A stretch of 64,000 nucleotides of DNA, from contig NZ_JAAEDH010000008.1 in assembly GCF_018128965.1 (NCBI RefSeq), forward strand, positions 1 through 64,000, read 5' to 3'. Position 1 is the first letter of the stretch, and each line of letters opens with the position of its first letter. The position numbers were made by a program, and so were the translations under genes. This document shows, piece by piece, positions 1 through 64,000 of the stretch. Origin of the DNA: Plastoroseomonas arctica. GTDB taxonomy: Bacteria > Pseudomonadota > Alphaproteobacteria > Acetobacterales > Acetobacteraceae. The notes below the pieces were generated by a model. It saw nothing but the letters and a program-made list of their open reading frames with translations. It was not told the origin of the DNA and ran no database searches.

Positions 1-183
1 GGCGGGCGGCCGCGCGGCAGGCGCTGGCGTCGGTGGCGTCGGTGGCGTCGGTGCGGCCGGGGCCGGGGTAGCGCTTCCGGGGCGCTGCGGCGGCGGCAGG
101 GCGTTGGGGGTGCCAAGGCTCGACTGCGCTAGCGCGGGCGCCGCCACGGCGAGACAGAGAATCATGAGCAGGGCTGCGCGCAT
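1..183 (-). CDS. Secreted Pro/Ala-rich protein, N-terminal fragment
   Basis: The frame opens at an ATG at 183 and runs leftwards off the window, leaving 61 visible residues. Residues 1-20 form a typical Sec signal peptide (short Arg n-region, Leu/Ile/Ala core, ALAQ cleavage area). After it comes a low-complexity Pro/Ala/Thr linker with three PTP units. No catalytic domain is visible because the rest lies outside the window. It is divergent from the DMT transporter at 325. The secretion signal is clear; the function is unknown. Confidence 0.6.
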   Translation of the reverse strand, partial: MRAALLMILCLAVAAPALAQSSLGTPNALPPPQRPGSATPAPAAPTPPTPPTPAPAARPPA

Positions 184-324
184 GGCTATCGTCTCGCCCG
201 CGCGGCCCGCCCCGGTCAAGCGGCGCGCCGTGACGAAACCCGCGAGGGCGCCGAAAACCGCCCGGCGTGGCAGACCCGCGCCGCCGGCCCTCCCGCAAAC
301 CCCGCCCGTGGGTGAAGATGGCCC

Positions 325-1197
325 ATGAACACCGCTCTCGCCGGCGTCGCGCTGCAACTCGCGGCGTTGGCCGTCTTCGTCCTGATGGACACGCTGATCA
401 AGTTGCTGACGGCCGGCTTCGCGGTGCCCCAGCTCATGTTCGCGCGATTCGCCTTCAGCTTCGCCACCGTGGCGGTGTTCTTCTGGGCGACCACGGGCGG
501 GCTGCCGTGGCGGTCGCGTGCGCCGTGGCTGCAGACGCTGCGGAGCCTGCTGTTGTGTTCCTGCTCGCTGCTGTTCTCGACCGCGCTCGCGCATATCCCG
601 CTGGCCGACGCCACCGCGGTGGGATTCGCCTCGCCACTGTTCACCGTCGCACTCGCCGCGCTGCTGCTGCGCGAACGGGTCGGCTGGCGGCGCTGGCTGG
701 GCGTGGCGATCGGGCTGTGCGGCGTCATCATCGTGCTGCGGCCGCCCTTCCTGATGGGCGGTGCTACGCCGCACTGGGCGACGATGCTGCCGCTCGGCAC
801 CGCGATCCTGTTCGCCTTCTACCAGATCCTGACCCGGCGTCTGGCCGCCCTCGATGACCCGCGCACGACCATCCTGCACACCGCCTTCGCCGCCTCCATC
901 GTGGTCTCCCTGGTCCAGCCCTTCGTCTGGATCTGGCCCAGCGGTGGGCAATGGGCGGTGCTGGTGCTGCTCGGCGCTCTCGGCGGGGTCGGACACGGGA
1001 TGCTGGTGCTGGCCTATGCGCGCGCGCCGGCCAGCATGCTGGCGCCGATCTCCTACACGCAGCTGGTCTGGGCGGTCCTGGCCAGCCTGCTGGTGTTCGG
1101 CGACCGGCCCGACCTCGCCACGCTGGCCGGCATGGCGGTGATCGCGACCGGCGGCGTGCTCGTTGCCCTGCCCGCGCGGGCGCGCACGGGTTCGTGA
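325..1197 (+). CDS. EamA/DMT-superfamily inner-membrane transporter
   Basis: The 290-residue protein is almost entirely hydrophobic, with about ten membrane segments arranged as two EamA repeats (roughly residues 1-140 and 150-285). Each repeat ends in the family's GxxLI/GGVLVAL-type helix. DMT carriers export or import small metabolites such as amino acids and nucleobase derivatives; nothing here shows the substrate. The ATG follows a purine-rich GGGTGAAGATGG stretch. The next gene begins within 55 bases on the same strand, so co-transcription is possible but no functional link is evident. Confidence 0.85.
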   Translation: MNTALAGVALQLAALAVFVLMDTLIKLLTAGFAVPQLMFARFAFSFATVAVFFWATTGGLPWRSRAPWLQTLRSLLLCSCSLLFSTALAHIPLADATAVGFASPLFTVALAALLLRERVGWRRWLGVAIGLCGVIIVLRPPFLMGGATPHWATMLPLGTAILFAFYQILTRRLAALDDPRTTILHTAFAASIVVSLVQPFVWIWPSGGQWAVLVLLGALGGVGHGMLVLAYARAPASMLAPISYTQLVWAVLASLLVFGDRPDLATLAGMAVIATGGVLVALPARARTGS

Positions 1198-1251
1198 CAC
1201 TTGCGTGAAAGCGCGCAAGGGTCTAGCCCCGTCGCGATCAACGGGGTGCAC

Positions 1252-1932
1252 ATGGCGCATATCGATCGCGTGGAAGGCGGGGTGGCCGTCAAGGCACACC
1301 CCAGGGCGGCGCTCGACGCGGACGGCGTCCGCGACGCCTATCGCCGCTGGGCCAACGTGTATGACGCCGTCTTCGGCGGCGTTTCGGCCTACGGCCGCCG
1401 CCGCGCCGTCGCCGCGGTCAATCGGCTGGATGGTCCGCGCGTGCTGGAAGTGGGCGTCGGCACCGGCCTGGCGCTGCCGCATTACCGCCGCGGCCTGACC
1501 GTCACCGGCATCGATCTCTGCCACGAGATGCTGGAGAAGGCGCGCGAGCGCGTCGCCGCCGACCAGCTCGTCCAGGTCGACGGCCTGCACGAGATGGATG
1601 CCGAGGCGATGGAATTCGAGGATGGCCGCTTCGACGTGGCCGTCGCGATGTTCACCGCGAGCGTGGTGCCGGATGCGAAAAAGCTGTTTGCCGAGATGAA
1701 CCGCGTCGTCCGCCCCGGTGGGCACCTGCTGTTCGTGAACCACTTCGCGGCCGAATCCGGGCCGCGCTGGTGGATCGAGAAGGCCATGGCGCCGCTGTCG
1801 CGCGTGCTCGGCTGGCACCCGGATTTTTCGCTCACCGACCTTCTGGATCCGGATCAGGCGCCCGCCCTCAGCCGGGAGAGCTGCCCGCCCTTCGGGTTAT
1901 TCACGCTTGTGCAGGTGCGCAAGCTGGGCTGA
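1252..1932 (+). CDS. pmtA: PmtA-like SAM methyltransferase (phosphatidylethanolamine N-methyltransferase family)
   Basis: This is a class I SAM-dependent methyltransferase of 226 residues. The glycine-rich SAM loop reads VLEVGVGTGLALPHY, which is close to the form seen in Sinorhizobium/Rhodobacter PmtA enzymes, and a later VRPGG loop is typical of the fold. PmtA methylates phosphatidylethanolamine stepwise to phosphatidylcholine at the membrane. An in-frame TTG at 1201 would add 17 residues, but the ATG at 1252 has a GGGG tract just upstream and is preferred. A ubiquinone or generic small-molecule methyltransferase cannot be excluded. Confidence 0.65.
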   Translation: MAHIDRVEGGVAVKAHPRAALDADGVRDAYRRWANVYDAVFGGVSAYGRRRAVAAVNRLDGPRVLEVGVGTGLALPHYRRGLTVTGIDLCHEMLEKARERVAADQLVQVDGLHEMDAEAMEFEDGRFDVAVAMFTASVVPDAKKLFAEMNRVVRPGGHLLFVNHFAAESGPRWWIEKAMAPLSRVLGWHPDFSLTDLLDPDQAPALSRESCPPFGLFTLVQVRKLG

Positions 1933-1942
1933 ATTGCGCGCC

Positions 1943-2434
1943 ATGCGCACCCTGACCCTGCTTGGCTTCCTTTTCCTCGCCGCACCCGCCCTGGCGCAGC
2001 CGGCGCCGGAGCGCACGCTTGCCGCCTTCGGCGACTGGGTGGTGCGCTGCGAGCGCGTGGCCAGCGGCCGCAGCTGCGAGATGGCGCAGACCATGGCAGA
2101 CCAGCGGCAGCAACCGGTGGCCGTCGTCGCCTTCGCGCGCGGCACCCCGCTGCGCATCGTCGTGCAGGTGCCGGTGAACATCGCCGTGGCCGAGCCGGCG
2201 CGACTGACCGTGGAGCCGGCGCTGGTGCTGCCGTTCCGCAGCTGCGTGCCGCAGGGTTGCTTCGCCGAACTGGCGCTGTCCGACGCCGCCGTGGTCACCC
2301 GGATGCGGGCGCGCGCGGCCGATGCCTCGGCGCGGCTGGAATGGCGCGATCCGGCCGGGACGCAGCAGATGGTGCCGGTGTCGTTCCGCGGGTTTTCAGA
2401 CGCCCTCGACGCGCTCAACCGCGAAGCGCCCTGA
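1943..2434 (+). CDS. IalB-family periplasmic protein
   Basis: The 163-residue protein has a clear Sec signal peptide (residues 1-19, ending ALAQP). The mature part matches the invasion-associated locus B family: an early FGDWVVRCE block, a SCEMAQ cysteine, a central VPVNIA segment and an RSCVPQGCFAE cysteine pair. Family members are small periplasmic proteins common in alphaproteobacteria, with no established general biochemical role. It starts 10 bases after the methyltransferase stop. Its stop codon lies inside a shared terminator hairpin at 2431-2473. Confidence 0.75.
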   Translation: MRTLTLLGFLFLAAPALAQPAPERTLAAFGDWVVRCERVASGRSCEMAQTMADQRQQPVAVVAFARGTPLRIVVQVPVNIAVAEPARLTVEPALVLPFRSCVPQGCFAELALSDAAVVTRMRARAADASARLEWRDPAGTQQMVPVSFRGFSDALDALNREAP

Positions 2435-2473
2435 GGCGGCTTCGCGGCCATCCTCGATGGCCGCTCGCCTCAG
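2431..2473. terminator. Bidirectional hairpin between convergent genes
   Basis: An outer 8-bp arm pair (2431-2438 with 2466-2473) encloses a 9-bp perfect inner stem (2444-2452 with 2456-2464) and a CTC loop. The hairpin contains the stop codons of both convergent genes, the IalB gene (2432-2434) and the hydrolase gene (2470-2472). There is no T-run, so it may stop or protect transcripts from both sides rather than act as a classical intrinsic terminator. Confidence 0.6.
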
Positions 2474-3441
2474 AACAGCAGGCCCTTCTTCAGCTTGCCG
2501 TGCACGCCCTTCTCGCCGTTCACCGTCTGCGTCACCGCGAAATCCACCGCCAGTGAGCAGAACTGGTAGGCATCCGCATCCGACAGGTTCGAACGCGAGC
2601 AGATGAAGGCGATCATCTCGCGCAGCGCCTGCTTCATCGCGAGGTCGAGGTCCTCGTTCAGCCCCATCGTGATGTAGTGCGTCGGCGTCTCGGCGCGCGG
2701 GAAACGCAGGATCGGGTCATGCGCGCCGCCGCCCTTCACCACGGACAGCGTGAAGGTGCCGGTGAGGTTGATCTCCAGCGCGTTGATGCAGACCTCGCCA
2801 TCGCCCTGCACGCCATGTCCGTCGCCAGCCGAGAACATCGCGCCCTCGGTGAAGACCGGCAGATACAGCGTGGTGCCCGCGACCAGTTCCTTGTTGTCGA
2901 GGTTGCCGCCATGGGCGCGCGGCTCCTTGGTGTTGATCATCCCCCACTCGCGCGGCGGGGCCACGCCCATCACGCCGAAGAAGGGTGCCAACGGCAGTTC
3001 CATCCCGCCCTCGGCGGGGCCGAAGGGCAGGCGGCAGACCATGCGCTCGCGGTCGGCAGGGATGTGCAGGGTGCGGCGATAGGGGAAATCCTCGGGCAGC
3101 GTGCCGAACAGCGGGCGGAAGCCGCAGAAGCCCCAGTCGGAGCCCAGTTCGATCTTGTCGATGTCCACGCGCAGCATGTCGCCCGGTTCGGCGCCGTTGA
3201 CCGCGACCGGGCCGGTGATGACGTGCGCACCCAGGCGCGGCGTCTTGGCGTGCACCTCACGCAGCACCGGGTGGACGGCCATCATGCTCTCGCGTGGCGG
3301 CATCACCTCGGGGCCGCCGGAGAGGCATTCCAGGACCACCGTATCGCCGCTGTCGATCTCGGCCACGGTCGGGAAGCTGGCGTCGAAGGCGCCCCAGCGG
3401 ATGACGTCGACGCTGGCATCGACACGGGTGGTCTTCGGCAT
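2470..3441 (-). CDS. Acetamidase/formamidase family hydrolase
   Basis: The 323-residue protein matches the FmdA/AmdA family, which hydrolyses formamide or short aliphatic amides to ammonia and the acid in the cytoplasm. Characteristic features are the SGDTVVLECLSGG N-terminal block, the GPVAVNGAEPGDMLRVDI block, the AGDGHGVQGDGEV central motif and the EMIAFICSRSNLSDADAYQFCSLAVD C-terminal helix pair. The ATG at 3441 has an AGGGG ribosome site; the longer frame to 3495 lacks support. Substrate preference cannot be read from sequence. No transporter or regulator lies beside it. Confidence 0.85.
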   Translation of the reverse strand: MPKTTRVDASVDVIRWGAFDASFPTVAEIDSGDTVVLECLSGGPEVMPPRESMMAVHPVLREVHAKTPRLGAHVITGPVAVNGAEPGDMLRVDIDKIELGSDWGFCGFRPLFGTLPEDFPYRRTLHIPADRERMVCRLPFGPAEGGMELPLAPFFGVMGVAPPREWGMINTKEPRAHGGNLDNKELVAGTTLYLPVFTEGAMFSAGDGHGVQGDGEVCINALEINLTGTFTLSVVKGGGAHDPILRFPRAETPTHYITMGLNEDLDLAMKQALREMIAFICSRSNLSDADAYQFCSLAVDFAVTQTVNGEKGVHGKLKKGLLF

Positions 3442-3513
3442 GGCGAGGTCCCCTCTTGCTCGGCCGACCTCAACCGCCGCGCGGCCGCGCGTCAAGACGC
3501 TACGGGCAGGGTT

Positions 3514-4182
3514 TCAGCGCACCGGCGGCAGGCGGCGCTGATCGCCTGGGCAGATGCGCGCAAGGCGGTCATATTCGGCGACCGTGTCGATGCGGGCATG
3601 GCCCTCGACGCGGGCCCGCCGCATCGTCGCGAGGTGCGGCTCCACCGCCTGGCGCAGGCTGGCCTGCAGCACGCCGGTGGCGGCTTCCGCATCCGCCGCG
3701 CGCGCGCTCGCGCGGCGCGCCCATTCGGTGACCGCCCCACGCAGCGCCTGTTCCGCCTGGGCGAGCGTCGCGCGGTTCACCGCGACATGGCGCTGCTCAT
3801 GCACAAGCACCTCGCGCCAGAGGCACCCTTGCGGCGGGATCTCCTCGGCGATGCGGATCGCGTGCTCGACATGCGCGAGCACGATGGAGACCCGGTCGGC
3901 CACCGCGCAGACCCGACCGTCGGGCTCGCGGAGGTAGCGCGCGGCGAGTTCCATGCGCCATTCGACGCGGGAGGCGGTGACGCCCAGATGGTCCCCATGG
4001 GTGCGCTGGGCGGCGGCCTGCATCTGGTTGCGCAGCGCCGTCATCGGCGCGGTGCCGATCGCGGGCTCGGGGTCGTCGCGGGCGACGCTGACCGCGGCGC
4101 CGGTATCGGGGCAGGCGGCGCGCGCCGCGCCGCTCGCCAGCAACACGCCCAGGATGAGGGCGAGCCGCAGCACCTGCGTCAC
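3514..4182 (-). CDS. Secreted DUF922-like HExxH protein
   Basis: The 222-residue protein has a Sec signal peptide (about residues 1-22, ending ARA-ACP). A single HExxH zinc-binding motif (HEQRH, residues 128-132) lies in an amphipathic helix, as in the DUF922 group of predicted secreted Zn-dependent proteases. Cysteines near 24, 92, 120 and the C-terminus could form disulfides. The GTG start at 4182 overlaps the corA stop as GTGA, so translation is probably coupled to corA. The coding frame can be read further upstream, but those residues lie inside corA. Protease activity is inferred from the motif only. Confidence 0.6.
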   Translation of the reverse strand: MTQVLRLALILGVLLASGAARAACPDTGAAVSVARDDPEPAIGTAPMTALRNQMQAAAQRTHGDHLGVTASRVEWRMELAARYLREPDGRVCAVADRVSIVLAHVEHAIRIAEEIPPQGCLWREVLVHEQRHVAVNRATLAQAEQALRGAVTEWARRASARAADAEAATGVLQASLRQAVEPHLATMRRARVEGHARIDTVAEYDRLARICPGDQRRLPPVR

Positions 4183-5228
4183 AGCCAGCCTTTGCGCCGG
4201 AAATACAGCACTGGAAGGATCGCGGCTGCAAGCATCAGCCCGATCGCCATGGGGTAACCGTACTCCCACTGCAGCTCCGGCATTTCCTTGAAGTTCATGC
4301 CGTAGATGCTGGCGATCAGCGTCGGCGGCATCAAGGCCACGGCGGCCACCGTGAAGGTCTTGATGATGGAGTTCTGCTCGACGTTGATGATGCCGAGCAC
4401 GGCATCGAGCAGGAATTGCGCCTTGTTGTTGAGGAAGTTCGCGTGCTCGACGAGGGAGCGCACGTCGCGCACCAGCGTCTTGATCAGCACTTGGTTTTCC
4501 TTGCGCACCGCGGTGCCCTTCTCCGCGCCCACGAAGGTGAGGATGCGCGACAGGCCGAGCAGGGTTTCCGAGGCGCGGGTGGTGACCTCGCCGACCTGGC
4601 CGAGGGTCAGCAGCGTCTCGCGCAAATCGGCATCGCGGCGGTTCGCCTTGACCTTGCCGCCGGCGCGCGCGCTGGCGAAGGCGCTGTGGCTGGCGCGGTC
4701 CATGTCGGTGCTGACGCGCTCAAGGATATCCGCGAGGCGGTCCACCACCTGCTCGAACAGGTGCAGCATCACCGCGTCGGCGGAGGCGAGCAGCGTGCTC
4801 GGCACCCGCTGGGCGCGGGCGTTGAAGACGGTGAAGGCCTTGGGCGTGGCGTAGCGCACCGTGATCAGGTGTTCGGGCGTGAGGACGAAGGTGATGGCGG
4901 TGGAGCCGTATTCACCGCCATCGACGCCGTAGAGGAAGTTCGCGGTGAGGAACAACGCCTCGCCTTCGCGATACAGGCGCGAGGAGCTCTCGATCTCCTG
5001 CATCTCCTCGCGCGTCGGGATCTCGAGGCGCAGGGCGGTCTGCACCGCAGCCTCTTCCTCGGGCGAGGGGTTGAGCAGGTCGATCCAGACGGCGCCGCGC
5101 AGGCTGTCGGGATCGACGACTGCCGCCGCGGCCCGGCTCTGCGCCTCCGGCAGCGCGACCGTGATCTGCGAAACGGCGCCCTCGCGAACCAGACAATGCC
5201 CGTCCTTGACGCTCCAGCTGGTCAGCAT
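4179..5228 (-). CDS. corA: CorA-type magnesium/cobalt transporter
   Basis: The 349-residue protein has the CorA layout: a cytoplasmic alpha/beta domain, a long helical stalk (about 150-290) and two C-terminal membrane helices (about 290-307 and 322-343). Between them is the signature YGMNF (GMN at residues 310-312), the ion-selectivity loop. The homopentamer moves Mg2+, or Co2+/Ni2+, across the inner membrane. Its stop overlaps the start of the HExxH protein gene, forming a two-gene unit. The ATG at 5228 is the natural family start. Confidence 0.92.
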   Translation of the reverse strand: MLTSWSVKDGHCLVREGAVSQITVALPEAQSRAAAAVVDPDSLRGAVWIDLLNPSPEEEAAVQTALRLEIPTREEMQEIESSSRLYREGEALFLTANFLYGVDGGEYGSTAITFVLTPEHLITVRYATPKAFTVFNARAQRVPSTLLASADAVMLHLFEQVVDRLADILERVSTDMDRASHSAFASARAGGKVKANRRDADLRETLLTLGQVGEVTTRASETLLGLSRILTFVGAEKGTAVRKENQVLIKTLVRDVRSLVEHANFLNNKAQFLLDAVLGIINVEQNSIIKTFTVAAVALMPPTLIASIYGMNFKEMPELQWEYGYPMAIGLMLAAAILPVLYFRRKGWL

Positions 5229-5405
5229 CGTCAGAGGGCCTCCGCCTGCATGGATGGGCTTCTAGACGCGGCCAGCGTGGCTGACCAGCGACAGAACCGC
5301 GTCGCATGACGGGACTGTAAGATGTGGAACCCGGCGCACGCGCCGCGCGCGAAACCGCCGCGGCCGATGCTGATAGCGGGCCTGGTCGTCGCTTCGGCGC
5401 TGCGC

Positions 5406-5681
5406 TCAGGCCGCCGGGCGCGAGGAGGTCGACGCGGTATGCGGCGCGGCGGTCGCAGTGCTGCTCGCGCCCGCGGGACCGGGGATGGTGCCCGTGGCGG
5501 CCGTAGGCGGCGTCGCCGGCGGGGTCATGGAGGCGTCGGGCTCTTCCTCCTTCATGTTGTTCTTGAAGGACTTGATGCCCTTGGCCAGATCGCCCATGAG
5601 CCCGCTGATCTTGCCGCTGCCGAACAGCAGCAGGACCACGAGCAGCACGACAAGCCAGTGCCAGATGCTGAAGGAACCCAT
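5406..5681 (-). CDS. tatA: TatA twin-arginine translocase subunit
   Basis: The 91-residue protein has the TatA plan: a membrane helix at residues 6-21 beginning after IWHW, the LFGSGKI hinge, an amphipathic helix with LAKGIKSFK, then an acidic stretch and a disordered Pro/Ala/Thr tail. TatA oligomers form the pore that exports folded proteins. No tatB or tatC is adjacent, so this copy is separated from the rest of the translocase. Several predicted Tat substrates occur in this window, including the proteins starting at 14167 and 48438. Confidence 0.88.
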
Positions 5682-5855
5682 CGTGACGCCTCGATAATGT
5701 GTGACGGACCGCCCCGGCGGCGGTCGCGCTTCAATGTCGCAATTCGGCGCACCCTAATCGTGGAGCGCGCGTGGCGCAAACGGCAGGTGGGGGGCCGCGC
5801 CGCCGGCTGCAACCGGGGTGCGCCGGTTCTGCGATCTTTCGATGGAAAACCGGCC
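5682..5855. other. Gap with no supported feature
   Basis: Between tatA and the Bug protein gene lie 174 bases with no plausible start, hairpin or promoter that I can defend. It presumably carries the tatA promoter, reading leftwards. Confidence 0.4.
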
Positions 5856-6827
5856 TCAGCCTTCCGCCCGGATACCCAGCCGGCGGATCAGCCCGCCCCA
5901 GCGCGCCGCCTCGGCGGCGAGGAAGCGTGCGGCGGCGTCGGGATCGCTTCCGACCACCTCGAAGCCGGCGCGCTCCAGCCGCAGCCGCGCCTCAGGTTCG
6001 CCGAGGGCCGCGACCGCGGCCGCGTGCAGGCGGGCGATGCGGTCGGGCGGCGTCGCGGCCGGTGCGACCATCACCTGCCAGCCGTAGGAGTCCGCCTCGG
6101 CCAGCCCGAACTCGCCGAGCGTCGGCGTCTGCGGCAGCCCGGGGAAGCGCGCCGCGCCTGTGGTGGCCAGCGCGCGGAGCTGCCCGGCCTGCAGCGGCGC
6201 CAGCACCGCCGCGGCCGTCACCATCATCGCCTGGATTCGCCCGGCGACGAGGTCGAGCGTCGCCTCGGGGAAGCCGCGATAGGGCACGTGCAGAAGCTCG
6301 AGCCCGCCGAGCCGGTCGGCGAGGTCGAGCATCGCCAGGTGCCCGCCGGAGCCGGCCCCGACCGAGCCGAAGGCAATGCCGCCCGGCCCCGCGCGCGCCG
6401 CCTGCGCGAAGCCCTCAAGGTCGCGCGCCGGCACGTCCGGATGCACCACCAGCGCCTGTGCCCCGCGCACCAGCAGCGACACGGGCGCCAGGTCGCGCGC
6501 CGGATCATACGGAAGGGTCGGGTAGAGCGCCGGGGCGGTGGAGAGCGGGCCGTTGATCGACAGGCCGAAGCCGTGCCCGTCGCTGGCCCTGGCGATCGCA
6601 TCGGTGCCGATGTTGCCGCCGGCGCCGGTGCGGTTCTCCACCACGCATGGCTGACCCAGCGCCGAGGCGAGCCCGGCGGCCACGATGCGCCCGGTCAGGT
6701 CCGGGGTGGAGCCGGCCGGAAACGGCACGATGAAGCGCAGCGTGCGATCGGGCCAGGCCGGCTGCGCCCGGGCAAGACCCGGCGCCGCGAGGGCGGCGCC
6801 CAGCAGCGCGCGCCGGGGCAGGCTCAC
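5856..6827 (-). CDS. Bug-type (TTT-family) solute-binding protein
   Basis: The 323-residue protein has a signal sequence with an RR pair (RRALLGAALAAPGLARA) and the tripartite tricarboxylate receptor fold. Visible family blocks are FIVPFPAGSTPDLTGRI near the N-terminus, VVENRTGAGGNIGTD, the HVPYRGFPEA ligand-loop region and the C-terminal PPDRIARL. Such proteins bind carboxylates in the periplasm and pass them to TctAB-type permeases, but none is nearby. The GTG start at 6827 overlaps the upstream stop as GTGA, coupling it to the CHAP lipoprotein. Ligand unknown. Confidence 0.85.
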   Translation of the reverse strand: MSLPRRALLGAALAAPGLARAQPAWPDRTLRFIVPFPAGSTPDLTGRIVAAGLASALGQPCVVENRTGAGGNIGTDAIARASDGHGFGLSINGPLSTAPALYPTLPYDPARDLAPVSLLVRGAQALVVHPDVPARDLEGFAQAARAGPGGIAFGSVGAGSGGHLAMLDLADRLGGLELLHVPYRGFPEATLDLVAGRIQAMMVTAAAVLAPLQAGQLRALATTGAARFPGLPQTPTLGEFGLAEADSYGWQVMVAPAATPPDRIARLHAAAVAALGEPEARLRLERAGFEVVGSDPDAAARFLAAEAARWGGLIRRLGIRAEG

Positions 6828-7321
6828 GCCCGCGCCGGGTGGATGAAACCCCAGGCGGGGAAGGGGGTGACGCCGTACTGCCCCACGGGCGGGTACCAGA
6901 CACGCAGCACCGACCAGTCGCCGGCGTCGGAGATGTCCTGCACCGGCTGGTCGCGCGCGATCATGCCGCGCGCGCTGGTGCCGGCCGGCGCCCAGTTCGC
7001 GTGGTCCACCAGGATTTCGCGCCCCGACACCACGCGCGAGACGACCGAGAGATGCCCCGTGCGCAGCCGCGCGGTGCGCGCGAAGACCAGCACGCTGCCA
7101 TGGCGCGGGGCGTTGCCGCGCGCATAGCGCCCCTCCGCCTCGCTCCACCATTGCCAGGCGTCGCCGCGCAGCGTGATGCCGGAGCGCTGCCGCGCGAAGG
7201 GTACGCAGGATTGCCCGCCGCCGCCCTCATAGCCCGGCACCGCGCGGCCCACACCGCGCGTGCTCGAGCATCCCGCCGCGACCAGCGGCAAGCCAATAAC
7301 GAACAGGCTGCGTCGCAGCAT
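6824..7321 (-). CDS. CHAP-domain lipoprotein (putative peptidoglycan amidase/peptidase)
   Basis: The 165-residue protein begins with a lipoprotein signal ending in the lipobox VAAGC (Cys at 18). The body matches a CHAP domain: catalytic Cys in QSCVPFAR (about residue 38), catalytic His in TGHLSVV, and a following DHANW block carrying the third polar residue. CHAP enzymes cleave peptidoglycan amide bonds. The predicted lipid anchor places it at a membrane facing the periplasm. It is the first gene of a two-gene unit with the Bug protein, an unusual pairing. Activity is inferred from the domain only. Confidence 0.7.
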   Translation of the reverse strand: MLRRSLFVIGLPLVAAGCSSTRGVGRAVPGYEGGGGQSCVPFARQRSGITLRGDAWQWWSEAEGRYARGNAPRHGSVLVFARTARLRTGHLSVVSRVVSGREILVDHANWAPAGTSARGMIARDQPVQDISDAGDWSVLRVWYPPVGQYGVTPFPAWGFIHPARA

Positions 7322-7437
7322 CCCCCGATGCCCCCCGCGTGAATCCCCTGCGATTCTTATGCGCCGCGCCCGATGAATTTTTCAAGCACCGCACATGGAG
7401 AGATCAAAGGTGCTGGTTTTCGGATACACCCCAGTCC

Positions 7438-8127
7438 ATGGCCCTCGTCCCATCCTGCGCGTCGTCGGCGGCTCGCATGGCCTGCCTGCTGTCGCTGCTG
7501 GCGCTGGGCGGATGCATCGCTGGCACCATCCACGTCATCGGCCGGGCCACCGGGCTCAAGCCGCCGGCCTGGGACGGCTATGTGCAGGTGGCGACGGAGC
7601 CGCCGGGGCAGCGCTGCACGGCCGAGCGCGACGGCCAGGTGCTGGCCGTCCTCGCCGCGACTCCGGGGCGCCTGGAGATCCCGCGCTCCGCCTTCCCTTA
7701 TGAAATGCGCTGCGTCGGCCCTGGCACGCTCGAGACAGTCCACGTCTTCCGCCCGGAACCCGACCCGGGCGCTTTCGTGCCGCTGCCGACCGGCGTGGTC
7801 GGCATCGCGATGCTGACCGCGGCGGTGGCCAGCGGCTCCATCAACCGTTTCCCGCCCGAGGTCGCGATCGTCTCGCCCCCCGCCGAGTTCGATGACGCGG
7901 CGGCGCGCGATGCCTGGTTCGCGCCACGCGCGGCAGCGATCGCCGCCCGCTTCGGCGAACAGGAGCGCGAGGCGCGGCAGCCCTGCCTCGGCCAGCCGGA
8001 GAGCACCGTGTGCGAGCCGCGCCTGGCGCAGATCGCGCTGCGCCGCGCCGACGTGGAGGCAAGCCTCGCCGCGCAACGCGCCGCCGTGCGCCTCGCCTCG
8101 GGGCCGGAACTGGCGCGCGCCGACTAA
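7438..8127 (+). CDS. Lipoprotein of unknown function with PEGA-like region
   Basis: The frame encodes a lipoprotein signal with the lipobox ALGGC; the first visible Met is at 7438 and an alternative ATG at 7477 would also leave a complete signal. The following segment (VQVATEPPGQRC...TPG...PRSAFPYEMRC) resembles PEGA-like carbohydrate- or envelope-associated repeats. The C-terminal third is Ala/Arg-rich and helical, with two spaced cysteines. The 3' end overlaps the convergent lipoprotein gene by 4 bases. I do not recognise a specific family. Confidence 0.6.
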   Translation: MALVPSCASSAARMACLLSLLALGGCIAGTIHVIGRATGLKPPAWDGYVQVATEPPGQRCTAERDGQVLAVLAATPGRLEIPRSAFPYEMRCVGPGTLETVHVFRPEPDPGAFVPLPTGVVGIAMLTAAVASGSINRFPPEVAIVSPPAEFDDAAARDAWFAPRAAAIAARFGEQEREARQPCLGQPESTVCEPRLAQIALRRADVEASLAAQRAAVRLASGPELARAD

Positions 8128-9092
8128 GGCGCCGGCGCCGCGGCGGTGCTGGTGGGTGCGGGCAGGTCGTTGTCGCGCGGGATCTCGAGGCCGCGCACCG
8201 GCGTCGCGGCCGCCCTGCCGTCCCGCCGCTCGGGCATGCCGCCGGCATTGCTCACCACGCGCTGCACGCCGCCCGCCGCCTCCTGTGCGGCAGCGAAGGC
8301 CACATCGCCCCAGAACCGGTCCAGGCTGCCCGACGGGATCTCATTCAGCTGCAGCACGCGGCCCAGCTCCTCGCCGTCGCGGCGGGAGACAACCCACAGG
8401 ATCTCCACGCGCTGGACGCCCTGCGTGCCGCTCGGTGCCACGCTCACCAGCCCCTGGACGGCGAAGCTTGCCGCGGTGGCGCTGTCGGAGATCAGGAAGC
8501 CGGCCTGGGTGAGGAAATCGCTCATCCGCGCGGTCAGCGCCGAATTGCCGTCCCCCGGCGCGCCGCCCACCGGCACCAGTCGGATGCGCGGCGGCCCGCC
8601 GGCCGCGAGGGCCGCAGGATCGGTCGCCTTCCGCGCCGCCTCGGCGCGCAGGATCATGGTGGCGAGGTTGCGCGCGGCGACCCGCGTCGCATCGCGGCGC
8701 ATCTCGTCGGATTGCTCGGCCCAGGTGGCGCGCGTCATCGGCGGCACCTCGGCGCTGCCGAGCTCGCCGCCATCCGCGTCGCGCAGGGTGTAGCGGAGCA
8801 CCACGTCGCTGCCGCGCCGCGTCACGGCCAGGCCCACGCGCCAGTCGAGCGGCAATGGCTCGGCCGCCACCGCCGGCACTTCCGCCACGCGCAAGGCATC
8901 GGCCATGGTCTCGGCGAAGCGGTCGGCGCCGATGGTGTCGAGCATCAGCGCATCGGAGCGCGGCACCGCGACGCGCACGCCCGGCGGTGCGGCGAGCTGC
9001 GCCGCGTTGCCCCCCGCGCGGCCGCGAAAGGGCTGCGGCAGGTCGCCGCAGGCGCCGAGCAGCACCAGCATCGCCACGAGCAGAACTCTCAT
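8124..9092 (-). CDS. Lipoprotein of unknown function
   Basis: The 322-residue protein starts with a lipoprotein signal and lipobox LLGAC (ATG at 9092). The mature region has alternating beta-rich segments (VRVAVPRSDAL, DVVLRYTLRDADG, RIRLVPVGGAPGDGN, QRVEILWVVSRRDG) and ends in a Pro/Ala-rich tail. It looks like an envelope scaffold rather than an enzyme. It is the last gene of the hldD-lgt-midA-pgeF run, and its ATG overlaps the TGA of a tiny hydrophobic ORF (TGATG). The PgeF-proximal position hints at an envelope role. Confidence 0.65.
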   Translation of the reverse strand: MRVLLVAMLVLLGACGDLPQPFRGRAGGNAAQLAAPPGVRVAVPRSDALMLDTIGADRFAETMADALRVAEVPAVAAEPLPLDWRVGLAVTRRGSDVVLRYTLRDADGGELGSAEVPPMTRATWAEQSDEMRRDATRVAARNLATMILRAEAARKATDPAALAAGGPPRIRLVPVGGAPGDGNSALTARMSDFLTQAGFLISDSATAASFAVQGLVSVAPSGTQGVQRVEILWVVSRRDGEELGRVLQLNEIPSGSLDRFWGDVAFAAAQEAAGGVQRVVSNAGGMPERRDGRAAATPVRGLEIPRDNDLPAPTSTAAAPAP

Positions 9093-9157
9093 CACGCGAA
9101 GCAGCTCGCGAGCATCGTCAGCAGAATCAGCACTATGAACATCACCATGTATGGCAT
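9092..9157 (-). CDS. Tiny hydrophobic ORF (21 aa), possible leader or small membrane peptide
   Basis: An ATG at 9157 opens a 21-codon frame that is nearly all hydrophobic (MVMFIVLILLTM core) and ends with a lipobox-like LASC followed by three residues. It starts 3 bases after the pgeF stop, and its TGA overlaps the ATG of the following lipoprotein gene. It may be a genuine small membrane peptide or a leader that couples translation of the lipoprotein. The SD (GGGA) is weak. It fills the space between two real genes exactly, which is why I list it. Confidence 0.4.
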   Translation of the reverse strand: MPYMVMFIVLILLTMLASCFA

Positions 9158-9160
9158 CGG

Positions 9161-9919
9161 TCATCCCAACCCCGCGATCGCGGAGATCTGGTGCCCGATC
9201 GCGCCGCCGCCAGCCAGCGTCCGCCGGCGATGGGAGAAGAACAGCGCCTCCTCGGCCAGGGTATCATGCGCCACGATCCGCACGTTGACGCCGCATGCCG
9301 CAAGCCGCGCCGCGCAATAGCCCGCGAGGTCGAATTGCCACCGCCCCGCCCGAACGCCATCGGCGAAGAACCGCGCATCGTCGGCATCGCGCGCCAGCAC
9401 CGCGTCACGCAGATCGGCCGCGACCTCATAGGAAGGCTGGCGGATGCAGGGGCCGACCACGGCCATGATGCGCCCCGGTTCAGCACCAAGCCCGACCATC
9501 GCCGCCACCGTCGCCTCCAGCACGCCATCCACCGCGCCGCGCCAGCCGGCATGTGCGGCCGCAACCACGCCCGCCGCGGAATCGGCGAACAGCACAGGCC
9601 CGCAATCCGCGGTCACCACGCCCAGCGCCACCGCCGGCAGCCGGGTCGCCAATGCATCCGCCTCCGGCGGCGTGTCCCAGGGCGCCTCCAGCACCGCGCA
9701 GCGCACCCCATGCACCTGGCGCACGCCGAACAGCGCCCCCGGCGCCACGCCCAGCGAGGCCGCCACGCGGGCGCGATTTTCGGCTACACGCGACGGATCA
9801 TCCGCACCGCTCGTCGAGCAATTCAGGCTCGCATAGCCACCCTCGGACACCCCGCCCTGCCGGGTGAAGAACCCATGCGGCGCGCCCAAATCCTCATCAG
9901 CGATGCGTGGCAGCGTCAT
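9161..9919 (-). CDS. pgeF: PgeF peptidoglycan editing factor (YfiH family)
   Basis: The 252-residue protein carries the metal and catalytic residues of the YfiH/PgeF fold (formerly annotated as polyphenol oxidase or laccase): QVHGV (His), TADCGPV (Cys) and AAHAGWRG (His). It also has the N-terminal FTRQGGVSEGGYASLN signature. PgeF removes mis-incorporated amino acids from peptidoglycan precursors in the cytoplasm. Its ATG overlaps the midA stop (ATGA), and the lgt-midA-pgeF order is a known alphaproteobacterial arrangement. The + strand of this gene shows moderate C bias, the outer edge of the skew zone around the first repeat. Confidence 0.9.
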   Translation of the reverse strand: MTLPRIADEDLGAPHGFFTRQGGVSEGGYASLNCSTSGADDPSRVAENRARVAASLGVAPGALFGVRQVHGVRCAVLEAPWDTPPEADALATRLPAVALGVVTADCGPVLFADSAAGVVAAAHAGWRGAVDGVLEATVAAMVGLGAEPGRIMAVVGPCIRQPSYEVAADLRDAVLARDADDARFFADGVRAGRWQFDLAGYCAARLAACGVNVRIVAHDTLAEEALFFSHRRRTLAGGGAIGHQISAIAGLG

Positions 9920-10878
9920 GCGTCAAACCCCGGCGGTGTCGGCAGCGCGGCATCGCACAGCGCCAGGGCCTTGAACAGCCGCCCCATTGCCTCCGGCGCC
10001 AGCAGCCTCTGCGCCGCCGCCAGCTGCCGCCCCGCCCCCGCCGGGTCCGCCCGCGCCAGCATCGCCGCCCGGCTCGCCAGCCCCAACCGCTGCAAGAACA
10101 CGCCCTGCGGCAAGGGCCCATGCGCCGCGGCACCCACGCCGCGCGCCGCCTCCGCCAAGGCCGCGAAATCCACGTGCGCCGTCACATCCGCATCCCCCGG
10201 CGCCACCAGAGGGTCCACCGCCTCCCCTCCCCGCATCGCCTGCAAACTCTCCCCCACCCCGCTCTCCGCCGGCCCGTAATCCAGCATCAGGGCCACGCAC
10301 CCGCCCCGCCGCATCAACGCCCGCACCACGTCAGCACCCGCTTCCCCCACCTCCCGCACAGCACCCTCCGGGGCGTCCCCCAACGCCACCTCAGAGCCAC
10401 GCTCCACAAACACCCCGTCCGCCACAAACCGCTCCACCCACCCCGCCCCGCGCCGCACGAACTGCCGCACCGGCAATGCATCGAAAAACTCGTTTGCCAA
10501 TACCACCGCCGGCCCCGCCGGCAGCCCCGCCACCCCATCACGCCAGGTCACATCACCCCCCAGCCGCGCCGCCTGCTCCGCCCGCAACCTCGCGGACGCC
10601 TCCACCAGATGCACCCGCGCCGCCCGAGCGAAATCCGGCGCCACCTGCGCCACCGCTCGCCGCGCGTCACTCATGAGCGTCCCCCGCCCCGGCCCCAACT
10701 CCGCCCACACCAGCGGATCCGGACGACCCATCCCCTCCCAAACCACCGCACTCCAGACTCCCAGGCATTCGCCAAACGCCTGGCTGATCTCCGGCGCCGT
10801 CACGAAATCCCCATACGGATCCTGCCGCGCATAGTAGGCAGCCACCGCCCGAGCCATGAACGCGTCCAACCGCTCCAT
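9916..10878 (-). CDS. MidA-family class I SAM methyltransferase (NDUFAF7-like)
   Basis: The 320-residue protein matches the MidA/NDUFAF7 family: N-terminal YYARQDPYGDFVTAPEISQAFGE, SAM loop ELGPGRGTLM and NEFFDALPVRQF. The eukaryotic relative dimethylates an arginine of a complex I subunit; the bacterial target is not established. Starting at the ATG at 10878 puts the start 3 bases from the repeat element, and no Shine-Dalgarno is visible there. Third positions on the coding strand are extraordinarily G-rich (C-rich on the + strand), unlike most other minus-strand genes in the window. Confidence 0.85.
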   Translation of the reverse strand: MERLDAFMARAVAAYYARQDPYGDFVTAPEISQAFGECLGVWSAVVWEGMGRPDPLVWAELGPGRGTLMSDARRAVAQVAPDFARAARVHLVEASARLRAEQAARLGGDVTWRDGVAGLPAGPAVVLANEFFDALPVRQFVRRGAGWVERFVADGVFVERGSEVALGDAPEGAVREVGEAGADVVRALMRRGGCVALMLDYGPAESGVGESLQAMRGGEAVDPLVAPGDADVTAHVDFAALAEAARGVGAAAHGPLPQGVFLQRLGLASRAAMLARADPAGAGRQLAAAQRLLAPEAMGRLFKALALCDAALPTPPGFDA

Positions 10879-11185
10879 GGTCAGGAGAAAGCAAGGCCAG
10901 GGGCGCTGCCCCTGGACCCCGCGAGGATCGTGTCGATCCTCGACCTCCCCTTGTTGGTTCTTGAATTTCGGAGGGGTGCGCTTGTCGAAGGGGCCGGGTT
11001 GGGGAGGGGGCGCGTCGTGGCCCCCCCCGAGAAGCACGCATTCCGTGCGCCCCCTCCCCAACCCGGCACGCCTCCAGCGAGGCTCAAACCCCTCCAAAAC
11101 CCAGGACCACGAAGGGGGGTCCAGGGGCCACAGGCTCCTGGCGGGGGTCGAGGGGGCGGAGCCCCCCGCCTTGCTTCCTCCCTGA
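10879..11185 (+). repeat. Palindromic intergenic element, copy 1 of 3
   Basis: The whole 307-bp gap between lgt and midA is one element. In order: an 8-bp hairpin CCAGGGGC-gct-GCCCCTGG (10897-10915), a 9-bp hairpin (10922-10942, loop TGT), a TTGTTGGTTCTTG box (10951-10963), a central perfect 21-bp inverted repeat (10993-11013 with 11047-11067) around a 33-base unconserved loop, a related but diverged second arm, and a GGGGGC-gga-GCCCCC hairpin (11152-11166). The outer ends are imperfect inverted repeats (AAGCAAGG and CCTTGCTT) with pyrimidine tracts facing outward. It begins right after the lgt stop. No transposase is present. Confidence 0.85.
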
Positions 11186-11980
11186 TCATGCCACCGGTCG
11201 GGCGCGTGCCATGAGCCAGGCGCCGGCCGCGAGCATCGGCAGGGAGAGCAGTTGGCCCATCGTGGCGCCGGCGAAGAGGAAGCCGAGGTGGGCGTCGGGC
11301 TGGCGGAAGAATTCGCCGATGATGCGAGCGCAGCCGTAGCCGAAGAGGAAGGCGCCGGCGATGAAGCCGGGGCGGGCTCGGATGGATGGGCGGGACATGA
11401 GGAGCATCAGGAGCGCGAAGAGTGCAAGGCCTTCCATGCCCGTCTGGTAGAGCTGGGAGGGGTGTCGCGGGTCGGGCCCTGCGCCGGGGAAGACCATGGC
11501 CCAGGGCACGTCGGGCGCGACGCGGCCCCAGAGCTCGCCGTTGATGAAGTTGGCGATGCGGCCGAAGAAGATGCCGATCGGCACGACGGCGACGACGCGG
11601 TCGCCAAAGGCGAGGAGCGGCAGCTTGTTGATGCGGCAGAAGATCCAGGTGGCGATGATGACGCCGAGCATGCCGCCGTGGAAGGCCATGCCGCCCTGCC
11701 AGACGGCGAAGGCTTCGAGCGGGTTCTCCAGGTAGTAGCCGGGCCGGTAGAACAATACGTAGCCCAGGCGCCCGCCGAGGATGATGCCGAGCGTGACCCA
11801 GGTGACGAAGTCGTCGATCTGTTCGGTTGTGGAGACGACGGGAGTGAGGCGCACTAGGTATCGTGCCAGGCGCCAGCCGAGCACGATGCCGGCGATGTAG
11901 GCGAGCGCGTACCAGCGGATGGCGAGCGGCCCGATTTCGACCAGCACCGGGTCGATGACCGGGAAGGGGATGACGAACAT
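11186..11980 (-). CDS. lgt: Prolipoprotein diacylglyceryl transferase Lgt
   Basis: The 264-residue, seven-helix inner-membrane enzyme transfers diacylglyceryl from phosphatidylglycerol to the lipobox cysteine of prolipoproteins. Hallmarks are the N-terminal PVLVEIGPLAIRWYALAYI block, the catalytic HGGMLGV segment and the signature GRIANFINGELWGR. It lies 15 bases downstream of hldD on the same strand and upstream of midA-pgeF, with the repeat inserted after its stop. Several lipoproteins in this window would be its substrates. The + strand is G-rich here, opposite in skew to midA although both genes read the same way. Confidence 0.95.
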   Translation of the reverse strand: MFVIPFPVIDPVLVEIGPLAIRWYALAYIAGIVLGWRLARYLVRLTPVVSTTEQIDDFVTWVTLGIILGGRLGYVLFYRPGYYLENPLEAFAVWQGGMAFHGGMLGVIIATWIFCRINKLPLLAFGDRVVAVVPIGIFFGRIANFINGELWGRVAPDVPWAMVFPGAGPDPRHPSQLYQTGMEGLALFALLMLLMSRPSIRARPGFIAGAFLFGYGCARIIGEFFRQPDAHLGFLFAGATMGQLLSLPMLAAGAWLMARARPVA

Positions 11981-11995
11981 CGGCGTATGGGCCTC

Positions 11996-12988
11996 TCAGC
12001 GATGCGGGTCGCCGCTCGCGAGATGGTCCCGCACGTAGTGTGCGACGCCGTCTTCCAGCGGGATGGTGGCGGCGTCGTAGCCGACGGCGCGCAGGCGATC
12101 GAGCTTCGCCTCCGTGAAGTATTGGTATTTGCCCTGGAGGTCTTCGGGCATCGGGATGTAGCGGATATCGGGTGCCTGGCCGAGCGCGGCGTAGATGGCC
12201 GTGGCGAGGTCGGCGAAGCTGCGCGCGATGCCGGAGCCCACGTTGAACAGGCCCGAGACGCGCGGGTGGTCGGCGAGCCAGAGGCAGACATTCACGACGT
12301 CGTCGACATGGACGAAGTCGCGCTGCTGCCCGCCATCGGCGATGCCGGGGCGGTCGGAGGCGAACAGTGTCGCAGCCTCGCCCTTGGCGATCTGCGCGTA
12401 TTTGTGTGCGACGACGCTCTGCATGCGGCCCTTGTGGTACTCGTTCGGGCCGTAGACGTTGAAGAAGCGCAGCCCGGCCCATTGCGGCGGCGCAGGCATG
12501 CCGCGGCCGAGCATCTGCGCCACGCGCCGGTCGAAGGCGAGCTTGGACCAGCCATAGAGGTTGAGCGGCCGCAGCACGGACAGCGCTGCGGGGGTGGCGT
12601 CATCGTCGAACCCCAGAGCGCCGTCGCCGTAGACGGCTGCGGAGGAGGCGTAGATGAACGGCACGCCCTTCTTCGCGCACCAGGCCCAGAGCATCAGCGG
12701 AAGGGTCAAATTCGAGGCGGCCACCCAATCGCCATCGGTCACCGTGGTGTCGCTCACCGCGCCCATGTGGAACACCGCCTCGATCGGGCGGCCGCGGTCG
12801 AGGAATTGTTCGAGATCATCGGGCGGGAGGATGCCGGCGATGGTGTGTTTGGCGAGGTTGCGCCACTTCTCGGCGCCGGGCGTCCCCTTGCGCAGGCGGT
12901 CCACCACCATCACCTCGCCGCCACCCGCGGCCAGTGCCGCCGTGAGGTTGGAGCCGATGAAACCGGCGCCGCCCGTGACCAGATACAT
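11996..12988 (-). CDS. hldD: ADP-L-glycero-D-manno-heptose 6-epimerase HldD
   Basis: The 330-residue protein is an extended SDR with the NAD(P) loop GGAGFIGSN (residues 6-14), the YxxxK pair in LYGWSKLAFD, and the HldD-specific FFNVYGPNEYHKGRMQSVV block. It epimerises ADP-heptose at C6 in the cytoplasm for LPS inner-core synthesis. It heads the lgt operon. The ATG at 12988 directly precedes the Rossmann strand as in the family. Together with kdsB it shows a heptose/Kdo-containing LPS core. Confidence 0.92.
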   Translation of the reverse strand: MYLVTGGAGFIGSNLTAALAAGGGEVMVVDRLRKGTPGAEKWRNLAKHTIAGILPPDDLEQFLDRGRPIEAVFHMGAVSDTTVTDGDWVAASNLTLPLMLWAWCAKKGVPFIYASSAAVYGDGALGFDDDATPAALSVLRPLNLYGWSKLAFDRRVAQMLGRGMPAPPQWAGLRFFNVYGPNEYHKGRMQSVVAHKYAQIAKGEAATLFASDRPGIADGGQQRDFVHVDDVVNVCLWLADHPRVSGLFNVGSGIARSFADLATAIYAALGQAPDIRYIPMPEDLQGKYQYFTEAKLDRLRAVGYDAATIPLEDGVAHYVRDHLASGDPHR

Positions 12989-13053
12989 CGCATGACCTCT
13001 CGCTCATCGCGGGATATACGGCGCGGCGTGCGCCTTGGGAAATGGAGAGCGAC

Positions 13054-13383
13054 ATGACCGAGACCGGCACCGGCCCCAGCGGTGGCAAGCGTTCCTTCCT
13101 CGACGATATCGCCGGCATGGCAGGCGGCGCCTTCTCCGCGTTGAACGGCATGAAGGCCGAGGCGGAGGCGATGATGCGCGCCCAGATGGAGGCGATGACC
13201 CAGCGCCTGGACCTGGTGAAGCGCGAAGATCTGGACGCCGCCATGGAGGTCGCCCGCCGCGCCAGCGAGGCGGCCGAGACCCTCGCCGCACGGGTGACCG
13301 CCCTGGAGGCCAGGATCGCAAGCATGGATATGGCGGCATCTCCTGCGGTTTCCGGGGCTTATCTCGAAGACCCTAAATTATGA
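13054..13383 (+). CDS. ubiK: UbiK accessory factor for ubiquinone biosynthesis (YqiC/BMFP family)
   Basis: The small acidic/helical protein (109 residues from 13054) has the two parts of the YqiC family: an N-terminal helix FLDDIAGMAGGAFSALNGMKAEAEAMMRAQ and a coiled coil KREDLDAAMEVARRASEAAETLAARVTALEARI. UbiK trimers assist the soluble ubiquinone-synthesis complex. An in-frame ATG at 13042 is possible, but the GGAGAG it contains sits at SD distance from 13054, which is preferred. A weak terminator-like hairpin follows. The UbiH-type hydroxylase at 55103 is its likely pathway partner. Confidence 0.8.
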   Translation: MTETGTGPSGGKRSFLDDIAGMAGGAFSALNGMKAEAEAMMRAQMEAMTQRLDLVKREDLDAAMEVARRASEAAETLAARVTALEARIASMDMAASPAVSGAYLEDPKL

Positions 13384-13394
13384 ATTGAAGAAAC

Positions 13395-13413
13395 CGGCCC
13401 AAAGGGTCGTTTT
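13395..13413 (+). terminator. Weak intrinsic terminator after ubiK
   Basis: CGGCCC-aaa-GGGTCG (6 bp including one G-T pair) is followed directly by TTTT and begins 11 bases after the ubiK stop. The stem is short, so efficiency is doubtful. Confidence 0.45.
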
Positions 13414-13470
13414 GACGAAGGCATGTCTTGCGCCCGGCTTTGGCGCTTGAGTAGTCTACCTCTAGTGTTC

Positions 13471-13596
13471 CGATACCGTGGCGGCCTACCAGACTCGGTA
13501 TCGAAGCATGGGGAGCGGAGGTGCTTGGCCGGGGGGGCCGGGTGCCATGCCGCCCCTCAACCCCAGGCGGGGCAGCACGCCCCGCGGGAAGGAGGT
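13471..13596 (+). promoter_or_regulatory. Leader with two inverted repeats before the YbjN-like gene
   Basis: The gap from ubiK to the YbjN-like gene holds an 8-bp inverted repeat, CGATACCG (13471-13478) and CGGTATCG (13496-13503), that could be an operator. Further down is a 7-bp hairpin GCGGGGC-agcac-GCCCCGC (13567-13585), ending three bases before a near-perfect AAGGAGGT ribosome site at 13589-13596. The second structure could tune ribosome access. Both are seen directly; roles are inferred. Confidence 0.4.
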
Positions 13597-13600
13597 CCGC

Positions 13601-14104
13601 ATGTCCGCCTCACTCAGCGTCCGCAGCACCCGGGCGCAAAATCCCCTCGACGTGGTCGAGCAGATCGTCATCGCCAATGATTGGGCGTTCGACCGCCGCT
13701 CGGATGGCGAGATCGCCGCCGAGGCGCCCGGCAAATGGTGCGACTATGGGCTGCATTTCGCCTGGTCCTCCGAGATCAGCGCCATGTCCTTCACCTGCGC
13801 CTTCGACCTCAAGGTGCCGGCCGAGCGCCGCGAGAAGCTGTTCGAGCTTCTGAGCCTCGCCAACGACAAGCTCTGGATCGGGCATTTCGGTATCGACGTG
13901 GATGAGGGCATGCCGGTGTTCCGCCACGCGGTGTTGCTGCGCGGCACGCCCGGCGCCTCGGCCGAATCGCTCGAGGACATGGTCGACATCGCCATCACCG
14001 AATGTGAGCGCTTCTACCCGGCCTTCCAGTTCGTGCTCTGGGGCGGCAAGTCGCCGGCCGAGGCGCTGCAATGCGCCATGCTGGAATGCGTCGGAGAAGC
14101 CTGA
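13601..14104 (+). CDS. YbjN domain-containing protein (type III secretion chaperone-like fold)
   Basis: The ATG at 13601 sits 4 bases after AAGGAGGT, so longer versions of the frame (up to 13478) are unlikely. The 167-residue protein has the YbjN signature: an N-terminal DVVEQIVIANDW helix, an antiparallel sheet with LHFAWSSEISAMSFTCAFDLKV, the ELLSLANDKLWIGHFGID segment and a C-terminal helical part with FQFVLWGGKSPAEAL. YbjN proteins are cytoplasmic and linked to stress phenotypes in Escherichia coli; the molecular function is not established. It appears to be transcribed alone. Confidence 0.85.
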   Translation: MSASLSVRSTRAQNPLDVVEQIVIANDWAFDRRSDGEIAAEAPGKWCDYGLHFAWSSEISAMSFTCAFDLKVPAERREKLFELLSLANDKLWIGHFGIDVDEGMPVFRHAVLLRGTPGASAESLEDMVDIAITECERFYPAFQFVLWGGKSPAEALQCAMLECVGEA

Positions 14105-14166
14105 CTTGCCGCTGACTGGCACAAGACTGGCATAGCCCCGCGGCCAGAACCCGCCGGGAGGCCCCC

Positions 14167-15009
14167 ATGTCCCTCACCCTATCCCGCCGCGCCCTCCTCG
14201 GCGCCGGCGTCCTGACACTTGCCGCCCCACGCATCGCCCGCGCCCAGGCCGTGACCCTCGCCGCGCTGCGCGCCTCGGGTAAACTCCGCATCGGCATCGA
14301 GGCCACCTACCCCCCCTTCACCATGCGCGAATCCGGCGTCATCACCGGCCACGACATCGAACTCGGCACCATCATGTGCCGCAGCCTCGGCATCACCCCC
14401 GAATACGTCGACGTCGTCTGGTCCGGCGTCATCCCCGCACTCTACGCCGGCCGCTTCGACATGATCATGTCCGGCATGAGCTACACCCGCGCCCGCATGG
14501 AGCGCGTCAGCTTCTCCATCCCCTACGCCGAAGCCGGCCAATCCCTCCTCATCCGCAACCGCGACACCAACACCATCCGCGCCATCGAGGACATGTCCGG
14601 CAAGGTGCTCGGGATAAAACTCGGCAGCCCCGGCGAAACCCTCCACCCCCGCCTGGCCGAGCGCATCACCGCCGCCCGCGGCCGCGGCTTCGCAGACGTA
14701 AAGATCTACGACGACCACCCCGCCGCCTACCTGGCCCTCAACCAAGGCACCGTCGACGGCGTGCTCAACACGCTCCCCACGCTGGCCTACGTCATCCGAT
14801 CCCAACCGACACGCTTCGCCGTCATCCGCGGCATCGGCGCCGACAACTACGCGGGCTTCGCCTGCCGCAAGGACGACACGGAGATCCACGCCTGGATGGA
14901 CGAACAGCTGCGCACGCTGCGCGCCAACGGAACGCTGCGCGAACTGCAACTCAAATACTTCGGCCTCGAGTTCAACCTGCCGGAGACCATCCCAGAGCCG
15001 GTGGCGTGA
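14167..15009 (+). CDS. Polar amino-acid ABC transporter, periplasmic binding protein
   Basis: The 280-residue protein begins with a Tat-like signal (SRRALLGAG, cleavage near ARAQA) and has the PBPb fold: GKLRIGIEATYPPFTM, the GHDIELG and WSGVIPALYAGRFDMIMSGMSYTRAR ligand blocks, and the IPYAEAGQSLLI hinge. It would capture a polar amino acid for the permease and ATPase downstream. Although a + gene, its third positions are almost all C, giving strong C excess on this strand. The stop is immediately followed by repeat copy 2. Confidence 0.88.
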   Translation: MSLTLSRRALLGAGVLTLAAPRIARAQAVTLAALRASGKLRIGIEATYPPFTMRESGVITGHDIELGTIMCRSLGITPEYVDVVWSGVIPALYAGRFDMIMSGMSYTRARMERVSFSIPYAEAGQSLLIRNRDTNTIRAIEDMSGKVLGIKLGSPGETLHPRLAERITAARGRGFADVKIYDDHPAAYLALNQGTVDGVLNTLPTLAYVIRSQPTRFAVIRGIGADNYAGFACRKDDTEIHAWMDEQLRTLRANGTLRELQLKYFGLEFNLPETIPEPVA

Positions 15010-15332
15010 TGGGAGCAAGCATGGGGGGCTTTGCCCCCCAAACCCCCTACCAGGATCGTGTCGATCCTGGACCTCCATCTGTTGGTTCTTGGGTTCGGGA
15101 GGGCAGTCTCGCCGGAGGCGAGCCGGGTTGGGGAGAGGGCGCGTCAAGGGAGCAACCGTGCCGCAGCGGCGACCCCGCGCCCTCTCCCCAACCCGGCGCT
15201 TCCAGCAAACTCACCCTTCCCCAATCCCAGGACCAGCACACGCAGGGGCCCGGGGATCGGAGCGATCCCCGGCGGGGGTTTGGGGGCAGCGCCCCCATGC
15301 TTTCTTCCTTCTCCGCCCCCCGGCACTAGGCG
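15010..15332 (+). repeat. Palindromic intergenic element, copy 2 of 3
   Basis: This copy starts right after the binding-protein stop and occupies the 323-bp gap before the permease. Components: hairpin GGGGGGC-ttt-GCCCCCC (15023-15039), 9-bp hairpin with TGT loop (15050-15070), CTGTTGGTTCTTGG box (15079-15092), central 22-bp perfect inverted repeat (15122-15143 with 15176-15197) with a 32-base loop, a CCCAGGACCAGCAC box, a 10-bp hairpin (15250-15272, loop GAG), and GGGGGC-agc-GCCCCC (15282-15296) followed by a TTTCTTCCTTCT tract. It has the same orientation as copy 1. The centre could fold into one long cruciform or RNA hairpin. Confidence 0.88.
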
Positions 15333-15986
15333 ATGGAATTCGACTGGTCGGTCGTGCGTTATGCGGCGCCGTTGTTGGCGGCGGGCATTGTGATGACCTT
15401 GAAGGTCAGTGTGGTGGCGTGTGTGTTGGGGTTGGTTTTGGGGCTGGCGGCGGGGTTGGCGTCGTTGTCGTCCAGCCGGGTGCTGCGGTTCCTGGTGCGG
15501 GCCTATGTGGATTTCATTCGCGGCACGCCGCTGTTGATCCAGATTTTTCTGGTGTTCTTTGCATTGCCTGTTGTGGGGGTTCGCCTGCCCGAGTTTTGGG
15601 CAGGCGTGGCGGCTTTGGCGATCAACTCGGGGGCCTACATCGCGGAGATCACGCGCGGGGCCGTGGGCGGGGTGGAGCGCGGGCAGACCGAGGCGGCGCT
15701 ATCGATCGGGATGACGCAGCGTGGGGTGCTGTGGTGGGTGTTGTTGCCGCAGGCGTGGCGCCCGATGATCCCGGCGCTGACGAATGACTTGATCACGCTG
15801 ACGAAGAACTCGTCCCTGCTCTCGGCGATCTCGGTTTATGAGCTGACGCGGGCGGGGCAGGCGGTGATCTCGACGCATTTTGCGCCGTTCGAGATCTATC
15901 TGCTGCTGGCGCTCTACTATTATCTGCTGATCACGGCGCTGTCCTTCGCGTCGCGGCGGATCGAGCGGGCGCTGCCGACATGGTGA
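15333..15986 (+). CDS. Polar amino-acid ABC transporter permease (HisM/GlnP family)
   Basis: The 217-residue protein has about five membrane helices and the EAA cytoplasmic loop that contacts the ATPase ([26 protein letters not shown]). The [17 protein letters not shown] block is typical of polar amino-acid permeases, which usually work as homodimers or pairs. It overlaps the ATPase gene by 7 bases. Third positions are G/T-rich (GTG, TTG, GGG), the reverse of the binding-protein gene across the repeat. The ribosome site (TAGG) is weak. Confidence 0.9.
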
Positions 15987-16735
15987 GCGACGAGCTGCTG
16001 GTCGCCACGCACATCAGCAAGTCCTTTGGCGAGAAGCTGGTGCTGGACCGTGTCTCGCTGACGGTGCGGCAGGGCGAAACGGTGACGATCATCGGCGCCT
16101 CGGGGTCGGGCAAGACGACATTCCTGCGCTGCCTCAACCGGCTGGAGACGCCCGATGCCGGCAGCATACGGCTGGGCGAGGAGGTGATCGGCGGACCGCC
16201 CGCGACGGAGGCGAATCTCGCGCGCCAGCGGAGGCTGTTCGGTTTCGTGTTCCAGCGTTTCAACCTGTTCCCGCATTTGACGGCGCTGCAGAACGTCGCG
16301 CTCGGCCCGCGCCGGGTGCTCGGCCTGCCGCGCGCAGCGGCGGAGGCGCGAGCGGCGCGCGACCTCGACCGCGTGCAGCTCTCCGAACATGCGCACAAGC
16401 GGCCGAGCCAGTTGTCCGGGGGGCAGCAGCAGCGCGTCGCCATCGCCCGCGCGCTGAGCATGGAGCCGCGCATCATCTTGTTCGACGAGCCGACCAGCGC
16501 GCTCGATCCCGAGCTAGTGCAGGAGGTGCTCGACACCATGCGCGCGCTGGCGGCGGATGGCATGACGATGGTGGTGGTGACGCACGAGATGCGCTTTGCG
16601 CGCCATGTCGCGGACCGCGTGGTGTTCATGGCCGACGGCCGCATCGCGGAGGAGGGCACGCCGGCCGCGCTGTTCGACACCCCGCGCGACCCGCGCCTGC
16701 AGCGTTTCCTCCGCCACCTCGAACCCGCCGTCTGA
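15980..16735 (+). CDS. Polar amino-acid ABC transporter ATPase (GlnQ/HisP family)
   Basis: The 251-residue cytoplasmic ATPase shows Walker [10 protein letters not shown], the Q-loop in [18 protein letters not shown], signature [15 protein letters not shown], Walker [15 protein letters not shown] and the H-loop [10 protein letters not shown]. It powers the permease just upstream, whose last codons it overlaps. The downstream amidohydrolase starts 13 bases after its stop, suggesting that the imported compound and the hydrolase may belong to one pathway (inference). Confidence 0.93.
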
Positions 16736-16748
16736 CCGGAGAGCGCCG

Positions 16749-18101
16749 ATGACGCCACCCATCGTTTACGACCTGCTGGTCGAGGGCTGCATCCTCATCG
16801 CCTCCGCGCACGAGGCGCCGGTACTGGACGCGGCGATCGGCATCACCGGCGGCCGCTTCGCCTTCGTGGGCCGCGCGGTGGATTTGCCGCCGGGTGCGAC
16901 GGCCGCGGAGCGGCTGACGCTGCCCGGGCATCTCTGCCTGCCCGGGCTCATCAACGTGCACACCCACACCATCCTCTCCATGGTGCGCGGTAGCGCGGAG
17001 GATATGGGCTTCGCGCCCGCCTATACCCCCGGCGTGCCGCAGGGTCACATGGTCACCGAGGACGAGGCCATCGCGCTGGCCCGGCTCGGTGCGTGCGAGG
17101 CGATGCTGTTCGGCTCGACGCTGATCAACGACACCTATGTGCACACGGATCTGACCCTGCCGGCGATGGCCGATCTCGGGCTGCGCGTCTTCTCCTGCAA
17201 TCGCATCCACGACGTCGATTTCTCCGGCATCGCGCATGGGCGGTGGGAGTACGACGCGGCCGCCGGCGACAGGCTGCTCGAACAGGCGGAGGCGCTCGCC
17301 CAGCGCTTCCACCACAAGCCCGGGGCGCGCACCGGCGTACAGCTCGCCGCCCACGCGCCGGACACCTGCTCGCCCGCGTTCCTGCGCCGCATCGCCGCGC
17401 TGTCGCGCCGCCTCGACATCCCGGTGCAGACGCATCTCGCGCAGAGCAAGGTGGAGGTCGCGCATATCCGCGAGCGCGACGGCATGACGCCGGCGGAACT
17501 GCTCGACGATGTGGGGCTGCTCGATGACGGCCTGGTTGCCGCGCACTGCATCCACGTGACGGAAGGCGACATCGCTCGCATCGGGCGTGCGCGCGTCAAT
17601 GTCGCGCACATCCCCAAGGGCAACGCCACCGGCGGCACAATCGCGCCCACCCGCGCGCTGACCGAGGCTGGCGCGCGCCTCTGCCTCGCCACCGACAACA
17701 TGCATGCCGACATGGTGGAGGTGATGCGCTGGGCGCTGTGCATGGGCCGCATCCAGCGTGGCGCCGTCGAGGACAGCTGGGCGCCGGAGCACATGCTGGA
17801 AGCGGCCACGCTCAACGGCGCCGCGGCGATGGGCATGGCGGGTGAGCTCGGCGCGATCCGCACCGGCTGGCGCGCGGACCTGGTGTTGGCCGATCTGCGC
17901 CGGCCGCACCTTACGCCGCATCAGGATCCGTTCGGCAGCTTCCTCCACACCGGCCATGGTCGCGACATCACCCATGTCGTGGTGGAGGGCGAGGTGATCG
18001 TGCGCGATGGCCGGCCGGTGCGCGCCGATCTCGAGACCATCTGCCGCGAGGGTGCCGCCGCCGCCGCGGCCCTCTGGGCACGCGCGGGCACCGGTCGGTA
18101 G
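16749..18101 (+). CDS. Amidohydrolase of the ATZ/TRZ (chlorohydrolase/deaminase) family
   Basis: The 450-residue metal-dependent hydrolase has the TIM-barrel ligands expected for this group: HTH in INVHTHTI, His in VQTHLAQSK, His in VAAHCIHV and Asp in LATDNMHAD, plus flanking beta-sandwich segments at both ends. Members deaminate or dehalogenate heterocycles (guanine, cytosine, S-adenosylhomocysteine, triazines). The exact substrate cannot be set. It follows the amino-acid-type ABC transporter by 13 bases and is likely co-expressed with it. Confidence 0.8.
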   Translation: MTPPIVYDLLVEGCILIASAHEAPVLDAAIGITGGRFAFVGRAVDLPPGATAAERLTLPGHLCLPGLINVHTHTILSMVRGSAEDMGFAPAYTPGVPQGHMVTEDEAIALARLGACEAMLFGSTLINDTYVHTDLTLPAMADLGLRVFSCNRIHDVDFSGIAHGRWEYDAAAGDRLLEQAEALAQRFHHKPGARTGVQLAAHAPDTCSPAFLRRIAALSRRLDIPVQTHLAQSKVEVAHIRERDGMTPAELLDDVGLLDDGLVAAHCIHVTEGDIARIGRARVNVAHIPKGNATGGTIAPTRALTEAGARLCLATDNMHADMVEVMRWALCMGRIQRGAVEDSWAPEHMLEAATLNGAAAMGMAGELGAIRTGWRADLVLADLRRPHLTPHQDPFGSFLHTGHGRDITHVVVEGEVIVRDGRPVRADLETICREGAAAAAALWARAGTGR

Positions 18102-18170
18102 TCTGGGCGTCCTGATGCGGTTTCGCTCACCGGCTCCCGACGATCGGCAGGTGCCTCGCATACGCCCCGG

Positions 18171-19289
18171 TCAGTCCCGGCGCGGATGCTCCAGGAAGAA
18201 GCGCAGCATCTCGCGCGACGCATCCGGTCCGCGCGGATCCGTGTAGGTCCCGGCCGGGCTGCCGCCGGACCAGGCGTGGCCGCCGCCATGCACCAGCCAT
18301 TGCTCCAGCACCGCCTGCCCCGACGCATCGGCGTGGATGGTGCGGCGATACGGGTGGCCGCCCGCCACCTGGCCTTCCACGACCTCGACCCGCAGCGCGC
18401 CGGCTGTCGCCGATTGCGCGATCACCTGGTCGCCGTTGCGCGGATGCACGGTGGTGTCCTTGTCCGCGTGGAAGACGATGGTCGGCACGATGCGACGCCC
18501 TTCCTCGGGCTGCACCAGCACCGTCGCGCCGCGGCGCATCGCCGCGAAGGCGGAGGGCACGTCGCGGGCCGCGCCGCAGGCGAGGCCCGAATGCACGCCG
18601 ACCGCCGCGTAAAGGTCCGGGTAGGCCTGCGCCATGATCGCCGCGGCCGCACCGCCCGCCGAGAGCCCGGCGACGTAGACGCGGCGCGGGTCGACGCGGT
18701 GCTCGGCCATGATGGCGCGGGTGATGCCGGCGATCAGCGCCGGCTCGCCCATCTCGCGATGCTGGTCAGCCGGGCTGAACCAGTTCCAACATTTCTGCGC
18801 ATTTGCCGACTTCTCCTGGGCCGGGTAGGCGACGAGGCAACCATGCTCCTCGGCCAGCGCGTTCATGCGGGTGCCGGCGGCGAAGTCATCGGGTGACTGC
18901 GTGCAGCCATGCAGCATGACGAGGAGCGGCGCCGGCGCGTCGCGCAGGGTGCTCGGGATATAAAGCTTGTAGCCGAGCCGTCCGGCCGCGCCGGCATAGC
19001 TCCGGGCCAGGAACTGCCCGCCGATCGGCGGCTGAGCGGCATCGGGCGCGCCTGCCCGGGCGCGCACGGGCCGGCGCCAGCCAAGGGGTGGGGCGGCCGG
19101 CGTGGTCGGTGACGCGGTGTCCGGCATCGACGTGGCTTCGCCGTCGATCACGTTCGGTGGCGTGTCGCGCGCGGCCTTGCCGGCCAATCCGCCGAGCACG
19201 CAGCGCAGCAGTGCCGTGGCTTCGCCGAGGCGGCCGCCGCGGGTCAGGCGCGTTGCCTCGCGCATCGCGTCTTGGGAGAGAGGGGTCAT
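18171..19289 (-). CDS. PHB depolymerase family esterase
   Basis: The 372-residue alpha/beta hydrolase shows the oxyanion-hole motif LHGCTQ (127-131), the lipase box GLSAGG with nucleophile Ser210, and a C-terminal GGGHAWSGG containing the catalytic His. This is the pattern of the extracellular-type short-chain polyhydroxybutyrate depolymerase family, which also includes feruloyl esterases. The first 80 residues form a charged helix and a Pro/Ala linker, not a signal peptide, so the enzyme may act inside the cell. It lies downstream of an RHH regulator gene on the same strand. Confidence 0.8.
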   Translation of the reverse strand: MTPLSQDAMREATRLTRGGRLGEATALLRCVLGGLAGKAARDTPPNVIDGEATSMPDTASPTTPAAPPLGWRRPVRARAGAPDAAQPPIGGQFLARSYAGAAGRLGYKLYIPSTLRDAPAPLLVMLHGCTQSPDDFAAGTRMNALAEEHGCLVAYPAQEKSANAQKCWNWFSPADQHREMGEPALIAGITRAIMAEHRVDPRRVYVAGLSAGGAAAAIMAQAYPDLYAAVGVHSGLACGAARDVPSAFAAMRRGATVLVQPEEGRRIVPTIVFHADKDTTVHPRNGDQVIAQSATAGALRVEVVEGQVAGGHPYRRTIHADASGQAVLEQWLVHGGGHAWSGGSPAGTYTDPRGPDASREMLRFFLEHPRRD

Positions 19290-19368
19290 GGTACGAACTT
19301 TCAGGGCAAGGAGAGACAGACCCGCCGGGGGGATGGCCGGTCGCGGATGTTGGTTTGTGGGGGCTGGG

Positions 19369-19791
19369 TCAGCGCATGCGATCGGCGAGCGCGGATTTCA
19401 CCGCGGCGCTCGCCTGGAACGCGCCGAGCACCGAGACCGTTGCGATGGTCGCCGCCGCCAGTTCGGGTGTGACGTCGGCGGCGATCGAAGCAAGGCCAAG
19501 CACGCGGATATCGAGGCGGTGTCCCGCGTCGCGCACCGCCTCGAGGTCGGCGCGGGTGAAGTGGCGCAGGCCGAGATCGAGGTTCTGGCGCGCGACCGAG
19601 CGCTTCGCAGCCTCGGCGTGGCGCTCGATCTGGTTGCGGATGGCGGTGCGGATGAAGTCGGTGCGGTGCGTGTAGAACCCGTCCTGGACGAGCAGGTCGA
19701 TATGGCCGAGGTCGACATAGCCGAGGTTGATGGTGATCTTCTCGCTGTCGGCGCCGGACTTGGGCCGTAGCTCATGAACGTTCCCTACCAT
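19369..19791 (-). CDS. Ribbon-helix-helix (CopG/Arc-type) transcriptional regulator
   Basis: The 140-residue protein has an N-terminal RHH domain: strand EKITINLGYVDLGHIDLLV, then two helices FYTHRTDFIRTAIRNQIERHAE. The C-terminal part (Ala-rich helices after residue 90) is unassigned. RHH dimers insert a beta ribbon into the major groove of short repeated operators. Exactly such an array (19787-19826) overlaps its own start codon, so autorepression is likely. It is upstream of, and probably co-transcribed with, the PHB depolymerase gene, which it may control. Confidence 0.75.
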   Translation of the reverse strand: MVGNVHELRPKSGADSEKITINLGYVDLGHIDLLVQDGFYTHRTDFIRTAIRNQIERHAEAAKRSVARQNLDLGLRHFTRADLEAVRDAGHRLDIRVLGLASIAADVTPELAAATIATVSVLGAFQASAAVKSALADRMR

Positions 19792-19826
19792 CTGATTACC
19801 ATCTCCTGACCATCTGCGTGGATGGT
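19787..19826. promoter_or_regulatory. Phased operator array for the RHH regulator
   Basis: ACCATCT occurs three times at 19787, 19798 and 19809, an exact 11-bp period placing the sites on one DNA face. The third copy forms an inverted pair with GATGGT at 19821-19826 (ACCATC-6-GATGGT). The first copy overlaps the regulator's start codon. This is the arrangement expected for a cooperatively binding RHH autorepressor; binding itself is inferred. Confidence 0.65.
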
Positions 19827-20017
19827 AAATGGGGTGGCAGATTGAGGATTCAAGTCGCTCCGTGCGTGATCCTCAGCGCGATCCGGCGTTGTGCTGCCTG
19901 AGCTTCGTTAAGCCCGCCGCCGACGGTAAAGAAGCAGGAGCCCCCTTGCTTCCGCACAATTTTAGAAACGAATAGAGGGACTTGGCATCCAGGGCCCGAT
20001 AAGGTGCCCTTGTTCGC
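19827..20017. other. Gap with one hairpin
   Basis: Between the RHH operator and hisN lies a 6-bp stem GAAGCA/TGCTTC (19931-19936 with 19947-19952) with a 10-base loop. On the minus strand it is followed by TTTA and could weakly terminate hisN transcripts. No ORF of interest is visible. Confidence 0.35.
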
Positions 20018-20809
20018 TTACTCCGAGGCTGCCAGCAGCCTCAGCGCCTCGTCGAGCAGCGCCGCGTCGCCCACGGCCAACACATGGCCCGCGGCGCCCA
20101 GGCACAGCGGGGCGCCCGTCCAATCCGTCACGCGCCCGCCGGCACCCTCGATCACCGGCACCAGCGCCGCCCAGTCCCAGGGCTTCAGGCCGCTCTCCGC
20201 GACGACATCCACGAGCCCGAGCGCGACCAAGCCATAGCCATAGCAATCGCCACCCCAGGTCACCCGCCGCGCGGCCCGCCGCAATCGGTCGAAGCGGGCA
20301 TCATCGCCCGGCGCGAAGAGGTCCGGCGCAGTGCAGGACAGCTCGGCCTCGGCCAGGCGCGCGCACGGCCGGCAGCACGGCGTCCCGCCCATGGGGGAGG
20401 TGAAGCGCGTCGGCTCGCCCACCACACCGGTCCAGCGTTCGCCGGTCACCGGCTGGTCGATGATTCCCAGCACCGGGACGCCGCGATGCAGCAGCGCGAT
20501 CAGCGTACCGAACAGCGGCCGGCCGGTGAGGAAGGCGCGCGTCCCATCGATCGGGTCGAGCACCCAGAGCCATTCGGCATCGGCGCGCTCGGGCCCGTAT
20601 TCCTCGCCCCAGATGCCGTGGTCGGGAAACGCGGCCGAGATCAGGTCGCGCATGGCGCGCTCGGCGGCGCGGTCAGCCTCGGTGACGGGGCTCGCATCGC
20701 CCTTCGCCTCGACCAGCAGGGCGGAGCGGAACAGCGGCCGGATGACGGCGCCCGCCACCGCCGCCGCCTGTTCGGCGATGGCGAGGAAGGCCGCCGGCAC
20801 CGCCCCCAT
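20018..20809 (-). CDS. hisN: Histidinol-phosphatase HisN (inositol monophosphatase family)
   Basis: The 263-residue protein has both IMPase metal signatures: WVLDPIDGTRAFLTGRP (about residues 82-98) and the C-terminal KPWDWAALVPVIEGAGG. Sequences of this type in alphaproteobacteria are the HisN form of histidinol-phosphatase, which makes L-histidinol in histidine synthesis. A generic 3'(2'),5'-bisphosphate or inositol phosphatase is less likely. Its ATG shares one base with the stop of the upstream cytochrome gene (TGATG), so the two are translated together. Confidence 0.8.
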   Translation of the reverse strand: MGAVPAAFLAIAEQAAAVAGAVIRPLFRSALLVEAKGDASPVTEADRAAERAMRDLISAAFPDHGIWGEEYGPERADAEWLWVLDPIDGTRAFLTGRPLFGTLIALLHRGVPVLGIIDQPVTGERWTGVVGEPTRFTSPMGGTPCCRPCARLAEAELSCTAPDLFAPGDDARFDRLRRAARRVTWGGDCYGYGLVALGLVDVVAESGLKPWDWAALVPVIEGAGGRVTDWTGAPLCLGAAGHVLAVGDAALLDEALRLLAASE

Positions 20810-21345
20810 CAGGGCGCGGGCGCGTTCGGGCTGATCGAGCGCAGGTAGGCGATCACGTCGGCACGCTGCTGCGGGCTGTTGATGCCCGCGAACGCCATGC
20901 GGGTGCCGGCAATGGCGCGAGCCGGGGCCGCGATGAAGGTATTGATGTCCTCATAGCCCCAGGGCTCGGCGGACTTCGCACGCAGACCGGCCGAGTAGTT
21001 GAAGCCCTCGATCGACGCGTGATTGCGACCCACGACGCCGTGAAGGTTCGGACCGACGCCGGCGCGCCCACCCTCGTTGAAGCTGTGGCAGGAGGAGCAG
21101 AGACGGCCGGCCAGGGCCTGGCCCGTCTGCGCGTTGGCGGCGGCGAGCAGCGGACCGACCGGTTCGATCGCCGGGGCGGCGGGCGCGGCGGCGGCGGCCG
21201 GCGCGGCGGCACCGGCGATGTTCAGCACCGGGTGGTGCAGGCGTTCGGGCGAGACGAGCAGCTTGCCCGCCAGCCCGGTGAGCCCGAAGACGACCCCTGC
21301 CGCCAGGATCGAGGCGTAAATCTTGGTGGGACCGAGACTATCCAT
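20809..21345 (-). CDS. Membrane-anchored class I cytochrome c (CycM/c552-like)
   Basis: The 178-residue protein has an N-terminal membrane anchor (about 9-30), an Ala/Pro linker (45-65) and one c-type haem site CSSCH (83-87) with the distal ligand Met150 in GTRMAFAGI. The GVGPNLHGVVGR and YLRSISP blocks are standard for mitochondrial-type cytochromes. Such proteins carry electrons between the bc1 complex and terminal oxidases in the periplasm. The start is the ATG at 21345; the longer frame runs into unrelated upstream sequence. It is translationally coupled to hisN. Confidence 0.88.
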   Translation of the reverse strand: MDSLGPTKIYASILAAGVVFGLTGLAGKLLVSPERLHHPVLNIAGAAAPAAAAAPAAPAIEPVGPLLAAANAQTGQALAGRLCSSCHSFNEGGRAGVGPNLHGVVGRNHASIEGFNYSAGLRAKSAEPWGYEDINTFIAAPARAIAGTRMAFAGINSPQQRADVIAYLRSISPNAPAP

Positions 21346-21550
21346 CCGACAAGCCCTTCGCGAACCGAAGCCACCGCAACGCCGCCTGGGCGCCTGGGTC
21401 TTCATCCAAGCCAAAGCATCGCGCCGGCGCACGGGAACCCCGCCGGGGTTCCAGCCTTGCGTCGGCTGCTCTAGAACGGCGCGGACCATACTGGCCATGG
21501 TGCATTGCGGCAACCGATTTGCCGCGCCTTTCGCGTTCGGATCCCTGCCC
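21346..21550. other. Divergent intergenic region with an 8-bp hairpin
   Basis: The gap between the cytochrome (-) and kdsB (+) starts contains a perfect hairpin GGAACCCC-gcc-GGGGTTCC at 21434-21452. It has no T-run and sits between two start codons, so an operator or leader structure is more likely than a terminator. No other feature was found. Confidence 0.35.
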
Positions 21551-22288
21551 GTGAACCCCATCATTCTGATCCCGGCCCGCATGGCCTCCACCCGCCTGCC
21601 GGGCAAGCCGCTGGCCGTTATTGGCGGGCGCCAGATGATCCTGCACGTGCTGGACCGCGCGCGGGAAGCTGCGATCGGCCCCGCGGCGGTGGCCGCCGGC
21701 GAGCCCGAGATCGTGGCCGCGATCGAAGCCGATGGCGGCACGGCCGTGCTGGTCGCCGACGACGTGCCGAGCGGCACCGACCGCATTCACCTGGCATTGC
21801 GCGCGCTGGACCCCGAAGCGCGCCACGACGCGGTCATCAATCTCCAGGGCGACCTGCCGACCCTGCCGGCGGCGCTGCTGCGCACGCTGCTCGGGGCGCT
21901 GGAGGATTCCAACGCCGACATCGCGACCCTGGTCGCACCGATCACCACGGATGCGGAGGCCGCCGCGTCGCAGGTGGTGAAGTGCGCCTGCGCCTTCCCG
22001 CCCGGCGTCGCGGTCGCACCCGCACTGTACTTCTCCCGCCTGCCGATCCCCTGGGGGGATGGGCCGCGCTACCACCATATCGGCGTCTACGCCTATCGCC
22101 GCGCCGCGCTCGAGCGCTTCGTGACACTTCCCGCTTCCCCGCTGGAGTTGCGCGAGAAGCTCGAGCAGTTGCGCGCGCTTGAGGCCGGCATGCGCATCGT
22201 CGCCGCGCTGGTGGACCATGCTCCCTTCGGCGTCGATACGCCCGAAGACCTCGAACGCGCCCGAACAGCGCTGGGACAGCATCCGTGA
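21551..22288 (+). CDS. kdsB: CMP-Kdo synthetase KdsB
   Basis: The 245-residue cytidylyltransferase activates Kdo for lipid A-core assembly (CTP + Kdo to CMP-Kdo). Family blocks are the N-terminal ILIPARMASTRLPGKPLA nucleotide loop, VINLQGDLP with the metal-binding Asp, and HIGVYAYRRAAL. I chose the GTG at 21551 because it places the protein start just before the IPAR loop as in the family; an ATG at 21497 would add 18 residues. The stop overlaps the pheA start as GTGA. Confidence 0.9.
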   Translation: MNPIILIPARMASTRLPGKPLAVIGGRQMILHVLDRAREAAIGPAAVAAGEPEIVAAIEADGGTAVLVADDVPSGTDRIHLALRALDPEARHDAVINLQGDLPTLPAALLRTLLGALEDSNADIATLVAPITTDAEAAASQVVKCACAFPPGVAVAPALYFSRLPIPWGDGPRYHHIGVYAYRRAALERFVTLPASPLELREKLEQLRALEAGMRIVAALVDHAPFGVDTPEDLERARTALGQHP

Positions 22289-23124
22289 GCATCATCGCCT
22301 TCCAGGGCCTGCCTGGCGCCTATTCCGACCTCGCCTGCCGCGCCGCCTATCCCGGTTGGACCACCCTGCCCTGCCCGAGCTTCGAGGCCGCGATGGCAGC
22401 GCTGCGCGACCACCGCGCCGACCTCGCCATGCTGCCCTGCGAGAACTCGCTCGCCGGCCGCGTGCCCGATATCCACCGGCTGCTGCCAGAATCGGGTCTC
22501 TCGGTGATCGGCGAGCATTATGAACGTGTGGAGCACTGCCTGATGGCGCCGGCGGGTGCCACGCTGGACACGATCAAGCGGGCCCACAGTCATCCCGTGG
22601 CCCTGGGCCAGGTGTTGAATATCCTGCGCGAGCGGAAGCTCACCCCGGTGATCGAGGCCGACACGGCGGGTGCCGCGGCGCTCATCGCTGAGCGCGGCGG
22701 TGTGGAGGACGCGGCCATCGCCAGCGCGCTCGCTGCCGAGATCTACGGCTTGGAAATCCTCGCCCACAACGTCGAGGATGCCGATCACAACACCACCCGC
22801 TTCTACGTCATGGCCCGCGACCGCCAGGACCCGCCGCCCACTGCACCTGACACCGTCACCACCTTCGTCTTCCGCGTGCGCAACATCCCCGCCGCCCTGT
22901 ACAAAGCGCTCGGCGGCTTCGCGACCAACGGCGTGAACATGACCAAGCTCGAGAGCTACATGGTCAATGGCGCGTTCACCGCGACGCAGTTCCTCTGCGA
23001 CGTGGATGGTCATCCGGATCATCCGGGCCTGGCGCGCGCGCTCGAGGAGCTCACCTTCTTCTCGGCCGAACTGCGCATCCTCGGCGCCTATCCGGCGCAC
23101 CCGTTCCGCACCGCGTCGCGCTAG
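22285..23124 (+). CDS. pheA: Prephenate dehydratase
   Basis: The 279-residue monofunctional enzyme converts prephenate to phenylpyruvate in phenylalanine synthesis. It shows FQGLPGAYSD at the N-terminus, MLPCENSLAG, the catalytic TRF triad (171-173, in HNTTRFYV) and a C-terminal ACT domain (about 188-270; KLESYMVNGAFTATQFLCDVDGH) for feedback by phenylalanine. The GTG start overlaps the kdsB stop, so the two are coupled although their pathways differ. Confidence 0.93.
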   Translation: MSIIAFQGLPGAYSDLACRAAYPGWTTLPCPSFEAAMAALRDHRADLAMLPCENSLAGRVPDIHRLLPESGLSVIGEHYERVEHCLMAPAGATLDTIKRAHSHPVALGQVLNILRERKLTPVIEADTAGAAALIAERGGVEDAAIASALAAEIYGLEILAHNVEDADHNTTRFYVMARDRQDPPPTAPDTVTTFVFRVRNIPAALYKALGGFATNGVNMTKLESYMVNGAFTATQFLCDVDGHPDHPGLARALEELTFFSAELRILGAYPAHPFRTASR

Positions 23125-23126
23125 TC

Positions 23127-23894
23127 TCAGGCCGCCGGCGCCGGGCGTTTCTCCTGGCGATGGGTGCTGTTCGGCGTGGCGTGGCCGCTCATCTCGAACA
23201 GCTCTGCCGTGCGGGTCTCGATCACGTTCTCCATCATCGTCATCATCGCCTCGCGCCGAAGGCCCGCGGGCAGCGGCGGCAGGATGGAGACGGTGATCGT
23301 CCCAGGCGTCTTCCAGAATGCGCGCCGCCCCCAGAGCCGGCCGCTGTCGGTCGCGGCCGGCACCACGATGGCCCCGGTCGCCGTCGCCAGCGCCGCGACG
23401 CCGGGCTGATAGGCCACGCGCTCGCCGGGCAGGGTACGGGTGCCTTCGGGGAAGATCACCACCGCGCGTCCCTCAGCGAGCACCTCGCGCCCCTGCTTGA
23501 CCAGGCCGCGCAGGGCCGAGGCCCCGGCGCCGCGGTCCACGGCGATGATTCCCGAATGCCGCGCCAGCCCGCCCCAGAGCGGCAGGTCGAGCAGCTCCTG
23601 CTTCAGCACGTAGCAAGGCTGGCGCAGCACCATCAGCCAGATCATCGTGTCGAAGGCCGATTGATGCTTCGCGGCCAGGATGAAGCCGCCATCGGGCAGG
23701 TTCTCGCGTCCCTCGATGCGGATGCGGATGCCGCATACGATGCGCACGATCGCCATCGCCCCCATCGCCCAGTAGCGGACATACAGGCGCGTCCAGTGCG
23801 GCCGGCCCAGCCGCAGCGGCTGCCCGAACAGGCAGATCAGCGCCGTGAAGGGGAAGAAAAACAGATTGAACACAACCGAACGCAGATACGTCAT
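23127..23894 (-). CDS. plsC: 1-acyl-sn-glycerol-3-phosphate acyltransferase
   Basis: The roughly 255-residue membrane enzyme has the acyltransferase HX4D motif (KHQSAFD, His77-Asp82), the FPEGTR substrate motif and an N-terminal membrane helix. It adds the second acyl chain to lysophosphatidic acid to make phosphatidic acid. The ATG at 23894 is preferred; a GTG at 23918 is possible but abuts the 28-bp tandem repeats. It follows the YdcF-like gene on the same strand with the repeat array between. Confidence 0.88.
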   Translation of the reverse strand: MTYLRSVVFNLFFFPFTALICLFGQPLRLGRPHWTRLYVRYWAMGAMAIVRIVCGIRIRIEGRENLPDGGFILAAKHQSAFDTMIWLMVLRQPCYVLKQELLDLPLWGGLARHSGIIAVDRGAGASALRGLVKQGREVLAEGRAVVIFPEGTRTLPGERVAYQPGVAALATATGAIVVPAATDSGRLWGRRAFWKTPGTITVSILPPLPAGLRREAMMTMMENVIETRTAELFEMSGHATPNSTHRQEKRPAPAA

Positions 23895-23918
23895 CGACCA
23901 AATCGTCCCACCAGCCAC

Positions 23919-23986
23919 GCGTCGCCACGCAACCTATCGTTCGCGCGCGTCGCCACGCATACTATCGATCGCGCGCGTCGCCACGC
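23919..23986. repeat. 28-bp tandem repeat, about 2.4 units
   Basis: GCGTCGCCACGC recurs at 23919, 23947 and 23975 with an exact 28-bp period. The intervening 16 bases are nearly identical in the first two units (ACCTATCGTTCGCG against TACTATCGATCGCG). The array spans the end of the YdcF-like gene and the leader of plsC. Since 28 is not a multiple of 3, gain or loss of a unit would move the YdcF C-terminus out of frame and change the plsC leader. Confidence 0.8.
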
Positions 23987-24549
23987 GCGGGCACCAGCGC
24001 GGAAATCCCCGCCTGCGCCGCGAGCCATTTGCCATATTCCGAGGCCAGCAGCGACATCCGCGGCCACGCGCCATCCCGCGCCTGCACCGGGTGCGGCACC
24101 ACGCGCACGCCCTCCGGCAGGGCACGCCAGACTTCGAGCCTGGCGCGTGGCATGTGATAGCCCGAGGTCACCAGCCGCACCGAGCCGAGCCGTTCGGCGA
24201 CAACCCAGGCGGCGATCTCGGTGGCATTGCCGCGCGTGGTCGCCGCCGCGCGCCCGAGCGTGACGCGCGCGGCGAGCGGCGTGGCATCGAAGCCGGCCGC
24301 TCCCAGCACCTCGGCCAGGCTCGCGCCGCGATGGGCGCCGGTGACCAGCAGCACCCGCGCCTGCCCCGCCGCGAGCAGGCGCAGCCCGGTCTCCACGCGC
24401 TCGGCACCGCCGGTCAGCACCGCGATTCCATCGGTCATGGCGAGTGGCTGCTCTGGCACCAGGCGCGCCTCGCCCAGGAACCACGCGAAGCCGGCGCCGG
24501 CGGCCAGCAGCGCCGCCAGCGGCACGCTCAGGAGGATGCGCCGTCTCAC
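23962..24549 (-). CDS. YdcF/ElyC-family (DUF218) membrane protein
   Basis: The 195-residue protein has one N-terminal membrane helix (about 5-22) and the DUF218 fold: DGIAVLTGGAERVETGLRLL, VLLVTGAH and the SGYHMPRARLEVWRAL block. Relatives such as ElyC/SanA affect envelope integrity in E. coli; the reaction is unknown. The GTG start overlaps the ftsX stop (GTGA), so it belongs to the ftsE-ftsX operon. Its last residues (ARGDARDR) are encoded inside the tandem repeat array, so the C-terminus may be strain-variable. Confidence 0.8.
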   Translation of the reverse strand: MRRRILLSVPLAALLAAGAGFAWFLGEARLVPEQPLAMTDGIAVLTGGAERVETGLRLLAAGQARVLLVTGAHRGASLAEVLGAAGFDATPLAARVTLGRAAATTRGNATEIAAWVVAERLGSVRLVTSGYHMPRARLEVWRALPEGVRVVPHPVQARDGAWPRMSLLASEYGKWLAAQAGISALVPARGDARDR

Positions 24550-25418
24550 GGCAGGCGCGCGAGCCAGACCCGCACGACCGCCTGCGCGGTGAGCCAGCCG
24601 ATGGCGCCGGCCGCGACCGGCACCATTGCGATGTCGCGCCAGGGCAGGCTCGCCCAGGGCAGGCCTGATAGCGCTTCGGCCATCACCTCGCCGCCGAAGG
24701 GCTGCGCCAGCCGGGCGAGCAGGAAGAAGGCCGGCACCGCCACCAGCACCCCGGCGACGCCGCCGCCCAGCGCGAGGATCATCGCACGGCCGGAAAAGCG
24801 CCCGGCGATCTCGCGATCCGTCGCACCCAGCTGGTGCAGCACGGCCACGGAATCCTGCCGGGCAATCAGCGCCGCGCGCGTGGCCACCGCCACCACCGCC
24901 ACCGCGATCAGCCCCACCAGCACGAGCGCCGCGTAGGCGACGCCCTGCACGGCGGTGGCGAGTGCTGCAAGACGTCCGACCCACAGCCCATGCGCCTCAG
25001 TCACCGCGCCCGGCACCGCCTCGGCGACGCGATCGCCGATCAGGGCCACGTCGGCGTCGAGGTTGCGCAGCCGCACCTCGATCACGCCGGGCAGGGCCAG
25101 GTTCGGCTGCTCGCCGAGCCAGGGGCGCAGCAGCTCCGCCAGGCGATCGGGGTCGACGGGGTTGGCATCCGCCACCTCGGGCAGCGTCGCCAGCACGCCG
25201 AGCGCGAGGGCGATGCGGGTGCGCGTCGGGTCGGGCACTTGGATCGTGACCGCGGCTTCCGCGCCCTGCCGCCAGCGCTCGCCCAGCGCCTCGACCCCGC
25301 GCGCGGCGGCGAAGCCCAGGCAGGCGAGCAGCGCCATCGCCGCGATCAGCGCCTGCAGCAGCCGGTCCGACATGGCCCGGCGCAGGCCCAAAGGGTCGCG
25401 GCGCGTGCTACCCGCCAT
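24546..25418 (-). CDS. ftsX: Cell-division ABC permease FtsX
   Basis: The 290-residue protein has the FtsX topology: an N-terminal helix (about 20-40), a periplasmic domain (about 45-165) and three C-terminal helices (about 170-195, 220-250, 260-285). With FtsE it transmits ATP hydrolysis to peptidoglycan hydrolases at the septum. It begins 5 bases after the ftsE stop and overlaps the YdcF-like gene. Primary sequence similarity in this family is low; the assignment rests on topology plus the ftsE neighbour. Confidence 0.85.
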
Positions 25419-25423
25419 GCGCG

Positions 25424-26131
25424 CTACTCGTCATGGTCGAGGATCCGCCCGCGTTCGAGCCGCATCATCGGCGCCGGAAACCGCCCGACCAGATCCTCGC
25501 TGTGCGTCGCGATGACGATGGTGGTGCCGAGCCGGTTCATCTCGGCGAACAAAGCCAGCAGCCGCCGCGCCTGCGCCGCATCGACATTGCCGGTGGGCTC
25601 GTCGGCCAGCAGCAGGGCCGGGCGCGAGACCACGGCGCGGGCGATGGCGGCGCGCTGTTGCTCGCCGCCCGAGAGCTCCTCCGGCCGCGCCTGTGCGCGG
25701 TGTTCGAGGCCGATCCAGGTCAGCATCTCCGTCACCTCCTGGGCGACGCGCGCCTCGGGGCGGCGGGCGAGGCGTAGTGGCAGGGCCACATTGTCGAAGG
25801 TGGACAAATGCGGCAGCAGGCGGAGGTCCTGGTGCACCACGCCGATCTTGCGGCGAAGCACGGGCAGCGCGCCGCGTGCGGCCGGGCCCGTCGCCACACC
25901 GAGCACTTCGACCGCACCTCGCGTGGGCCGCAGCGCGGCGTGCATCAGCCGAAGCGCGGAGGTCTTGCCCGCGCCCGAGGGTCCCAACAGCCAGGTAAAA
26001 GAACCGTCATCCAGCGCGAGCGACATGCCGCGCAGAACTTCGGGGCCCCGCCCGCCGCCGGGGGCCGGATAGGCAAAACCGACCTCATCGAATCGGACAA
26101 CCGTGCCGGATGGCTCCATGCGCATTGGCAT
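25424..26131 (-). CDS. ftsE: Cell-division ATPase FtsE
   Basis: The 235-residue ABC ATPase has Walker [10 protein letters not shown]-loop [18 protein letters not shown], signature [14 protein letters not shown], Walker [13 protein letters not shown] and H-loop [10 protein letters not shown]; the LADEPTGN form is typical of FtsE/LolD-type ATPases. Starts at 26125 or 26119 are equally possible because no SD separates them. It is divergent from a zinc-ribbon gene, an arrangement common in alphaproteobacteria. Confidence 0.9.
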
Positions 26132-26204
26132 GGCATGGGGCAGGGCATCCGCTCAACCTCTGACAACGCTTGTTCGAGCCATGAGGCGGGGCCATGTCCC
26201 GGCC

Positions 26205-26561
26205 ATGCACCTCTCCTGCCCCGCCTGTGCTGCCGTATACGAGGTGCCGGAGGCTGTCCTTTCGGGGCTGCACCGTCCCATGCGCTGCGCCCGCTGCCAG
26301 CATGTCTGGACGCCCGATCAACCCGCCCCTGCCGCGCCCGTGCGGGAGGAGCCAGTCGCCTCCACCTGGACCGAGCGCGCGGAGCCGGAAACCCGGCTCG
26401 CATACGCCGCCCCGCCGATGCGCGCCGGACTCGGGGTCGCGTGGTTTGCCACCATCGTGGTGGTGCTGGGGACGTTGATTGCCGCTCTCACGCAGCGCGA
26501 GGCCGTGATGGCGGCCTGGCCGCCGGCGGCGCGCGCCTATGCGGCGCTGGGCCTGCACTGA
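26205..26561 (+). CDS. Zinc-ribbon (MJ0042-type) single-pass membrane protein
   Basis: The 118-residue protein begins with a zinc ribbon of two CxxC knuckles (CPAC and CARC, spaced 21 residues) in the classic CPxCxxxYxVP...RCxxCxHxW pattern. A Pro-rich linker and one membrane helix (about 75-95) follow. Such proteins sit next to ftsE in many alphaproteobacteria; their job is not known, though a membrane-anchored regulatory or assembly role is often suggested. A long hairpin follows its stop. Confidence 0.8.
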   Translation: MHLSCPACAAVYEVPEAVLSGLHRPMRCARCQHVWTPDQPAPAAPVREEPVASTWTERAEPETRLAYAAPPMRAGLGVAWFATIVVVLGTLIAALTQREAVMAAWPPAARAYAALGLH

Positions 26562-26566
26562 GCATT

Positions 26567-26603
26567 CGGCGCCGGAGCATCGTCGCGCGATGCGCCGGCG
26601 CCG
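26567..26603. terminator. Long bidirectional hairpin between convergent genes
   Basis: A 9-bp GC stem (26567-26575 with 26595-26603), one A-G mismatch, then a 6-bp stem GCATCG/CGATGC (26577-26582 with 26588-26593) and a 5-base loop. It fills the space between the zinc-ribbon gene and the DUF3597 gene. No T-run on either side; likely a shared transcript end. Confidence 0.55.
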
Positions 26604-26612
26604 GGATCCATC

Positions 26613-27008
26613 CTAGCTGCGCAGATCGTCCGGTACGTTGCCGCCATTCTCCGCAAGCTTCGCCATGACCTGCTCGTGCAGCCAGATGTTCATGCGCGCC
26701 GAGTCGGAGACGTCGCCGGCATAGTGCAGCTCGCGGGCCAGCGCCTGGCGCGCCTGCAGGCTGCTGTCGATGCCGACCAGCTTCATCAGGTCCACGATGG
26801 AGGTCTGCCACTGCAACTCCTGACCATGCGCTGCGGCGAGGCTGGTGAGCAGCGCGTTCACGTCGAAGGGGTTCATCGCGGGCGCCTGGCCGGCGGCGAT
26901 CTCGGGCTCGGCGGGGGCGGAGAGAACGGCGGAATCGGGGTGCGGGGTCGGCGCGGTGACCGGGCCGCGGCCGAACACGCGCGACAGGATGGAACCGAAG
27001 ATGCTCAT
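26613..27008 (-). CDS. DUF3597 domain protein, copy 2
   Basis: The 131-residue protein starts MSIFGSILSRVFG, has an Ala/Pro linker (about 15-45) and a compact helical DUF3597 domain (about 46-130) with WQTSIVDLMKLVGIDSSLQARQALARELHY and the MNIWLHEQVMAKLAENGG end. No signal peptide. The family has a solved helical structure but no known function. It is a tandem duplicate of the next gene, about 60% identical in the domain by eye. Confidence 0.82.
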   Translation of the reverse strand: MSIFGSILSRVFGRGPVTAPTPHPDSAVLSAPAEPEIAAGQAPAMNPFDVNALLTSLAAAHGQELQWQTSIVDLMKLVGIDSSLQARQALARELHYAGDVSDSARMNIWLHEQVMAKLAENGGNVPDDLRS

Positions 27009-27130
27009 GACGTTGCCTCCAAAGGTGAGCCCCTGGAACGGCTCGCACGCCGGTTCGTTGCCCGCGCCGTGCGTGTTTCGAGCAAGTCGGCAGGTACGGG
27101 GCAGGCCCCGTACCCTGCCAACGCGGTTGC

Positions 27131-27496
27131 TCAGCCGTGCAGCTCGGCCGGCACGCGGCCGCCATTCTCGGCGAGCTTCTGCATGACCGCCTTGTGCAGC
27201 CAGACGTTCATGCTCGCGGAATCTTCGAGGTCGCCGGCGAAGTGCAGCTCCTTGGCGAGCTCCTGGCGCGCGTGGAGGCTGCTGTCGATGTCGAGCAGCT
27301 TCAGTAGGTCGACGATCGAGGTCTCCCAGCGCAGCGTCTCGCCATGGTTCGCGGCCAACCCGGCGAGCATGGCGTGGACGTCGACGGCCTCCATGGTGGA
27401 AGCCGGCGCGGCCAGGTCGGCGGCGGGCGTGCCGGGGGTGGCGGCGGCCGGGTGGGTGCCGAAGATGCGCGAGACGATGGAACCGAAAATGCTCAT
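27131..27496 (-). CDS. DUF3597 domain protein, copy 1
   Basis: The 121-residue protein shares the MSIFGSI(V)SRIFG start, a short variable linker, and the same domain core (WETSIVDLLKLLDIDSSLHARQELAKELHF, MNVWLHKAVMQKLAENGG). The linker differs most between the two copies. The 122-bp space between them contains no second promoter that I can identify, so they are probably expressed together. Function unknown; the residue pattern suggests a soluble cytoplasmic helical bundle. Confidence 0.82.
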   Translation of the reverse strand: MSIFGSIVSRIFGTHPAAATPGTPAADLAAPASTMEAVDVHAMLAGLAANHGETLRWETSIVDLLKLLDIDSSLHARQELAKELHFAGDLEDSASMNVWLHKAVMQKLAENGGRVPAELHG

Positions 27497-27581
27497 GGGC
27501 AAGCGATCCTCACAGGGGTGAAGCCGCTTCCTAGCCCGCCGCCGGCCCTGCACGGTGTGACGTCTTGACGCAGGCCGCGCG

Positions 27582-30128
27582 TCAGAAGCGGCGCAGCAGC
27601 CGCTCGATGTAGTCGAGCTCGGCCGGGGCGCGCTCGCGCTCGCCGCCGCGGCGGCGCAGCTCATCCTGCAGGCGACGGGTGCGCAGCAGCTCCGCCTCCT
27701 CCGGCACCCGGGTATCGGAGCCATTGTCCTGGGCGCCGGTGTTCTCGCGCTGGCGGCGGCCGAGAGGGTCGCGACCCTCGCCCTGCTCCTGGCCCGGGGC
27801 CTCGCCCTCGCCGCCTGGCTGGCCCTGGCCGGCGCTGTCCTGCGGTTCGCCTTCGCCCTCGCCTTCCTGGCTCATGCCCTGGCGCTGCATCTGCTGGGCC
27901 ATCTGGCGGCCGCCCTCCATCAGCGCGCGCATCGCGCGGCCCTGCGCATCCCGGGCATCACGGCCCTCGCCGAGCGCCTCGCCGGCCTCGCGCATCGCCT
28001 GGTCGGCGCGGCCGAGGCCCTCGGGCACTTCGCCAGTGAGGTCACCGAATTGCTGCATCATCTCGCCCAGGGCGCGGCGCAGAGCACGCTGGCGCCGCGC
28101 ATCGGCGGCGGGGTCGGCACTCGCCTGCGGCTGCGCCTGGGGCTGCGGCTGGGGCTGGGTCTGGCGCTGGTTCGAGCGGCGTTCCTCACCGCGCCGGCGG
28201 TCGGTATCCTCCTGGCGCTGGTGGCCGCGGTCGAGCATCTCGCCCTGGCGCTGAACCATGTCCTGCACGGCGCCCATCTGCTGGCGGCCGCGCTGCTGAC
28301 GCTCCTGGCGCTGGCGCTGCTCGGGGCTGGCGGTGCGGCCCTGCTCGAGGTTGCGCAGCATCTCCTCCAGCTCGGCCAGTTCGCGCGCGGCATCCTCGGT
28401 ACGGCCCTCACGCGCGGCGTCGCGCATGCGGTCGGAACGGCGGTCGACTTCGCGCTGGTCCATCAGCCGGTTGCGCGGGTCGAACGGCATCGCCTCGGCG
28501 TTTTCCTGCTGCAGCCGCTCGGCCATGGCCTCCAGGTGGCGGCGGATCGCTTCGCGCAGCGCCTGCACGCGGCGCTCCATCTCGGCGCGCTGCTCCGGCG
28601 TGGCGCCGGGGTCTTCGCGCTGCGCCTGCTCGATCGCCTCGCGCAGCGCGTCGCGCGCCGCGGCAAGTGCCCGGGCGGTGCGGTCGGCACGGCCTTCCTC
28701 GAGCGCTATGGCGATCTCCCACAGGATAGCCTGGGTCTCGTCGACGGCCACCGGGCGGCGGTCGCGGATCAACCGGTGGCGCGCCGAACGCAGCGCCAGG
28801 TAGGTGCCGGTATCTTCCTCGAAGGCTTCCGGCGCGGCGGCGATGACGTCGAGCGCGCGCAATGCCGGCTCGCGCGCCGAAGGGTCGAGCGAGAGCGCGC
28901 GGCGCACCGCGATCACCTGGCGCGCAACGGGGTGGTTGAAGCTGCGCTCCGGCAGCGTGAGTGTGACGCGTTCGGAGCGGCCTTCCTGCTCGGCGCCGTC
29001 GCGCGCGGTCAGCTGCAGCTCGACCTCGAGGCCGGCCCAGGGGTGGGCGGAGAGGTCCGGCTGGGCGGTGCCCTGTGCCTGGCGCGGATGGGTGCCGGGC
29101 AGCGGGATGTCGAGCCGGTGCGGCTCCGCACCCGGCCGCGCCCGCAGATAGAAGGCGCCATCGAGCGAGACGACGCCCCAGTCATCCTCGACCCGCCAGG
29201 GAATGCGGATCGCGAGGCCGCGCGCGGCGCGTGCCGGGGGTTCGGAAAAACTCACCCGCGGCGCGGTGTCGGCCTGCACCGTCAGCGTCCAGGCGGCGAT
29301 GTCGCGACCTTCGCGGCGCAGCCGCAGGCGCCCGCCGCTGTCGAGCACCGCCTCGCCCGCATAGCTTGCGCGGTCGAGCGCGCGCATCGGGATGTCGGTG
29401 GCATCCAGGCTTAGCACCGGGGCCTCGCCGACGCCGCCGGAGACCGAGACCTGCAGCCGGCTGCCGGCCGGCAGGGTCACGGCACCACCACCGGCGGCGA
29501 GGAAGACCGGCGCCGCGCCGGTATAGGCGGGCGGCGTCGCCCAGGCTTCAAGCCGCAGCGCCGGCGGCAGGGCGGCGGCCGCGAAGCCGGGGGTGAAGGC
29601 CCGGCGAAGCCGCTCGCCGGCACTGTCGCCGGCGATGATGAAGCCGGCCAGCACCGCAACGCCCAGCCCGGCACGCAAGGCCCGGGGATCGCGCGCCGCG
29701 AGGCCCGGGCGAGGACGCGTCGTGCGGGTGGCGGCCAGTTGCGCCGCGGCGCGGATGCGATGCGCGGCCCAGACCGCGTTGTGCTCCGGATCATTGCCGG
29801 CCGGCTGGTCGGCCAGCGTCGCGAGCGGCAGGTGGCGCAGCCGGCTGTCGCGCTCGATCCGGCGATCCGCGTCGGCGGCGTCCGGCCAGCGCAGGCGGCG
29901 GGCGCTGCGGAGGATGGCGAAGGCAAGCGCCCCGGCAAAGCCCGCGAGAAGGGCCAGGTGCAGCGCCGGGTGCAGCAGGTTCGGGACGCCAGCCAGCGCC
30001 ACGAGCAGGAACACCCCCAGCACCGCCAGCGGCGGCCAGAGCGCGGGCCAAACCGCTTCCCACAGCAGCGCCGCCCGCGCCGCGCGGCGCAGCCAGGCGA
30101 TGCGGGGCGGCAGCGGCTCCGGGCTCAT
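27582..30128 (-). CDS. TIGR02302 family membrane protein with low-complexity C-terminus
   Basis: The 848-residue protein starts MSPEPLPPRI at an ATG overlapping the lysA stop (ATGA). It has two N-terminal membrane helices (about 25-70), another near 150, a beta-rich central region (about 170-400), then long Arg/Glu/Gln-rich coiled coils (about 480-700) and a Gln/Gly-rich tail. This matches the alphaproteobacterial TIGR02302 low-complexity family, which is regularly downstream of lysA and has no known function. Extending the frame to 30683 runs inside lysA and is rejected. Confidence 0.85.
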   Translation of the reverse strand: MSPEPLPPRIAWLRRAARAALLWEAVWPALWPPLAVLGVFLLVALAGVPNLLHPALHLALLAGFAGALAFAILRSARRLRWPDAADADRRIERDSRLRHLPLATLADQPAGNDPEHNAVWAAHRIRAAAQLAATRTTRPRPGLAARDPRALRAGLGVAVLAGFIIAGDSAGERLRRAFTPGFAAAALPPALRLEAWATPPAYTGAAPVFLAAGGGAVTLPAGSRLQVSVSGGVGEAPVLSLDATDIPMRALDRASYAGEAVLDSGGRLRLRREGRDIAAWTLTVQADTAPRVSFSEPPARAARGLAIRIPWRVEDDWGVVSLDGAFYLRARPGAEPHRLDIPLPGTHPRQAQGTAQPDLSAHPWAGLEVELQLTARDGAEQEGRSERVTLTLPERSFNHPVARQVIAVRRALSLDPSAREPALRALDVIAAAPEAFEEDTGTYLALRSARHRLIRDRRPVAVDETQAILWEIAIALEEGRADRTARALAAARDALREAIEQAQREDPGATPEQRAEMERRVQALREAIRRHLEAMAERLQQENAEAMPFDPRNRLMDQREVDRRSDRMRDAAREGRTEDAARELAELEEMLRNLEQGRTASPEQRQRQERQQRGRQQMGAVQDMVQRQGEMLDRGHQRQEDTDRRRGEERRSNQRQTQPQPQPQAQPQASADPAADARRQRALRRALGEMMQQFGDLTGEVPEGLGRADQAMREAGEALGEGRDARDAQGRAMRALMEGGRQMAQQMQRQGMSQEGEGEGEPQDSAGQGQPGGEGEAPGQEQGEGRDPLGRRQRENTGAQDNGSDTRVPEEAELLRTRRLQDELRRRGGERERAPAELDYIERLLRRF

Positions 30129-31462
30129 GCACCGATCCAGTCGGGTATCCGCTGGCCATGGGCGAGCGCGGCGTAGGATTGCCGGTCCCGCACCACCGCG
30201 AACCGGGTGCCATCCACCAGCACCTCGGGTGCAAGGGGCCGCGCGTTGTAGGTGCTGCTCATCGTCGCGCCATAGGCGCCGGCGTCGAGGAAGGCGATCA
30301 GCTCGCCCGCCGGGAGGGCCGGCAGGGCGCGGCCGCGGGCGAAGGTGTCGCCGGTTTCGCAGACCGGCCCCACCACATCGGCGGGCGAGAGCGGCGCATG
30401 GTGCGCGATGGGCGAGATCGGCAGGATGCCGTGCCAGGCGTCGTACATGGAGGGGCGGAGGAGATCGTTCATCGCGGCATCGGCGATGACGAAGCGCCGC
30501 GCGCCCTGCTTCTCGATCACGACGGAGGCCAGCAACAGCCCGGCCGGCCCCGCGATCCAGCGGCCCGGCTCCAGCATCACCGGAAGCCCCAGGCCGCCGA
30601 GCGTCACCTTGATCGCGCCGGCCAGGGCCTCGGGCATCGGCGCCGGCTCGTCGCGATAGGTGATGCCGAGGCCACCGCCGCAATCGACGCGCAGGATGGG
30701 CAGGCCCACGGCGCGGATCGCGTGCACCATCTCTGCGAGGCGCGCATAGGCGGTCCGGTAGGCGGCCATCCCTGCCGTGATCTGGCTGCCGATGTGGGTC
30801 GCGATGCCGACCGCCTCGATCCCCGGCGACGCGGCCATGCGGGCATAGAGGACGAGCGCGTCATCGATGGCGACGCCGAACTTGTTCTCGGCCCGGCCGG
30901 TGGTGATCTTGGCGTGGGTCCTGGCGTCCACATCCGGGTTCACCCGCAGCGCCACGCGCGCGGTGCGGCCGAGCGCGGTGGCCAGCGCCGAGATCATACC
31001 GATCTCCTCGGCGCTCTCGGCGTTGATCTGGAAGATGTCCTCGGCGAGTGCGAGGCGCAGCTCGCGCTCGGTCTTGCCCACGCCGGAGAAGACGATGCGC
31101 GAGGCCGGGATGCCGGCCGCGCGGGCCAGGCGCAGCTCACCCTCGCTCACCACGTCGACGCCGAGACCCTCGCGGTGCAGCAGCGCGAGCACCGCGAGGT
31201 TGTCATTGGCCTTCATCGCGAAATGGACGGAGGCGTCGAGCCCGGCGGCGCCGAGCGCACCGGTGAGCGCGCGCGTGCGCCGGCGCAGGCTGCCGGCCGA
31301 ATAGACCCAGGCCGGCGTGCCCACCACCGCCGCGATGCGAGCGAGCGGCACGCCCTCCACCATCAGCCCGTCGCGGGCGTCCATGCGAATGTGCGGGCGC
31401 CCAGCGATCAGCTCGGCGAAGGTCGGATCGGGATCGTTCGTGACGGGGAGTGGCGCGGCCAT
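30125..31462 (-). CDS. lysA: Diaminopimelate decarboxylase
   Basis: The 445-residue PLP enzyme makes L-lysine from meso-diaminopimelate. It shows the PLP lysine in HFAMKAND (Lys84), the GVDVVSEGEL block, the HIGSQI and GGGLGI phosphate-binding motifs, the CETGDTFARGR substrate motif with the catalytic Cys, and AGAYGATMSSTYN near the end. The ATG at 31462 is preferred to 31495. In this neighbourhood argH-lptM-lysA-TIGR02302 is the usual alphaproteobacterial order. Confidence 0.95.
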   Translation of the reverse strand: MAAPLPVTNDPDPTFAELIAGRPHIRMDARDGLMVEGVPLARIAAVVGTPAWVYSAGSLRRRTRALTGALGAAGLDASVHFAMKANDNLAVLALLHREGLGVDVVSEGELRLARAAGIPASRIVFSGVGKTERELRLALAEDIFQINAESAEEIGMISALATALGRTARVALRVNPDVDARTHAKITTGRAENKFGVAIDDALVLYARMAASPGIEAVGIATHIGSQITAGMAAYRTAYARLAEMVHAIRAVGLPILRVDCGGGLGITYRDEPAPMPEALAGAIKVTLGGLGLPVMLEPGRWIAGPAGLLLASVVIEKQGARRFVIADAAMNDLLRPSMYDAWHGILPISPIAHHAPLSPADVVGPVCETGDTFARGRALPALPAGELIAFLDAGAYGATMSSTYNARPLAPEVLVDGTRFAVVRDRQSYAALAHGQRIPDWIGA

Positions 31463-31675
31463 CGCCCTATATTCAGGGCGGGGGCGGCGTTGCACAAGCG
31501 CGGCGTGCAGCGGTTATTTGGTGCGGGGGCCCAGCCGGTTTGTGGCGGTCAGGTCGCGGCACCGTGAGCGCGGGATCAGTCGGCGCCTTCGACGTCGGAT
31601 AGTGAGATGGCGAAGCGCGGCCAGCGACCGGGAATGCCGGATCGATGGCCGCGCCTCTTGCGCTGCGGCTGTGGT
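31463..31675. other. Gap with no supported feature
   Basis: The 213 bases between the small secreted-protein gene and lysA show no ORF, hairpin or clear promoter. It separates lysA from the argH-lptM pair, so lysA may have its own promoter here. Confidence 0.35.
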
Positions 31676-32011
31676 TCAGCGCGCCTCGATGCCGGCCTGC
31701 GTCGCGGTGATCTCGCTCGTTGTGCAGATGTCGACGCGCATCAGCTCGGCCGTCTCGCCATTGGACCAGACGATGCGGAAGTCATGCGCACCCGGGCGGC
31801 CCGTTTCGAAGCGCGCGGTACGGCCGGCGGGCAGCACGTTCTCGCCAAGGCGGTCACGACCCCAGTTGGAGTTCGCCGAGGGACCGAAATAGAACTCGTT
31901 CACCTGGACAGAGGAGCGGTTGACGAAGTTGAAGCGGGTGTCGCACTGCGCCATGGCGGGCGCAGCGGCGGCGGCCAGGAAGGCAGAGGCGATGATCAGG
32001 CGACGCAACAT
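31676..32011 (-). CDS. Small secreted protein of unknown family
   Basis: The 111-residue protein has a Sec signal peptide (1-21, ending AMAQC). The mature part has a repeated Phe/Asn pattern (FNFVNRSSVQVNEFYFGPS), a SNWGRDRLGENVLPAGRTARFE block and two cysteines, consistent with a small beta-sandwich. I recognise it only as an uncharacterised secreted protein. It lies between lptM and lysA, inside a gene order that normally has nothing there. Function unknown. Confidence 0.7.
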   Translation of the reverse strand: MLRRLIIASAFLAAAAAPAMAQCDTRFNFVNRSSVQVNEFYFGPSANSNWGRDRLGENVLPAGRTARFETGRPGAHDFRIVWSNGETAELMRVDICTTSEITATQAGIEAR

Positions 32012-32104
32012 GGGATGTTCCTTGTTCGACCAGGCCAGATGCCAAGCCGAAGCGGGTGCTAACGCGGAACGGTACGCCTTGGCAACCGCTGGCCGGAGCC
32101 GGTT

Positions 32105-32233
32105 TCAGCGGCTCGGATAAACGCGTGGGAAGGTGATCTCCTCGGGCGGACCAGGGGCGCGGACGGGACCCACCTTGCCGCAGGCCGTCGCGAGCAGGAT
32201 CGTCGCCAGAAGCGCGCCGATGAGCCTCGTCAT
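32105..32233 (-). CDS. lptM: LptM-like small lipoprotein
   Basis: A 42-residue prolipoprotein: signal [14 protein letters not shown], lipobox ATAC (Cys18), then [15 protein letters not shown] and a short aromatic end (FPRVYP). The CGxxGP-P core is that of LptM (YifL), which helps fold the LptD/LptE LPS translocon. Its ATG overlaps the argH stop as ATGA, and it is commonly found between argH and lysA. It was too short for routine ORF calling. Confidence 0.8.
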
Positions 32234-33636
32234 GCCAGCTTCTCCTGCCATTCGGCGGCCATGCGGGCGACATTCTCCGGCGCCGTGCCGCCGTAGGAGA
32301 CGCGGCTCCGCACCGAGGACGCCACGCTCAGCACGTTGAACACATCCTCGGTGATGCGCGGCTCGACCGCGCGCATGTCGGCGATGGTCAGGCCGGCGAG
32401 GTCCACGCCCATCGATTCGGCCTTGGCGACCAAGGCGCCGGTCGCGTGGTGCGCGTCGCGGAAGGGCATCTTCAGCGTGCGCACCAACCAGTCGGCGAGG
32501 TCTGTGGCGGTGGAGAAGCCGGCACCGGCGGCCTCGGCCAGGCGGTCCACCTGGGGCTGCATGTCGCGCACCATGCCGCCCATGGCGGCCAAGCAAAGGG
32601 TGAGGTTCTCGGCGGCGTCGAAGACGCCCTCCTTGTCCTCCTGCATGTCCTTGAAATAGGTCAGGGCCAGGCCCTTCATGACGGTGAGCAGGCCGATGAG
32701 CGACCCGTTCAAGCGGCCGGTCTTGCCGCGCACCAGCTCCGCCGCATCAGGGTTGCGCTTCTGCGGCATGATGGAGGAGCCGGTGGTGAAGCCGTCGGAC
32801 AGCTTCACGAAGCCGAAATAAGGGTTGGTCCAGATGACGATCTCTTCCGCGAGCCGCGAGAGATGCGTGCCGCACATCGCGCAGGCGAAGAGGAATTCGG
32901 CGGCGAAGTCGCGGCTGGCGACCGCGTCGAGAGAATTGCGCATCGGCGCGTCGAAACCCAGTGCCGTCGCGGTCATGTGCCGGTCGATCGGGAAGCCGGT
33001 GCCGGCCAGGGCCGCCGCGCCGAGGGGGCATTCATTCATGCGCGTGCGGGCATCGGCGAAGCGCGAGAGGTCGCGGGACAGCATCTCGACATAGGCGAGC
33101 ATGTGGTGGCCGAAGGTGACCGGCTGGGCCGGCTGGAGATGGGTGAAGCCGGGCATTACAGTGCCGGCGTGCTCGGCCGCGCGATCGGCGAGCGCGCGCA
33201 TCACGTCGCGGATCTGGCCCGAAAGGCCGTCGATGGCGTCGCGCACCCACAGGCGCACGTCGAGTGCGACCTGGTCATTGCGGCTGCGCCCGGTGTGCAG
33301 GCGCTTGCCGGCCTCGCCGATGCGCTCGGTCAGGCGGGCCTCGATGTTCATGTGGATGTCTTCAAGGGATTCGACGAAGCCGAAGCGTCCGGCCTCGATG
33401 GACTCCGCGATGTCGTCGAGGCCTTGTCGGATCGCCCTCTCGTCCTCGGCCGAGATCACCCCCACATGCGCCAGCATGGCGGCGTGGGCCAGGCTGCCGC
33501 GGATATCCTGTCGCCACATCTTCTGGTCGAAGCCGATCGAGGCGTTGATCGCGCCCATGATGGCGCTGGGGCCTTCGGCAAAACGCCCGCCCCATTGCAG
33601 ATTGGCGGTTTTGGGAGTGGTTTCATGGCTGGACAA
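32230..33636 (-). CDS. argH: Argininosuccinate lyase
   Basis: The 468-residue enzyme cleaves argininosuccinate to arginine and fumarate. It has [10 protein letters not shown] at the N-terminus, [31 protein letters not shown] and the catalytic fumarase-superfamily loop [12 protein letters not shown]. There is no in-frame ATG before the conserved N-terminus; the TTG at 33636, preceded by GAGGAAG, is the likely start. Only 19 bases separate it from the divergent tlpA start. lptM overlaps its stop. Confidence 0.94.
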
Positions 33637-33655
33637 GGGTGAAGGACTTCCTCGA

Positions 33656-34219
33656 ATGCGGGCCACGCGACGTGGTTTTTCTGCCCTGGCGATGGGCGCG
33701 ACCCTAGCGGCGAGCCTCTTGCCCAAGCAAGGGCGCGCCGCCGGCGGAGCGTTGCGGCGCGGCGTGCAGGCGCTGCCCGAATTCGGCTTCACCGATGGCG
33801 ACGGCGTCGCCCGGCGCGTCGCGGATTTCGGCGGCCAGGGGCTGCTGCTGAATTTCTGGGCCACCTGGTGCCCGCCCTGCGTCGCCGAGATGCCTGCGCT
33901 CGATCGCCTCCAGGCCGCACTCAAGCCAGAGGGATTTTCGGTGCTGGCGCTATCGTCGGATCGCGGCGGGCGGGCGCAGGTGGCACCCTTCTATGCCCGG
34001 GTCGAGCTCAGCCATCTGGGCATCTGGCTCGATCCGCGCGGCGCCGCCGGGCGCGCGCTCAGCGTACGCGGCCTGCCGACGTCGGTCATCGTGGACCGGG
34101 AGGGGCGGGAGGTCGCGCGGCTGGAAGGCGCAGCCAGTTGGGACGCGCCGGATATGGTCGCCGCCATCCGCGACCTGATCGGGCCGGCCGCGGCGCGGCC
34201 AGCGACCGACCGAGCCTGA
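33656..34219 (+). CDS. TlpA-family periplasmic thioredoxin-like protein
   Basis: The 187-residue protein has a Tat/Sec-type signal with RR ([11 protein letters not shown], cleavage near GRAA) and a thioredoxin fold with the active site WCPPC (Cys72, Cys75), preceded by LLLNFWAT and followed by the cis-Pro motif RGLPTSVIV. TlpA/ResA proteins reduce apocytochrome c or copper-site cysteines in the periplasm. SD GAAGGA lies upstream. It is divergent from argH, an arrangement common in alphaproteobacteria. Confidence 0.88.
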
Positions 34220-35311
34220 TCAGCCGCCCAGGCTCAGCATCCGCTGGAAGACCGGCAAGGCGCGCTCCAGCTCCGCCAAGGATACGCATTCGCGTGGCGT
34301 ATGCGCGGTTTCGATGGTGCCCGGGCCCAGCACGACGCAGGGGGCGAGCTCCTGCAGCTCGGATGCATCGGTGCCGTAGGGGGCGGTGCGGGCGGGCGTG
34401 TTGGTCATCGCAACGGCGCGTGCGATCAGCGGGTGGTCCGATGGCAATTCCGGCGGCCTGCCCTCGGCACGCTCATGCAGCGCGATGCCATGGCGCTTTG
34501 CCGCCGCTCGCACGGCCTCGACGACCGGCTGCCAATCCACGTTCCGGCTGCGACGGAATTTGATGCGCGCAGTGGCCTTGGCGACGGTGACGTTCACCGC
34601 CGTGCCGTGGTTGTCGAGCACCAGGTTGAAATCGGAAAACGGCGGGTCGTAGGCGGGGTCCTGCAGGTTCGTGTCGCTGCGCAGCCGGGCATGGATCTGT
34701 TCGAGTTCGACCAGGAACGGGATCAGCGCCCAATTGGCGTTCTTGCCTTGCCCAGTCGAGGAATGCGCCTGCACGCCGCTCGCCACCGCGGTGAACTCGA
34801 TCTGGCTGCGATGTCCGCGGACGGGGATGAGCCCGGTGGGCTCGGCGACGATGATGCCCTGGAGGCCGAGGGCCTTGGCGGCATCGGAATTGGCCAGGGC
34901 GATGGCGCCGAGCTTCGTCGTCTCCTCATCGGTAGTCAGCAGCAGGGTCACCGGGCAATCGGCCGGCATGCCGCGCGCGGCGAGGATGCAGGCGGCCACC
35001 TGGCCCTTCATGTCCACGCTGCCCAGGCCGTGCAGCACGCCATCCGCGATGCGGCCGGACCAGGGGTCCTCCGTCCAGCCGGTATCGGGCACCGTGTCCA
35101 TGTGGCCGGACAGCGCATAGCCGCCGGGCGGGCCGCGATGCGCGACCAGGGCGCGCTTGGCGACACCGGCCGCATCGGCATAGTCGATGCGGGTGATGGC
35201 GAAGCCGGCGAGCTCCGCCTCGATCCGGTCGGCGACGGCGAGGTTGGAGACAAAACTGCGGCTGTCGATGGCCACGAGGTCGGCGGCGAGGCGGGCGAGG
35301 GCGTCGGTCAT
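34220..35311 (-). CDS. M20 peptidase, acetylornithine deacetylase-like
   Basis: The 363-residue di-zinc hydrolase has the metal motifs SGHMDTVPDTGW (His, Asp), GSVDMKG, TTDEET (catalytic Glu) and AEPTG, with a lid domain in the middle (about 175-285) and the last ligand His in the GPGTIETAHTPRECV region. It resembles ArgE-type acetylornithine deacetylases, and argH is nearby, but many paralogues have other N-acyl substrates. The stop codon lies directly against the tlpA stop. The ATG at 35311 is preferred over 35392. Confidence 0.82.
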   Translation of the reverse strand: MTDALARLAADLVAIDSRSFVSNLAVADRIEAELAGFAITRIDYADAAGVAKRALVAHRGPPGGYALSGHMDTVPDTGWTEDPWSGRIADGVLHGLGSVDMKGQVAACILAARGMPADCPVTLLLTTDEETTKLGAIALANSDAAKALGLQGIIVAEPTGLIPVRGHRSQIEFTAVASGVQAHSSTGQGKNANWALIPFLVELEQIHARLRSDTNLQDPAYDPPFSDFNLVLDNHGTAVNVTVAKATARIKFRRSRNVDWQPVVEAVRAAAKRHGIALHERAEGRPPELPSDHPLIARAVAMTNTPARTAPYGTDASELQELAPCVVLGPGTIETAHTPRECVSLAELERALPVFQRMLSLGG

Positions 35312-35357
35312 GCCCCATCCCTTGCAGGGGCGCGCACGGCGGGCAAGTGTTCGCGCC

Positions 35358-36488
35358 ATGACCGAGTATCTCGACCCGCGCTCCGGCGCCACCTATCCGC
35401 TCGACGCACCGCGCTGGTGCGGGGATGACGGCGCGCCGCTGATGCTCACGCCGATGCCTGGGATCGGGCGAGACGCCATCGCGCGCGACCGGCGCTCCAT
35501 CTGGCGCTACGCCGCCGCGCTCCCTTTCGCGCCCGAATCGCCGATCACGCTGGGCGAGGGCTGCACGCCGCTGGTGCCCGCGCGCATCGGTGGCGGGTCG
35601 GCCCTGCTCAAATGCGAATGGTTCATGCCCAGCGGGTCCTTCAAGGATCGCGGCGCCTCGGTCATGCTCTCCCTGCTGCGCGCCCAGGGCATCGACCACG
35701 TGCTGGAGGACAGCTCCGGCAATGGCGGCGCGGCGATCGCCACCTATGCGGCGGCCGGCGGCATGCGCGCCAAGATCCTGGTCCCCGACAGCACGAGTGC
35801 GGCCAAGACCGTGCAGTCCTGTGCCGCGGGAGCGGGCATCCAGCTCACGCCTGGTTCGCGCCAGGCCTGCGCGGACGAGGCGCTGCGCCAGGGCCGCGCG
35901 CGCGAGGACGGCATCTTCTACGCCAGCCACAACTGGCACCCCTTCTTCCTCCAGGGCACCAAGACGCTGGCCTATGAGCTGTGGGAGGACCTGGGCTTCC
36001 GCGCGCCGGACAACGTCATCGTGCCCTGTGGGGCAGGGTCCAACGTGCTCGGCTGCGGCATCGGCTTCCTCGAGCTGTTGCGCGCCGGCGAGATCACCCG
36101 CCTGCCGCGCATTTTTGCCGCGCAACCCGCGCATTGCGCCCCGATCGCGCGGGCCTTTCTGGGGCTGGACCCGGTTCCGGCTCGACCCACCATCGCCGAG
36201 GGTACCGCCATCGCGGAGCCGCTGCGCACCGCCGAATGCCTGGGCGTCTTCGCCGAAAGCGAAGGCGGCGCGGTGATGCTCGAGGAAGCCGAGATCGCCG
36301 CCGCCGCGCTCTCGCTCGCCCGTTCGGGCTTCTACGTGGAGCCGACCTGCGCCCAGGCGGCGGCGGCCTTCGAAAAACTGCTCGCCGCCGGCACCATCCG
36401 TGAGGGCGAGACCACCGTGATCGTGCTCACCGGCACGGGGCTCAAGGCGACGCCGCGCTTCGCGGAGATGCTGGGGGTGGCGCTGTGA
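35358..36488 (+). CDS. Threonine synthase-like PLP lyase (fold type II)
   Basis: The 376-residue protein has an N-terminal Cys-containing lid (YPLDAPRWCGDDG), EGCTPLVPARI, the PLP lysine in SGSFKDRG (Lys96), DSSGNGGAAIATYAAAGG for substrate binding and the PCGAGSNVLGCG phosphate loop. This is the threonine synthase/diaminopropionate ammonia-lyase group. The short length and lack of a long N-terminal domain leave the substrate open. Its stop overlaps the start of a D-threonine-aldolase-like gene, suggesting hydroxy-amino-acid metabolism. Confidence 0.75.
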   Translation: MTEYLDPRSGATYPLDAPRWCGDDGAPLMLTPMPGIGRDAIARDRRSIWRYAAALPFAPESPITLGEGCTPLVPARIGGGSALLKCEWFMPSGSFKDRGASVMLSLLRAQGIDHVLEDSSGNGGAAIATYAAAGGMRAKILVPDSTSAAKTVQSCAAGAGIQLTPGSRQACADEALRQGRAREDGIFYASHNWHPFFLQGTKTLAYELWEDLGFRAPDNVIVPCGAGSNVLGCGIGFLELLRAGEITRLPRIFAAQPAHCAPIARAFLGLDPVPARPTIAEGTAIAEPLRTAECLGVFAESEGGAVMLEEAEIAAAALSLARSGFYVEPTCAQAAAAFEKLLAAGTIREGETTVIVLTGTGLKATPRFAEMLGVAL

Positions 36489-37576
36489 CGCTCGACGATC
36501 TGCCCACACCCTGCCTGGTGCTCGACATCGGCATCCTCAAGCGCAACCTCGCCCGCATGCAGGCGGTGGTCGCGCGCCATCCCGGCCTGGTGCTGCGCCC
36601 GCACATGAAGACCGCGAAGAGCGTGGATGTGGCGGCCCTCGCCGCGCCGGGATTCGGGCCGATCACCGTCTCCACCATCGCCGAGGCACGCTACTTCGCC
36701 GAGGCGGGCTGGCGCGACCAGATCTATGCCGTGGGCGTCACGCCGCAGAAGCTGGACCAGCTCGCCGCCATCGGCGGCGATATCAAGCTCATCACCGATG
36801 ATGTGGAGGCCGCGCGCGCCATCGCGGATCATCCGGGCGGGCTGCGTGCCCTTGTCGAGATCGATGTGGGCGAAGGCCGCGGCGGCGTGACGCCGGAGAG
36901 CGACGAATTGTTCACCATCGCCACCGCCCTCGGCCAGCGCCTCGCCGGCGTGCTGGCGCATGCGGGGCATTCCTATCGCGGCCGCGACAACCCCACCATG
37001 GCCGCGACGGCGGAGGCTGAACGCGCCGGCGTGGTGCGCGCCGCCGACCGCCTGCGCGAAGCCGGACACGCGGTGCCGATCGTGTCCATGGGCAGCTCGC
37101 CCACCGCGCTGCACGCCGCGCACCTCGACGGCGTCACCGAGCTCCGCGCCGGCGTCTACATGTTCGGCGACCTGTTCCAGGCACAAATCGGCACCCACAC
37201 GCTGGAGGATATCGCGCTGACGGTGCTGACCTGCGTCACCGGGCGCAAGCCGGCGCGTAACGCCGTGCTGGTGGATGCCGGTGCGCTGGCGCTGTCGAAA
37301 GATCGCAGCACCGAGGCCGCACCGCACGACTACGGTTTCGGCCTCACGCTCGACCGGCAGGGGCGGGATACGCTGGGCGGCGCGATCGTCGCCCGCACGC
37401 ACCAGGAGCATGGCGAAGTGACCGGGCCGTCGCCGCTGCCTGATCTCGCGATCGGCGCGCGCCTGCGGATCGCGCCCAACCACACCTGCCTGACCGCCGC
37501 AGCCCACCCGCATTACTGGGTCGTCGACGGCAGCGATGCGATCATCGGGCAATGGGCCCGAGTGAATTTCTGGTAG
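36485..37576 (+). CDS. D-threonine aldolase-like / D-serine dehydratase-like PLP enzyme
   Basis: The 363-residue protein is a fold-type III PLP enzyme: N-terminal barrel with TPCLVLD and the PLP lysine in RPHMKTAKS (Lys42), then a C-terminal metal-binding domain ending PNHTCLTAAAHPHYW with the His and Cys ligands. Family members split D-threonine to glycine and acetaldehyde or dehydrate D-serine. The GTG start overlaps the upstream stop (GTGA), so it is coupled to the threonine-synthase-like enzyme. Both likely act on beta-hydroxy amino acids. Confidence 0.82.
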   Translation: MTLDDLPTPCLVLDIGILKRNLARMQAVVARHPGLVLRPHMKTAKSVDVAALAAPGFGPITVSTIAEARYFAEAGWRDQIYAVGVTPQKLDQLAAIGGDIKLITDDVEAARAIADHPGGLRALVEIDVGEGRGGVTPESDELFTIATALGQRLAGVLAHAGHSYRGRDNPTMAATAEAERAGVVRAADRLREAGHAVPIVSMGSSPTALHAAHLDGVTELRAGVYMFGDLFQAQIGTHTLEDIALTVLTCVTGRKPARNAVLVDAGALALSKDRSTEAAPHDYGFGLTLDRQGRDTLGGAIVARTHQEHGEVTGPSPLPDLAIGARLRIAPNHTCLTAAAHPHYWVVDGSDAIIGQWARVNFW

Positions 37577-37683
37577 CGGCAGTCCGCAACCAAAACGCGC
37601 GTATCAAAAATGGAATTCCTCCCTTGAGCGTATTTTAACCGCGCTCCGGCAGGATGGCGCCAGGCCGATCGAGGCCGATCGCC

Positions 37684-37986
37684 ATGAGGAAAAGCCCCAT
37701 GTTCCTGCACATCAGCAAAGCCCTGTTCTTTTCCGGCCTGCTCGCCTGGTCGGTCCATCACCTGACCGGCAGCGATGCCGTCGCCGGCATCGCTGCCCTC
37801 GGCCTCCTCGCGCTGCGCCTAGCCAACATGATCCCCTTCGCGACATCGGCGCTGCCGGTCCTGCTCGGTGGCCTGGTGCTTGCTAAGGTCGTGATCGGCG
37901 AGGCGCCGGTGCACGAGGCGATGCGTATGGTGCAGTCGCGCATCCAGGGCGTCAGCGTCGCCCTTGCGGCGCCGCTCGATCGCTGA
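37684..37986 (+). CDS. Small two-helix membrane protein, unknown
   Basis: About 100 residues with hydrophobic stretches at about 10-25 and 35-75 separated by short polar links, then an amphipathic C-terminal helix (EAMRMVQSRIQGVSVAL). No recognised family. An ATG at 37699, preceded by AGGAAA, is an alternative start. The upstream 100 bases are locally AT-richer (TATTTTAA), which may mark a promoter. Function unknown. Confidence 0.5.
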   Translation: MRKSPMFLHISKALFFSGLLAWSVHHLTGSDAVAGIAALGLLALRLANMIPFATSALPVLLGGLVLAKVVIGEAPVHEAMRMVQSRIQGVSVALAAPLDR

Positions 37987-38031
37987 TCACGCGTGCGCGG
38001 AGGCATCGCGCGGAGCCGCCATCCGGTCTAT

Positions 38032-38054
38032 CTCCCTCAGCCAAACTGAGGGAG
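38032..38054 (+). promoter_or_regulatory. Hairpin sequestering the ribosome site of the Bug gene
   Basis: CTCCCTCAG-ccaaa-CTGAGGGAG is a perfect 9-bp hairpin. Its 3' arm contains the only Shine-Dalgarno-like sequence (GGAG, 38051-38054), 7 bases before the ATG at 38062. Closed, it would block initiation. It could also be a DNA operator. Sequence is direct; function is inferred. Confidence 0.6.
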
Positions 38055-38061
38055 TGCTGCG

Positions 38062-39036
38062 ATGATCCAACGCCGATCGATGCTGGGTGCCCTGGCCGGA
38101 ATGCCGCTCGCCGGGCGCGCGCTGGCGCAATCCGGCGATGCCTGGCCGAGCCGGCCGATACGGATCGTCGTGGGCTTCGCGGCGGGTGGTGCGACGGACA
38201 TCACCACCCGCACCATCGCACCCAAGCTGCAATCGCTGCTCGGCCAGCCGATCATCGTGGAGAATCGCCCCGGGGGCGGCGGCAACCTCGCGACCGAGCT
38301 CGTGGTGCGCGCCGCACCCGACGGCTACACCCTGCTGATGGGCACCATAGGAGCGCTCGCCATCAACCCGACGCTGTTCGGCAACCTCACCTTCGACCCG
38401 CGCGCGGACCTCACGCCCATCGGCATGGCCGGCGACATCCTCAACATCCTGGTCGTGCCTGCGGACCGGCCCTGGCGCAGCGTCTCGGACCTCATCGCCG
38501 CGGCGCGCGCGCAGCCGGACACGCTCACCTACGGCTCCTCCGGGATCGGCGGTGCGGGGCATCTCGCCGGCGCGCTGCTCGATCGTGAGGCGGGCATCCG
38601 CACCATCCATGTGCCCTATCGCGGCGGTGGCCCGATGATGACGGACCTGATCTCCGGCAAGGTGGATTTCGCTTTCTCCACGGCGCCGACCGCGCTGCCG
38701 CAGATCGAGGGCGGCCGCCTGCGCGCCATCGCGGTACCGACGGCGCAACGCTCGCCGATCACCGGCACGCTGCCGGCGATTTCGGAAACCCTGCCGGCCT
38801 TCGAGGTGGCGAACTGGTACGCGCTTCTGGGCCCCAAGAACCTGCCCGTCACGATCGTCGCGCGCATGGGATCGGCCTTGCAGTCTGCCCTGCGCGATCC
38901 CGAGATCGTCGCGCAGATGGCGCGCCAGGGCACCGAGCCGCGGCCCGGCGCGCCGGAGGAACTCGCCCGCTTCATCCGCGAGGAAACGGAGAAATGGGCG
39001 CCGATCGTCCGCGCGACCGGGGCGACGCCCAACTAG
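38062..39036 (+). CDS. Bug-type (TTT-family) solute-binding protein
   Basis: The 324-residue protein has an RR signal (QRRSMLGALAG, cleavage near ALAQS) and the receptor blocks IRIVVGFAAGGATDITTR, IVENRPGGGGNLATE, HVPYRGGGPMMTDL and the C-terminal GTEPRPGAPEEL. It would bind a carboxylate in the periplasm. No TctAB partner is adjacent. The 3' end overlaps the convergent PEP-mutase-family gene by 4 bases. Its ribosome site is inside a hairpin at 38032-38054. Confidence 0.88.
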   Translation: MIQRRSMLGALAGMPLAGRALAQSGDAWPSRPIRIVVGFAAGGATDITTRTIAPKLQSLLGQPIIVENRPGGGGNLATELVVRAAPDGYTLLMGTIGALAINPTLFGNLTFDPRADLTPIGMAGDILNILVVPADRPWRSVSDLIAAARAQPDTLTYGSSGIGGAGHLAGALLDREAGIRTIHVPYRGGGPMMTDLISGKVDFAFSTAPTALPQIEGGRLRAIAVPTAQRSPITGTLPAISETLPAFEVANWYALLGPKNLPVTIVARMGSALQSALRDPEIVAQMARQGTEPRPGAPEELARFIREETEKWAPIVRATGATPN

Positions 39037-39890
39037 ACGATGAACGCCTTGGCGGCCGCGTCATACTCGCCATAACCAAGCGTGGTGCGCAGCTCCGCCG
39101 ATGGCAGCGCGCTCGTGGCCTCGGCCTGGCCGGAAAGCAGGGCAGCAAGCCCTGCCTTCATCCCGGCGGCGGCCGGCGACAGCATGCCCGTCGGATAGGT
39201 GCCGATCTTGAAGCCGAGCGCCTCGGCCTGGTCGCGCGACGGTGTGGCGCGTGCCCCGCCAGGCGAGAGCACGGCGAAGGACGGTCGACCGGCAGCCGCC
39301 TCCACCGCGCGGCCGATCTCCGCATCATCGGCGGGGCTGTCGAGGAACAGGATGTCGGCGCCCTCCTCCACATACATCGCGATGCGGGCGACGGCCTCGT
39401 CGATCCCCTGGGTCGGGCGGCAATCGGTGCGCGCGAGGATCAGGATGCCGCTTTCCTTCGCGGCCTGCACGGCGGCACGGATCTTCATCCGCGCCTCGTC
39501 GCGCGGCAGGCACGGCTTGCCGGCCGCCGTCAGCGCGCGCGGCGTGATCTTGTCCTCGATAAGGATGGCAGCCGCGCCCGCACGGCCATAGGCGGCGACC
39601 GTCCGCATCACGTTCATGGCATTGCCATAGCCATGGTCGCCATCGGCGAGGATCAGCGTCGCCGGCGCGGCGTTGTGCACCATGGTGAAGCTGTCGAACA
39701 TCTCGCCGAACGAAATCAGGTCGAGGTCCGGGCCGCCGAGACGGCTCGCCGCGACGCAGGAGCCGGAGAGGAACGCGGTCTGGAAGCCGGCGCCCGCGGC
39801 GAGCTTCGCGGACAACCCGTCCCAGACGGCGGGCATGGTGACGAAGCCAGGCTTGGCGAGCAGCGCACGCAGGCGTTCGGGTGCGGTCAT
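39033..39890 (-). CDS. Isocitrate lyase/PEP mutase superfamily lyase
   Basis: The 285-residue protein is a TIM-barrel PEP-mutase-type enzyme: FQTAFLSGSCVAAS, the metal site ILADGDHGYGNAMNV, IEDKITP, ILARTDCRPTQGIDEAVAR and ADILFLDSPAD. The isocitrate-lyase KKCGH loop is absent, so it is more like oxaloacetate decarboxylase, methylisocitrate lyase or carboxy-phosphonate mutase relatives. The adjacent Bug protein could supply its carboxylate substrate (inference). Confidence 0.75.
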   Translation of the reverse strand: MTAPERLRALLAKPGFVTMPAVWDGLSAKLAAGAGFQTAFLSGSCVAASRLGGPDLDLISFGEMFDSFTMVHNAAPATLILADGDHGYGNAMNVMRTVAAYGRAGAAAILIEDKITPRALTAAGKPCLPRDEARMKIRAAVQAAKESGILILARTDCRPTQGIDEAVARIAMYVEEGADILFLDSPADDAEIGRAVEAAAGRPSFAVLSPGGARATPSRDQAEALGFKIGTYPTGMLSPAAAGMKAGLAALLSGQAEATSALPSAELRTTLGYGEYDAAAKAFIV

Positions 39891-39945
39891 GGCAGGTTCC
39901 CTCCTGGTCTTCAGGCCGGAGCCTAGAAGCGAATGCCCAGCGCGC

Positions 39946-41613
39946 CTAGGCGGCGGGCAAGCGGATCACGAAGCGCGCGCCGATGATCCGCCCCATGGCA
40001 TCGCGCCGATTTTCGGCGCTGATCCGCCCGCGCAAACCCTCCACGATCTGCCGGCTGATCGACAGGCCCAACCCCGAATGCTGCCCGAACCGCTCGCCGG
40101 TCGGGCGCTCCGAATAGAAGCGCTCGAAGATGCTTTCCAGCTTGTGGTCGGGGATGCCGGGGCCCTCATCCTCCACGGTGATCTCCACCACCGCGCCAGT
40201 CGCGCGTGCGCCCACCCGCACCCGGCCATTCTCCGGGCTGAAGGACAGAGCGTTGCCGAGCAGATTTCTGAACACCTGCACCAGCCGCCCCTCCACGCCG
40301 CGCACGATCAACCCCTCCGGTGGCGCGTCCAGCAGCACCTGCGGGTCGGAATCATCATTGCGCGTCGCGTTGTGCAGTTCGGCCAGCGTGGCCAGGATCG
40401 GTGCCACGTCCACCGGCGAGGTCACCGTGCGCGACAGCTCCGCATCGACGCGGCTCGAATCCGAGATGTCGCCGATCAGCCGGTCCATCCGCACCGCATC
40501 ATCCGAGATGATCGCCAGCAGCCGCTTCTGCTGCTCCGGATTCTCGATCCGCCGCAGCGTCTCGATCGCGCTCCGCACGCTGGTCAGCGGGTTGCGCAGC
40601 TCATGCGCCACATCCGCGGCGAAACGCTCATTCGCATCGATCCGCCCCCACAGCGCGCTTGCGGAATTCTGCAGGTCACGCGCGAGCACGCCAATCTCGT
40701 CATCGCGCGCCATCAGCGGCTCCGGCACAGTGTTCGCGCGCCCCTCGCCCTCGCGCATGCGGACCGCCGCGCGCGCCAGCTCCAGCATCGGCGTCGCGAT
40801 CGTGCGTGCGAGAAAGAACGACAACGCCACCGTCAAGATCAGCGCCGTCCCGAACAGCGTCAGCACCGAGGCGCGGATTTCTTGCAACCGCTGGTCCACC
40901 TCCCGCGCCTCGCGCGTCAGCAGCACGATCGCCACACTCTGCCCCGCCCGCCGCGCCGGCTCCGCCACCGACACCAGCAACCGTCCATCGCCGGTCCGCC
41001 GGATATACGGCGTCACCCCGCCCTCCAGCGCGATGCGCAACTCCTCCCGCCGCTCCGGCCCCAGATCCGGCTGCCAATCGAACGAAGGCGGGTCCGGATT
41101 GGGATCAACCACACTCGGCTGCCCGCGAAACCCGCGCGGCAAAAACTGCAACAGCTGGTCGTAGATCCCCGTGACCGTCGCATTCACCACGCCCCGGGGC
41201 TCCGGCGGTGGCAAAGGCTCCGTCACGATCGCGCCGCCCGCATTCTCCCGAACTCGGCTATCGGCCACCACCAGCCCAGTGATGTCGAATATCTTCGCCT
41301 GCGTGTTCGGCGACGGCTCCACCAACCGCCGCAACAACGGCCGCGCCATCTCCGGCACCAGCACCGCGCGGTCATTCTCGATCCGCACCGCCGCCTCTCC
41401 AATGCCCGCGGCATAAATGCGCGCCTGAGTCCGCAACCCCTCGATCTCGGCCGCCATCAGCCCATCCTGATATTGATCAAGATAAAGCAACGACGCCGCC
41501 AACAACGCCGGCGGCAACGCATTGAGCAAAAGGATCCGCCGCAACAACCGCGAAAACCGCGGCGGCCGCCGTGCCGCAGCGGGGGTCCGGACGAGGAGCG
41601 GCGCTTCAGGCAT
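39946..41613 (-). CDS. chvG: Sensor histidine kinase ChvG
   Basis: The 555-residue kinase has two membrane helices (about 26-46 and 250-270) around a periplasmic sensor domain, a HAMP domain, the H-box FAADVAHELRNPLTSV (His337), an N-box QVFRNLLGNALSFSPE and the G-boxes DEGPGIPD and GLGLSISRQIVE. It pairs with the response regulator encoded upstream. ChvG/ExoS senses acid or envelope stress in alphaproteobacteria. The ATG at 41613 lies next to repeat copy 3 and has no visible SD; the + strand is strongly C-rich across its 5' half. Confidence 0.88.
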   Translation of the reverse strand: MPEAPLLVRTPAAARRPPRFSRLLRRILLLNALPPALLAASLLYLDQYQDGLMAAEIEGLRTQARIYAAGIGEAAVRIENDRAVLVPEMARPLLRRLVEPSPNTQAKIFDITGLVVADSRVRENAGGAIVTEPLPPPEPRGVVNATVTGIYDQLLQFLPRGFRGQPSVVDPNPDPPSFDWQPDLGPERREELRIALEGGVTPYIRRTGDGRLLVSVAEPARRAGQSVAIVLLTREAREVDQRLQEIRASVLTLFGTALILTVALSFFLARTIATPMLELARAAVRMREGEGRANTVPEPLMARDDEIGVLARDLQNSASALWGRIDANERFAADVAHELRNPLTSVRSAIETLRRIENPEQQKRLLAIISDDAVRMDRLIGDISDSSRVDAELSRTVTSPVDVAPILATLAELHNATRNDDSDPQVLLDAPPEGLIVRGVEGRLVQVFRNLLGNALSFSPENGRVRVGARATGAVVEITVEDEGPGIPDHKLESIFERFYSERPTGERFGQHSGLGLSISRQIVEGLRGRISAENRRDAMGRIIGARFVIRLPAA

Positions 41614-41922
41614 GGGAAGACAGGCGGGGGGCTCCGCCCCCTCGACCCCCGCCGGGGATCGCGCCAATCCCCGGGCCCCTGCATGTGCTGGTCTTGGGTT
41701 TGGGAAGGAGTTGATCCTCGCCGGAAGCGAGCCGGATTGGGGAGGGGGCGCATGGAGCATCCTCGATCAAGGTTGCGTCCTCGACGCGCCCCCTCCCCAA
41801 TCCGGCTCTCTCAGCAAGAACACCCCTCCCAATCCAAGAACCAACAGATGGACGTCCAGGATCGACACGATCCTGGCGGGGTCCAGGGGCAGAGCCCCTG
41901 GCCTTCCTTCCCACCCCGAGGC
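41614..41922 (-). repeat. Palindromic intergenic element, copy 3 of 3 (inverted)
   Basis: This copy fills the 309-bp gap between chvI and chvG and is inverted relative to copies 1 and 2. Components on the + strand: GGGGGC-tcc-GCCCCC (41627-41641), 8-bp stem CCGGGGAT/ATCCCCGG (41652-41674), a central 21-bp perfect inverted repeat (41731-41751 with 41786-41806), CCAAGAACCAACAG (41834-41847, the complement of the box in copy 2), 9-bp hairpin with ACA loop (41856-41876), and CCAGGGGC-aga-GCCCCTGG (41883-41901) followed by CCTTCCTTCCC. The 34-base central loop is not conserved between copies. Confidence 0.88.
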
Positions 41923-42624
41923 TCATGCTTCCTTGTACCGGTACCCGATGCCGTAAAGCGTTTCGATCTGCGAGAAGTCGTCGTCCACGACTCGGAATTT
42001 CTTGCGGATGCGTTTGACGTGGCTGTCGATGGTGCGGTCGTCCACGTAGATGTTTTCACCGTAGGCGCCGTCGATCAGTTGGTCGCGGTTTTTCACCATG
42101 CCTGGGCGAACGGCGAGGGCTTTGACCAGCAGGAACTCGGTGACGGTGAGTTGGACCTGCTGGCCTTTCCAGAGGCAGGTGTGCTTGGTCTCGTCCAGCA
42201 CCAGATCGCCGCGGGAGATGATTCCGCCAGGCGGCGCGCCGCTGCCTTCGGCCCGCGCCCCTTCGTTGCGGCGGAGCAGGGCGCGGATGCGTTCGAGGAG
42301 CAGGCGCTGGGAGAAGGGTTTGGTGATGTAGTCGTCGGCGCCGAGGCGAAGGCCCATGAGTTCGTCCACTTCCTCGTCTTTCGAGGTGAGGAAGATGACC
42401 GGCATGTTGGAGCGTTGGCGCAGGCGCTGGAGCAGTTCCATCCCGTCCATGCGCGGCATCTTGATGTCGAGCACGGCGAGGTCGACGGGCTTGGCCATGA
42501 GGCCCTGGAGGGCGCTTTCGCCGTCGGTGTAGGTGCGGATGGTGTAGCCTTCCTGTTCCAGCGTCATGGAGACGCTGGTGAGGATGTTGCGGTCGTCATC
42601 CACGAGGGCGATGGTCTGGGGCAT
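41923..42624 (-). CDS. chvI: Response regulator ChvI (OmpR family)
   Basis: The 233-residue regulator has a receiver domain with acidic pocket DDD (9-11), phospho-acceptor Asp53 (VLDIKMP), Thr/Ser and Lys switch residues (LTS, TKPF) and a C-terminal winged helix (about 130-233; [40 protein letters not shown]). In rhizobia and relatives ChvI controls envelope genes and affects pckA, which is nearby here. The + strand is G-rich, the opposite of chvG across the repeat. Confidence 0.9.
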
Positions 42625-42679
42625 GGTCTGCAGTGCTCCGGTCAGGGGCCGATTGTGACGCAACGGGAGTGTCAGCGAT

Positions 42680-43426
42680 ATGGCAATGGACGTCGGTCGG
42701 GAGGAGGCGCTGGCCGGCGCCATTCGTGAATCACGCCATTTGATCCGCGGCGCCACGGCGGCGAGTCTTGCGACCAGCGCGGAGGGGCAGCCATTCGTGA
42801 GCCTGGTGACGCCGGCGACGGCGCCGGATCTGTCGCCGCTGCTGTGGATCTCGACGCTGTCGGAGCATACGCGCCACCTGGCCGCGGAGCCGCGGTGCTC
42901 GTTGATGGTGACGGGCGTCGCGGATGGTCCCAACCCACAGACCGCGCCGCGCATCACCCTGACCGGGTTGGCGGAGCCGGTGCCGGCGGCCGAGGTGGTC
43001 GCGCTGAAGGCGCGGTGGCTCGCGCGGCATCCCTACGCGGCGCTCTATGCCGAGTTCGCGGATTTTTCGCTCTGGCGCATTCGGCCGCAGGCGGCGCTCT
43101 ATGTCGGCGGCTTCGCGCGCGCCTTGCGGCTGCGGCTGACGGAGTTCGCGCCGGACCCGGTGGCGGTGGCCGCGATCGCGGAAGCCGAGCCCGGCATCCT
43201 GGCGCATATGAACGAGGACCACCCGGCGGCCTGCGCGAACATCGCCCGCGTGTTCTGCGGCGGGGAGGCGGGCGCGTGGCGGATGGTCGCCCTGGACGTG
43301 GATGGCTGCGATCTTACGGATGGTAACCGGACTGTGCGTTTTGCCTTTTCGGAAGCGGTTTCGGATGTCGACGACGTCCATACCGTGCTGGTGCTTGCCG
43401 CTCGTGAGGCGCGTCTTGCTCTCTAA
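42680..43426 (+). CDS. HugZ-type haem-utilisation/pyridoxamine-oxidase-fold protein
   Basis: The 248-residue protein has an N-terminal split-barrel flavin/haem-binding domain ([14 protein letters not shown]...[30 protein letters not shown]) and a C-terminal DUF2470 domain with [12 protein letters not shown] (about 170-248). HugZ relatives degrade haem oxidatively to release iron. Haem degradation here is inferred; a flavin reductase role is possible. It lies between chvI (divergent) and pckA (same strand). Confidence 0.75.
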
Positions 43427-43573
43427 TCCGTTGAATCCAAATTGGAATTCAGCTTGGGTACGCCTTTTGCCGCAGCGCACTGTCACGCTCTGGACATGCC
43501 CTAATTTCGCCGTCAGTTAAGCTGAAACAAAACCATCGCTAAGACGGCGACTTTTTTCGCGCGGAGACCACCC
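43427..43573. promoter_or_regulatory. Upstream region of pckA
   Basis: The 147-bp gap contains an imperfect palindrome TTGAATCCAAATTGGAATTCA (43431-43451) and a TCAG-ttaa-GCTGA inverted repeat near 43515. Either might be a regulator site for pckA, possibly ChvI. I cannot match them to an established ChvI consensus by eye. Confidence 0.3.
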
Positions 43574-45163
<1,590 letters not shown>

Positions 45164-45229
45164 GGTCCCGCCAAAGACGATCGGACGGCGTGAGGCTTTC
45201 GGGCCCCGCCTGCGCTGGTCTAGGATGCC

Positions 45230-45631
45230 ATGATGACCGAACCGATCGACTGGCTGCGCGGCAGCGGTGCCACCAACGTCCTGGGCGGCCCGTTGCTGCC
45301 ATGTTCGGTTGCGCCACTCACCGGCTTCCTGCGCGACGGCTGTTGCAACACCGGGCCCGAGGATCTCGGGCTTCACGTCGTTTGCGCCGAGATGACGGCG
45401 GAATTCCTCGCCTTCAGCATCTCCTCCGGCAATGACCTCAGCACGCCCCGACCCGAGTACGGCTTCGCCGGACTAAAGCCAGGCGACCGCTGGTGCCTCT
45501 GCGCCGGTCGCTGGGAGGAGGCACGCCGCCATGGCGTCGCACCGCCGGTTCTCCTCGAATCGACCCATGCGGCGGCAATTTCGGTCTGCGCTCTCTCCGA
45601 TCTGCGTGCCCACGCGCCGCCGGAAGCCTGA
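45230..45631 (+). CDS. DUF2237 family protein
   Basis: The 133-residue protein closely follows the DUF2237 pattern: NVLGGPLLPCS, TGFLRDGCCNTGPEDLGLHVVCAEMT, SGNDLSTPRPEYGFAGLKPGDRWCLCA and a final LLESTHAAAISVCALSDL. Conserved cysteines (CC and CLC) suggest a metal or disulfide site. The family is widespread and has no known function. The second ATG at 45233 is equally possible. No operon partner is evident. Confidence 0.85.
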   Translation: MMTEPIDWLRGSGATNVLGGPLLPCSVAPLTGFLRDGCCNTGPEDLGLHVVCAEMTAEFLAFSISSGNDLSTPRPEYGFAGLKPGDRWCLCAGRWEEARRHGVAPPVLLESTHAAAISVCALSDLRAHAPPEA

Positions 45632-45724
45632 GGGCCGGCGCTGCAACTTTTTGCGCGCTCGTGCATTGCACCTGCACCGCCGGACCGCGCCTCGCGCGAG
45701 AACCCCGGTCGTGAGGAACACCCC

Positions 45725-45979
45725 ATGCGCAAGCTCCTGTTCGCCGCCGCGGCTCTCCTCGTCACAACGCAAGTCTTCGCGCAGACCATCCCCAGCGGAC
45801 CGAAGGGCGACACGCCGGCGCCGAGCCGGCCATCGGTCTCGCCTGGCGCGCCAATCGACCTGGGCCCCACTTCGGGCTCCGACCGCGCCTTCCGCGGCGG
45901 CGGCACGATCCTCGAAGGTGCGCCCGGCGCCCCGGCGCCCACACCGCGCGCCTTGCTGCCGGATCGCAAGCCAAACTGA
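45725..45979 (+). CDS. Small secreted proline-rich peptide
   Basis: The 84-residue protein has a Sec signal (1-19, ending VFAQT) followed by a low-complexity Pro/Gly/Ser chain with no predicted fold. The start has a GAGGAA ribosome site. No family recognised. The length and composition resemble disordered periplasmic peptides; the signal and the SD make it credible as a gene. Confidence 0.5.
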   Translation: MRKLLFAAAALLVTTQVFAQTIPSGPKGDTPAPSRPSVSPGAPIDLGPTSGSDRAFRGGGTILEGAPGAPAPTPRALLPDRKPN

Positions 45980-46086
45980 CACGATCGGGCCCAAACTGGC
46001 GTCGGTTGGACGCGGGGTGGCCTAGTCTGCGAAACTGCCCGTGACCCGCCCACAGAGGTGGACCAATTCGGGAGGATCATCGCGCC

Positions 46087-47058
46087 ATGGATCGTCGTCG
46101 TCTTCTGCGCAGCGCCACCGCAGCACCATTGCTGCTCGCAGCGCCCTCGCTGCGGGCCCAGGTCTTCAACCAGCCCTTCCGGCTCATCGTTCCGAACGCC
46201 CCTGGCGGCACCAGTGACATTCTGGCGCGGTTGATCGCGGCGCCGCTCGCCGCGCGCATCGGCCAGAATGTCGTGGTGGAGAACCGCGCAGGCGCCGGTG
46301 GCAACCTCGGGGCCGATCTGGTCGCGAAAAGCCGCCCCGACGGGCAAACGATGCTGCTGCTCGACGTGTCGGTGCTCGCAACCAACCCCTTCCTGATGCC
46401 GAGCATGCCCTTCGACGCCGCGCGCGACCTCGCACCGGTGCAGATGCTCATCTATGCCCCCTACGTGCTGGCCGTGAACAACACGCTGCCCGTGCAGGAC
46501 GCCGCCGGGCTTGTGGCCTATGCCCGCGCCAATCCGGGGCGTCTCAACGCCGCGAATTCGGGCACCGGCACCCTCAGCCATATCGTGGCGCTGTCGCTCG
46601 CCGCCGCCTGGAACAGCGAGATGGTGTCCGTCCCCTATCGCGGCGGCGCGCCGGCGCTACTCTCGCTCGTCTCCAACGAAGCCAACCTCACCGTGGTTGG
46701 GGCGACGCAATCCATGGCGTTCGTGACGAACGGCCAGATGCGCGGGATCGCGGTGACCGGGCAACATCGCCTCGCGACCTTGCCCAACCTGCCGACCTTC
46801 CACGAGCTCAGTTGGCCAGAGCCGGATTCCGGCACCTGGCAGGGGCTGCTCGTGCAGGGCCAGACGCCGCCAGCCACCATCGCGCGGCTGGAGGCCGAGA
46901 TTGCGGCCATCCTGAACGAGCCGGCGATCAAGACGCGCATCGCGGAGCTCGGCGGCGAGGTTCGCGCCGATGGCGCCGGCCCATTCCGCGCGCGCCTGGC
47001 GGAGCAGACGGAGAGCTACGGCCGTATCATCCGAGCGAATAACCTGCGGGTGGAGTGA
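46087..47058 (+). CDS. Bug-type (TTT-family) solute-binding protein
   Basis: The 323-residue protein begins with an RRR signal (DRRRLLRSATAAPLLLAAPSL) and contains FRLIVPNAPGGTSDILAR, VVVENRAGAGGNLGAD, the VPYRGGAPALLSLV ligand loop and a TPPATIARLEAEI C-terminal block. It is the third orphan receptor of this family in the window. It is convergent with an enoyl-CoA hydratase gene, 6 bp apart. Ligand unknown; a carboxylate is expected. Confidence 0.88.
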   Translation: MDRRRLLRSATAAPLLLAAPSLRAQVFNQPFRLIVPNAPGGTSDILARLIAAPLAARIGQNVVVENRAGAGGNLGADLVAKSRPDGQTMLLLDVSVLATNPFLMPSMPFDAARDLAPVQMLIYAPYVLAVNNTLPVQDAAGLVAYARANPGRLNAANSGTGTLSHIVALSLAAAWNSEMVSVPYRGGAPALLSLVSNEANLTVVGATQSMAFVTNGQMRGIAVTGQHRLATLPNLPTFHELSWPEPDSGTWQGLLVQGQTPPATIARLEAEIAAILNEPAIKTRIAELGGEVRADGAGPFRARLAEQTESYGRIIRANNLRVE

Positions 47059-47064
47059 ACTGCC

Positions 47065-47853
47065 TCACGGGTCGCCCGCCGCCTTGCGGGCCGCGAGCGC
47101 ATCGAGGAAGCAGCCCAGCATCCGCCGCGGCTCGTCGCCGGCGAAGCTCGCCGCGAAGGCAGTGATGCCGGCCTGGATCGCGGCATCCATCGGCAATCCT
47201 TCCCATTCGCGGATCAGCGCCTTCTGGGCGCGGATGGCGGCGGGGCCAGCCTCCAGGATCATCGCGACCGCGGCCTCGACGGCGTAATTCAGCGCATTCT
47301 GCTGCGTCACCTGTTCCAGGAAGCCCCAGGCTTCCATGGTTCGGGCGTCCAAGGTCTCGCCGAGCAGCAGCAGGCGGCGGGTGCGGCCCCAGCCGATCAG
47401 CCCCGGCAGCAGCGCCGCCTCCACGACGGAGGGGATGCCGACCCGCACCTCGGGCATGCCGAAGCGCGCGCTATCGCTCGCGATGCGCAGGTCGCAGCTC
47501 GCCGCGACTTCCAGGCCGGCTCCGAGGCAGAAGCCTTCGATGCGCGCGATCACCGGCACGGGCAGCGCGCGCATCGCATCGCACACGCCATGGACCTTGC
47601 GGATGAAGGCCGCCGCCTCCGCCGGCGAACCGATCGCAGCCATCTCGCGGATGTCGGCGCCGCCGATAAAGGCACGCTCGCCGGCACCCGTCAGCACCGC
47701 GCAACGCAGCTCCCCGCGCCCGGCCAGTTCGGCCATGGCGGTAATCACCTCGCCCATGAGCGCGGCGTTCAGGGTGTTGAGCTTCGCGCGGTGATCGAGC
47801 GTCGCATACGCCACGCCGCGCTGATCCACACGCACGTCGAAACTACCAGCCAC
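47065..47853 (-). CDS. Enoyl-CoA hydratase/isomerase family protein
   Basis: The 262-residue crotonase-fold protein has the oxyanion-hole segments FIGGADIREM and GFCLGAGLEVAASCDLRIA, and GMPEVRVGIPS. The start at 47874 would put an AGGAGGG ribosome site inside the gene, so I take the GTG at 47853, which has that SD 6 bases upstream. It hydrates or isomerises an acyl-CoA; the substrate is unknown. It is divergent from a RidA-like gene. Confidence 0.82.
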   Translation of the reverse strand: MAGSFDVRVDQRGVAYATLDHRAKLNTLNAALMGEVITAMAELAGRGELRCAVLTGAGERAFIGGADIREMAAIGSPAEAAAFIRKVHGVCDAMRALPVPVIARIEGFCLGAGLEVAASCDLRIASDSARFGMPEVRVGIPSVVEAALLPGLIGWGRTRRLLLLGETLDARTMEAWGFLEQVTQQNALNYAVEAAVAMILEAGPAAIRAQKALIREWEGLPMDAAIQAGITAFAASFAGDEPRRMLGCFLDALAARKAAGDP

Positions 47854-47929
47854 GGAAACCCTCCTGTTGACCAACGCCAGCTTACAGCGGGGCTTGTCGC
47901 CGCCCAGCCCCGGTCCGCATCATGGGCGC

Positions 47930-48325
47930 ATGGCCCTCACGCCGATCCAGCCGCCGCTCTGGCCCGAACCGCGCGGCTACGTTCACGCGCTCGCCGGTCG
48001 TGGCCGCTTGCTGCTGCTCAGCGGGCAGGTCGGCGCCGACCCGCATGGCCGTTTCGCACAGGGCTTCGTGCCGCAGTTCCTGCAGACGCTGCGCAACATC
48101 GACACGCTGCTGCGCGAGGCGAGCGCCACCCCTGCGCATCTCGCGCGGCTCACCTGGTACCTGCCCGACCTCGAGCTGTACCGCGAGAGCCTGGGCGAGC
48201 TGGGGCCGGCCTGGCGCAGCATCATGGGCCGCCCTTATCCGGCGATCACCATTCTCGGCGTCTCCGCGCTGCTGGAACCGGCGGCGCTGCTGGAGATCGA
48301 GGCGACCGCGATCATTTCAGATTGA
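47930..48325 (+). CDS. RidA (YjgF/UK114) family protein
   Basis: The 131-residue protein matches the RidA fold: LLLLSGQVGADPHGRFAQG, FLQTLRNIDTLLREASATPAHLARLTWYL and the AITILGVSALLEPAALLEIEATAI end. RidA deaminates reactive 2-aminoacrylate-type enamines; the catalytic Arg appears replaced, since the family's SRxAVxVxxLP block reads AITILGVSALLEPAA. This paralogue may therefore have a different substrate. Confidence 0.78.
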   Translation: MALTPIQPPLWPEPRGYVHALAGRGRLLLLSGQVGADPHGRFAQGFVPQFLQTLRNIDTLLREASATPAHLARLTWYLPDLELYRESLGELGPAWRSIMGRPYPAITILGVSALLEPAALLEIEATAIISD

Positions 48326-48437
48326 GTGGCGCGCCGTCTCGGCAACCATGACGCGCATTCGTCATCTCGTCGATCTGGCTCCGACCGAAGGGCGGGTGCT
48401 AGCCTCCGGGGAATAAGAAACCCGGAGGAGGATCGCC

Positions 48438-49427
48438 ATGGCCACCACCACGCGTCGTGCGCTTCTGGCCGCGGGCGCCGCTGCGCTCGCTGTCCCGCAC
48501 ATCACCGCCGAGGCATTTGCCGCCGCGCCGCCGCGCGGCGAGGCCGCGCCCGCCTGGTACCGTTTTCGCCATGGCGGGCTGGAGATGACGGTGGTGTCGG
48601 ACGGACCGCTACCCATCCGCCCGGCCTCGTCCGGCTTTATCGGCGTGGACCAGGCCGAGATGGAGGGCCTGCTGCGGGCCAACTTCCTCGCCACCGACCA
48701 CCTCCCGCTCGAGCAGAACGTGCTGATCGTCAACACCGGGCGGCAGCTCATCCTGTTCGACACGGGGATGGGCAATTCGATGGGCGCGGCCAGCCAGATG
48801 TTCGGCCCGACCACCGGCCGCCTGCTCGCCAACATGCGCGCGGCCGGCATCGAGCCGGCGCAGATCGACCTGATCGCGCTGACGCACGCGCACTGCGACC
48901 ATTGCTGGGGTCTGGTCGACGCCAATGGCGCGAAGGTCTTCCCCAATGCGCAGGTCGCCATCAGCGAGGCCGACCTGAACTTCTGGACCGACGACGCGAA
49001 CAAGCGCGGCCCGGAATTCATGACCGCCTTCATCGACGGGGCGAAGAAGAACCTCAACGCCTATCGCGACCGCATGGTGATGGCGCGCGACGGTGCCGAT
49101 ATCGCGCCCGGCATCCGCGCCATGGCGATCCCGGGCCACAGCATCGGCCATACCGCCTATGCGATCACCGATGGTGGCCAGACGATCATCAATTCGGGCG
49201 ACATCAGCCACCACCACGTGCTGCTGCTGCAGCGCCCGAACTGGAAGTTCGCCTTCGATGCGGACCCCGACCAGGCGGCGCGCACGCGCGTGCGCTTCCT
49301 CGACATGGTCAGCAACGACCGACTGGAAATGCTGTCCTACCATTTCCCCTGGCCGGGGAACGGGCATGTGCTCAAGGCCGGGGAGGGCTATGCCTGGGTG
49401 CCCTCGCCTGTGCGCACCTTGCTCTGA
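48438..49427 (+). CDS. Tat-exported metallo-beta-lactamase-fold hydrolase
   Basis: The 329-residue protein has a twin-arginine signal (TTTRRALLAAGAA, cleavage near TAEAFA) and the MBL zinc motif THAHCDH, then a late GHSIGHTAY His and SGDISHHHVLLL. It resembles periplasmic quorum-quenching or sulfatase-type MBL hydrolases; the substrate is unknown. It has a good GGAGGAG ribosome site. It is convergent with an M20 peptidase, three bases apart. Confidence 0.85.
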   Translation: MATTTRRALLAAGAAALAVPHITAEAFAAAPPRGEAAPAWYRFRHGGLEMTVVSDGPLPIRPASSGFIGVDQAEMEGLLRANFLATDHLPLEQNVLIVNTGRQLILFDTGMGNSMGAASQMFGPTTGRLLANMRAAGIEPAQIDLIALTHAHCDHCWGLVDANGAKVFPNAQVAISEADLNFWTDDANKRGPEFMTAFIDGAKKNLNAYRDRMVMARDGADIAPGIRAMAIPGHSIGHTAYAITDGGQTIINSGDISHHHVLLLQRPNWKFAFDADPDQAARTRVRFLDMVSNDRLEMLSYHFPWPGNGHVLKAGEGYAWVPSPVRTLL

Positions 49428-49430
49428 CGC

Positions 49431-50702
49431 CTACCCGCACCAGTCCGCGATAAAGCCCGCGATGGTGAGCGTGCAACGGCGCAGATCCTCGAGCGAGGTG
49501 CGCTCGTCGAAGCCGTGATTGCCCTCGCCCTTGGGGCCGTAGCACAGGGCGGGGATGCCGAAGTCGCGGCCATAGAAGCGGGTGTCGTTGACCGCCGTGC
49601 TGCGCCGTTCGGCCATCGCCTCGCCATGGACGCTGGCATGCGCAGCGGCCAGCACCGCCTCGGCCTCCGTGCCGGGTTCCTGCACGAAGCCCTCGGCGCG
49701 GAAGCCGTGGAAGTTCAGCGTAGGCGGGTGGTTCGCGAGGAAATTGTCGCCGCGCGCGGCCTCGGCCACCACGCGCTCCACCGCCGCCATCGCCTCGGCC
49801 ACGTCATCGCCGGGCAGCAGGCCGATGCGGCAATCGACTTCGCACCAGGCCGGTGTGCTGCTCGCCCAGTCGCCGCCGCGGATGATGCCGGGATTGAACT
49901 TGATCGGGTCGCGCACGGCGCCGAACCATTCATGGGAGCGCGCGGCTTCGTTCAACCGGGCGGTGTGGGCGGCGAGGGCCTCGACCAGCTTCATTGCGGA
50001 GAGGATCGCGTTCGACCCATCCTGCGCCACCGCGACATGGACGGGCACACCGGCCACGCGCAGGCGGAACCACAGCGTCCCGGTGTGGCAGCGCGTGATG
50101 GCGTGTCCGGTGGGCTCGGGGATCAGCACCGCGTCGGCGCGATAGCCACGTAGCAACGTCGCGAGCGCGCCATTGCCGGTGCTCTCCTCCTCGGTCACCG
50201 TCTCCACATGCACATCGCCGCGCAGCGCGACGCCGGCAGAAGCGACCGCGTCCATCGCGAAGACCATCGCCGAGACTCCCGCCTTCATGTCGTTCGCACC
50301 GCGCCCGTACAGCCAACCATCCCGCACCACCGCGGCATAGGGCGGGTGCGTCCACATCTCGGCCGGGCCTTCGGGAACCACGTCGATATGACCCTGCAGG
50401 ATCAGGCTGCGCCCGGCGGGGTCGCTGCCGCGCCGCGTGGCCACAACCTGGCGGCTCGCGGCGGGGTCGGCATCGACCATGGGGCTCGCCTTGGCATGCG
50501 CGGGAAGCGGGACGTCGGCGAGCGAGAAGCGATCCACAGCCCAGCCGCGCCCGGCGAATTCGCGCGCGACCCAATCCTGAAGCGGCGCTTCGTTCCCGCG
50601 CAGCGAGGGGAAGCGCACCAGGGACTGCAGGAATTCCGTCTGGCGGCCGAAACCCTCATCCACGGCGATGCGCAGGCGGTCGAGCAGGGCGGCATCGGGC
50701 AT
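49431..50702 (-). CDS. M20 family metallopeptidase/deacylase
   Basis: The 423-residue di-zinc enzyme has LQGHIDVVPEGP (His, Asp), GRGANDMKAG, VTEEESTGNGA (catalytic Glu), the IPEPTGHAITRCHTG bridging region and a lid domain (about 195-310). It looks like an acetylornithine deacetylase or succinyl-diaminopimelate desuccinylase relative with an N-terminal helix extension. It is divergent from the sugar-acid dehydratase. Substrate unassigned. Confidence 0.82.
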   Translation of the reverse strand: MPDAALLDRLRIAVDEGFGRQTEFLQSLVRFPSLRGNEAPLQDWVAREFAGRGWAVDRFSLADVPLPAHAKASPMVDADPAASRQVVATRRGSDPAGRSLILQGHIDVVPEGPAEMWTHPPYAAVVRDGWLYGRGANDMKAGVSAMVFAMDAVASAGVALRGDVHVETVTEEESTGNGALATLLRGYRADAVLIPEPTGHAITRCHTGTLWFRLRVAGVPVHVAVAQDGSNAILSAMKLVEALAAHTARLNEAARSHEWFGAVRDPIKFNPGIIRGGDWASSTPAWCEVDCRIGLLPGDDVAEAMAAVERVVAEAARGDNFLANHPPTLNFHGFRAEGFVQEPGTEAEAVLAAAHASVHGEAMAERRSTAVNDTRFYGRDFGIPALCYGPKGEGNHGFDERTSLEDLRRCTLTIAGFIADWCG

Positions 50703-50833
50703 GGAAGACTCCTCGGCGGGGTGCCGCCCAGCCTCGGGCACGCGTGACGCGACCGTCAAGCCGCCCCGCCGCCTTGCGCGGTGGGCGAAATTCCGTCTCG
50801 ATGACCGTCCAGAACGCACGAGGCGGCACGCCC

Positions 50834-52579
50834 ATGACCCAACCCACCCACCGCAAGGCCGCCGCAGACCTCCGCTCCGCCCGCTGGTTCGGCGATCACG
50901 GCCTGCGCAGTTTTGGGCACCGCTCCCGCGCCTTCCAGATGGGCCATTCACCGGAGGATTGGGCGAGCAAGCCGGTCATCGCCATCCTCAACACCTGGTC
51001 CGAGATCAGCCCGTGCCACGTCCACCTGCGCGACCGTGCGGCGGATGTGAAGCGCGGCATCCTCATGGCCGGCGGCTTCCCCATCGAGCTGCCCGCGCTG
51101 TCGCTGGCCGAGATCTTCGTCAAGCCCACCACCATGCTCTACCGCAACATGCTCGCGATGGAGGTGGAGGAGCTGATCCGCTCCCACCCCGTCGACGGCG
51201 TCGTGCTCATGGGCGGGTGCGACAAGACCACGCCGGGCCTGATGCTGGGCGCGACCAGCATGGATGTGCCGGCGATCTACGTCCCCGCCGGCCCGATGCT
51301 GCGCGGCAACTGGGCAGGCAAGACGCTCGGCTCCGGCTCGGACAGTTTCAAGTATTGGGAGGAGCTGCGCGCCGGCACGATCACGGAAGAAGACTGGCAG
51401 GGCGTGGAGGCCGGCATCGCTCGCAGCCACGGCACCTGCATGACCATGGGCACGGCCAGCACGATGACCGCCATCGCGGAAGCCGTGGGCATGAGCCTGC
51501 CAGGCGCTTCATCGATCCCGGCGGCCGATAGCGGCCACATGCGCATGTGCGCGGCGAGCGGGCGGCGCATCGTGGAGATGGTGTGGGAGGACCTCAAGCC
51601 GTCCCGCATCCAGACCCGCGCGGCCTTCCTCAACGCGATCGTGGTGGCGATGGCGATGGGGTGTTCGACCAATGCCATCATCCACCTGATCGCGATGGCG
51701 CGGCGTGCCGGGCAGGATATCGGCCTCGAGGATTTTGAGCGCGCCAGCCGCACCGTGCCGGTAATCGGCAATGTGCGCCCCTCCGGCACCCAATACCTGA
51801 TGGAGGATTTTTTCTACGCCGGCGGCATCCGCGCCCTGATGGTCGAGATCGCGGCCTTCCTCGACCTCTCCTGCATCACCTGCACTGGAAAGACGCTGGG
51901 CGAGAACATCGCCGGCGCCAAGGTCTACAACGCCGACGTCATCCGGCCCGTGAGCAACCCCATCTATGCGGAGGGCTCACTTGCCGTGCTGAAGGGCAAC
52001 CTCGCGCCCGACGGCTGCGTCATCAAGCCCGCGGCGATGGATGCGCGCTTCCTCAAGCATTCGGGCCCCGCGCTGGTCTTCGACGACTACGCAAGCCTGA
52101 AGAAGGCGGTCGATGACGAGACCCTCGACATCACGCCGGACCACGTGCTGGTGCTGCGCAATGCCGGGCCGCAGGGCGGCCCAGGCATGCCGGAGTGGGG
52201 CATGCTGCCGATGCCGAAGAAGCTTTTGAAGCAGGGCCACCGCGACATGCTGCGCCTTTCCGATGCGCGCATGTCAGGCACCAGTTACGGCGCATGCGTG
52301 TTGCACGTCGCGCCCGAAAGCTTCGTCGGCGGCCCGCTTGCGCTGCTGCGCACCGGGGATATCGTGGCGATTGACGTCGATGCGCGCTCCATCCGCATGG
52401 AGGTGTCCGACGAAGAGATCGCGCGCCGCCGCGCCGCCTGGGTGCCGCCGTCGCCGCGCTACGAGCGGGGCTATGGTTTTGCCTTCTCCAAGCACATCGA
52501 GCAGGCCGACCAGGGCTGCGATTTCGACTTCCTGCGCACCGATTTCGGGGCGCCGGTGGAGGAGCCGGCGATCTATTGA
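50834..52579 (+). CDS. IlvD/Edd-family sugar-acid dehydratase, L-arabinonate dehydratase type
   Basis: The 581-residue protein has the [2Fe-2S]-binding cysteines at 61, 129 and 202, in EISPCHVH, MGGCDKTTPG and SHGTCMTMGT. From memory these are the positions, shifted by two, of the three cysteines of Rhizobium L-arabinonate dehydratase. It also has the catalytic SGTSYG loop. Such enzymes dehydrate aldonates to 2-keto-3-deoxy acids. I use the ATG at 50834 (GAGGCGG upstream) rather than 50801, giving the family length. It is alone here, with no sugar transporter. Confidence 0.85.
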   Translation: MTQPTHRKAAADLRSARWFGDHGLRSFGHRSRAFQMGHSPEDWASKPVIAILNTWSEISPCHVHLRDRAADVKRGILMAGGFPIELPALSLAEIFVKPTTMLYRNMLAMEVEELIRSHPVDGVVLMGGCDKTTPGLMLGATSMDVPAIYVPAGPMLRGNWAGKTLGSGSDSFKYWEELRAGTITEEDWQGVEAGIARSHGTCMTMGTASTMTAIAEAVGMSLPGASSIPAADSGHMRMCAASGRRIVEMVWEDLKPSRIQTRAAFLNAIVVAMAMGCSTNAIIHLIAMARRAGQDIGLEDFERASRTVPVIGNVRPSGTQYLMEDFFYAGGIRALMVEIAAFLDLSCITCTGKTLGENIAGAKVYNADVIRPVSNPIYAEGSLAVLKGNLAPDGCVIKPAAMDARFLKHSGPALVFDDYASLKKAVDDETLDITPDHVLVLRNAGPQGGPGMPEWGMLPMPKKLLKQGHRDMLRLSDARMSGTSYGACVLHVAPESFVGGPLALLRTGDIVAIDVDARSIRMEVSDEEIARRRAAWVPPSPRYERGYGFAFSKHIEQADQGCDFDFLRTDFGAPVEEPAIY

Positions 52580-52582
52580 CGG

Positions 52583-53125
52583 TCAGCGTGGAACGCGGCC
52601 CGCGATGCACTCGGCCATCGCGGCACCCGCCGCGCTGAGGCCGGTGGCGGAAAGCCGAAGCGCCTCGGCCCTGCCGGTGTCCAGGAACACCTCCCGCGAG
52701 CGCGCCCAATCCATGGAGAAATCGGTGGTGCTGACGGCGCGGAAGCCGCCGGGAAATGCGCTGGTGACCTGGAAGCCGAAGCTCCGCCCCTCCGCCACCA
52801 GTGCCAGCGGCGTTCCCACCGGCGCGCTGACGTGCACACCGCCGATATTCTCGGCGAGCTCCAGCTCCGGCCGCGCCGCCGCGGCGGGGGCGGCTTGCGG
52901 CCGCGCGCCCGGCCTGGGCGCCGGCGCTGCAGCCGAAGGCCGGACCATCAGCCGAACCTGATGCGCGGGCGCCTGGGTCGTCCCGGCCATCAGGCAGCGC
53001 CGGTCGGTGCCGGTCAGCGCCACCGACCAGTCACCCGAACGCCGCTCCCACACCGGAACCACGCTCCCCTGCGCCAATGCCGCGCCGGATGCGAGCAGCG
53101 CCAGCATCACCCCGATCCGAACCAT
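52583..53125 (-). CDS. Secreted protein of unknown function
   Basis: The 180-residue protein has a Sec signal (1-19, ending ALAQG), a WERRSGDWSVALTGTDRRC block, a Pro/Ala linker in the middle (about 65-90) and a C-terminal beta-rich part with two cysteines overall. It resembles small periplasmic proteins of the IalB type in layout but lacks clear family motifs. The ATG at 53125 has a GGGGG tract upstream. It is separated from amtB by a strong terminator, so it has its own promoter. Confidence 0.6.
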   Translation of the reverse strand: MVRIGVMLALLASGAALAQGSVVPVWERRSGDWSVALTGTDRRCLMAGTTQAPAHQVRLMVRPSAAAPAPRPGARPQAAPAAAARPELELAENIGGVHVSAPVGTPLALVAEGRSFGFQVTSAFPGGFRAVSTTDFSMDWARSREVFLDTGRAEALRLSATGLSAAGAAMAECIAGRVPR

Positions 53126-53135
53126 GCGAGCCCCC

Positions 53136-53174
53136 AAAAAAGCAGCGGGCGCGGAGGTTTCCCCCCGCGCCCGC
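53136..53174 (-). terminator. Intrinsic terminator of glnK-amtB
   Basis: A perfect 10-bp GC stem (53145-53154 with 53165-53174) with a 10-base loop is followed on the minus strand by TGCTTTTTTGG, that is, six T residues (53136-53141). It begins 24 bases past the amtB stop. It is the clearest factor-independent terminator in the window. Confidence 0.85.
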
Positions 53175-53197
53175 GGACCCTCGCCGGAAAGGCGCGA

Positions 53198-54526
53198 TCA
53201 GGCAACCCGCTCACCATGCAGCGACACGTCGAGGCCCTCGCGCTCCTCTTCCTCGGCCACCCGCAGGCCGATGATCGCGTCTACGATCTTGAGCAGCACG
53301 AAGCTGCCCACGGCCGAGAACAGGATCGTCGCACCCACCGCGTAGCCCTGGATGATCAGCGTCTCCATGCCGCCCGATGTGCCGGCCGGCGATGCCGTGG
53401 TCGCCGAGAGCGGACCGTAGGCGAAGACACCGGTGAGCAGCGCGCCCACGATGCCGCAGATGCCGTGCACGCCGAAGGCGTCCAGGCTGTCGTCGTAGCC
53501 GAGCATGTGCTTGAGGCCCGTGGCACCCCAGAAGCCCGCGAGACCCGCGACAAGGCCGATGATCAGCGCCGGACCAGGCAGGACGAAGCCCGCCGCCGGG
53601 GTGATCGCGACCAGGCCCGCAACCGCGCCCGAGATGGCGCCGAGGACGGAGGGTTTCCCCTTGGTCGCCCACTCGCCGATCATCCACGCCATGGCGGCCG
53701 CACCGGCGGCCAGCTGGGTGACCAGCATCGCCATGCCCGCGCGCCCGCTCGCACCCACCGCGGAGCCCGCGTTGAAGCCGAACCAGCCCACCCACAGCAG
53801 GCTCGCACCGATGACCGCGAGGCCCAGATTGTAGGGCGCCATGTTCTCCGACCCGTACCCGACGCGCTTGCCGAGCACGAGAGCGCACATCAGCCCGGCA
53901 ATGCCGGCATTGATGTGCACCACCGTGCCGCCGGCGAAGTCGAGCGCGCCGAGGGCAAAGATCCAGCCATTCGGATGCCAGACCCAATGCGCGACCGGCG
54001 CGTAGATCAGCACCGACCAGAGGGCAGTGAAGACCAGCAGCGCGGAAAACTTCATCCGGTCCGCGAAGGCACCGGCGATCAGCGCCGGGGTGATGATCGC
54101 GAAGGTCATCTGGAACATGACGAACACGGTCTCGGGGATGGTGGTCGCGACGGCGGCGTCGCCCGATCCCAGCGTAAAGGGCTTGTCCCAATTCTCGGCG
54201 ATGCCGGCGAGCAGCACCTTCGAAAGGTCGCCGATGTAGGCGTTGCCCTCGCCGAAGGCGAGCGAATAGCCGATCACGGCCCAGAGCACGGTCACCAGCG
54301 CGGTGATCGCGAAGGACTGCATCATCGTCGCCAGCAGGTTCTTCTTGCGCACCATGCCCGCGTAGAACAGCGCCACGCCCGGCACGGTCATCATCAGGAC
54401 CAGTGCCGTGGAGGTCAGCATCCAGGCGGTGTCGCCCGTATCGATCTTGGGCGGCTCGGCCTGGGCAAAGGCTGGCCCCGAGGCCAGCACCGCCATGGCG
54501 AGCGCACCGCGCGCAAGCATCCTCAT
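53198..54526 (-). CDS. amtB: AmtB ammonium transporter
   Basis: The 442-residue protein has a cleavable signal (MRMLARGALAMAVLASGPAFAQ region) and eleven membrane helices. The conserved blocks GVALFYAGMVRKKN, the FAGGTVVHINAGIAGL twin-histidine pore segment and DAFGVHGICGIVGALLTG are present. It conducts ammonium/ammonia and is gated by GlnK binding at its cytoplasmic face. The ATG at 54526 has an AGGGGA ribosome site, better than the longer frame to 54619. It is downstream of glnK in the classical order. Confidence 0.95.
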   Translation of the reverse strand: MRMLARGALAMAVLASGPAFAQAEPPKIDTGDTAWMLTSTALVLMMTVPGVALFYAGMVRKKNLLATMMQSFAITALVTVLWAVIGYSLAFGEGNAYIGDLSKVLLAGIAENWDKPFTLGSGDAAVATTIPETVFVMFQMTFAIITPALIAGAFADRMKFSALLVFTALWSVLIYAPVAHWVWHPNGWIFALGALDFAGGTVVHINAGIAGLMCALVLGKRVGYGSENMAPYNLGLAVIGASLLWVGWFGFNAGSAVGASGRAGMAMLVTQLAAGAAAMAWMIGEWATKGKPSVLGAISGAVAGLVAITPAAGFVLPGPALIIGLVAGLAGFWGATGLKHMLGYDDSLDAFGVHGICGIVGALLTGVFAYGPLSATTASPAGTSGGMETLIIQGYAVGATILFSAVGSFVLLKIVDAIIGLRVAEEEEREGLDVSLHGERVA

Positions 54527-54563
54527 GCTCTCATTTCCCCTGTTTTTCATGTCACGAGACGCC

Positions 54564-54938
<375 letters not shown>

Positions 54939-54941
54939 CTA

Positions 54942-54957
54942 TCCAAGAGCCGTGCCA
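54942..54957 (-). promoter_or_regulatory. Sigma-54 promoter for glnK-amtB
   Basis: The minus strand reads TGGCACG-gctc-TTGGA, matching the -24 element (TGGCACG) completely and the -12 element (TTGCA) except G for C. The expected start near 54930 gives a short leader of about 28 bases before the glnK ATG. This fits NtrC-dependent nitrogen control. NtrC sites upstream were not obvious to me. Confidence 0.7.
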
Positions 54958-55102
54958 TGCTGCGAGACAGGCTGCGCGGGCGCCCCTCAGCCCGATCCGC
55001 CCGGAATACGATCAAACCAACTGCCTGTTTTTTGGGCGAACGCCTACCCCTGCCGCGATAATCGGGCGCTCCCATATGAGCTTGGCCCAGGAGACGCCCG
55101 CG

Positions 55103-56314
55103 ATGCCGACCAACGACCACATCTTCGACGTCGCCATCATCGGCGCGGGCCCGGTCGGCGCAACGCTCGCCGCACTGCTCGCCGCCGAGGGCATCGCTGC
55201 AGCGATCGTTGACAGCGCGCCGCTGCCGCCCATGGAGCTCCCCGCCTTCGATGGCCGCTGCTACGCCATTGCGCTCGCCTCCCAGCGCATCCTGGTGCGC
55301 GCCGGCATCTGGGACCGCTTGCCCGAGCCGCCCTGCCCGATCCGGGATATCCGCATCGCCGATGGCCGGCCGGGCGAGCGCCCCTCGCCACTGTCGCTGC
55401 ACTTCGCCGGCGAAGAGGTCGGCGAGGACGCCTTCGGCTGGATGGTCGAGGCGCGAGCGTTGCGGGTGGCGCTGAATGCGCGCCTGCCCTCGCTGCCGAG
55501 CCTCTCGGTGCATGCGCCGGCGACCGCGAGCGTTGCGCGCGACGAAGCCGGTGCCACGGTGTCACTGTCCGATGGCAGCCGCTTCCGCGCCCGGCTGGTG
55601 ATCGCGGCCGAGGGCCGCGCCTCGCCGCTGCGCCGCCAGGCCGGCATCCGTGTCTCGACGCTGGATTACGGCTGCACCGGCATGGTCGGCGCCATCGCGC
55701 ATGAGCGGCCGCACAACAACACCGCACTGGAGAAGTTCCTGCCCAACGGGCCCTTTGCGCAGCTGCCGATCAACGGCACCGCCGAGCACCCGCACGCCAG
55801 CGCCATCGTCTGGTCCGATCGCACGGCGATCGCGCAGAGGGCCCTGGCGATGGACGATGCGGGCTATGGGCGTGAGATCGCGCGGCGCATGGGCGACCAT
55901 CTGGGCGCGATTCGGCCGATCGGGCGGCGCTGGTCCTATCCGCTGAGTGCGCTGCACGCCCATCGCTACACGGCGACGCGGCTCGCGCTGGTGGGCGATG
56001 CCGCGCACGGCATCCATCCCATCGCGGGGCAGGGGCTGAACCTCGGCTTCCGCGACGTGGGCGCGCTGGCGGCGTTGATCGCCGAGGCGCACAAGGTCGG
56101 GCGCGACCCGGGCAGCCCCGAGCTGCTCGCCCGCTACCAGGCGGCGCGGCGTCCGGATGCGCTGATGATGCTCGGCGCCACGCATGCGCTGGAGCGGCTG
56201 TTCGGCAACGACCTGGCCCCGGTGCGGATCGCCCGTCGGCTGGGCATCGCGGCGGTGGGACGCATCCCGCCGCTCAAGCGCTTCTTCATCCGTCGCGCGA
56301 TGGGGACTGCCTAG
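55103..56314 (+). CDS. UbiH/COQ6-family FAD monooxygenase for ubiquinone synthesis
   Basis: The 403-residue flavoprotein has the N-terminal FAD loop VAIIGAGPVGATLAALLA, a mid DG-type region and the second FAD motif LALVGDAAHGIHPIAGQGLNLGFRDV. This is the UbiH/UbiF/COQ6 group that hydroxylates the quinone ring. A GGAG lies upstream of the ATG at 55103; an ATG at 55076 would add 9 residues. It is divergent from glnK. Which ring carbon it acts on cannot be decided from the sequence alone. UbiK at 13054 would assist. Confidence 0.85.
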   Translation: MPTNDHIFDVAIIGAGPVGATLAALLAAEGIAAAIVDSAPLPPMELPAFDGRCYAIALASQRILVRAGIWDRLPEPPCPIRDIRIADGRPGERPSPLSLHFAGEEVGEDAFGWMVEARALRVALNARLPSLPSLSVHAPATASVARDEAGATVSLSDGSRFRARLVIAAEGRASPLRRQAGIRVSTLDYGCTGMVGAIAHERPHNNTALEKFLPNGPFAQLPINGTAEHPHASAIVWSDRTAIAQRALAMDDAGYGREIARRMGDHLGAIRPIGRRWSYPLSALHAHRYTATRLALVGDAAHGIHPIAGQGLNLGFRDVGALAALIAEAHKVGRDPGSPELLARYQAARRPDALMMLGATHALERLFGNDLAPVRIARRLGIAAVGRIPPLKRFFIRRAMGTA

Positions 56315-57012
56315 TCGCCTGGGGCCAGTCCGAAGGCCTCGGCGAAGCCCGCCTCCCCGGCGCGCGTGACCCGCAGCGCGCGTGATCCGTCGATGCGCGT
56401 GACCCAGCCCAACTCGAAGCACCGGGCGCAAAGCGCCGCGCCGACCACGCCCGCGAGGTGCGGCCGCCGCTCGCTCCAATCGAGGCACGGGCGGCAGAAC
56501 AGCCGGCCTTTCCTCGCATGGTCCGGGTGGGCCTGCACGCCGAGCGTTCCAAGCATGGCCTCGCCGCTCGCGGTGATCGCGCCCCCATCGGCGGAAAGCT
56601 CGAGCTCCCCACGCTCCAGCATCCGGTCCGCGATGCCGACGGCGAGGCGGCCGGCCAGATGGTCGTAGCAGGTGCGCGCCGCCCGCAGCGCCGCATCGGC
56701 TGGCCCCACGCGCACGGGCTTCGCCTGGCGCAGACCGATCCCGGCGACCGCCATGATCCCCTCGAGCATCCGTGCGACCGCCGGCGATGCCAGACGGTGG
56801 TAGCGATGCCGGCCCTGCCGCTCCACCGCCAGCAGGCCGGCTTCGACCATGCGGCCGAGATGCGCGCTCGCGGTCTGCGGCATCACGCCCGCCGCCCTGG
56901 CGAGTTCGGTGGCGGTCAGCGCCCGACCATCCATCAGCGCCGAGAGCATCGCCGCGCGGGCGGGTTCGCCGACCATGGCAGCGGTTTCAGCCATCGCAGC
57001 GGTGGTGACCAT
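56311..57012 (-). CDS. ArsR-family winged-helix regulator with C-terminal cysteine domain
   Basis: The 233-residue protein has an N-terminal ArsR HTH (EPARAAMLSALMDGRALTATELARAAGVMPQTASAHLGRMVEAGLL) and a second domain with RTCYDHLAG, FCRPCLDW and LCARCF; the two CxxC pairs may bind a metal. The start is set by a perfect AAGGAGGT site. It is divergent from an MFS carrier gene, so regulation of that carrier is likely. The 3' end overlaps the UbiH-type gene by 4 bases. Confidence 0.85.
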   Translation of the reverse strand: MVTTAAMAETAAMVGEPARAAMLSALMDGRALTATELARAAGVMPQTASAHLGRMVEAGLLAVERQGRHRYHRLASPAVARMLEGIMAVAGIGLRQAKPVRVGPADAALRAARTCYDHLAGRLAVGIADRMLERGELELSADGGAITASGEAMLGTLGVQAHPDHARKGRLFCRPCLDWSERRPHLAGVVGAALCARCFELGWVTRIDGSRALRVTRAGEAGFAEAFGLAPGD

Positions 57013-57133
57013 GGCGGAACCTCCTTCGTACCCACGCAAGCCTAGACCAAACCGCAGCCCGAGACTTCGATGCGGGCCGCAGCATCGTCCGCCTCCTTGC
57101 CGCAGAGTGCCGCGCATCATGGAGACACGAGAC

Positions 57134-58387
57134 ATGGCCGATCTTCCCTTTCGCGGCTGGCGCGTCGCCTGGGCCGCCTTCATCGTCGCGGCATTCGGCT
57201 GGGGCGTGGGCTTCTATGGACCGCCGGTCTTCCTGTTTGCCGTGCAGGAGAGCCGGGGCTGGTCCATCGCGCTCGTCTCCGCCGCCGTCACCAGCCATTT
57301 CCTGCTGGGCGCGGTGGTGGTCGCGAACCTGCCGAAAATCCATGCGCGGTTCGGCCTGGTGCTGATCACTCGGTTAGGCGGGTGCCTTGCGGGTCTCGGC
57401 GTGCTCGGCTGGGCGCTTGCCGCAGAACCTTGGCAGCTGTTTGCCGCGACGTTGGTGAGCGGCGCCGGCTGGGCGATGACCGGCGGGGCCGCCATCAACG
57501 CCATGGTCTCCCCCTGGTTCCAGCGGCTGCGGCCGGCCGCGCTCGGCACCGCCTATAATGGCGCGAGCATCGGCGGCGTGGTGTTCTCGCCCCTTTGGGT
57601 CGCGCTGATCGGGCTGCTGGGATTTTCCGGCGCCGCCGCGCTGATCGGCGTGGCCATGGCGATGGCGCTGTGGTGGATCGCAGGCCGGTATTTCGCCAAG
57701 GGCCCGGCCGCCTTCGGCCAGGTCCCCGATGGCGAGGCGGGCCCGCCCCCCGGCGCCCGCATCGAGCCCATCCATGCCGCGCTGCCTGGCCGCGCGCTGT
57801 GGGGCAACCGGCGCTTCGCCACCCTGGCCCTCGCGACCTCGCTGGGGCTGTTCGCGCAGATCGGGCTGATCGCGCATCTGGTCTCGCTGCTCGCGGGGCC
57901 GGTGGGCGCACAGAATGCCGGCTTCGGCGCGGGGCTCGCGACGGTCTGCGCCGTGATCGGGCGCACCGGGCTGGGGTGGCTGCTGTCGAAGGGTGGGGAC
58001 CGGCGCGTCGCGGCGGCGGCGAACAGCCTGGTGCAGGTCGCAGGCTCGCTCGCCTTTCTCGCCTCGGGCGGGACGGATGTGCCGCTGCTGCTGCTCGGCA
58101 TCGTGCTGTTCGGGCTGGGACTCGGCAATGCCACCTCGCTCGCGCCGATGATCGCGCAGCGCGACTTCTCGGCCGCCGATACGGGGCGCGTCGTGGCGCT
58201 GGTGACGGCGTGCAGCCAGGCCGCCTATGCCTTTGCCCCCGCCGCGTTCGGTCTGCTGCGCGGCGTCGAGCCCGGCTGGTTCTTCGGCGCGGCGGCGCTG
58301 ATCCAGGTCGCCGCCGCGGTGGTCATCCTCGCCGGGCGGCGGGCTTCCTATGCGAGCGCGTCTCTCACGTCCGGGAAGACGCGCTGA
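57134..58387 (+). CDS. MFS transporter
   Basis: The 417-residue protein has about twelve membrane helices in two halves and a motif A-like loop NLPKIHARFG. It resembles the monocarboxylate-type MFS carriers of proteobacteria (start GWRVAWAAFIVAAFGWGVGFYGPPVFL). The ATG at 57134 has GGAG upstream; 57119 is possible. The ArsR gene is divergent. Its 3' end overlaps the convergent GalB-like gene by 40 bases. It may import the substrate of the neighbouring catabolic cluster. Confidence 0.85.
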   Translation: MADLPFRGWRVAWAAFIVAAFGWGVGFYGPPVFLFAVQESRGWSIALVSAAVTSHFLLGAVVVANLPKIHARFGLVLITRLGGCLAGLGVLGWALAAEPWQLFAATLVSGAGWAMTGGAAINAMVSPWFQRLRPAALGTAYNGASIGGVVFSPLWVALIGLLGFSGAAALIGVAMAMALWWIAGRYFAKGPAAFGQVPDGEAGPPPGARIEPIHAALPGRALWGNRRFATLALATSLGLFAQIGLIAHLVSLLAGPVGAQNAGFGAGLATVCAVIGRTGLGWLLSKGGDRRVAAAANSLVQVAGSLAFLASGGTDVPLLLLGIVLFGLGLGNATSLAPMIAQRDFSAADTGRVVALVTACSQAAYAFAPAAFGLLRGVEPGWFFGAAALIQVAAAVVILAGRRASYASASLTSGKTR

Positions 58388-59061
58388 TAGGCCTCGCCCC
58401 ACACGATCGGCTTGTCGGAATTGCGCGCGGCCTGGGCGCCGCGCTGCTGGCCGACGCGGGTGTAGTAGTCCCAAAGGTGCCCCTGCCCGGCCATGCATTC
58501 GATGGCGGCGCGCTTTCGGTCCCAGACGCTGCCGATATCGAGATAGACCTCCGGCACCCAGGAGCATTGCTCCGGCTGGTGCGGCTCGAACAGGAACACC
58601 TGCGGCGCACCCAGCACGGGTTCACCGGGATTGTGGCCGTGCGCCTGGGCGGTGACGCGGGCGTGCAGGGCGAAATCGGTGACCGCGGGGTGGTCGTGAT
58701 TATAAGGATCGGCCTTGGAATGGGTCAGGATGAAGCCGGGGCGCACGCGGCGGTACACGTCGACCAGGCGGAACAGCGCCTGCTTGTCGAGGCCGATCGG
58801 GTAGTCGCCGAGGTCCCAGAACTGGATATCCGCCACGCCCAGCGCCGCCGCGGCGCGTTCCGCCTCACCCTGTCGTTCCGTCTTCACGCGCTCCAGCGTC
58901 ATGCCTGGCTGGCGCCACAGTTTTGCGCTCTCGCCGCGCTCGCCGTAGCTGAGGCAGACCACCGTCACCGCCCAGCCCGCCGCCGCGTGCAGCGCGATCG
59001 CACCGCCGGCGCGCCAGACGAAATCCGCCGAATGGGCGCTCACCACCACTGCCGTCTTCAT
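58348..59061 (-). CDS. galB: PIG-L/LmbE-fold hydrolase, GalB (4-oxalomesaconate hydratase)-like
   Basis: The 237-residue protein has the LmbE/PIG-L fold. The usual AHPDDE metal motif is replaced by AHSADFVWRAGG, and DPYNHDHPAV and EPHQPEQC are present. This combination is the pattern I recall for Pseudomonas GalB, which hydrates 4-oxalomesaconate in the gallate pathway, not for sugar deacetylases. No other gallate gene is visible here, so another substrate is possible. It is divergent from the sugar-acid dehydratase cluster. Confidence 0.65.
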   Translation of the reverse strand: MKTAVVVSAHSADFVWRAGGAIALHAAAGWAVTVVCLSYGERGESAKLWRQPGMTLERVKTERQGEAERAAAALGVADIQFWDLGDYPIGLDKQALFRLVDVYRRVRPGFILTHSKADPYNHDHPAVTDFALHARVTAQAHGHNPGEPVLGAPQVFLFEPHQPEQCSWVPEVYLDIGSVWDRKRAAIECMAGQGHLWDYYTRVGQQRGAQAARNSDKPIVWGEAYQRVFPDVRDALA

Positions 59062-59183
59062 GCCTGCCGCTCCTCGCTCAGGGGCGCATCTTCCAATGAG
59101 GGCCCGCCGCCGTCGAGTGCGGGCGGCACTGGTTGACACGGGCGCCCCCAGGTCGGAGCCTCGCGGAAAATCGGGAGGTCGCG

Positions 59184-60974
59184 ATGGCCGGCTCAGATCA
59201 AACCAAGAAGCACTTTCGCCTGCGCAGCCAGCGGTGGTTCGACGACCCCGAAGACCCTGGCATGACCGCGCTCTACATCGAGCGCATGCTGAACTACGGC
59301 CTGACGCGCGGCGAGCTGCAATCGGGCAAGCCCGTGATCGGCATCGCGCAGACGGGCTCCGACATCGCGCCGTGCAACCGGCACCACATCGAGCTCGCCG
59401 CTCGCACCAAGGCGGGCATCCGCGACGCCGGCGGCATTCCGCTGGAATTTCCAATCCACCCGATCCAGGAAACTGGCAAGCGGCCGACCGCGGCGCTGGA
59501 CCGCAACCTCGCCTATCTTTCGCTGGTGGAGGTTCTGCACGGCTATCCGCTGGATGGCGTGGTGCTCACGACGGGGTGCGACAAGACCACGCCCGCCTGC
59601 CTGATGGGGGCGGCAACGGTGAACATCCCCGCCATCGTGCTCAGCGGCGGGCCGATGCTGGATGGGCACCACAAGGGGCAGTTGACGGGGTCCGGAACCA
59701 TCGTCTGGGCGGCGCGCAAGCAGTTGGCGCAGGGATTGTTGGACTACAATGGATTCATGGAGCTGGTGGCCAGCAGCGCGCCGAGCGTGGGCCACTGCAA
59801 CACCATGGGCACAGCGCTGTCGATGAACTCGCTGGCCGAGGCGCTGGGCATGTCCCTGCCCGGCTGCGCCTCAATCCCGGCGCCCTACCGCGAGCGCGGG
59901 CAGATGGCCTATGAGACGGGGCGGCGCATCGTCGCGATGGTCGCGGAGAACCTGCGTCCCTCGGACATCATGACGCGCGCGGCGTTCGAAAATACGATCG
60001 TCTGCGCTTCGGCCATCGGGGCATCGACCAATTGCCCGCCGCACATCATCGCCATCGCGCGGCACATGGGCGTGGAGCTCGCGATCGAGGATTGGCAGAC
60101 CATCGGCCACGACATCCCGCTGCTGGTCGATTGCCAGCCCGCCGGGCGCTTCCTCGGCGAGGCCTTCCATCGCGCCGGTGGCGTTCCCGCGGTGATGGCG
60201 GAGCTGCTGCGCGCCGGGAAGCTCGACACAAGCGCCATCACCGTGACCGGGAAGAACATCGCGCAGGATCTCGACACGGCGGTGGAAGGCGACCGCGAGG
60301 TCATCCGCGCCTACGCCGCGCCGATGAAGGAGCGCGCGGGCTTCGTCATCCTATCCGGTAATCTCTTCGACAATGCGGTGATGAAAGTCTCGGTCATCGA
60401 CGACGCCTTTCGCCGCCGGTTCCTCACCAACCCGCCCGACGTCTTCGAAGGCAAGGTCGTCGTATTCGAAGGCCCCGAGGATTATCACGACCGCATCGAG
60501 GACCCCACCCTCGGCATCGACGCGCAGACCGTGCTGGTGATCCGCAATTGCGGCCCCGTCGGCTACCCCGGCAGCGCGGAGGTGGTGAACATGCAGCCGC
60601 CCGCGGCCCTCCTTGCCCAAGGCATCGACGCGCTGCCGACCATGGGCGATGGACGCCAGAGCGGCACCTCCGGCAGCCCCTCCATCCTCAACATCTCGCC
60701 CGAGGCGGCCGTCGGCGGTGGCCTGGCGCTGCTGAAATCGGGCGACCCGATCCGCATCGACCTCAACACCCGCAAGGTCGACGTCCTCATCCCCGATGCA
60801 GAACTCGCCGCGCGGCGCGCCGCTTGGACGCCACCAAAACTGCTGCACAAGACGCCGTGGGAGGAGATCTACCGCTCCATGGTGGGCCAACTCGGCACCG
60901 GCGGCTGCCTGGAACCGGCGACGATGTATCTCGACATCCTCACCACGCGCGGCGAGAGCCGACACAACCATTGA
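59184..60974 (+). CDS. IlvD/Edd-family sugar-acid dehydratase, D-xylonate dehydratase type
   Basis: The 596-residue protein has cysteines at 64, 132 and 205 (DIAPCNRH, TTGCDKTTPA, GHCNTMGTAL). From memory this is the same spacing as the Fe-S ligands of Caulobacter D-xylonate dehydratase, shifted by four. The SGTSGSPS loop holds the catalytic Ser. A GGGAGG site precedes the ATG at 59184. It is first in a catabolic run with an SDR and an FAH-family hydrolase. It would convert an aldonate to a 2-keto-3-deoxy acid. Confidence 0.85.
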   Translation: MAGSDQTKKHFRLRSQRWFDDPEDPGMTALYIERMLNYGLTRGELQSGKPVIGIAQTGSDIAPCNRHHIELAARTKAGIRDAGGIPLEFPIHPIQETGKRPTAALDRNLAYLSLVEVLHGYPLDGVVLTTGCDKTTPACLMGAATVNIPAIVLSGGPMLDGHHKGQLTGSGTIVWAARKQLAQGLLDYNGFMELVASSAPSVGHCNTMGTALSMNSLAEALGMSLPGCASIPAPYRERGQMAYETGRRIVAMVAENLRPSDIMTRAAFENTIVCASAIGASTNCPPHIIAIARHMGVELAIEDWQTIGHDIPLLVDCQPAGRFLGEAFHRAGGVPAVMAELLRAGKLDTSAITVTGKNIAQDLDTAVEGDREVIRAYAAPMKERAGFVILSGNLFDNAVMKVSVIDDAFRRRFLTNPPDVFEGKVVVFEGPEDYHDRIEDPTLGIDAQTVLVIRNCGPVGYPGSAEVVNMQPPAALLAQGIDALPTMGDGRQSGTSGSPSILNISPEAAVGGGLALLKSGDPIRIDLNTRKVDVLIPDAELAARRAAWTPPKLLHKTPWEEIYRSMVGQLGTGGCLEPATMYLDILTTRGESRHNH

Positions 60975-61039
60975 TGCGGATCGCAGCTTGAGGGTGGCTG
61001 CCCCCATGCTTTGTTCCATTCAACGCTAGGATGCTTGCC

Positions 61040-61786
61040 ATGACCGGACGCCTTGCGGGTAAAACCTGCTTCGTCACTGCCGCCGCCCAGGGCATCGGCC
61101 GCGCCACCGCGCTGGCCTTCGCCCAGGAAGGGGCGCGGGTGATCGCGACCGACAAGAACGCGCCGCTGCTCGCGACGCTGGCTGCCGAAAACCTCACGAC
61201 CCATCCGCTCGATGTGCTGGACGATGCTGCGCTCGCGGCCGCCGTCGCGGCCGCGAACCCGGACGTGCTGTTCAACTGCGCCGGCTTCGTCCACCAGAAC
61301 ACCGCCGAGACCTGCACCGACGCGGATTGGGATTTTGCATACGCGCTGAACGTGCGCAGCCAGTGGAAGGCGATGCAGGCGGTGTTGCCGATCATGCTCG
61401 CCAAGGGCGGCGGCTCCATCGTGAACATGGCGAGTGCCGCGAGCAGCATCAAAGGCGTGCCCAACCGCTTCGTCTATGGCGCGACGAAAGCCGCCATCAT
61501 CGGCATGACCAAATCCGTCGCCGCCGACTACGTCACGCGCGGCATCCGCTGCAACTGCATCTGCCCGGGTACGGTCGATACGCCTAGTCTCGGCGATCGC
61601 ATCGCTGCCAACGCCGCCGCCGCCGGCGGGCTGGAGGCAGCGCGCGCCGCCTTCGTCGCGCGCCAGGCCATGGGGCGGCTGGCGACCGCCGAGGAGATGG
61701 CGGCACTCGCCGTCTATCTCGCCAGCGAGGAAAGCAGTTTCGTCACCGCCCAGGCCGTCGTCATCGACGGCGGCTGGACCAACTGA
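61040..61786 (+). CDS. SDR-family dehydrogenase, possibly 2-keto-3-deoxy-aldonate dehydrogenase
   Basis: The 248-residue classical SDR shows the cofactor loop TAAAQGIGRATA, the NCAGFVHQ segment, the catalytic Ser in ASAASSIKG and YGATK. It is close in form to KDF (2-keto-3-deoxy-L-fuconate) dehydrogenases and 3-hydroxybutyrate dehydrogenase-2. Located between a sugar-acid dehydratase and an FAH hydrolase, it fits the oxidation step of a non-phosphorylated sugar pathway. The ATG at 61040 follows AGGA. Confidence 0.75.
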   Translation: MTGRLAGKTCFVTAAAQGIGRATALAFAQEGARVIATDKNAPLLATLAAENLTTHPLDVLDDAALAAAVAAANPDVLFNCAGFVHQNTAETCTDADWDFAYALNVRSQWKAMQAVLPIMLAKGGGSIVNMASAASSIKGVPNRFVYGATKAAIIGMTKSVAADYVTRGIRCNCICPGTVDTPSLGDRIAANAAAAGGLEAARAAFVARQAMGRLATAEEMAALAVYLASEESSFVTAQAVVIDGGWTN

Positions 61787-61803
61787 ACAAGGGATCCTGA
61801 GAG

Positions 61804-62655
61804 ATGAAACTCCTCCGCTACGGCCCCAAGGGCCAGGAAAAGCCGGGCCTGCTGGATGCCTCCGGCGCCATCCGCAGCCTCACCGGCATCCTCCCCGACC
61901 TGGCCGGTGACGCGCTGTCGCCCGGCGTGCTGGCGAAGATCGCAGCCCTGGACCCGATGAGCCTGCCCAAGGTGGAGGGCAATCCGCGCCTCGGCCAATG
62001 CGTGACGGGGCTGACCAACTTTGTCTGCATCGGCCTGAACTACGCCGACCACGCGGCGGAGACGGGGGCCGCCATCCCGAAGGAGCCGATCGTGTTCCTG
62101 AAGTCGCTCGGGGCCGTGTGCGGGCCCAATGACGACGTCATCATCCCACGCAACAGCGTCAAGACCGACTACGAGTGCGAACTCGCCGTCATTATCGGCA
62201 CCACCGCGCGCCATGTCAGCGAGGATGACGCACTCGACTACGTCGCCGGCTACGCCATCGCCAATGATGTGAGCGAGCGCGAATGGCAGGCCGAACGCGG
62301 CGGCGCCTGGGACAAGGGCAAAGGTTTCGACACCTTCGGCCCGCTCGGCCCCTGGCTCGTGACGAAGGACGAGATCGAGGACCCGCAGAACCTCGCGATG
62401 TACACCGACATCGACGGCAAGCGCATGCAGAACGGCTCCACCAAGACGATGATCTTCGGCGTGAAGACGCTGATCGCCTATGTCAGCCAGTGCATCACGC
62501 TGCACCCCGGCGACGTGATCAGCACCGGTACGCCGCCTGGCGTGGGCCTGGGCGTGAAGCCGACGCCCGTCTTCCTGCGCGCCGGCCAGACCATGAAGCT
62601 CGGCATCGCGGGTCTCGGCGAGCAGACCCAGAAGCTTGTTCCTTGGGCCATGTGA
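61804..62655 (+). CDS. FAH-family hydrolase, likely 2,4-diketo-3-deoxy-acid hydrolase
   Basis: The 283-residue protein has the FAH core: CIGLNYADHAAETG, EPIVFLKS, the metal-binding YECELAVIIG, the ANDVSEREWQ segment and DVISTGTPPGVGLG. Such enzymes cleave 2,4-diketo-3-deoxy acids to pyruvate plus a hydroxy acid. Another FAH activity (ureidoglycolate lyase or hydrolases of aromatic pathways) remains possible. Its stop overlaps the start of the YdhR-like gene as GTGA. Confidence 0.78.
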   Translation: MKLLRYGPKGQEKPGLLDASGAIRSLTGILPDLAGDALSPGVLAKIAALDPMSLPKVEGNPRLGQCVTGLTNFVCIGLNYADHAAETGAAIPKEPIVFLKSLGAVCGPNDDVIIPRNSVKTDYECELAVIIGTTARHVSEDDALDYVAGYAIANDVSEREWQAERGGAWDKGKGFDTFGPLGPWLVTKDEIEDPQNLAMYTDIDGKRMQNGSTKTMIFGVKTLIAYVSQCITLHPGDVISTGTPPGVGLGVKPTPVFLRAGQTMKLGIAGLGEQTQKLVPWAM

Positions 62656-62966
62656 TCCTCGCGATGGATTTCGCCACCGCGCCGCCCTGGGGACCGGGGC
62701 GGGTGTCGGCGTTGCGCGTCCTGGCGGAGTCCATCGCGCGCGATACGCCCGGACTGCTTTGGAAGATCTGGACCGAGGATGAGGCGGCCGGGCGCGCCGG
62801 TGGCCTCTACGCCTTCGGCTCTCGCCCCGAGGCGGATTCCTATCGCGCGATGCACACCGAACGCGCCGCCGCGCGCGGCGCGACCGATATCCGCGCCCAT
62901 GTCTGGGACGTGAACGCCGAACTCTCCGCCATCACCCGCGCACCCCTGCCAGGAGAATCACCATGA
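62652..62966 (+). CDS. YdhR-like small monooxygenase-fold protein
   Basis: The 104-residue protein matches the YdhR family: hydrophobic first strand (VILAMDFAT), LAESIARDTPGLLWKIWTEDE, GGLYAFGSRPEADSYRAMHT and the end VWDVNAELSAITRAPL. The fold is a ferredoxin-like dimer named putative monooxygenase; the reaction is unproven. The GTG start gives the family's first strand and overlaps the FAH stop. The stop overlaps the next start as ATGA, so translation is chained. Confidence 0.78.
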   Translation: MILAMDFATAPPWGPGRVSALRVLAESIARDTPGLLWKIWTEDEAAGRAGGLYAFGSRPEADSYRAMHTERAAARGATDIRAHVWDVNAELSAITRAPLPGESP

Positions 62967-63346
62967 GCTTCGCCTTCGACCACCTTCACCTGCGCAGCCC
63001 GGACCCGGTCAAGGCCGCGCAATTCTACATCGACATGCTCGGGGCCGAATTGACCGGCCAGGTGGAGACACCCAACGGCATTCGCATGCTGCTCAAGCTC
63101 GGCGGCATGACGACCTTCATCGAGCAGGTGAAGCCAGGCACCCATGCCGCGCCCGAGGCACCCTATGTCGGCGTCGAGCATGTCGGGCTGGTGGTGCCGG
63201 ACCTGCACGCGGTGGTCGCCGAGCTGAAGGCGAAGGGCTGCCATTTCTCCACCGAGCCGCGCTCGCCGCGGCCCGGGACGACCATCGCTTTCGTCGACGC
63301 GCCGGACGGGGTGAAGGTCGAGCTGTTGGAGCGCAAGGCGGCCTGA
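62963..63346 (+). CDS. VOC (glyoxalase/bleomycin-resistance) superfamily protein
   Basis: The 127-residue protein is one two-repeat VOC domain with candidate metal ligands His (FDHLHL), Glu (EQVKPG), His (GVEHVGLVV) and Glu (KVELLE). The layout is that of methylmalonyl-CoA epimerase or lactoylglutathione-lyase-like proteins. In this cluster it may open or isomerise a pathway intermediate. Its ATG overlaps the YdhR-like gene. Confidence 0.82.
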   Translation: MSFAFDHLHLRSPDPVKAAQFYIDMLGAELTGQVETPNGIRMLLKLGGMTTFIEQVKPGTHAAPEAPYVGVEHVGLVVPDLHAVVAELKAKGCHFSTEPRSPRPGTTIAFVDAPDGVKVELLERKAA

Positions 63347-63403
63347 GAACCGCGCGCGTGGGGGGCGTCTTGACCCCCCGCCCGCATGGCGCCAAGCCTT
63401 CCG

Positions 63404-64000
63404 CATGACGCCCGACACCATGCTGCCGCCCCCGCTTCTCGATGCGCTGCAGGCGCTGCTCGGCCCGCGCGGCCTGCTCACCGAACATGCGGATATCGCC
63501 CCCTGGCTCGCTGATTGGCGGGGGCTTTACCAGGGCGCTTCGCCGGCCATACTGCGGCCAGGCTCCACCGAGGAACTCGCCCAGGCGGTGCGCCTCTGCG
63601 CAGCGGCGGGCGTGCCGATGGTGCCGATGGGCGGCAATACGTCGATGGTCGGCGGCGCGACGCCCGATGAGAGCGGCCGCCAGGTCATCGTCTCGCTCGC
63701 GCGGCTCAACCGCATCCGCGCGCTCGACCCGCTCGACATGACGCTGGTGGCCGAGGCCGGCGTGGTGCTGAAGACCGCCCAGGACGCCGCCGCGGAGGCT
63801 GGCTGCCTGTTCCCGCTCAGCCTCGGGGCGGAGGGGACGGCCACCATCGGCGGCGTGCTCTCCACCAATGCCGGCGGCAACACCACCGTCCGCTACGGCA
63901 ACGCCCGCGAGCTGATGCTGGGCCTCGAGGTGGTGCTGCCGGATGGCGGCGTGATTCACGGCCTGCGCCGGTTGCGTAAGGACAACACCGGCTATGCGCT
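63404..64000 (+). CDS. FAD-linked oxidase (GlcD/D-2-hydroxyacid dehydrogenase type), N-terminal part
   Basis: 199 residues are visible before the window ends. The FAD-binding PCMH domain shows PAILRPGSTEELAQAVRLCAAAGVPMVPMGGNTSMVGGATP and GAEGTATIGGVLSTNAGGNTTVRYGNARELMLGLEVVLPDG. Members oxidise D-lactate, glycolate or D-2-hydroxyglutarate. After an aldonate pathway ending in FAH cleavage, oxidation of the hydroxy-acid product (lactate or glycolate) is a logical role. A second in-frame ATG is at 63419. Confidence 0.8.

Follow-up and report, generated by a model that had tools for sequence, protein, structure and literature searches.

Three copies of a long palindromic element lie in the 64,000-nucleotide stretch of Plastoroseomonas arctica DNA analysed here (the window), flanked by the lgt and methyltransferase genes, by two ABC-transporter genes and by the genes for a response regulator and a histidine kinase, respectively (Table 1). 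The two ABC-transporter genes that flank copy 2 together span 14167–15986. The closest relatives of lgt in the named collections are from Roseomonas and other Acetobacteraceae, with 70–77% identity.

Table 1. Coordinates of element copies, central stems, flanking skew zones and neighbouring genes in the window
Feature	Position	Strand	Match	Remarks
Copy 1, left skew zone	9400..10888	-		Outward minus strand G/T-rich, plus strand C/A-rich
Putative SAM-dependent methyltransferase	9916..10878	-	Pfam PF02636, E 1.2e-48	Element lies between it and lgt
Element copy 1	10889..11176	.	nhmmer 217 bits	Between lgt and methyltransferase gene, both minus
Copy 1, central long stem and loop	10994..11066	.		Arms 10994-11013 and 11047-11066; exact patterns on opposite strands
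Copy 1, right skew zone	11177..12600	+		Takes in lgt; outward plus strand G-rich; 250-bp skews +0.23 to +0.08 over 1.5 kb
lgt, prolipoprotein diacylglyceryl transferase	11186..11980	-	Pfam PF01790, E 1.3e-78	Used for orthologue test
Copy 2, left skew zone	14000..15013	-		250-bp skews -0.15, -0.30, -0.25, -0.18, then ~0
ABC transporter substrate-binding protein	14167..15009	+	Pfam PF00497	Left of copy 2
Element copy 2	15014..15306	.	nhmmer 232 bits	Between ABC transporter substrate-binding protein and permease genes, both plus
Copy 2, central long stem and loop	15123..15196	.		Arms 15123-15142 and 15177-15196; exact patterns on opposite strands
Copy 2, right skew zone	15307..16300	+		250-bp skews +0.25, +0.25, +0.05, +0.08, then ~0
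ABC transporter permease	15333..15986	+	Pfam PF00528	Right of copy 2
Copy 3, left skew zone	40100..41616	-		250-bp skews -0.08 to -0.27 over 1.75 kb
Element copy 3	41617..41909	.	nhmmer 255 bits	Between response regulator and histidine kinase genes, both minus
Copy 3, central long stem and loop	41732..41805	.		Arms 41732-41751 and 41786-41805; exact patterns on opposite strands
Copy 3, right skew zone	41910..43400	+		250-bp skews +0.04 to +0.21 over 1.5 kb

The element is a nested, long interrupted palindrome of ~295 bp that could fold into a branched hairpin or cruciform. DNA folds of copy 1 (10885–11185) and copy 2 (15010–15310) reach −106.6 kcal/mol (z −9.2) and −109.7 kcal/mol (z −10.0), respectively. 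In an alignment of 53 copies, two-sided changes occur in 15 of the 17 pairs of the central stem and in 28 of the 48 pairs of the whole element, and 97.0% of cells are paired, compared with 88.8% in shuffles. In its length, strong folds and covarying pairs, the element resembles the long interrupted palindrome (246 bp) that SbcCD cleaves in Escherichia coli.

To count copies in the genome to which the window belongs (G000), we sampled 956 kb of its 4.44 Mb, window included, as 51 merged stretches picked around blast or pattern matches plus 11 control stretches. The sample contains 54 copies, 53 full and one interrupted; nhmmer matches below 100 bits were left out of the counts, and the interrupted copy (C2:382111-382689), both halves of which fall below 100 bits, was added by hand. 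According to a simple composition-based gene caller, a stop codon lies within 15 bp of an element edge at 51 of the 54 copies, and the flanking genes are convergent at 20 copies, co-directional at 33 and divergent at one. The site of copy 1 is also occupied in a congener (G001), where an element also adjoins the orthologue of the kinase gene beside copy 3. No Rfam family matches the window at gathering scores, no plasmid matches copy 1 at E 1e-5, and a pattern search of 150 family genomes finds a comparable copy number nowhere besides G000 and G001.

Each copy in the window separates a left flank with negative plus-strand GC skew from a right flank with positive GC skew. Specifically, the left and right 1-kb skews are −0.36 and +0.20 at copy 1, −0.22 and +0.17 at copy 2, and −0.21 and +0.14 at copy 3. 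To the left of copy 1, successive 250-bp skews are −0.35, −0.43, −0.45, −0.21, −0.19, −0.19 and −0.15, then ~0, and at all three copies the skew drops to ~0 by 1–2 kb. The sequence-only reading had described this reversal from seven hand counts in 60-base segments, all of which reproduce exactly: C32/G7 (10381–10440) against C15/G26 (11281–11340) at copy 1, C31/G9 (14521–14580) against C10/G31 (15421–15480) at copy 2, C28/G13 (41221–41280) against C15/G26 (42481–42540) at copy 3, and a balance of G and C at 9001–9060.

The switch is also present at other copies throughout the sampled genome, a check that had been proposed together with the sequence-only reading and that bears it out far more strongly than the hand counts could. 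In the position-averaged profile, the GC skew adjoining the element, past the first 100 bp, is ~−0.24 on the left and ~+0.21 on the right, and the T-A skew has the same sign, so that the strand running outward 5′ to 3′ is G- and T-rich on both sides of the element. The skew fades with distance, as had been claimed, and is gone by 1.5–2 kb, while GC content stays flat across the profile (0.675–0.707). The innermost 25–50 bp are not outward-skewed (−0.40 in the innermost 25 bp, −0.01 in the next 25 bp). The switch is positive at 52 of the 54 copies (mean 0.30, sd 0.13), compared with a mean of −0.004 (sd 0.067, maximum 0.185) at 3000 randomly chosen positions lying over 3.5 kb away from any copy, and it exceeds 0.19 at only one of 438 gene boundaries with no element within 3 kb. 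Furthermore, the 956 kb contain 56 positive switch peaks exceeding 0.20, of which 48 are no more than 400 bp from the centre of an element; of the 43 negative peaks, none is that close. The claim that the reversal is centred on every copy has to be narrowed, since two copies (C11:115964 and C6:138092) show essentially no skew on either side. The third-weakest skew belongs to a shorter copy that is without part of the loop (C6:129026). Six copies with a different core sequence show similar skew (.20 vs.17), which speaks against core sequence specificity, and the correlation of skew strength with folding energy is weak (rho −0.25, p 0.07), a suggestive trend.

The skew lies mainly at synonymous sites, regardless of coding direction. 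At fourfold sites, G rises from.44–.50 at 4–8 kb to about.70–.71 at 200–500 bp from the element, while C falls from.43–.49 to about.19–.24, and the shift is alike in outward-read and inward-read genes, in agreement with the earlier claim that the bias is not a coding-strand effect. Fourfold GC is.91–.94 at 200–500 bp compared with about.93 far away, and stays at.88–.94 at every distance, if anything slightly lower beside the element. G is favoured over C in 24 of 24 neighbour contexts, T over C in 22 of 24 and G over A in 21 of 24; heterogeneity among contexts is significant (Q 224, 23 df), and in five context-by-type cells T over C or G over A is not favoured. A k-mer scan finds CT depleted and TT and GTT enriched relative to base composition, part of which codon structure may cause, and no single dominant k-mer. 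The scan and the neighbour contexts speak against a Chi- or KOPS-type motif as the sole driver.

The fourfold strand skew is ~0.45–0.58 at 100–600 bp from elements, compared with a mean of |0.05| in 46 stretches far from elements. Because the distant skew is this weak, ordinary fork asymmetry cannot explain the switch and is rejected. The sign change, with G and T on the outgoing strand, resembles the GC-skew switch of a replication origin, and the sequence-only reading had likened each copy to a tiny bidirectional origin. Taken literally, this comparison is not supported: the mark occurs at dozens of copies and ends by about 2 kb instead of extending over a replichore, and the distant skew is about a tenth as strong. 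TTWTNCACA is the DnaA-box consensus, and strict matches to it number zero in the 64-kb window (0.32 expected by chance), the three copies included.

The skew depends on the element across genomes. In the congener, the same averaged skew surrounds 29 of its copies. The lgt gene is skewed in both genomes in which it lies beside the element (coding-strand fourfold (C−G)/(C+G) of 0.54 for the window lgt), compared with a mean fourfold skew of about −0.06 in 25 genomes without the element; these come from the lgt loci loaded for 30 of the 77 genomes with lgt, three of the 30 not being scored. Absence of the element was judged from exact inverted repeats in 500 bp (27 bp in G080, 0–13 bp elsewhere) and from the first 60 bases downstream, which at 19 of the 25 loci resemble, by eye, the start of the methyltransferase gene. 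We compared six genes that lie close to a congener copy but distant from every G000 copy: three have strong skew in the congener but not in G000, one has equal skew in the two genomes, and the other two show no skew in either. Orthologues without the element are thus mostly without skew, a few genes being contrary, and the orthologue check proposed with the earlier reading does not refute it.

Of the 25 G000 copies that can be placed in the fetched congener contigs, 23 are also present there, a share inflated by the choice of contigs carrying copies. Both unskewed copies are missing from the congener and are therefore probably young. A copy that the congener lacks is not always unskewed, since C31:12533 and C5:114565 are missing there and yet clearly skewed in G000; we read these two as losses in the congener. 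A shorter related family in G013 shows no skew at its 26 matches (mean.014, 9/26 positive), which amount to about 24 places, many partial, with one place counted twice and one adjacent pair. Look-alikes show no skew switch at the five places viewed in G112 and the two viewed in G145. The analysis thus shows the palindrome, its compensatory conservation, the symmetry of the skew and the link of the skew to the element across genomes.

We estimated fourfold-site substitution rates against the congener from orthologue pairs (best tblastn matches with at least 55% identity and at least 60 residues), expressing them as ratios of near (100–800 bp) to far rates on the outward strand, bootstrapped by gene. 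C>G is raised to 1.63 (1.38–1.89) and A>G to 1.81 (interval excluding 1), while G>C is lowered to 0.50 (0.44–0.55) and T>C to 0.47 (0.33–0.68). C>T (1.34, 0.96–1.93) and G>A (0.78, 0.55–1.53) move in the direction expected of a keto bias, with intervals that include 1. Within the keto class, the ratios are 1.62 (1.12–2.21) for T>G and 1.40 (0.97–1.89) for G>T; within the amino class, they are 1.36 (0.66–2.97) for C>A and 0.97 (0.47–2.09) for A>C; those for A>T and T>A are not estimable. The total rate is unchanged at 0.95 (0.83–1.18). Amino-to-keto changes are thus up and keto-to-amino changes down on the outward strand at a constant total rate, as expected of the proposed strand-polar keto conversion by mismatch repair. 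The ratios above 1 within the keto class, which a pure keto bias would leave at 1, count against it.

In rate fits that assume stationarity and reversibility and use the same pairs throughout, only the near/far ratios having been bootstrapped, an additive model with 12 parameters (lnL −4772.0) does worse than a keto bias with a single parameter (S=1.26, lnL −4750.2). Two models fit better than the one-parameter bias, namely a six-parameter one-strand model (lnL −4733.4) and a 13-parameter model in which mutation is added to a background reduced to 0.61 (lnL −4736.8). A single keto-over-amino fixation or conversion parameter (S about 1.26) accounts for most of the pattern. The pattern looks like fixation or conversion bias and not added mutation alone, because G>C and T>C proceed at about half the background rate and added mutations cannot lower rates.

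The strand-skew mark may reveal repeated local breaking or recopying of DNA at each copy. Our best explanation, drawn from sequence comparison and held with slightly less than even confidence, is recurrent two-sided repair or re-synthesis initiated by the palindrome, with a keto-over-amino bias on the outward strand. Each copy would act, over evolutionary time, as a recurrent start point for tracts running outward up to about 1.5–2 kb, within which outward-strand keto alleles (G/T) would beat amino alleles (C/A) in genes of any direction and in nearly all contexts. The trigger would be breakage or stalling at the extruded palindrome structure, and the bias would arise in recombination heteroduplex. 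In particular, a two-ended break would leave the broken copy with a 3′-ended inward strand, whose partner in the heteroduplex would be the donor's outward strand; a donor outward keto base would then create a keto/keto mismatch (G/G, T/T or G/T), and the reverse an amino/amino mismatch (C/C, A/A or A/C). MutS, which is encoded in the genome, recognises keto/keto mismatches well, and amino/amino mismatches to a lesser degree. Provided that correction goes to the donor base, outward G and T would gain over C and A in every change class. In the best model, the source of the bias is either such mismatch correction or the use of one strand as master copy. In a bolder reading, to which we give somewhat less than even odds, this natural palindrome family provides dozens of programmed, reused start sites for recombination or re-synthesis, each imprinting a strand-polar keto-over-amino conversion bias on 3–4 kb of adjacent genes.

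The inventory of repair genes bears on this explanation. AddA, a subunit of the end-processing helicase-nuclease AddAB (the alternative to RecBCD), is encoded: its alphaproteobacterial model scores above cut-off in G000, G002 and G013, with a shorter sub-cut-off match in the congener. SbcD (TIGR00619), the palindrome-cleaving nuclease subunit, has no match in G000 (99% complete), the congener (90%) or G013, gives two weak matches in G002, and is found in 13 of 14 control genomes. This search, which covered SbcD only, disfavours SbcCD as the cutter; the known route to a break is thus missing, which counts against our best explanation. Moreover, repair from a sister chromosome offers few mismatches, so that the explanation requires either very frequent events or exchange with other cells.

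An account without mismatch-repair bias, which we judge unlikely while taking it seriously, is repeated loss of the outward strand, by displacement or degradation, followed by its recopying on the inward strand as template through nick translation, break-induced synthesis or mini-origin-like synthesis; outward lesions would be erased and inward ones fixed, leaving a single-strand spectrum. Complementary near/far ratios should then sum to 2, and the medians of three pairs come near that (C>G with G>C, T>C with A>G, C>T with G>A), whereas two pairs sum higher with wide intervals (G>T with C>A, T>G with A>C). The corresponding six-parameter model outperforms the one-parameter keto bias, but its A>T term runs to its bound, and it requires a very asymmetric spectrum, with inward G>C about three times as common as inward C>G, unlike the pattern usually left by deamination. 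Alternatively, error-prone repair synthesis from the element, for example by an ImuABC/DnaE2 mutasome, could add mutations to the outward strand. The main change, C to G with GC content unchanged, fits the ImuB- and ImuC-dependent G:C to C:G transversions of Caulobacter described in the available part of one report (PMC3901139). However, G>C falls to half of background, and 12 free rates fit worse than one bias parameter unless the background is lowered as above, which makes simple addition very improbable. The repeated repair synthesis suggested by the sequence-only reading survives as a process close to the best-supported class, but not as simple added error-prone mutagenesis.

If natural selection favoured a keto-rich outward strand, or an oriented motif close to the element, it would formally give the observed fixation bias, and the k-mer departures from composition could reflect it in so far as codon structure does not cause them. 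We consider selection improbable, given the preference for G over C in every context, the lack of a dominant k-mer and the smooth average decay over 1.5–2 kb; to our knowledge, strand composition has no function. Divergent transcription or R-loops from the element would expose the outward non-template strand, and enrichment of the non-template strand in G+T is a known asymmetry of transcription. Nevertheless, a scan of copies 1 and 2 for sites of the sigma-70 type finds none in or near them, tandem and convergent neighbours show similar switches (0.325 and 0.372, compared with 0.285), and neither the C-to-G purine enrichment nor the lowered reverse rates fit deamination; we judge a transcriptional origin very improbable. 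The siting of the copies close behind stop codons, nearly always between convergent or co-directional genes, would suit insertion into already skewed places or a gene-end or codon-usage effect. Such readings are scarcely tenable: element-free gene boundaries of every orientation show no switch, element-free lgt orthologues average no skew, as do three of the six compared genes in the genome lacking the nearby copy, and the two unskewed copies are missing from the congener. These controls, together with the equal shift in both gene directions, disfavour coding-strand, gene-end and pre-existing-skew readings.

The palindrome-initiated repair that we prefer can be compared with known systems. GC-biased gene conversion (gBGC) is a local fixation bias without selection, with S about 1. 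The bias around the element is likewise local and of similar strength; unlike gBGC, it favours keto over amino bases on one strand, with no rise in local GC content. In the available part of the account of human meiotic hotspots by Hinch et al. (2023, PMC7615360), as here, a mirror-image base bias extends ~2 kb to each side of the break site, the central 100 bp show no asymmetry, and the changes fall on the C/A versus G/T axis with strand-asymmetric C>G. The polarity is apparently reversed, in that C and A change on the resected 3′-ended strand at human hotspots and on the outward strand here, and this apparent opposition to the C>N and A>N mutations of hotspots counts against our best explanation. 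Furthermore, in that account, the eukaryotic, SPO11/PRDM9-dependent hotspots add mutation, whereas around the element reverse changes are suppressed and the total rate stays the same. The element resembles REP/BIME, ERIC and other stem-loop families in being intergenic, situated behind genes, dispersed and modular, with compensatory stems. It differs in its ~295-bp length and long central stem from REPs, given as 20–40 bp in the available part of PMC3733652. In our literature search, no paper described a skew imprint flanking bacterial intergenic palindromic repeats.

If the preferred reading is correct, the chromosome has been opened and recopied at dozens of fixed sites often enough to rewrite synonymous sites in the genes nearby, including core genes such as lgt. 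The elements would be a bacterial counterpart of meiotic hotspots with a strand-asymmetric biased gene conversion of their own, one that acts on the keto/amino axis, alters strand composition and not GC content, and escapes tests based on GC alone. Base composition would then record where local recombination takes place, how far it reaches and how old it is; the skew profile would serve as a ruler for natural repair tract length (about 1–2 kb) and a rough clock of element age, and would allow the effect of mismatch recognition on genomes to be tested directly by comparison. Codon usage within 1–2 kb of elements should not be taken as selection for expression. The elements also bear on the tolerance of long palindromes in a lineage where SbcD was not found.

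In E. coli, a long interrupted palindrome engineered into lacZ likewise resides in a bacterial chromosome, and two of three studies from the Leach laboratory reportedly used the same 246-bp version. According to the available parts of these studies (PMC3315005, PMC4213011, PMC8386832), the 246-bp palindrome causes a chronic SbcCD-dependent double-strand break, in which a replication-linked break in one sister is repaired from the other and is well tolerated. The situation here differs in that dozens of palindromes are natural and SbcD was not found. In the same parts of these studies, repair intermediates accumulate within about 12 kb of Chi, no rise in mutagenesis is detectable and no imprint on base composition is mentioned, whereas the mark described here ends by about 2 kb. 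An 85-bp palindrome was there judged to be no cleavage target, in agreement with the unskewed shorter elements observed here.

The skew at the three window copies is real, and the bases counted there by hand in the sequence-only reading proved exact on recounting; its basis, however, is not the two genes spanned by the coordinates of that reading but a repeated element, a palindrome of about 295 bp (see table). The nearest relatives of its lgt place the genome of the window probably in the Acetobacteraceae. Searches of this 4.44-Mb genome (51 contigs) by blastn and by pattern located the element in many places, and an iterated profile seeded with the three window copies identified 53 full ones within the 956 kb of sequence fetched. 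With one interrupted copy added, 54 copies from these 956 kb of the 4.44 Mb were analysed; one of 11 control stretches also carried a copy. The single-strand folding of the element far exceeds that of 100 shuffles (z of −9.2 and −10.0 for two copies). When the 53 copies are aligned, both sides have changed in 28 of the 48 consensus pairs, and 97.0% of cells pair, versus 88.8% in shuffled alignments and at most 62.9% with partners slid, indicating that the arms of the element change together. Judged from the alignment, this covariation is compatible with folding of DNA or RNA alike. The element is modular, with variable side hairpins and a different central stem in six copies, and the extra hairpin found in seven copies suggests module shuffling. 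A strongly conserved motif in the left arm, to which a related sequence sits inverted in the opposite arm, is a possible protein binding site.

Positions of element copies and associated features (C, contig; L, locus; G000, genome of the window; G001, congener; G013, genome with a shorter related repeat family)
Feature	Position	Source	Description
Element copy 1	10889-11176	window	member of ~295-bp nested palindrome family
Element copy 2	15014-15306	window	member of ~295-bp nested palindrome family
Element copy 3	41617-41909	window	member of ~295-bp nested palindrome family
Copies with extra TTCGACGTATACGTCGAA-type module	C3:77125, C7:77824, C9:10779, C9:35218, C9:48702, C14:43598, C31:6030	G000	small hairpin (TTCGACGTATACGTCGAA or close) in one outer arm, 7 of 53 aligned copies
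Left-arm motif GTTGGTTC	15081-15090	window, and equivalent position in other copies	conservation of at least 90% in almost all columns, 53 copies
280-bp direct repeats	26615-26894 and 27133-27412	window	75% identical, 518 bp start to start, outside the element family
Element-free switches	C3 ~18,730; C9 ~14,150	G000	0.27 and 0.24, no element within 3 kb
Outer-arm-like hairpin	L232 ~2270-2330 (C300)	G001	short hairpin beside a still-skewed gene; full copy in G000
Replacement hairpin	C254:10400-10430 (L376)	G001	short hairpin between two convergent genes in place of the 290-bp element of C6:138092
Shorter nested-hairpin family	L262-L287	G013	26 matches at about 24 places

A stop codon lies within 15 bp of at least one element edge in 51 of the 54 copies, and the genes on either side converge at 20 copies, run in the same direction at 33 and diverge at one. 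Specifically, copy 1 parts lgt from a methyltransferase gene (Pfam); judged by eye, the start of this gene comes directly after lgt in 19 of the 25 family members that lack the element. Scans around copies 1 and 2 gave no sigma-70-like promoter, and the single terminator-like hairpin at the edge of each approximates the number in shuffles.

Averaged over the 54 copies, GC skew close to the element is about −0.24 on the left and about +0.21 on the right, and falls to zero by 1.5–2 kb; T-A skew matches it in sign, while GC content is flat. The right-minus-left difference in 1-kb skew has a mean of 0.30 and is positive in 52 of the 54 copies, so that the average switch for which the sequence-only reading had looked to other copies is present. 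Random positions (n = 3000) give a mean switch of −0.004 and a maximum of 0.185, and only one of 438 gene boundaries without an element within 3 kb, in any gene orientation, exceeds 0.19, versus mean switches of 0.325 (++, 16), 0.372 (−−, 16) and 0.285 (+−, 18) at boundaries with an element. A scan of the stretches gave 56 positive switches above 0.20 and 43 negative ones; 48 of the positive and none of the negative switches lie within 400 bp of an element centre. Of the remaining eight positive switches, one lies 437 bp from an element centre and the others do not exceed 0.27; the element-free switches on C3 and C9 could be fossils of lost copies. The first 25–50 bp beside the element are without outward G/T bias, and in the innermost 25 bp the outward strand (running 5′ to 3′ away from the element) is C-rich, with a skew of −0.40, opposite to the zone beyond. 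The 26 matches of the shorter family in G013 have no skew.

The skew is mainly synonymous and strand-polar. On the outward strand, fourfold G, far from the element about.44 in genes read outward and.50 in those read inward, reaches about.70–.71 at 200–500 bp, C falls from.49 or.43, respectively, to.19–.24, and GC at these sites is.91–.94 at the same distance. On the same strand, C gives way to T and A to G at two-fold sites; codon position 1 shifts slightly and position 2 hardly. G is favoured over C in 24 of 24 neighbour contexts, with log odds from 0.53 to 2.21 that differ significantly among contexts; the count is 22 of 24 for T over C and 21 of 24 for G over A.

The averaged profile recurs in the congener G001 (29 copies). 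For 25 G000 copies the neighbouring sequence could be placed in the fetched contigs of G001; 23 of these sites are occupied by an element there as well and two are not, a share inflated by the choice of G001 contigs for carrying copies. In lgt (30 loci, three unscored), fourfold (C−G)/(C+G) reaches 0.54 and 0.59 in the two element-bearing genomes, versus a range of −0.35 to +0.35 and a mean of about −0.06 in the 25 family members that lack the element; the comparison with element-free orthologues proposed by the sequence-only reading thus sets them apart. Six genes are near a copy in G001 and far from every copy in G000: three show strong skew in G001 and none in G000 (for example, C.14 and G.80 versus C.50 and G.41), two, at a median distance above 900 bp, are skewed in neither, and one in both. 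Five genes have the opposite placement, near a copy in G000 and far from one in G001: two of them are skewed in each genome, two only weakly in G001, and the fifth ends at a contig end. The hairpin at L232 looks like a collapsed element, and because G001 keeps an outer-arm-like hairpin at one of these sites, we infer that they are element losses with fossil skew. Two copies absent from G001, C6:138092 and C11:115964, have essentially no skew; the former, whose G001 site appears empty, is probably young, and at the site of the latter G001 has about 1.5 kb of other sequence. In all, of the four G000 copies known to have no counterpart in G001, two are skewed and the other two are not. The skew seems to build up after arrival of the element and to outlast its loss, an order that rests on few loci.

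Between G000 and G001, 219 orthologue-like gene pairs supplied 34,933 fourfold sites for comparison, and we fitted a reversible model to sites near the element (100–800 bp; 4647 sites, 45 genes) and far from it (>3 kb; 15,978 sites, 108 genes). The near/far rate ratios (bootstrap ranges) are 1.63 (1.38–1.89) for C>G, 0.50 (0.44–0.55) for G>C, 0.47 (0.33–0.68) for T>C, 1.81 (1.25–3.68) for A>G, 1.34 (0.96–1.93) for C>T, 0.78 (0.55–1.53) for G>A, 1.62 (1.12–2.21) for T>G and 1.40 (0.97–1.89) for G>T, with a total of 0.95 (0.83–1.18); A>T and T>A were inestimable. Because G>C is lowered near the element, added mutations alone cannot account for the pattern. At 3009 sites 150–600 bp from the element, log-likelihood is −5495.3 with no change and −4724.6 when saturated. 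A single parameter for fixation of keto (G/T) over amino (C/A) bases (S = 1.26) gives −4750.2, or −4747.4 with a free rate (1.12), and a symmetric 1+b, 1−b form (b = 0.55) gives −4754.5, versus −4772.0 for an additive model with 12 free rates. The fit of the single keto parameter is surpassed by a six-parameter one-strand model (−4733.4) and by an additive model whose background is reduced to 0.61 (−4736.8), at the cost of five and twelve extra parameters, respectively. Together, the rate ratios and likelihoods point to a directional bias, of the conversion type or of the single-strand-inheritance type, as the best description of the force near the element.

We favour a scheme in which the 3′-ended inward strand of a broken copy would form heteroduplex with the outward donor strand. 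Mismatch correction prefers keto/keto over amino/amino mismatches, and such a preference acting here would predict, from one parameter, which base is favoured in each keto-amino class. MutS and AddA are encoded. The symmetric two-sided mark and the skewless shorter G013 family resemble the SbcCD palindrome system of Escherichia coli, but sbcD has no match in G000, G001 or G013, which leaves a different nuclease, a cruciform resolvase or the collapse of forks as the trigger. In E. coli, the chronic-break studies reportedly made the break at the same 246-bp palindrome that SbcCD attacks. That interrupted palindrome is an SbcCD target and an 85-bp one was judged no target (PMC3315005); when one of the two sisters is broken once in each replication cycle, recombination mends the break, growth is little affected and no effect on mutagenesis is detectable (PMC4213011, PMC8386832). 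Strand-biased mismatch resolution of 60–80% after a break, reported for single-strand annealing in mouse cells, where mismatch type matters little (PMC9001825), lends the heteroduplex scheme only partial support. To our knowledge, a strand-polar keto bias spreading 1–2 kb from dozens of fixed sites matches no known kind, and among the literature matches listed on palindromes, recombination hotspots, intergenic repeats and biased conversion in bacteria, with subscription journals largely outside, no report describes such an imprint. As a palindromic intergenic repeat, the element itself belongs to a known kind, but it differs from each known family considered in at least one tested defining feature (REP size, SbcD, DnaA boxes, GC rise). 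At human meiotic hotspots, mutations are asymmetric in mirror image across 2 kb, except in the central 100 bp, which shows no asymmetry; C and A there appear to change on the resected strand (PMC7615360), a polarity opposite to that at the element, which makes deamination of 3′ tails an unlikely cause of the skew.
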